DNA of 21,800 nt, taken from a virus. Below the pieces are notes generated by a model. It worked only from the letters and a program-made list of their open reading frames with translations. It had not been told where the DNA came from and made no database searches. This document shows positions 1-21,800 of this stretch, piece after piece. The first letter of the stretch is position 1. Each line of letters opens with the position of its first letter. A program made the position numbers and the translations under genes. The stretch covers positions 1 through 21,800 of IMG/VR virus record IMGVR_UViG_3300020166_001479; one strand, written 5' to 3'.

Positions 1-353
1 TTTTCAATGCCATTGCCTGCGCTAAAGTGTGCTCTTGTTTCGGCTGCGCTCGGACCAGTGTATGTAAAGACTCCAGTACTATTATTGTAGACTAATGAGC
101 CATCACCGCTAGCGTTAGTTGCCGAAAAGTGTGCTCTTGTTTCGGCAGCACTTGTACCGGTATATGTAAGCACACCTGTTGTGCTATCGTAAGCTAATGA
201 GCCATCACCGCTAGCATTGGTAACAGAAATTAACCCACGTACATCGGATGACGATAGTATTGTATCAGTTAAGTTCTCTAAATAGTCAAAATTACCGTCC
301 ATCTCGATATAAGTAAGTGGAGTTGTTTTGTCTCTGCGCAGTATCAGTGGCAT
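1..353 (-). CDS. Tail fibre-like repeat protein, N-terminal part (runs off window)
   Basis: A reading frame starts with ATG at 353-351 and stays open to position 1, giving about 117 residues of a longer protein. It begins MPLILRRDKTTPLTYIEMDG and then enters tandem 34-residue repeats of the type ASGDGSLxYxxxTGVxTYTG followed by SAAETRAHFSA. Repeats of this kind are known in tail fibres and other virion proteins of marine T4-like phages, where they probably form beta-rich fibre shafts. A ribosome site AAAGG lies 7 bases before the ATG, and a late-promoter-like AATAAATA lies 24 bases before it, overlapping the stop codon of the giant gene. Its place after the large baseplate gene suits a fibre or baseplate appendage. 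The C-terminus, which would carry any receptor-binding domain, is outside the window. The repeat family is recognised with fair confidence; the fibre role is inferred. Confidence 0.8.
   Translation of the reverse strand, partial: MPLILRRDKTTPLTYIEMDGNFDYLENLTDTILSSSDVRGLISVTNASGDGSLAYDSTTGVLTYTGTSAAETRAHFSATNASGDGSLVYNNSTGVFTYTGPSAAETRAHFSAGNGIE
24..227 (-). repeat. Two tandem 102-bp coding repeats (34 residues each)
   Basis: Two adjacent 102-base units, 24-125 and 126-227, are roughly 80% identical by eye. They share exact blocks of about 21 bases at 24/126 and 22 bases at 92/194. Each encodes one 34-residue unit with GDGSL, TYTG and AAETRAHFS. Degenerate flanking copies occur at 1-23 and just after 227 (VRGLISV in place of TRAHFSA). 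The period is a multiple of three and most differences are synonymous or conservative, so this is a protein repeat under selection and not a DNA-level repeat element. Confidence 0.9.
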
Positions 354-377
354 TTTTTTACCTTTAAGTTATTCTTA

Positions 378-385
378 TATTTATT
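378..385 (-). promoter_or_regulatory. Late-promoter-like motif AATAAATA before the fibre-like gene
   Basis: The minus strand reads AATAAATA, matching the NATAAATA late-promoter pattern reported for T4-like marine phages (T4 itself: TATAAATA). It overlaps the TAA stop of the giant gene (383-381) and lies 24 bases before the ATG at 353. That spacing resembles the one before gp6, leaving a short leader that holds AAAGG. Confidence 0.5.
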
Positions 386-3300
386 CAATGTATCCATCCT
401 CTACATATCCGGCTTGTATATATGTGTTGATTTCAGAATCGACTGCACTTCTAGAAACTACTATACCTGTTTTTTCTGTTAAGAATTTTGCCGGTATGGT
501 GTTTGCAGCTTGCAATCCAGTACCGTCACTAGGATTGTCTAATGTTTCGTTTTCGTTATACCATACATATGCACCTGCATCTAAGCCCTTACGACCTGGA
601 ATAACTGTACGTTCGCTAGCATCAATTACTAAATCGCCTACTTTATGTTGTGTCTGTGATCCAGTTCCGCTAGTTCCTCGACGTATTTGTCCTAGTGTGT
701 TTCCTGTTTTGGTATAATAAGTAATTCTTTCTGCATTAATAAACACTACACCGGGCATACTGTATTGTGGCCCAGGATCTGCTAAGTTGCTAGCATCTTC
801 GACTACTATTTCTGTATCTGTTAAATTTAGATTCCTTGCCAAGACAGTACTTTCCATAGTACTTAATCTATTATAACTTGTACTATTGTTCATGTCTTTA
901 AAGATCTGGAAAGTACTTGCAGTTTTGTATTCTGTTGCAATACTCCAAGTAATAACAATTACGTCAGTTTCGTTAATAACAATACTATCCGCAAAGTTAA
1001 TAAAACTGTCGGTTCCATTATTACTAACCGTGTAGTCAATGTTTGGAGCCATTTTACGACCATTAATTGAAACCATAATTTCTGATGAATTAGTTTGATC
1101 GCTATCAATTGGATAAGCAATATCTAATATGCTAACCGAGCTAGTGCTATCGAAAAGTTCATTATCAAATCCGACTGTATCAAATTTTATATCTACATCA
1201 GTAATTTTTGATAACTGTTCACTCCCAACAAACACTTTGGTTTTGATTCTATAGACATCATGTGAACTAAAGCTGGTAATTGCTAGCAAACTGCCATTGG
1301 ATACATCTATATCATCACTGATTCTAACAGTGTTGTCAGCAGCATCATAATAGTACTCGGCATCTGTTGTATAAGTGATACTAATGTTAGCGTTTGCTAC
1401 AGGTGCAACAAAGAAAGTTACAGTCGGAATACTACTGCCATCTGCGTCACTTAACTCATAATCGCTTGCATCCTGTCTGACTCCATCGACCCACACATTT
1501 ACTTCTGCAAATGTTAAGCTAGAATATTCTTCTGCTGCACTAGTTGGCAACTGATATACTGCAGTACTACCATCGCCTGTGTAATAATTTGTGTTTCCTG
1601 GGCGCAGGCGATTGCCATCAAACTCAACAACCAAAACAGTGTCTTTGCTACGGTCATAACGAATAGTTTCATCAAGTACAACAGATCTATTTACGTCAGA
1701 TACCATTTCTAGTTGTGTGTAAGGCTTACTGATAGTATTTTTATCAGAATTACTACTTCCAACAAAATGTATATGACTACCATCGCTTGGTGCATTATTA
1801 AACAATATAGCTGTTCTATTGCTGTCTTGAATGTCCAAGACAAGATCCCCGTCTTGCGTTTCGACTCCGTTAACCAACACTATATGATTAGCAATTTTAC
1901 TAAATGGGGCAATTGCTGTAAATGCAGTTGTGCTACCGTCAGCCTCGAAATGTTCATTGACTATAATGCTCTCACCTTGCAATCTAACATTATAGATTTG
2001 CAACACATCATTATCTGCTGGTGCCGATTCAAATACTATTTCGTTTGTGCTGTAGTCTACTGTATAACTCTGCGTTTGATTTGTAGCGTAGTAACTGCCT
2101 TCAGGTATACTGTTAGCAATGTATCCTGGCGCACCTGCCAATCTTGGATCGTCTTGTGCTGGTGTGTTGCCATCCTGGAATATGCTTCTAATAGTAGCAA
2201 GTGATGGTTTACTAATAGCTGTAGCAATATATGTGTTGTGAAAAGCATAGCCCAATGGGTTGTTTGCTTGTATGCCTGCTTGAGTGCGCATATCGTCTGT
2301 CCACTCAGGAGCAAGGCTTCCGCCATCCCATAATTCTGTGTACTCAAACATAGCAAAATTTAGTAGGAACAAGTATTCTTTTGCTGCTACTTCAAACGCA
2401 TCTGCGTCAGTTTTCCAAGCATCTGACGGACTTTGATAACCCGACGGGTCCCACTTGCCGGCATCGTATGCTTCTTCCATTGCCGCATATAAATCACCTG
2501 TCTGCCAATCAGAGGCTAAGAACTGATATAGTTTTATATCATCTGCAGGTAAACCATGCATATGAAGTGTGTGGAATACGTGTTCAATAACTTCTTGTGC
2601 GTCAATGTCACCATCGCCATACCCATCACCTGTCGAATTTAAATACCATACCATGTCATTTTGAACGGTATTATCAAACAAGTTAGTTAAGTTCCAACTA
2701 ATCACACCTGCGTCAGTTAAGAAGTTTGGAGTATAATCTGCTCCTGCACCTCTTGCTACTCTTTGTATAGTTGGCTGGCCTGCGTGATAAGTTCCTGCAT
2801 CGCCGCTAAGTGTTTGGATTAAGTTTCTTTGATATTCTTCGTTAATACCGGCACCATTTGGATCTGTAAACAATTCAACCATACGTGCTACTTTTTCCAA
2901 CCACGCATCTGGGACTGCTGTTTGTCCGCCCACTGTGCCAGCACCCATAACTCTTACACCATTGGTTGTAACTTCACGCTTGAAGAAGTCGCTACCATCG
3001 CCAGTAACATTGATAATTGTCCCATTGTTGTATTCTGGATCAGCTTCAGAACTAAACGCAACTTCTTGCCCACTGTCAGCAATATCTCTGTAGCGTGGTC
3101 CACCATTTTTCAAGTAAACCATAAAGTGGTCACCGATGTGATTGTTGTCTAAGTCGAACCCAAATCTTTTAGTGACTCCATTTGTGCGATAACTGGTTAA
3201 ATTCCAGTCAATTCCAAAATTAATATCTTGTGCGGCTGTGTTAGTTGCCAGAGTATGAACTCGGATATCTAGTGTGTCATACACCCTGCCTGGAACCATT

Positions 3301-6300
3301 TCCTCAGGAGCGTGACTATGATATGTGTCTAAGAACTTGCCGCCTTGTGTAATAATATCTTCTGGAGCAGTACCTAGTGTAGTATCAAGGAATTTACTGT
3401 ACAATGTTTGGTCTAGTACTGCAGGATCAATAACTGGTACACCTTCAGGTCCAATTACACTGCTATCTAAACCTTCAATATCAAAATTACTTGCATCAAA
3501 CCCTGGGTTCTGATTAAAGTTAGCGCCGGCTACGTTAATCCCCGGAAACACAACTCCATCGACTAGCTGCGACAAGTCTTTGCCTAGCATGCCATCATTG
3601 GGCTGATAAAATGCTGTAATTCTATCTAAGTGGCTTACTAAATCAGCACCAGACGATTCTGTTAAATTTTCACTGGTAAAACTACTGCCTGCAGTAAATT
3701 GCTGATCTACTAGGTACAACTTGTTGTTGTTTCCAATATATTCTCCTTGGTAGTAAGTTAAGCCTTTGGTCCATGGCAAAACACTACTCATAAAGCTAGC
3801 TAAACTTCCGTCCTCTGTTACTGTTGTTCCACTAACATCAATACTGTTTGTTCCAACACTAGCACCTAACTCTTGAATTGCAGTTTGTAACAACTCAGGT
3901 GTCCAGCCCCGGGTATCTCTACGTTCGTAAAACTGCACTCTTCCACTTGTATTGTCAACAAATCTATAGTTGGGAACACCGGCTACTGGATAAATGTCAG
4001 ATCCTATCCAAGCACCTTTGCTTAAAATATCTAACACTTCGTCAATTACACCGCCGGCTCCAGTTGTTCTGCTGATGCTTTCTGATTTTACATTAACATC
4101 TTCTCCTGATGCATTTTTAAAGTGTACTAGCCAACCTGCCGAAGTTGCAACACGATCAAATTTAATTGTAGTATCAAAACTTCTAACTTTAGTATTGACT
4201 AATCTTGGAGCAAGCAATGCAGGATCACTAGTTTCAATGCCAATAGTAATAGTTGGTGTTGTAATATAACCCGACCCAGGGCTAACTACTGTTACTGATG
4301 TAATGCTACCATTATTGATTGTTGCTTCGAGTTTTGCACCAGATCCGCCGCCGCCTGTAACTGTTAATACAGGAGGAACAATGTAACCACTTCCTTTATG
4401 GCTTACATCAACACTGCTCATTTGTAGTGTATAATTGTTAGTCCAGTCAATATATGGTTCTAGGTTTAGAACAATATCATCTTCTACAGTTTGCCCAGTT
4501 GGGCTACGATACTGATTAGTTGCAAAATTATAATATGCAGGCAAGTCAAAGTCAGTGGTTTTTGTACTTGCAGTATCAGTACCATTGTATGACAGAACAA
4601 ATTCTGATATTTTTGTATGATATGGCTTAACTTCGTTGATGTACTGCCTAATAGAATCTTGATTGTCTTGCTGATACACTGGTATTTGCTGTAATGCTCT
4701 TTGTGTCTGATTAACTTTAATCAAACTAGTTTTAAATGCCCAATCGTTGTATTGATTTTCAGTTACTGCATATTTTATCATATGCAAGAACCATTGGTTC
4801 TTTTCTACACTGTCTCCGTCAGCAAAGACCTTGTTGTACACACTGCGCATAATGTTTTGAATTTCAAGGCTTGGCCAATCATCAAACAGTTGTAATCCGA
4901 ACCCATCTTGGTCCCATCCTTGAAGATTCTTAGATGTTTTCCATATGCTTTCTTTAATTTGTATTGTTCCATTTTCTTGTTGTACTGTATTCCAAGAATT
5001 ATTTTGACGCAATACTATTTTAAATAAGCCGTCTCCGTTATCTCTAATTTTAACAAAGTCACCTTCACTAGCTGTTAGGCTTTGCAGATTGTATTCAAAA
5101 TCAACTACAGTTTCTACCACTGCTGGAACATCAACATCGGGGTCGCTCCAGTTAACATATTCAATATACCTAGCGTTATTATAGCTTTGTATACGATGCT
5201 TGACCCAGGTATTGTTTGCTTGTAAATTATAAATTACCCAACGATTTCTTGTAGTTTCGTCTGACTTTACTAATACCTTATATCCAGTTGCAAGTATTCC
5301 AGTAACCAAGTAATCTAGTTCTACACGATTATTTACAGCTTCGTTATATTCTGTAACGCTAGGTAACGGATCAGATGCTATTACATCAGAAATATCTTTA
5401 CTGTACACTGCCGAAATACTTACAAAAAAGCGATTCATATAAGCAATAGATTCTCTAACTGCACGAGCACGATCAACAAACATTGTTTGTCTTGGGCGGA
5501 AACCAATTCCATATTTTTCAAAATTATTAAGTGCAATGTCAGGTACTAAGTTTCCTTCTTTATCCTGACCAGCTAAACTGTCAATTAATTTTGTTACTGT
5601 TTTTGCAGTAGGAATACTATTTTTGTCGCCGTCGGCTATGATTTTATATTCGTTATGGAACACTCCATTATTTTGCGCAACATCATAATCAACTACAATT
5701 GCAGTATCATCTTGCACAAATCGACTTACGTTATAAATGCCAAAACAGTTGCTGTCATAAAAAGCAACAAATGGAACATTGTTTAATTTTGGATTAGATA
5801 TTAACTCTTCAATTTGCACAGTGCTTAGATTTCTGTTGTTTACTCCCTTAGGGGCACGTGTTTTTCCAACAACCCAAAAATAATATTTTGTATCAAATTT
5901 TCCAGTTTTTTGATTATATTCGCTAAACACATTAAAGTTGCTAGTATCTAGTGCATATGCACTTGGATTATTTGCATCTTTATAATTCTCAGGAGACTCG
6001 GTACTTTCTGTCCACTCGGCGCACATAATTGTACTTCCTGGAAAACTAAATCCCCAATTGGCAGCACGATATTCTATATCGTCTTGTGCATACTCAGTCC
6101 ATTGTGTTAATGCAGTATTCCACCATATTTCGTTTGAATGCTCGGAACCCCATACTACACCGCCAATGGCATTAGTTGTATCGCTGTATGTAGCTGGATC
6201 AATTTCTGTTTGATAAGATATTTCTTGTTTAGCTACACCTGTAACAAAACCCTTGGCTGGGTCAATTATGTCGAGATCGACAATTTTTTCTCCACTTACA

Positions 6301-9300
6301 GTGTTATACAAGTATACTTTATTAATTAGATTCAAGTCAAGTTTGGGAGATTCGCTGCGTAGCAATTCCCAAGTATCTTTAGCTGACGTATTAGTAAAAC
6401 TGTAAACAATTCCTCCAGTGCTGACTTCTTTGTAATCACTACCCGGTGCACCGACATATATTGTATTATTGCTAAAGTCAATTGCTGTACCAAATCTATC
6501 AAATTCTTTTATATCGTTTGGTGCTAGTTCTTCAGCTAAAATCAGTTCTGCCGGATTGTCAGCTGTAGAATTTGGTTTAGATATTAATTGATAAACAAAC
6601 ACACTTCCGCTTTGTGTTTTTAAAGAAGATATAGTTGTTGCAGTGTTATCAAAACTAGTTGCACCAGCATCGAACGTAGTTAGCAAACGTGCATCACCTT
6701 GATCCGAGCCAACCGCAAGATAGGACGCATCAGTATTAACTTTTACAACTTTACCAAAGTTATTATAGTTTTTATTCCTTGGGCTAGCAATTACTTGCTG
6801 TGATGCATATACATCAATTCCTGTGTCTGCAAAAAAGCTCCCTGCCACTGAAACTAAGTTTAGTTTGTCTGCAAATACTACCCGGTCAGTATCAATCTTT
6901 AGCTTGTTATTTGATGAACTAGCTGTTATACCCGGAATATTTGCTGTGTTGATTGTTTCGACTATACTAGCAAGATTATCCGAAGTACTAAATGAAACTA
7001 GGAAATTATTAATTAATAGTTTACTGCTAGAACTAATGACCGGATTTGCAGTTGTTCCGCTAACATTTCCAAAAAAGCGCCCTTGGTTAATAAACCTATG
7101 AACTTTGCCGCCGTCAATTGTAGAGTCATCTTCATATGGTGCACCAATATAAAGGCTACAATTATTTGGGCATAAGTCTAGGCTATATCCAAACTGTGCA
7201 GCAATCTGCGGATCTTCAAAATCGTCGATTGTTTCGGACAGTACAAAGTTATTGCTTTCAATTGTTACAATACTACCAGTGTCAGGGGCAGTTATGAAAG
7301 TAAAAGTATCATTGCCGGTAATAGTATAATCAGTTACAACTGTTTTTACAATGCCATCGACTGTTACTTTTGCATTTCCTTGTACAGCACTATCCGTTGT
7401 AAACACTTTTGTAGTTCCATTGGCATAGAAGCTTTCAATAGTCCTGTCAATAATGTAAACCTTGCCACTGTCAGTTAATAATGTACTGTGATCATCAGCA
7501 GTTGGCGATCCAATGATGACCTGACTTCCGTCGTCGCTGGTTGCTATGCTATATCCAAATTGATCTCCAGTACCGCTTGGTACGGTGATTTCTTCTACTA
7601 GGTTATAATGACTTTTTAGAAATACAGTTGCTTCGCCAAAATCGGGTGCCGTAGTAAAAGTTATATCGTTGCTACTTAATGTGTAGTCTCTAAACGGTAT
7701 TAACAACTTGCCGGCCGGGTTTACTATTTTAAGAGCATATATGCTACTAGGATCTGCTAAGTCACCTGTTAATGTAAACGTTGCAGTGCTGCCATCACAG
7801 GATAATGTCTGGAATGCGTTACCGGTAACTGTAATGTACTGGTAAGCCCATACTTTATTACTACCCGGTTGACCGACATACAACCAACCACCGTTGTTGC
7901 TTACTGCAACACTGCGCCCATACTCTCCGCTTGCATCTTGTGTACTTGAACTAAGTGCTTGGTCAATGATAAAGCTATTATTAGTGTCATGGACCGCAAC
8001 ATGCACATATCCCACATTACCACTCAGTGGACTACCTATTGCCGCAGTTCCAAAACTACTAGCAGACAGAGTTGCACCAAAATCAACTAATCCGGTACTT
8101 ATATTTTCTAATTTGGCATCTTCGGCTAGCACACCGGTAGTGGTATTTCTTTTAAAGGCTTGTACTGTAGATGTATTGTTACCAGCCAACAAGTAATTGT
8201 TGTTCCTAGCACTAGCTATACTTACACCAAGTTGGTCGTTGAGGCTTCTGGCTGACTCAACGTAACGGTTAACTGTATTATAACGACTTTGTTTTTCGTA
8301 TACACCCCAGCCAGCTTCAGTAGCGTTTTCAATATAAAATTGGTCACCATTGAGCCAGCCATTAGTTGGAGTTGACGAGCTTATGTCTGTAATGTTATCT
8401 TTATATAACTCTACTAATTTTAGTATCTCTCCATTTAAGTTTATTTGATTTTGAGCAGAAAAACTACTTTCTACAGTAAACGTTTTGTCATCAATTATTG
8501 TTTGAATATTATAGACATTAGAAAATCTTGATGAAGGATATGTTTTTACATAAACTCGGTCAGTATCTGTAAGTCCGTGAGCAGCATCAACTGAAATAGT
8601 TGCAATGCCATTTGCAGATATTGATATAGTGTTTAGCTGTATATTACTATCAGTGAATCTATAAACGTTCCATTCGTTGCTATCATTGCGTCCAATCCAT
8701 ACTCTGCTACCATCAACGACTTTATCGTCAATATCATTTGATAACTGATCAAAATTTGAACTCATATAATTAACTTCGTCAGTTCTAACAAAGCCTGCAC
8801 TTGTAAGGTCATTTACTTCACTTTTAGCATTTCTATAACTAATGAAATTTTTGCTATAAGGACGCTTGTAGGTCAATAAATCTTTTTGTTTAAAACTAAA
8901 TCTGCCGGTTGTTGGAGTGTCATTTGCATCTAATACTTCAACTACAACAGGATTTTTAATACTATCTTTGTTTAAATTTAATGGTACTCTTATCTGTGCT
9001 ACATTATCAGTAATACCATATGATCCGTCACGTACTGCCCATTGTTCGAATATTTCAGCTTTTCCGTCAAAGTTATCTAACTTTGCTCTCAACAGCTTAT
9101 CCAAGCTGTTGTTACTACCTTTTTGTCGTATCATGCCTTGATAGAACTTAACTTGGCTTGTATCACTAATTCCTAAATTGTCAAGGTATTGTCTCGGCGA
9201 GAATCCAATTAATCCTTTGCCTAGCTTATCAGCGTCAAGTTCTAAGTTTGTATCATTAAAATCATAAAAACTCTTGGGTTGTGCAGAACGATTTGCTAAG

Positions 9301-12300
9301 TTTGGCAGTAGTGTACTATTAAGTTGATTATATTCAGTAATTAACCAGCTACTGGTATCAAATGTCGTCGCTCCTGGTATGTTTTTGCTAGCTACATAAT
9401 ATAGATTTTTATAAGTTACAATTTCGCCTTTGTAATAGTTTTTACCTTTTTTCCAAGCTTGAACATTATTGTCATTAATAATAAATCCTGCAGCGCCAAA
9501 TGTGCCATCCCAATCGGCAGTTTTAAATCCTGTGATTTTAATTCTATACTGTCTATTGCCTAGCTCAGGCTGATAGATAATGTCATTGAACTGTGTTTTG
9601 TTATTAAGACATATAACATGTTCGTAATCTACAACGTCTAGGTCAGCAAGGTAAATTCCCTGGCCGTTACTAGTTTTTAAACTAAAGTTTCTACCATCTC
9701 TGCTAGCAGTATACTGATTGGTTGATATAATATCAAAATTGTTGTTAAGTATTCTACTACCATATGGTCTATTACTTATTGCGTCAACTGCACCTCTACT
9801 AGAACGATACTCTAGTTCATCGCCCATTGGACTAAGAGTTATAACAATATTGTCTTCCCAACCTTGTTGACTCCAGAACAAAAATTCTTCCGCAGCTAAG
9901 TCCCAGTTGTGTAATTTATTTTCGCCTTTGACTTTTCTGTTGAAGTTGAAGCCTAGACGTTCTAAATGTCGTCCATAACTAACTAAAAAGTCTATTACTT
10001 CTGCTTTGCTAGAAAATTCTGTGTTGTATGGCACAATGGCAGTTTTTCCATTGCCATTTTTTGCTACTTCAACAGTGCTACTTCCTGCCGAAATAACTTT
10101 AGTTTGACGATTATTGCTACTTGGCTCGATTACAAAGTACGGTCTATTTTGGTCGTAACCTGTTACAGAATATCCGCTGCCTACATTAGTTACAATAACT
10201 CCACTATAAGTTAGACTTACTCTAGGAGAACTTTTTATTAATTTAATACTAAAATCGTTATCTGGAATCAAAACACTACTGTTTGTACTGTTAGGACTAC
10301 TTTGATCAGCAAATAGTTTAAGATATTTCTTATCACTATATCCGCCTAGTTTATATGCAAGTCTTATATCTATATTTCTTAATTTCTTGCCGACCTCTTC
10401 AGTGATATCAAGATTCATGCTTTTAGCATAATCAGAAATCCAATTCAAATAACCACTGCTACGAGTAACTACACCATTAACAACTTCGCCGTTTACATAC
10501 TCGACTTTTCTACGAATGCCTGTGCTACGGAATTTCCATTGCTGGTTGCTATCACTGTACTTTTCAACAATTTGATCGTTTGTATCTCTGAGCTGTCCAA
10601 AATATTCTGCAGGTTTACACAATGCTAGAGCTAACTGAATTGCATAAGGATATTCACTACTTTGGTTCCATGCTGACTCAACTGGGCTAGCATCTCCAAA
10701 TTTCCAAGGACCTTCTGTATCTATACTAGTATTTGCTGCTAAACTTTCAAACGGTGATAAAAGTTCTCCGCTATCGTTTACTGGGATAATACGTTTTAAC
10801 CCGGGACGAGCATATCTACTATCAGTGCCTTGTCTTGCACCGGCTCTAATTTTGCCTACTTCTAAGTCGTCCCATAACACTGAGTTACCATTTGTATAAG
10901 GAGCAGGACCATATTCATTTTTCCACCATGATGGTTCTTCTGCAAAACCAAGCATTTCCCATGGTCTAAGATTTGGTTGTTCTGTATCGTAATAATAGCG
11001 ATACAATCCTCTCCAGTAACCAGCTATCATTTTACTATTACTATTACGTTCAGTAAATTGATTATAATTCCAAGTAAAAGAATCATTGCTATCAAAATTA
11101 TCGTAGTTGGTTAATTGTAAATTATTTTTGCCTAACCACGTTCCAAAATTAGAGCTTAGTATATTATCAAACTCAGCTTTGTTGTAGTCAGTAACTCTGA
11201 ATGCACCAGGTATGTTACTACGAATATCAAACAAATCTTCGTTGTATCTATTTTTGATATTATTGTATATACGTTTTTCTAATTCTAATATAATCGAGTC
11301 TCTATAATCATTGAATGCAACTGTAAGACTACCATCGTGTCCTCGAATTACAGATCTGACAGATCCTGTATACCCATCAGTGACCATTGAAGGTATTGTT
11401 GATGGATATAGCCCTAATTTAGAAGGAGTCGGAGGAACATGCATACCATCGGTATTACTAAACTCACGTATTTCTATTACATCGCCATCGTTAAGAGCAA
11501 CGTAATACATATTACTATCTGGTCTTTCTGGTGCTATATTTAGTACAACCACTGGTTGTGTTTTAGAAAATGTGTAATCTTTTCCATACGTTAATTGCTG
11601 TCCATTGATATAAACTGTTACAGCACGATTGCTTGACGTAGTAATATCAAAAGCACTACTGAGATAGTATGTGCCAATAGTATTGTTAGTAACAGTATAC
11701 AACAACTTAGTATAGTCGTTACCGCCTGGTACCATATCGCTGTAATAGAACGGAAACATTTCGTTTTTGTTCTGGAATAAATTTGTTAATATCTCGTCAA
11801 CACTTTTAACAGGGTCAGTGTAGTCTGTCAATGGCATGTCTTCTGCTAGCTTAATAAATTTATTCTTAAAAACCGAATACTCTCGTTGTGCATATAATAA
11901 ACTTTCTACAAAGTTTGCTTTTGTATCATTTAAGAATAGGTTTGCTAAATGCGGAGCACCTGCGTTTTGTGATATTTTGCCGCCATTAAGTTTTACATTT
12001 GGTAAATCTTTAATGTTGTTACTTCCTTGAAAGCTTCCTGTTACTCCATTGGTTTTAGTAAATGACTCCCCTATGTGATTTCTTAGTTGACCAAGTGTTA
12101 GCTCAACAATGTCTTGGTTTTTTGCATTGTTTTCTAAATTACTAGGAATTTCCCAATAACTGCTATTGGTGTAGTTGTTACTAAACACTTTAACATCAAG
12201 CTTGTCGTTTACTGCTAAGTCTTTATTTAAATCAAGAAATCCAATATTTCCCTCAATTGAAATGTCAAAATCTTTAGTTAGTAGTGCAACATTATTTTTG

Positions 12301-15296
12301 TAAACTAAAATATCCGATGGACTTAGAGTTGCCGGAATAACATTTAATTTAAATCTATTTTTTTGATATTGTGTAGCAAAATATGTTTGCAACTGATATT
12401 GCTTGGACTTTTCTTTTATCTTAACCCATTGATTTACATATGCACTATCTTTATTTTTAAAATTTTGTTTAGCATTTAATTTGTTTGTTGTAGAAGTTAC
12501 GCTGTTTTCGTTGCCGTCCTCGAAACTAAATGTGTCATTGGCAACATAGTCAAGAAACACAATATCCCCAACATTATCAATGTTTTTGTAGCTTAGGCGT
12601 ATTCCTAGCTCTTTATCTTTTACACCAGTGCCAATTTTATAACCGAACAACTTGTTTCCAGCAAAGTTACTACCACTATAAGTTGCAGTATCGCTAATGC
12701 TGATATTATTACTGTCGTACAAATCAAACAAAGGTGCTTGGTTATCTTGTGACTTTGTTTGGGAAAGTTTCCATTCATTATTATAATAATGCCAATTGGT
12801 TCCTTGGTTTTTTGTACCTAGTTCTGACAGAATTACATCTCCATCTTTGACGGTACCAACTGCTTCTAAATGAATTTGTTGACCAAAAACATAAGTTGTT
12901 GATATATTGCTTCCAGCATCTGGTGCTGTTTCAAATTCGATAGTCTGGCCACTAGCGGTATATAAAAAACCAGCTTCGTCAGCAAGAACACCGTCAATAG
13001 TTACAGATAGCCTAATGCTACTGGTTATGTTAAAATTTAAATCAAATTCAGTAGTAGATCCATCGCCAACAAAGTTTAAATTTCTATTATTCTGTTCTGA
13101 TTCAACTGTAACCCATCTTACTTCCCAAATAGTCTGCTTAACAGTAGTACTTGGATCCTTTGTAAAAATTACACGATTGCCATTAACTAGTGGTATACCG
13201 TCGCTGTAGTACCCACTGATTGCGCCATCTACTGATTCAACAGCCACACCTTCAACATTGCTTAGTACATCAGTTTCGTTTGTATCTACTACTGTTACTG
13301 TATCCTTATAAAACGATCCAGAATTATACAACTGAAGTCCTGCATCAAATTCAATGATAGGACGTTTTGCACGGCTTTGTTGATCTAGTGTTGGTACATA
13401 ATTGTTATAAGAATTTGTGTTATTAATTACACTTTCATGGAACCAACGGTTCTGTCGTGTCCATGCACTACCATCACGGCTGTTTCTTTTAATTCCGATG
13501 TATTGTTTTTGTTCTGGCGCAGGTTGACTTTTATCAAATGCTTGTCCATCAAAGAAATCAGCATCAAATGGAGTACTAATTGTATCAAGCCATGATTCGG
13601 GTGTATTTAAATCATCAACTGCTATAAGGTCAATTGCGGTACCAACTCCTTCGACATAATACTCGCGATTTTCGTATTCGGCTGGAACAGTTGTACCACT
13701 AAATCTTACTTTGAGTCCGTTCTCAAACACCACACCAGTTGGACTGGTATAATTTTCTAAACCTAGTATTGTATCTACATTGATATTTAAGTTGTTGTCT
13801 TGGTCAACTAATTCAATTACACCATTGATATTTGGATCAATGCTATCTTGATAGTAAAGAAAATCCAAGTTAGCAGTAATAGGAGAAATTAATTCTAGTT
13901 TGTTATTAGCAGTTCTGTATACCTGCCTATTACTATATTGGGTACCTTCAGAAATATCAACTTTTTCATTTACACTAATACTCCCAGCTGGAGTTAGTTC
14001 AATAATGCCTTCGCTGTTAATATCAATATCAAACCAACCTAATTGATTTTCTAGTGAAACATCGCTACCGCGGTCAAAGTTAGACGCATCATACCCAACA
14101 TTTGTATTGTCAAATAGTGCAGGATCATACCAAGAATCAGACAAGTCGTATACTTCTAAATTACTTGTGTTAAATGTTCTACTGCTGGCATAATCAGATA
14201 ACACCCGATATACAGTATTTGCGTATATAACTAAATCATTCTCGGAGTACTGTGTTAATGCTTGCCAAGGCTGTGGAACACGATTTTCGTCGTCATCTTC
14301 TAGGAATAAGATAGTCTTGCCAGATAGGTTTCTTACATTATCAATGCCACTATGTTCGCTAATAAAGTCAGTGTATCTAGCATTCTGTACTTCAGTGTAT
14401 TTAAGTGCTCTTCTTTTTCCAACACTATACGCTACAAGATTTACAGTATCTGCTATAGGCATGTTTAAAAAGAAATTTTGCGCATCTTGCGTTGGTACAT
14501 TAAAAGTAACAGTTCCAACTTCGGCACCATTATTAACAACACCAAGCACATTCCTTGAGCTTAGATTAGTTTGCCAATCGTAACTTTCCTCTATGCCAGG
14601 TGTACCTTGAATAAAGAATCCATGGCCGTATTGATCTACATTAAATCTATAAGTGCCGCCTCTAGCTAATCGTAATACTGGACTTATTCTATCACCAGTA
14701 GTGCTAAAGCGATAACCCGACTGACTTAGTCTTGATATACTGTTTGTGCTAACATCAAAGACACTATTATCATAATTTTCAAAGTCATACAGACCATCAT
14801 TAACAGCATAAATGTCAGGTTGCAAAACGTCTATATCTAAATCAGTAGGAATTTCGCTTGCAAATACATTAACACTATCTGGGCCAGTGGGCAACCAATA
14901 ATAGCTACTATAGTTTACAAACTTATCAAAATCAAAAAATCCACTATAATTGTACTGGTCTGCAGCAAACACTCTATTGGGATTATTAGTTGTACCACCG
15001 TAACTGCTAATTTTGTCTAGTAAATCTGTATACCCACTGATAAACTTAATATTGTCATTATCATCAGCATATACTGCACTAGGCTCAAGTTGATAGTTCT
15101 GTCTATCAATATAATCTTCTGCTATATAACTATCGTACGGAGTTAATGCTGGATTAAATCTTCTACCAATATACCCATCAAGACGTCTAACTTCTGGTTC
15201 CGATATTAGTTGGTCAACGGTGGCTTGTAGTAATTTTTCATTGGTCTTGGTTTGAAAAATACTAGGTAAAAAATCTAAACTTTTTCTATATGCCAT
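381..15296 (-). CDS. Giant mosaic virion structural protein (4,971 aa), gp7 position
   Basis: This single uninterrupted 14.9-kb frame starts at ATG 15296, 15 bases after the gp6 stop, with a weak purine-rich GAAAG before it; coupling to gp6 is likely. The N-terminus (FLPSIFQTKTNEKLLQATVD, then LDGYIGRRFNPALTPYDSY) matches, as far as I recall, the very large 'virion structural protein' family of marine T4-like phages. Approximate domains: cupredoxin-like sandwich 198-285; GDGST beta modules near 740, 2500, 2625, 4450 and 4570; a helical, Trp-rich core 1125-1830; a seven-repeat FG-GAP-like propeller 2355-2970; a segment with NEVKPYHTKISEFV near 3550; glycine-rich GSGY repeats 3630-3680; a helical EF-hand/histidine insert 4125-4395; and an RGT module 4810-4910. 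No signal peptide or membrane segment was seen. It directly follows gp6, where T4 has gene 7, so a wedge-associated baseplate role is inferred. Homology to T4 gp7 (about 1,030 aa) is not demonstrated. Confidence 0.85.
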   Translation of the reverse strand: MAYRKSLDFLPSIFQTKTNEKLLQATVDQLISEPEVRRLDGYIGRRFNPALTPYDSYIAEDYIDRQNYQLEPSAVYADDNDNIKFISGYTDLLDKISSYGGTTNNPNRVFAADQYNYSGFFDFDKFVNYSSYYWLPTGPDSVNVFASEIPTDLDIDVLQPDIYAVNDGLYDFENYDNSVFDVSTNSISRLSQSGYRFSTTGDRISPVLRLARGGTYRFNVDQYGHGFFIQGTPGIEESYDWQTNLSSRNVLGVVNNGAEVGTVTFNVPTQDAQNFFLNMPIADTVNLVAYSVGKRRALKYTEVQNARYTDFISEHSGIDNVRNLSGKTILFLEDDDENRVPQPWQALTQYSENDLVIYANTVYRVLSDYASSRTFNTSNLEVYDLSDSWYDPALFDNTNVGYDASNFDRGSDVSLENQLGWFDIDINSEGIIELTPAGSISVNEKVDISEGTQYSNRQVYRTANNKLELISPITANLDFLYYQDSIDPNINGVIELVDQDNNLNINVDTILGLENYTSPTGVVFENGLKVRFSGTTVPAEYENREYYVEGVGTAIDLIAVDDLNTPESWLDTISTPFDADFFDGQAFDKSQPAPEQKQYIGIKRNSRDGSAWTRQNRWFHESVINNTNSYNNYVPTLDQQSRAKRPIIEFDAGLQLYNSGSFYKDTVTVVDTNETDVLSNVEGVAVESVDGAISGYYSDGIPLVNGNRVIFTKDPSTTVKQTIWEVRWVTVESEQNNRNLNFVGDGSTTEFDLNFNITSSIRLSVTIDGVLADEAGFLYTASGQTIEFETAPDAGSNISTTYVFGQQIHLEAVGTVKDGDVILSELGTKNQGTNWHYYNNEWKLSQTKSQDNQAPLFDLYDSNNISISDTATYSGSNFAGNKLFGYKIGTGVKDKELGIRLSYKNIDNVGDIVFLDYVANDTFSFEDGNENSVTSTTNKLNAKQNFKNKDSAYVNQWVKIKEKSKQYQLQTYFATQYQKNRFKLNVIPATLSPSDILVYKNNVALLTKDFDISIEGNIGFLDLNKDLAVNDKLDVKVFSNNYTNSSYWEIPSNLENNAKNQDIVELTLGQLRNHIGESFTKTNGVTGSFQGSNNIKDLPNVKLNGGKISQNAGAPHLANLFLNDTKANFVESLLYAQREYSVFKNKFIKLAEDMPLTDYTDPVKSVDEILTNLFQNKNEMFPFYYSDMVPGGNDYTKLLYTVTNNTIGTYYLSSAFDITTSSNRAVTVYINGQQLTYGKDYTFSKTQPVVVLNIAPERPDSNMYYVALNDGDVIEIREFSNTDGMHVPPTPSKLGLYPSTIPSMVTDGYTGSVRSVIRGHDGSLTVAFNDYRDSIILELEKRIYNNIKNRYNEDLFDIRSNIPGAFRVTDYNKAEFDNILSSNFGTWLGKNNLQLTNYDNFDSNDSFTWNYNQFTERNSNSKMIAGYWRGLYRYYYDTEQPNLRPWEMLGFAEEPSWWKNEYGPAPYTNGNSVLWDDLEVGKIRAGARQGTDSRYARPGLKRIIPVNDSGELLSPFESLAANTSIDTEGPWKFGDASPVESAWNQSSEYPYAIQLALALCKPAEYFGQLRDTNDQIVEKYSDSNQQWKFRSTGIRRKVEYVNGEVVNGVVTRSSGYLNWISDYAKSMNLDITEEVGKKLRNIDIRLAYKLGGYSDKKYLKLFADQSSPNSTNSSVLIPDNDFSIKLIKSSPRVSLTYSGVIVTNVGSGYSVTGYDQNRPYFVIEPSSNNRQTKVISAGSSTVEVAKNGNGKTAIVPYNTEFSSKAEVIDFLVSYGRHLERLGFNFNRKVKGENKLHNWDLAAEEFLFWSQQGWEDNIVITLSPMGDELEYRSSRGAVDAISNRPYGSRILNNNFDIISTNQYTASRDGRNFSLKTSNGQGIYLADLDVVDYEHVICLNNKTQFNDIIYQPELGNRQYRIKITGFKTADWDGTFGAAGFIINDNNVQAWKKGKNYYKGEIVTYKNLYYVASKNIPGATTFDTSSWLITEYNQLNSTLLPNLANRSAQPKSFYDFNDTNLELDADKLGKGLIGFSPRQYLDNLGISDTSQVKFYQGMIRQKGSNNSLDKLLRAKLDNFDGKAEIFEQWAVRDGSYGITDNVAQIRVPLNLNKDSIKNPVVVEVLDANDTPTTGRFSFKQKDLLTYKRPYSKNFISYRNAKSEVNDLTSAGFVRTDEVNYMSSNFDQLSNDIDDKVVDGSRVWIGRNDSNEWNVYRFTDSNIQLNTISISANGIATISVDAAHGLTDTDRVYVKTYPSSRFSNVYNIQTIIDDKTFTVESSFSAQNQINLNGEILKLVELYKDNITDISSSTPTNGWLNGDQFYIENATEAGWGVYEKQSRYNTVNRYVESARSLNDQLGVSIASARNNNYLLAGNNTSTVQAFKRNTTTGVLAEDAKLENISTGLVDFGATLSASSFGTAAIGSPLSGNVGYVHVAVHDTNNSFIIDQALSSSTQDASGEYGRSVAVSNNGGWLYVGQPGSNKVWAYQYITVTGNAFQTLSCDGSTATFTLTGDLADPSSIYALKIVNPAGKLLIPFRDYTLSSNDITFTTAPDFGEATVFLKSHYNLVEEITVPSGTGDQFGYSIATSDDGSQVIIGSPTADDHSTLLTDSGKVYIIDRTIESFYANGTTKVFTTDSAVQGNAKVTVDGIVKTVVTDYTITGNDTFTFITAPDTGSIVTIESNNFVLSETIDDFEDPQIAAQFGYSLDLCPNNCSLYIGAPYEDDSTIDGGKVHRFINQGRFFGNVSGTTANPVISSSSKLLINNFLVSFSTSDNLASIVETINTANIPGITASSSNNKLKIDTDRVVFADKLNLVSVAGSFFADTGIDVYASQQVIASPRNKNYNNFGKVVKVNTDASYLAVGSDQGDARLLTTFDAGATSFDNTATTISSLKTQSGSVFVYQLISKPNSTADNPAELILAEELAPNDIKEFDRFGTAIDFSNNTIYVGAPGSDYKEVSTGGIVYSFTNTSAKDTWELLRSESPKLDLNLINKVYLYNTVSGEKIVDLDIIDPAKGFVTGVAKQEISYQTEIDPATYSDTTNAIGGVVWGSEHSNEIWWNTALTQWTEYAQDDIEYRAANWGFSFPGSTIMCAEWTESTESPENYKDANNPSAYALDTSNFNVFSEYNQKTGKFDTKYYFWVVGKTRAPKGVNNRNLSTVQIEELISNPKLNNVPFVAFYDSNCFGIYNVSRFVQDDTAIVVDYDVAQNNGVFHNEYKIIADGDKNSIPTAKTVTKLIDSLAGQDKEGNLVPDIALNNFEKYGIGFRPRQTMFVDRARAVRESIAYMNRFFVSISAVYSKDISDVIASDPLPSVTEYNEAVNNRVELDYLVTGILATGYKVLVKSDETTRNRWVIYNLQANNTWVKHRIQSYNNARYIEYVNWSDPDVDVPAVVETVVDFEYNLQSLTASEGDFVKIRDNGDGLFKIVLRQNNSWNTVQQENGTIQIKESIWKTSKNLQGWDQDGFGLQLFDDWPSLEIQNIMRSVYNKVFADGDSVEKNQWFLHMIKYAVTENQYNDWAFKTSLIKVNQTQRALQQIPVYQQDNQDSIRQYINEVKPYHTKISEFVLSYNGTDTASTKTTDFDLPAYYNFATNQYRSPTGQTVEDDIVLNLEPYIDWTNNYTLQMSSVDVSHKGSGYIVPPVLTVTGGGGSGAKLEATINNGSITSVTVVSPGSGYITTPTITIGIETSDPALLAPRLVNTKVRSFDTTIKFDRVATSAGWLVHFKNASGEDVNVKSESISRTTGAGGVIDEVLDILSKGAWIGSDIYPVAGVPNYRFVDNTSGRVQFYERRDTRGWTPELLQTAIQELGASVGTNSIDVSGTTVTEDGSLASFMSSVLPWTKGLTYYQGEYIGNNNKLYLVDQQFTAGSSFTSENLTESSGADLVSHLDRITAFYQPNDGMLGKDLSQLVDGVVFPGINVAGANFNQNPGFDASNFDIEGLDSSVIGPEGVPVIDPAVLDQTLYSKFLDTTLGTAPEDIITQGGKFLDTYHSHAPEEMVPGRVYDTLDIRVHTLATNTAAQDINFGIDWNLTSYRTNGVTKRFGFDLDNNHIGDHFMVYLKNGGPRYRDIADSGQEVAFSSEADPEYNNGTIINVTGDGSDFFKREVTTNGVRVMGAGTVGGQTAVPDAWLEKVARMVELFTDPNGAGINEEYQRNLIQTLSGDAGTYHAGQPTIQRVARGAGADYTPNFLTDAGVISWNLTNLFDNTVQNDMVWYLNSTGDGYGDGDIDAQEVIEHVFHTLHMHGLPADDIKLYQFLASDWQTGDLYAAMEEAYDAGKWDPSGYQSPSDAWKTDADAFEVAAKEYLFLLNFAMFEYTELWDGGSLAPEWTDDMRTQAGIQANNPLGYAFHNTYIATAISKPSLATIRSIFQDGNTPAQDDPRLAGAPGYIANSIPEGSYYATNQTQSYTVDYSTNEIVFESAPADNDVLQIYNVRLQGESIIVNEHFEADGSTTAFTAIAPFSKIANHIVLVNGVETQDGDLVLDIQDSNRTAILFNNAPSDGSHIHFVGSSNSDKNTISKPYTQLEMVSDVNRSVVLDETIRYDRSKDTVLVVEFDGNRLRPGNTNYYTGDGSTAVYQLPTSAAEEYSSLTFAEVNVWVDGVRQDASDYELSDADGSSIPTVTFFVAPVANANISITYTTDAEYYYDAADNTVRISDDIDVSNGSLLAITSFSSHDVYRIKTKVFVGSEQLSKITDVDIKFDTVGFDNELFDSTSSVSILDIAYPIDSDQTNSSEIMVSINGRKMAPNIDYTVSNNGTDSFINFADSIVINETDVIVITWSIATEYKTASTFQIFKDMNNSTSYNRLSTMESTVLARNLNLTDTEIVVEDASNLADPGPQYSMPGVVFINAERITYYTKTGNTLGQIRRGTSGTGSQTQHKVGDLVIDASERTVIPGRKGLDAGAYVWYNENETLDNPSDGTGLQAANTIPAKFLTEKTGIVVSRSAVDSEINTYIQAGYVEDGYIE
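575..875 (-). other. C-terminal module of giant protein with INAERITYY and LGQIRRGTSGT
   Basis: Residues about 4810-4910 carry STVLARNLNLTDTEIVVEDA, then PGVVFINAERITYYTK, then TLGQIRRGTSGTG followed by QHKVGDLVIDAS. The pattern 'value at strand, E-R-I-x-Y, short loop, R-G-T, H-x-x-G-x-x-V' recurs in phage and prophage structural proteins and is probably a small beta domain. Its place near the C-terminus suggests an attachment or capping module. The function is unknown to me. Confidence 0.5.
2110..2925 (-). other. Helical insert domain of giant protein with EF-hand-like loop and His cluster
   Basis: Residues about 4125-4395 differ in style from the beta-rich surroundings. They begin VPDAWLEKVARMVELFTDPN, are rich in helix formers, Trp, Tyr and His, and end near TIRSIFQDGNTPAQDD. 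The 12-residue loop DGYGDGDIDAQE (4224-4235) fits the EF-hand pattern at positions 1, 5, 6, 8, 9 and 12; only position 3 (Tyr) departs from it. It runs straight into a helix with H4239, H4242, H4245 and H4247 beside E4238. Calcium binding is a reasonable inference, and a second metal site is possible. No HExxH protease motif is present. I have an uncertain memory of similar segments in secreted marine bacterial or eukaryotic proteins but cannot name a family. Confidence 0.55.
4255..4415 (-). repeat. Glycine-rich GSGY beta repeats in giant protein
   Basis: Residues about 3630-3680 hold two copies of a short repeat: HKGSGYIVPPVLTVTGGGGS and then VVSPGSGYITTPTITI, joined by GAKLEATINNGSITSVTV. 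The pattern 'GSGY-x-x-x-P-x-(V/I)-T' is common in phage fibres and surface proteins and probably forms stacked beta strands. An isolated related copy, VTNVGSGYSV, occurs much nearer the N-terminus (DNA about 10170-10200). Confidence 0.65.
6385..8235 (-). other. Seven FG-GAP-like repeats, predicted beta-propeller in giant protein
   Basis: Seven consecutive segments start with an (F/Y/L)-G-x-(S/T/A) core and most end in a (V/I)G-x-P or AG-type strand. They begin near residues 2355 (LGVSIASA), 2403 (FGATLSAS), 2457 (YGRSVAVSNN), 2576 (FGYSIATSDDG), 2699 (FGYSLDLCPNN), 2844 (FGKVVKVNTD) and 2933 (FGTAIDFSNN). Typical continuations are LYVGQPG, VIIGSPTADD, LYIGAPYEDD and IYVGAPGSD, followed by GKVYIID, GGKVHRF or GGIVYSF. 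This is the FG-GAP pattern of integrin-alpha-type propellers. Spacing is widened between some blades by inserted modules: GDGST-type between 3/4 and 4/5, and a flagellin-IN-like stretch between 5/6. Seven blades match a closed propeller. Acidic residues after the IG-x-P strand could bind calcium, though the full DxNxDG loop is mostly degenerate. Confidence 0.7.
6885..7080 (-). other. Flagellin-IN-like insert between propeller blades 5 and 6
   Basis: Residues about 2740-2805 read KLLINNFLVSFSTSDNLASI, then VETINTANIPGITASSSNNK and LKIDTD. The order 'strand, I-V-x-x-I-N, A-x-I-P-G-I-T-A-S, short turn, L-x-I-x-T/D' resembles the IN repeat of flagellin and of flagellar hook-associated proteins. 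That makes it a small alpha/beta insertion carried on the propeller. The resemblance is by eye only. Confidence 0.4.
14440..14705 (-). other. Cupredoxin-like beta-sandwich near N-terminus of giant protein
   Basis: Residues about 198-285 contain SPVLRLARGGTYRFNVDQYG followed by HGFFIQG, then NNGAEVGTVTFNVPTQDAQN. The pattern 'P-x-L-x-L-x-R-G-x-T-Y-x-F-x-V, G-H-x-F-x-I, V-x-N-x-G-x-x-x-G-T-V-x-F-x-V-P' recurs in virion proteins of marine phages and resembles a cupredoxin-type sandwich. The usual type-1 copper ligand set (His-Cys-His) is not evident, so a structural role is more likely than metal binding. Confidence 0.5.
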
Positions 15297-15311
15297 CTAT
15301 ACGTATCTTTC

Positions 15312-18300
15312 TTATGTAGTTTTCAAACCAAGAGGAGTGTATCCTCCAAATATGTTAATTGACTGGTTGCTTTGTAGTTGAGTCGCTGTTACACTATCTA
15401 TTATTTCAACATCGTTAACTGTTGCGCTGCTGATAAAAATTTCATTTGTGTTGCAAATAATTTGAAATAATTCTCCGAAGCTTTGACTTGATGTTTTAGG
15501 AACAATAACAACACTACCAATGTCCTGTGACAGTTCTTGATGCAAATAAGCACCTAGTTCACTGAAGTAAAATGTATCACCAAAGTCCCAGTTTTCGATA
15601 TCAAAATATTCGTTAATAATGTCAATTACTCTTGTTCTAATCTCACTATTACTTATCCTACTATTTTCTGCACGTACAACTTTAAACGTTGCTTGCAACT
15701 CACTATTAGCTTTAGAACCAAACAATACTTTAAATCCAGCACCGTTAAACGAAATACTATCACTAACACTTTTTACATTATTAAGATCCTGATAAGCAAC
15801 ACTCATGTCTACTAATGTTGGCTTTTCTGGTTCTTCGATTAATCCAGTTGTGTCGGACAAATAAATTCTATATTGATTGTTATATGCTTCTGTTAGAATA
15901 TACATGTCAATTATATTACTAGCACTCGGGTCAATACGTTTGTCATTTGGACTATTGTGACGATATTGAAAGTTTAATTTGTCTCTGCCAACACGAACAA
16001 TATAGTTTGTAGTATCACTAATTGTACGGACGTCTTCAACTAATGTTAATTCATAAAATTTCTTGTCGGTATTTGCATAAAAGATTGTTCCAATTTTGTA
16101 AGCATACCTGCCATCATTTTTAATTGCTTCTAATGTTGCAAATCTTGTTACTACATTTGAGCTATCAAAATAACGATATCTTTCGATATTATCGTAATCA
16201 AGGTATTTTTCAAAAAATACTAATTTATTTAAAGGATTAGTACTTGCATCAACAATAGTATCAAATACTCGAGGATTATCTGGCACACTATCATTGTCGC
16301 TATCAGCATAGGTAATTTTAACTTTACTATCGTCGCTGTATCCGTCGGCAAAATTTACAGTATTATAAATTTCATAACTTAATTCTGTAGGCAAGAAATT
16401 ACTACTGTCAGGCAAAGTATTACCTTTAAGTATGTTTACTTGATCTTTAATTACCGAGGCATTTCTACTATCATAAACTTGTGTAGCCGAATCAAAATAA
16501 AATCTTGTTTCTGCTTCGCTTCCCCAGAAAAAGTTTAATCTTCTTTGCAATACAGTATACCGCCCTAATCCTTCATTGGTCATTAGCACATGCCAGCTAG
16601 CATCAAGATTGCTTCTGCTAGCATTTCCTGCATTGCCTAAATCAAACGCACTACCACTTTTAATATCACTTGGGTTTACAATAGCCCAGACACGAGTTTC
16701 TTGGTCATAACGCAGTGCAAAATCTTCATTGTTGATAATTTTTCTACTAATAGTCTGTGATAATGTAGCAGAAAGATTAGTGTTATATACTGGATAAATT
16801 TCTACCAGTTCAGCACCATTGGGCACATTTTCTGTTAGTACAACTGGGCCTGGGCCTTGGGTTTGATTGTTTAGCCATCCATTGCCAAGTGCAGTACCGT
16901 CATCGACTACACTCTTAACACTAGCCCATAGTTCAGTAACTTGACCGTCTTGGGTCGGAGTACCTTCAGACAGTGATCTATCAATATCAAAGTAAAATCC
17001 AGTCGGTGCTCGGAACAACAACAAAGATCCTGGTTCGATAAACTTTCTATTGTTGGCAGTAAAGTTACCAACTTGCTGTACTTCGTACGAGTCAACATCG
17101 GTACTTAATACAAAAAATCCTGTACTAGTAGTAGCTTCTGCAGTTCCTTTAATCCAGAATGTAACAGGAGGTACTTTGGTACTATAACTATAGTAATAAA
17201 GATTTATACTTTCTTTGGCTTTGAGTATATTGCTCAATTCATTGGAAATAAAACTCTGCACATCAGCTGCAGTAGTCCAATTGAGTTTACTACTAAAGTT
17301 GTCTTCTTCTTTATATGTATATCCATCTTCGCAGAAAATGTTAGTACTACTATACTTTCCAGTAACATCTTTGAGTTCTAAAAATCTACTAATGCCGCTG
17401 CTAGTTCTGTTAACACTTTTAATTTTTAATATGTCTCCATACTTGATGTACGGAACTGTATTATAGTCTTCACCGTTAACCATTCGATTTTGGCTATAAA
17501 AATTCTGCGGTGCTTTAATTTTAATTTGGTTTAAACTTTCTCTTGTGCTTGCATTACTAATAGTGCTTTGCAAAGACAAAGTCAGTCTGAGTCGTTCGGT
17601 TTTGCCTGCTTTTGTTATGTACGGAAGATCTACGTTAACGTTTTGCATTTCGCTTGGCGATATAGTATAACTAAGGCCATTGCTGGTTCTAGTTACTGCT
17701 CTAAAAATTCCAACAGGTACTTCACTGAAAACTCCGTCGCCAAATACATAATCTACTTGGTCATTTGCTCTACTGTACACACTGAATATTTTTCTGTTTT
17801 CTTGAGCTACACTATTGTAGATAACATTGCTATCACGTAGTTGCTCAACTTCGGTCCATTGGTCCAGGTATGCGCCTGCATTATTAATTTCAAATAACCA
17901 GGTGTCAGTATTGTTGATGTTATCAACATTTAAACTTACTAGTCTGTTAGGAATTCTTTCACCGATAGTAAAATCAAGATTGTTCAAGTTGCCTTGTTTA
18001 AACCCTACAAAGAAACCAGTATTAGGACTACGATTACCTTCGCTATCGTTCTTATATAAGAATCCAAAACTTTCCCCAGGTCTAGGAGACTTTTCGTAAA
18101 CACCATCTGTATTGCTTAGTCCAACATTGTATATGTCAAAACTCATACTAATATTATCAACTGAGCTATTGAAGTTTAACAATGGTATTTGATTTGGTCT
18201 AGTACTAAATTCATAAAGATCGTGTCTAGTGTCGCCGATCCTTAGACTACTTGCTGGTTTGCCAACCCGCTGATTATTTGCTAACACACTGTTAACTATT

Positions 18301-18773
18301 GCAGTATATCTTTCTAGCCAATTACTGTCAGTAGGGTCATTCCAATTAACTGTGCGGTTAGCAAGATTATTTCCGTCGCTGTCAATGATTTGTTCAGTAG
18401 TATTAACGCTGACAATTTTCAGCATACCCGAGGCTGATTGGTTTCTATTAGGGTTGTAACCTAGCATGTTTGCCATGCGATACACACTGTCTCTGCGTTC
18501 TGCAGTCTGTAGGAAATTTTCTCTAAAGTTTAAATCGCCACGATAACTAATACTTTGTCCCATGAAACTAATCAAATCAAGTAGCGCAACAAATTCACTA
18601 CTTTCGATATAATCATTATAGTCTTCTGGATAATAAGTTCTTAGATAATCAACCATGCTTTTGCGCAAAGTTTCATAGTCATAACTTTGAAAGTCAGCAC
18701 TACGGAAAGTGTTGTATAACTTTCTCCAATCTTCTGCTGCAAAGAGGTTGCTTTGGCGTATTGATGTTGACAT
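15312..18773 (-). CDS. 6: Baseplate wedge protein gp6-like
   Basis: The 1,153-residue product has the N-terminal signature of marine T4-like gp6: LFAAEDWRKLYNTFRSADFQ, YLRTYYPEDYNDYI, ALLDLISFMGQSISYRGDLN and ANMLGYNPNRN. The C-terminal part contains WDFGDTFYFSELGAYLHQEL and then DIGSVVIVPK, FGELFQIICNTNEIFISSAT and VNDVEIID, in keeping with a gpJ-like baseplate fold. T4 gp6 (660 aa) forms the ring that joins the wedges and is a core of the contractile baseplate; this version is almost twice as long, with the extra length in a beta-rich middle. The start at 18773 is preceded by AGGG at suitable spacing and by the late-promoter-like GATAAATA 21 bases upstream. It lies 49 bases after gp25 and 15 bases before the giant gene, which makes one likely transcription unit. 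Confidence 0.93.
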   Translation of the reverse strand: MSTSIRQSNLFAAEDWRKLYNTFRSADFQSYDYETLRKSMVDYLRTYYPEDYNDYIESSEFVALLDLISFMGQSISYRGDLNFRENFLQTAERRDSVYRMANMLGYNPNRNQSASGMLKIVSVNTTEQIIDSDGNNLANRTVNWNDPTDSNWLERYTAIVNSVLANNQRVGKPASSLRIGDTRHDLYEFSTRPNQIPLLNFNSSVDNISMSFDIYNVGLSNTDGVYEKSPRPGESFGFLYKNDSEGNRSPNTGFFVGFKQGNLNNLDFTIGERIPNRLVSLNVDNINNTDTWLFEINNAGAYLDQWTEVEQLRDSNVIYNSVAQENRKIFSVYSRANDQVDYVFGDGVFSEVPVGIFRAVTRTSNGLSYTISPSEMQNVNVDLPYITKAGKTERLRLTLSLQSTISNASTRESLNQIKIKAPQNFYSQNRMVNGEDYNTVPYIKYGDILKIKSVNRTSSGISRFLELKDVTGKYSSTNIFCEDGYTYKEEDNFSSKLNWTTAADVQSFISNELSNILKAKESINLYYYSYSTKVPPVTFWIKGTAEATTSTGFFVLSTDVDSYEVQQVGNFTANNRKFIEPGSLLLFRAPTGFYFDIDRSLSEGTPTQDGQVTELWASVKSVVDDGTALGNGWLNNQTQGPGPVVLTENVPNGAELVEIYPVYNTNLSATLSQTISRKIINNEDFALRYDQETRVWAIVNPSDIKSGSAFDLGNAGNASRSNLDASWHVLMTNEGLGRYTVLQRRLNFFWGSEAETRFYFDSATQVYDSRNASVIKDQVNILKGNTLPDSSNFLPTELSYEIYNTVNFADGYSDDSKVKITYADSDNDSVPDNPRVFDTIVDASTNPLNKLVFFEKYLDYDNIERYRYFDSSNVVTRFATLEAIKNDGRYAYKIGTIFYANTDKKFYELTLVEDVRTISDTTNYIVRVGRDKLNFQYRHNSPNDKRIDPSASNIIDMYILTEAYNNQYRIYLSDTTGLIEEPEKPTLVDMSVAYQDLNNVKSVSDSISFNGAGFKVLFGSKANSELQATFKVVRAENSRISNSEIRTRVIDIINEYFDIENWDFGDTFYFSELGAYLHQELSQDIGSVVIVPKTSSQSFGELFQIICNTNEIFISSATVNDVEIIDSVTATQLQSNQSINIFGGYTPLGLKTT
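15332..15346 (-). other. Small hairpin GAGGA-loop-TCCTC at the 3' end of gp6
   Basis: A 5-bp perfect stem with a 5-base loop lies in the last codons of gp6 (the FGGYTPLG stretch), about 35 bases before the ATG of the giant gene. In the mRNA it contains GGAGGA paired with UCCUC. It is too short and lacks a U-run, so it is not a terminator. It may be only a result of the Gly-Gly and Thr-Pro-Leu codons. Confidence 0.25.
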
Positions 18774-18794
18774 TGGTATTCCCTATCTATCAAA

Positions 18795-18802
18795 TATTTA
18801 TC
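18795..18802 (-). promoter_or_regulatory. Late-promoter-like motif GATAAATA before gp6
   Basis: The minus strand reads AGATAAATATT here, in the 49-base gap between gp25 and gp6. GATAAATA fits the NATAAATA late-promoter pattern of T4-like phages. It ends 21 bases before the gp6 ATG, which leaves room for a short leader containing GATAGGGA as the ribosome site. The same 11-base string occurs before gp25. Confidence 0.6.
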
Positions 18803-18822
18803 TGTTTTATAAACCGCTATTA

Positions 18823-19200
18823 TTATGTATAGGTGACAGAATTTAGATTCTGGTCAAATAACAATCTAAGGTTTTCTGATTGATTTAGGTTATTGTATCT
18901 TATCTGCAATTCGATTAAAATACCATTCTGATATTCGTCAACTAGCACTTTATCAGCAACAATTCTAGGATCATAGTTTACAATTTCAACTACATCATCA
19001 ACTATTGCATCGCGAAGATCTTCTGTCATTGGCTCAAACAGTGCGTCCCATATTATTGATCCAAAGTCAGGTCGCATAAGTTTTTCACCTTTACGAATAT
19101 TAAAATGATTTAATAAATCACGCTTAATGAGTTCGGAGTCTTCAATGCGAACTTTGGTGCTATTATTATTTACTGTGTTATAACCGTTATAAAGTGCCAT
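18823..19200 (-). CDS. 25: Baseplate wedge protein gp25-like (GPW/gp25 family)
   Basis: The 125-residue product matches the gp25/GPW family in size (T4 gp25 is 132 aa) and in its core: LIKRDLLNHFNIRKGEKLM at 24-42, RPDFGSIIWDALFEP at 43-57, then a helix (DLRDAIVDDVVEIV) and beta strands ending ILIELQIRY. The LFEPM stretch corresponds to the conserved E-P motif of phage gp25 and the related TssE of type VI secretion. gp25 binds gp6 and gp53 in the wedge core next to the tail tube and sheath. The start at 19200 is supported by the family-typical opening MALYNGYNTVNN. A late-promoter-like GATAAATA ends only 5 bases upstream, and no clear ribosome site is visible. Confidence 0.93.
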   Translation of the reverse strand: MALYNGYNTVNNNSTKVRIEDSELIKRDLLNHFNIRKGEKLMRPDFGSIIWDALFEPMTEDLRDAIVDDVVEIVNYDPRIVADKVLVDEYQNGILIELQIRYNNLNQSENLRLLFDQNLNSVTYT

Positions 19201-19205
19201 AGTAA

Positions 19206-19213
19206 TATTTATC
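19206..19213 (-). promoter_or_regulatory. Late-promoter-like motif GATAAATA directly before gp25
   Basis: The minus strand of the 40-base divergent gap (19201-19240) reads AGATAAATATTACT and then the gp25 ATG. The motif matches NATAAATA and shares 11 bases with the gp6 promoter candidate. If transcription starts 5-7 bases past the motif, as in T4 late promoters, the transcript begins at or beside the start codon, that is, leaderless. The gap also holds the glutaredoxin leader on the plus strand, with AAAGG at 19223-19227. Confidence 0.5.
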
Positions 19214-19240
19214 TAAGGTTTTAAAGGCATATATAATGAT

Positions 19241-19492
19241 ATGAAAACCCTTTTAATTTATACAAAGCAAGGATGTAATGGTTGCCTTGAAGCTAAGAAT
19301 TTTCTTGATGACCTAAATATTCCATACACCGAAGTTGATGTTGAATCTGACCAACACAGTGCAGATTTTTTAATTCAGCAAGGAGATAAATTCTTACCAC
19401 AGTTTTATTCAAATGGTAAAAAATTTATACCCGGAGGATGGAAATCATTGAAAACTATGCGACAAGACGAAATACTTAATAGACTAAAATAG
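19241..19492 (+). CDS. Small glutaredoxin with CNGC active site
   Basis: The 83-residue product has the order of a phage/bacterial glutaredoxin: strand KTLLIYTKQG, dithiol site C12-N-G-C15, helix LEAKNFLDDLNI, strand PYTEVDVES, the cis-proline loop FLPQFY with P53, strand FI and then PGGWKSL with the GG motif at 65-66. Glutaredoxins reduce ribonucleotide reductase and other disulfides in the cytoplasm using glutathione; T4-like phages often carry one. The active site CNGC replaces the usual CPYC. A weak AAAGG lies about 13 bases before the ATG. It is the first gene of the plus-strand unit, 44 bases before the PAAR gene, an unexpected place for a nucleotide-metabolism function. A role in redox control of virion proteins cannot be told from the sequence. 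Confidence in the fold is high and in the target is low. Confidence 0.9.
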   Translation: MKTLLIYTKQGCNGCLEAKNFLDDLNIPYTEVDVESDQHSADFLIQQGDKFLPQFYSNGKKFIPGGWKSLKTMRQDEILNRLK

Positions 19493-19508
19493 TAGCAGTT
19501 TAATTATT

Positions 19509-19516
19509 GTTAAATA
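19509..19516 (+). promoter_or_regulatory. Possible late-promoter motif GTTAAATA before PAAR gene
   Basis: GTTAAATA differs from NATAAATA at one position and ends 20 bases before the PAAR ATG, nearly the same spacing as before gp6. A good ribosome site, AAGGA at 19526-19530, lies 6 bases before the start. A 6-bp inverted repeat (TTGTTA/TAACAA, 19507-19512 and 19522-19527) spans it and touches the ribosome site. Confidence 0.35.
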
Positions 19517-19536
19517 CATTATAACAAGGATTATTC

Positions 19537-19818
19537 ATGCCGGGTATAGTGAGAAAAGGCGATAAAAATAGCGCAGGTGGTGCTACATTATCGGGACAAG
19601 GTAACTTTAAAATAAACAGCAAAGATGCTGTAGTAAATGGTACTTCGGTGAGTAAACACAAGCCATGTCCTAAAGTTTCTATACACTGTAATGCAACAAC
19701 AAAAGGCGGCATAGGCAGTTTTTTAATCAATGGCATGCCAGCAAATGTTATTGGAAATTCAGACAGTTGCGGGCATTCTCGCAAAGGCGGAAGTAAAGAT
19801 TTTATTATAGGTAATTAA
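19537..19818 (+). CDS. PAAR-like spike-tip protein (gp5.4-like)
   Basis: The 93-residue product is a compact PAAR-type protein: it opens MPGIVRKGDKNSAGGATLSG, continues with VNGTSVSKHKPCP (residues 33-45), repeats GSFLINGMPANVIGNSDSCG (60-79), and ends in HSRKGG with a short tail. PAAR proteins are small beta-helical cones that cap the spike of contractile tails and type VI secretion systems, with a zinc ion near the tip held by His and Cys. H41, H50, C78 and H80 are candidate ligands, with C44 and C51 also near. T4 gp5.4 has similar length. In T4 this gene lies in the same direction as gene 6; here it is on the opposite strand from gp6 and gp25. The next gene starts 3 bases after the stop. 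Confidence 0.93.
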   Translation: MPGIVRKGDKNSAGGATLSGQGNFKINSKDAVVNGTSVSKHKPCPKVSIHCNATTKGGIGSFLINGMPANVIGNSDSCGHSRKGGSKDFIIGN

Positions 19819-19821
19819 CCA

Positions 19822-20493
19822 ATGTCATTAAGTAACAGATGCCACATTCCGTTAAGGATAAACGGAACAACATTATCTCCAGGTACACTGGAAGGTACGC
19901 AAGTTGGCGAATTTAATAACTCAAGCACTCGAGCTTCAGTAAACAACTCAAATTTACTACCAAATCAGCCGATTATCGACTTACTTGACCAAGCCGCTAC
20001 ATTAATTGCATCAGATGTATATCCTTCAATAGTACCCGATGGCGGAGGAACTAATGTTTACAGTAATACAAAAAGTGCCAGTGGCTGGTCTGTTAATGTA
20101 CAGTTAATTAGGCAAGGCTCTATTCTATTACCTGCAAGCAATGAAAGTTTATATATAGATTTTATATCCGGACTAATTGGAAACAGTTTATTAGATAATC
20201 GTTTTTGTGCAGTTGGGCTATACGATTGGGGCATTTATTTTGATCAACTTGAAAGTAGACAAATTGGTAGCTCAGGTGTTGTTGCATTAGACGAAAGTAC
20301 TATTACCAGCACGTTAGATCAAGGAATATCTCAAGGTAAACAGAGAGCAGCCAGTAACCAAATAGCTGGCGAGGGCATGTTTTTAAACGATGGATCTAGC
20401 GGTGGTGCACTTAATTTGCAAGCATTTGAAAATTTATCAAATCCTGACGCATCAAGTAACACAATTGAGGTAGAAAAACAAAAACAAACATAA
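19822..20493 (+). CDS. Putative virion protein, 223 aa, probably 5' part of an interrupted gene
   Basis: This frame starts at ATG 19822, 3 bases after the PAAR stop, with AGG at 19809-19811 inside the PAAR gene; translational coupling is likely. I do not recognise a named family. It opens MSLSNRCHIPLRINGTTLSP, includes a beta-rich middle (SASGWSVNVQLIRQGSILLP, then GLYDWGIYFDQLESRQIG), and ends in a polar, low-complexity tail (NTIEVEKQKQT) before TAA at 20491-20493. Large virion proteins are common after the PAAR gene in marine T4-like phages, and I infer a structural, baseplate-hub-associated role. The same frame stays open immediately past the stop to the window end, so this may be the N-terminal part of a longer protein. 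Confidence 0.7.
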   Translation: MSLSNRCHIPLRINGTTLSPGTLEGTQVGEFNNSSTRASVNNSNLLPNQPIIDLLDQAATLIASDVYPSIVPDGGGTNVYSNTKSASGWSVNVQLIRQGSILLPASNESLYIDFISGLIGNSLLDNRFCAVGLYDWGIYFDQLESRQIGSSGVVALDESTITSTLDQGISQGKQRAASNQIAGEGMFLNDGSSGGALNLQAFENLSNPDASSNTIEVEKQKQT

Positions 20494-20580
20494 AATAACC
20501 CTGAAAACAACTTTAATAGAAACAGTTCAACTGGTGGCACTGCAGTAAGTAGTGTTTCTGTCTCGGCAACTCATAGTATT
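20491..20580 (+). other. In-frame TAA and open linker joining two frames
   Basis: After the TAA at 20491-20493 the same frame reads on without a stop: NNPENNFNRNSSTGGTAVSS and then VSVSATHSI before the ATG at 20581. The linker is Asn/Ser/Thr rich, like the tail before the stop. No ribosome site is visible before the ATG at 20581 (CGGCAACTCATAGTATT precedes it). A single substitution of CAA, AAA or GAA to TAA would explain the split. Recoding or a consensus error are alternatives. Confidence 0.6.
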
Positions 20581-21800
20581 ATGAAAAACAAAGGACTACA
20601 AGTTCCTGCTTCTCTTGTAACAGCTACAAATACTTACGAGGCTTGTCAGGTCATCGGCTTAAATGAAGAGATTATCAATTTATTGCGTAGTGCCCCAGAC
20701 TATACAACTCCTGCAACAATTCACACATTTAGCTCTGATACAACCGAACTATTAATGCATACAGGTGTAAAATGCAAACTAAACGGTTTGTCTGGGCGTA
20801 TGACTGGGTCTACTGCAGGAGTTATTGATGGTAATTTAAATAATGTTATTAGTAAGCCTATTATAGAAATTTCTAACAATGTTTTAGGAAACGGAAACTT
20901 AGCAAAGTTTTGTAATATTTTTAGTTCGGCGTTAGGTGCATCAGGATCGGCTGTAGGAATGGGACAAAGCTTGTCGCAAATACAAGGACAAGTTTTTGGT
21001 AATGCACGTGAAAAATCTTCAAATTCATTAGGACCAGTACCAGGATTTGAAATTGACAAAATTGCCGGTGGAAGATATATCAATTTAATTGGCAAACAGG
21101 ATTCTGCATTACTCGATGCTGTCGGTGAAAAACCAGTTGCAATGTTTGGTACAGCATATCATGACATGGATTCAATGGTAACACAAGGCCTAGGGTCGAT
21201 TAGTACTGATATTACCAGTACCGGACGTGATCTTATGACACTAGGAAAACTAGCAAATTTAGAAGACTTGTTTAGAATAGGAACACCAGGCCAAATCATT
21301 GAGCAATTAATCGTACACGGTGCTACTGCAACACAAAAAATAATTGCACCAACACTCACCGGTAATGGAATTAGTTTATCAACAATTAACTTGCCAAGCA
21401 ATGATGATATTGCTAAAAATATTCTAAATCAAATTACCGATTCAGACTTAATCGAAAATGCATTTCAAGTCTTGAATATTCAAAGAAACACTAACGTTAC
21501 TAATTTAGGTGTGCTACTGGATACAAGTTGGTTATTTCCAACTAGCAAAGACAGTAACAGATTTGATAATCTAAATGAAATATCTTTACATATTAGTATA
21601 TTAGGCGAATTGACTATTTCTAATTTAGATCAGTTAGGGGACTTACTGTTCAATATGGAAACTATATCTGCAGAATCTGAATTACTAGATCAAGTACAGC
21701 CAATGAAATTAGAAGAAAATATCGAACTCAAGCGTGAAGCAACTCCTACTAGCGAATACAGCGGCGATAGTAATTTAACAATTGCAGATTTCATTGGTTT
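20581..21800 (+). CDS. Putative large virion protein, C-terminal part continues past window
   Basis: From ATG 20581 the frame is open for 406 codons to the window end, in the same frame as the gene ending at 20493. It begins MKNKGLQVPASLVTATNTYE. Later segments are ALGASGSAVGMGQSLSQIQG, GPVPGFEIDKIAGGRYINLI, VAMFGTAYHDMDSMVTQGLG, the region LANLEDLFRIGTPGQIIEQL, and LGVLLDTSWLFPTSKD. The 'N-L-x-D-L-x-x-(I/F)-G-T-P-x-Q-(I/L)' pattern and helical GLG-type stretches recall, from memory, large virion proteins encoded near the PAAR gene in marine T4-like phages; I cannot name a verified family. It has no ribosome site of its own, so it is most likely read as part of the upstream gene, or was until a stop arose. 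The C-terminus lies outside the window. Confidence 0.7.
   Translation, partial: MKNKGLQVPASLVTATNTYEACQVIGLNEEIINLLRSAPDYTTPATIHTFSSDTTELLMHTGVKCKLNGLSGRMTGSTAGVIDGNLNNVISKPIIEISNNVLGNGNLAKFCNIFSSALGASGSAVGMGQSLSQIQGQVFGNAREKSSNSLGPVPGFEIDKIAGGRYINLIGKQDSALLDAVGEKPVAMFGTAYHDMDSMVTQGLGSISTDITSTGRDLMTLGKLANLEDLFRIGTPGQIIEQLIVHGATATQKIIAPTLTGNGISLSTINLPSNDDIAKNILNQITDSDLIENAFQVLNIQRNTNVTNLGVLLDTSWLFPTSKDSNRFDNLNEISLHISILGELTISNLDQLGDLLFNMETISAESELLDQVQPMKLEENIELKREATPTSEYSGDSNLTIADFIG

Follow-up and report, generated by a model that had tools for sequence, protein, structure and literature searches.

The window, that is, the whole stretch of DNA analysed here, is a 21.8-kb record of an uncultivated virus with its baseplate genes on the minus strand. 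The genes that matter for the present analysis are as follows.

18823-19200, minus strand: gp25-like baseplate wedge protein (PF04965, E 7e-13)
15312-18773, minus strand: gp6-like baseplate wedge protein of 1,153 aa (phrog_10646, E 7e-294)
381-15296, minus strand: giant virion structural protein of 4,971 aa (phrog_10938 'virion structural protein', E 0)
3-353, minus strand: fibre-like protein, start only, cut by the record's end

The original prediction had assigned this region to a phage baseplate, which is borne out by the gp25 and gp6-like genes directly upstream of the giant-protein gene. The gene order is thus gp25, gp6-like, giant protein, and the giant protein occupies the gp7 position, directly after the gp6-like gene, which lies immediately upstream in 89 of 90 loci. 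Its orthologues, at about 22-30% identity, are the virion structural proteins that follow gp6 in PA5oct, Atu_ph07, Phosso, SCTP-2 and RaK2/121Q-type jumbo phages; the annotation of the PA5oct orthologue states that it was found by mass spectrometry. The core region matched phrog_10938 in all 21 relatives compared. Profiles of two conserved regions matched no solved gp7 chain at E up to 10, so that no sequence homology to T4 gp7 was found. The giant protein is a gp7 counterpart by gene position only, in the order gp25-gp6-gp7.

Several further observations concern the surroundings. The fibre-like protein carries the repeated unit 'ATNASGDGSL.Y...TGV.TYTG', and a glutaredoxin gene and a PAAR-motif protein adjoin the baseplate genes on the opposite strand (window 19241-19818, plus strand). 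CBM_5_12 (chitin-binding-like) modules are found in the giant protein at residues 344-367 and ~1940-1985, and its orthologue in the isolate vB_Pa-PAC2 is annotated as chitin-binding. Residues 4080-4393 (window 2118-3059) form a clean insertion of 314 aa relative to a 75-80%-identical relative, L003. This segment contains EHVFHTLHMHG, has no Pfam family, and is ~90% identical at the protein level to a module of the baseplate wedge protein of Synechococcus phages S-RIM2/S-RIM12, with 87% DNA identity over 931 bases. The resemblance suggests that the domain moved recently between a jumbo phage and T4-like cyanophages, and it hints at a shared cyanobacterial host; psbA, a marker of such a host, was found in none of 28 related contigs.

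The central part of the giant protein is organized as seven blades with three inserts, all on the minus strand.

8265-8324 (residues 2325-2344), minus strand: host-domain strand 'GWGVYEKQ..' before the propeller; W2330 in 71/71 sequences
8109-8264 (2345-2396), minus strand: blade 1; profile match to the six other blades 96-99%, model strands
7959-8108 (2397-2446), minus strand: blade 2; blade profiles and model
7821-7958 (2447-2492), minus strand: blade 3; blade profiles and model, fourth strand following insert I1
7611-7814 (2495-2562), minus strand: insert I1, GDGST module, between strands 3 and 4 of blade 3
7437-7610 (2563-2620), minus strand: blade 4; best FG-GAP_2 match, blade profiles
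7245-7436 (2621-2684), minus strand: insert I2, GDGST module, between strands 3 and 4 of blade 4
7080-7244 (2685-2739), minus strand: blade 5; blade profiles, CxxNC turn
6804-7079 (2740-2831), minus strand: insert I3, flagellin-IN-like, between strands 3 and 4 of blade 5
6549-6803 (2832-2916), minus strand: blade 6; blade profiles, TTFD..TxFD loop between strands 2 and 3
6336-6548 (2917-2987), minus strand: blade 7; FG-GAP_2 match at 6402-6530, blade profiles
6012-6335 (2988-3095), minus strand: conserved host domain resumed, the part common with propeller-less isolated jumbo phages

By eye, propeller-less isolates show a comparable 'W.V' strand ahead of this downstream domain.

Seven FG-GAP segments had been predicted here, and the reading frame, the coordinates and all seven segment starts proved correct: the FG starts were measured at residues ~2356, 2406, 2459, 2580, 2702, 2847 and 2935, against predicted positions of 2355, 2403, 2457, 2576, 2699, 2844 and 2933. 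The motif given for them held in part. The seven segments are real, but the strict FG...(I/V)GxP pattern fits only three of them; 20,000 shuffles of the region gave zero or one such match each. A search with FG-GAP profiles, proposed beforehand as a check, returned significant matches, with Pfam FG-GAP_2 reaching E 3.8e-14 against the region alone (51-53 bits; Pfam cut-off 23) and matching 45/45 relatives at E up to 0.01. Blade profiles were then built from an alignment of 71 sequences, window included. Profile-profile comparison linked all 21 blade pairs with a probability of 63-99%, while no pairing of a blade with an insert or flank rose above 7%. Taken together, the FG-GAP_2 score and the linkage of every blade pair place the FG-GAP repeat far beyond chance. 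At all seven blades 69-71 of the 71 sequences retain the FG glycine, including blade 1 (LGVS...LAGN) and blade 6 (FGKV...VGSD), which are degenerate in the window and nearer consensus in relatives. Across the same alignment, the near-invariant non-glycine positions are W2330, D2876, D2883 and W2976; D2876 and D2883, both in the TTFD..TxFD loop of blade 6, occur in 71/71. In the CxxNC turn of blade 5 (residues 2706-2720, window 7137-7181), C2709 and C2713 are each present in 57/71 relatives, and this turn is possibly a disulfide or metal site.

Structure prediction, the other check proposed, gave a confident AlphaFold model whose best match among solved structures is integrin alpha-5. For residues 2105-3100 the mean pLDDT was 86.6 and the pTM 0.83, with the blade blocks mostly at pLDDT 85-97, and Foldseek ranked integrin alpha-5 first (E 1.2e-12, TM 0.59 by target length). 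A second model, of the relative L054, which is naturally without the first insert, reached a pTM of 0.91, and all 50 of its top PDB matches were integrin alpha chains. In the viral Foldseek library an uncultured Caudovirales protein matched best; next came many giant-virus proteins, several of them named FG-GAP. A single-sequence PDB search with the region found no relative. TM-scores to seven-bladed propeller structures were about 0.52-0.71 by target length; ring closure and the side of the inserts would follow from these matches to closed propellers and from the strand order in the model. It is conceivable that the repeats represent another beta-repeat fold or a chance motif, since the window copy by itself yields only 2-3 significant Pfam stretches. 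We consider this highly improbable, as it is contradicted by the blade profiles, both AlphaFold models and the integrin structure matches. Residues ~2345-2987 almost certainly form a seven-bladed FG-GAP beta-propeller of the integrin-alpha type, and sequence, profiles and models together establish this fold, the seven repeats, the insertion slot and the gene order.

The inserts had been predicted to decorate the propeller, and natural relatives agree: the module after blade 3 is absent, single or multiple (zero to about three), while the blades always number seven. The distance from blade 3 to blade 4 is 49-53 aa without an insert (six relatives), 120 aa with the one module of the window, and up to 284 aa in relatives; the alignment places two modules after blade 3 in L019, L015, L026 and L029. 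Because this module varies on a constant blade core, the inserts are best described as removable decorations. I1 and I2 are paralogous GDGST modules (profile probability 98%), I2 with a weak Pfam match to Phage_T7_tail. I3 shows strands and helices in the AlphaFold model; PF07196 (flagellin-IN) matches it in 5/45 relatives and, in the Pfam search, does not match the window copy itself. In the strand order of the model, each of the three inserts separates strand 3 from strand 4 of its blade, and the blades concerned (3, 4 and 5) are consecutive.

The propeller is a cassette that interrupts a conserved domain at one of its loops, and the flanks of this variable slot are conserved in propeller-less isolates and propeller-less environmental relatives alike. 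Between the conserved anchors P2116 and P3013 the slot measures 897 aa in the window, and in isolates it holds 247-1,575 aa of quite different, unannotated sequence from which FG-GAP_2 is absent. In Atu_ph07 (L005) and Phosso (L013) it is occupied by about 1,570 aa of unrelated sequence, glycine-rich and beta-repeat-looking in Atu_ph07, with no Pfam family over the cut-off in either phage. In the SCTP-2 slot, visual inspection had suggested a LamG-like domain, which found no Pfam support and was dropped. Phosso also encodes proteins of 3,182 and 3,702 aa, plus shorter ones, with dozens of FG-GAP_2 repeats (PV764938, 48386-68852 and 92229-94508); these stand apart from its gp7-position protein.

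The propeller was absent from about 60 isolated PA5oct/Atu_ph07/RaK2-type phages. A tblastn search of isolated phages with the region gave no match at 1e-5; relaxing the cut-off to E 10 brought in nothing but short fragments (mostly GDGST), flanks and the unrelated Phosso FG-GAP protein; queries from two other clade members matched isolates only in the flanking domain. IMG/VR, by contrast, is rich in relatives, with one at 75% identity, seven loci down to 25%, and at least 581 matching stretches when the alignment served as query. An independent sample was drawn with an unrelated core region of the giant protein (residues 1400-1500), and the propeller was present in 57 of its 61 uncultivated loci with enough sequence; on further search, three of the four propeller-less loci matched the flank only and one matched nothing. 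In a tree of the core, rooted only at midpoint, a single branch sets the propeller-bearing rows apart (SH-aLRT 99). Because the propeller itself served to select most rows of this tree, loss events within the clade are under-represented. Contigs that carry the propeller are up to 221 and 323 kb long, so at least some carriers are jumbo phages.

The headpiece of integrin alpha chains, the best fold match, is likewise a propeller of seven FG-GAP repeats. It is also the best match by sequence profile, although a weak one (E 0.05), at 12-14% identity. Unlike integrin alpha, the phage propeller lies within a virion protein and bears three extra domains. The DxDxDGxxD calcium sites of integrin blade hairpins occur in 0/71 sequences; the fold is therefore integrin-like without being an integrin, and integrin-style cation-dependent binding should not be assumed. 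Propellers are already known from phage virions, namely those of phi11, PRD1 P2, phiKZ gp131 and SU10 (PMC4901313, PMC9509320). phiKZ gp131C (4GBF) is a seven-bladed propeller at the periphery of a myophage baseplate with a suspected receptor-binding role (PMC4901313). It shares the blade number and the peripheral baseplate location with the propeller described here, but is C-terminal rather than internal; it appeared neither in the sequence matches nor in the top 50 fold matches, and the comparison is with its published description. The SU10 nozzle protein is a seven-bladed propeller with domains inserted between blades and a fibre-docking loop (PMC9509320). As is predicted for the giant protein, its chain enters and exits in one blade and carries domain inserts, but SU10 is a short-tailed phage whose nozzle lines the DNA channel, and this protein too was outside the top 50 fold matches. 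The receptor-binding protein of phi11 has five-bladed propellers, located on the baseplate and proposed to bind the host (PMC4901313); it differs in blade number, in being trimeric, and in coming from a siphophage of a Gram-positive host. The PA5oct, Atu_ph07 and RaK2-type orthologues (phrog_10938) of the giant protein likewise lie downstream of gp6, but have other sequence in the slot. PHROGs contains no family for the FG-GAP propeller, and the literature searched contained nothing on FG-GAP repeats or propellers in phage tails. Relative to PHROGs, the isolates and this literature, what is new is that, in an uncultivated clade of jumbo phages, the protein in the gp7 position carries an FG-GAP propeller fitted with plug-in modules.

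Propellers are rigid, disc-shaped structures, and the wedge protein of T4-like baseplates is present in several copies. With several giant-protein molecules in each baseplate, the propellers would stick out from the wedge and form rigid platforms. The GDGST and flagellin-IN modules would sit on the rim, all on the strand 3-4 side of blades 3, 4 and 5, and would most likely serve there as docking sites for tail fibres, spikes or adjacent wedge proteins; one blade face may also touch the host surface. We favour such a docking platform as the probable function, with reasonable but by no means full confidence. This reading is suggested by the variation of module number on a constant seven-blade core and has a precedent in the SU10 nozzle propeller with its inserted domains and fibre dock. 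In most of 11 close pairs compared, propeller and flanking scaffold show about the same degree of conservation; together with the near-invariant tryptophans and aspartates listed above, this leads us to expect fixed virion partners. The platform is evidently dispensable, as the propeller-less relatives do without it.

Alternatively, the propeller could be an accessory receptor-binding domain, with a face or the modules binding a host glycan or protein. Host binding has been described or proposed for published phage propellers (PMC4901313), and the CBM_5_12 modules show that the giant protein has other sugar-binding-like parts. There are also signs of local replacement of the kind seen in ligand-binding parts: in L021/L023, identity drops to 42-52% in blade 4 and I2, against 96-98% over most of the protein (the C-terminal part also differs, at 75%), and, more mildly, blade 4 of L100/L108 is 81% identical against ~95% around it. 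From these identities, the stretch from blade 4 to I2 in L021/L023 appears to be a local segment replacement inside the propeller. Most other close pairs do not share this pattern, the propeller lies mid-protein and not at a tip, and the fibre-like gene just downstream (3-353) means that the phage has other host-recognition candidates. A receptor-binding or docking role is plausible in general, but the conservation data appear to favour a structural or docking role somewhat, and we regard primary receptor binding as a possible but distinctly less likely function. A mere spacer, a beta-rich insertion that adds bulk and stiffness to the giant protein and has no specific partners, seems improbable. 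The quite different filling of the slot in isolates would fit it, but blade number and specific positions are strongly conserved down to about 25% identity, and the single change on the core tree and the presence of the propeller in nearly all independently sampled relatives also speak against it.

There is also a more speculative proposal, to which we give rather little weight: the large uncultivated jumbo-phage clade might have gained the integrin-type propeller once and employ it as an exchangeable head for adhesion or fibre docking, equipped with plug-in modules and, in some lineages, swapped blades, as in the blade 4 region of L021/L023. If true, these phages would have a modular device for host range that is separate from their tail fibres.

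Collectively, our data reveal a propeller architecture that is widespread, occurring in hundreds of environmental viruses, and that phage annotation has overlooked. It characterizes an entire uncultivated branch of jumbo phages, and none of the isolates searched has it in the giant protein. The variable number of modules on a constant core makes the platform idea testable, and the propeller itself provides a concrete, expressible domain with which the function of baseplate propellers may be probed.
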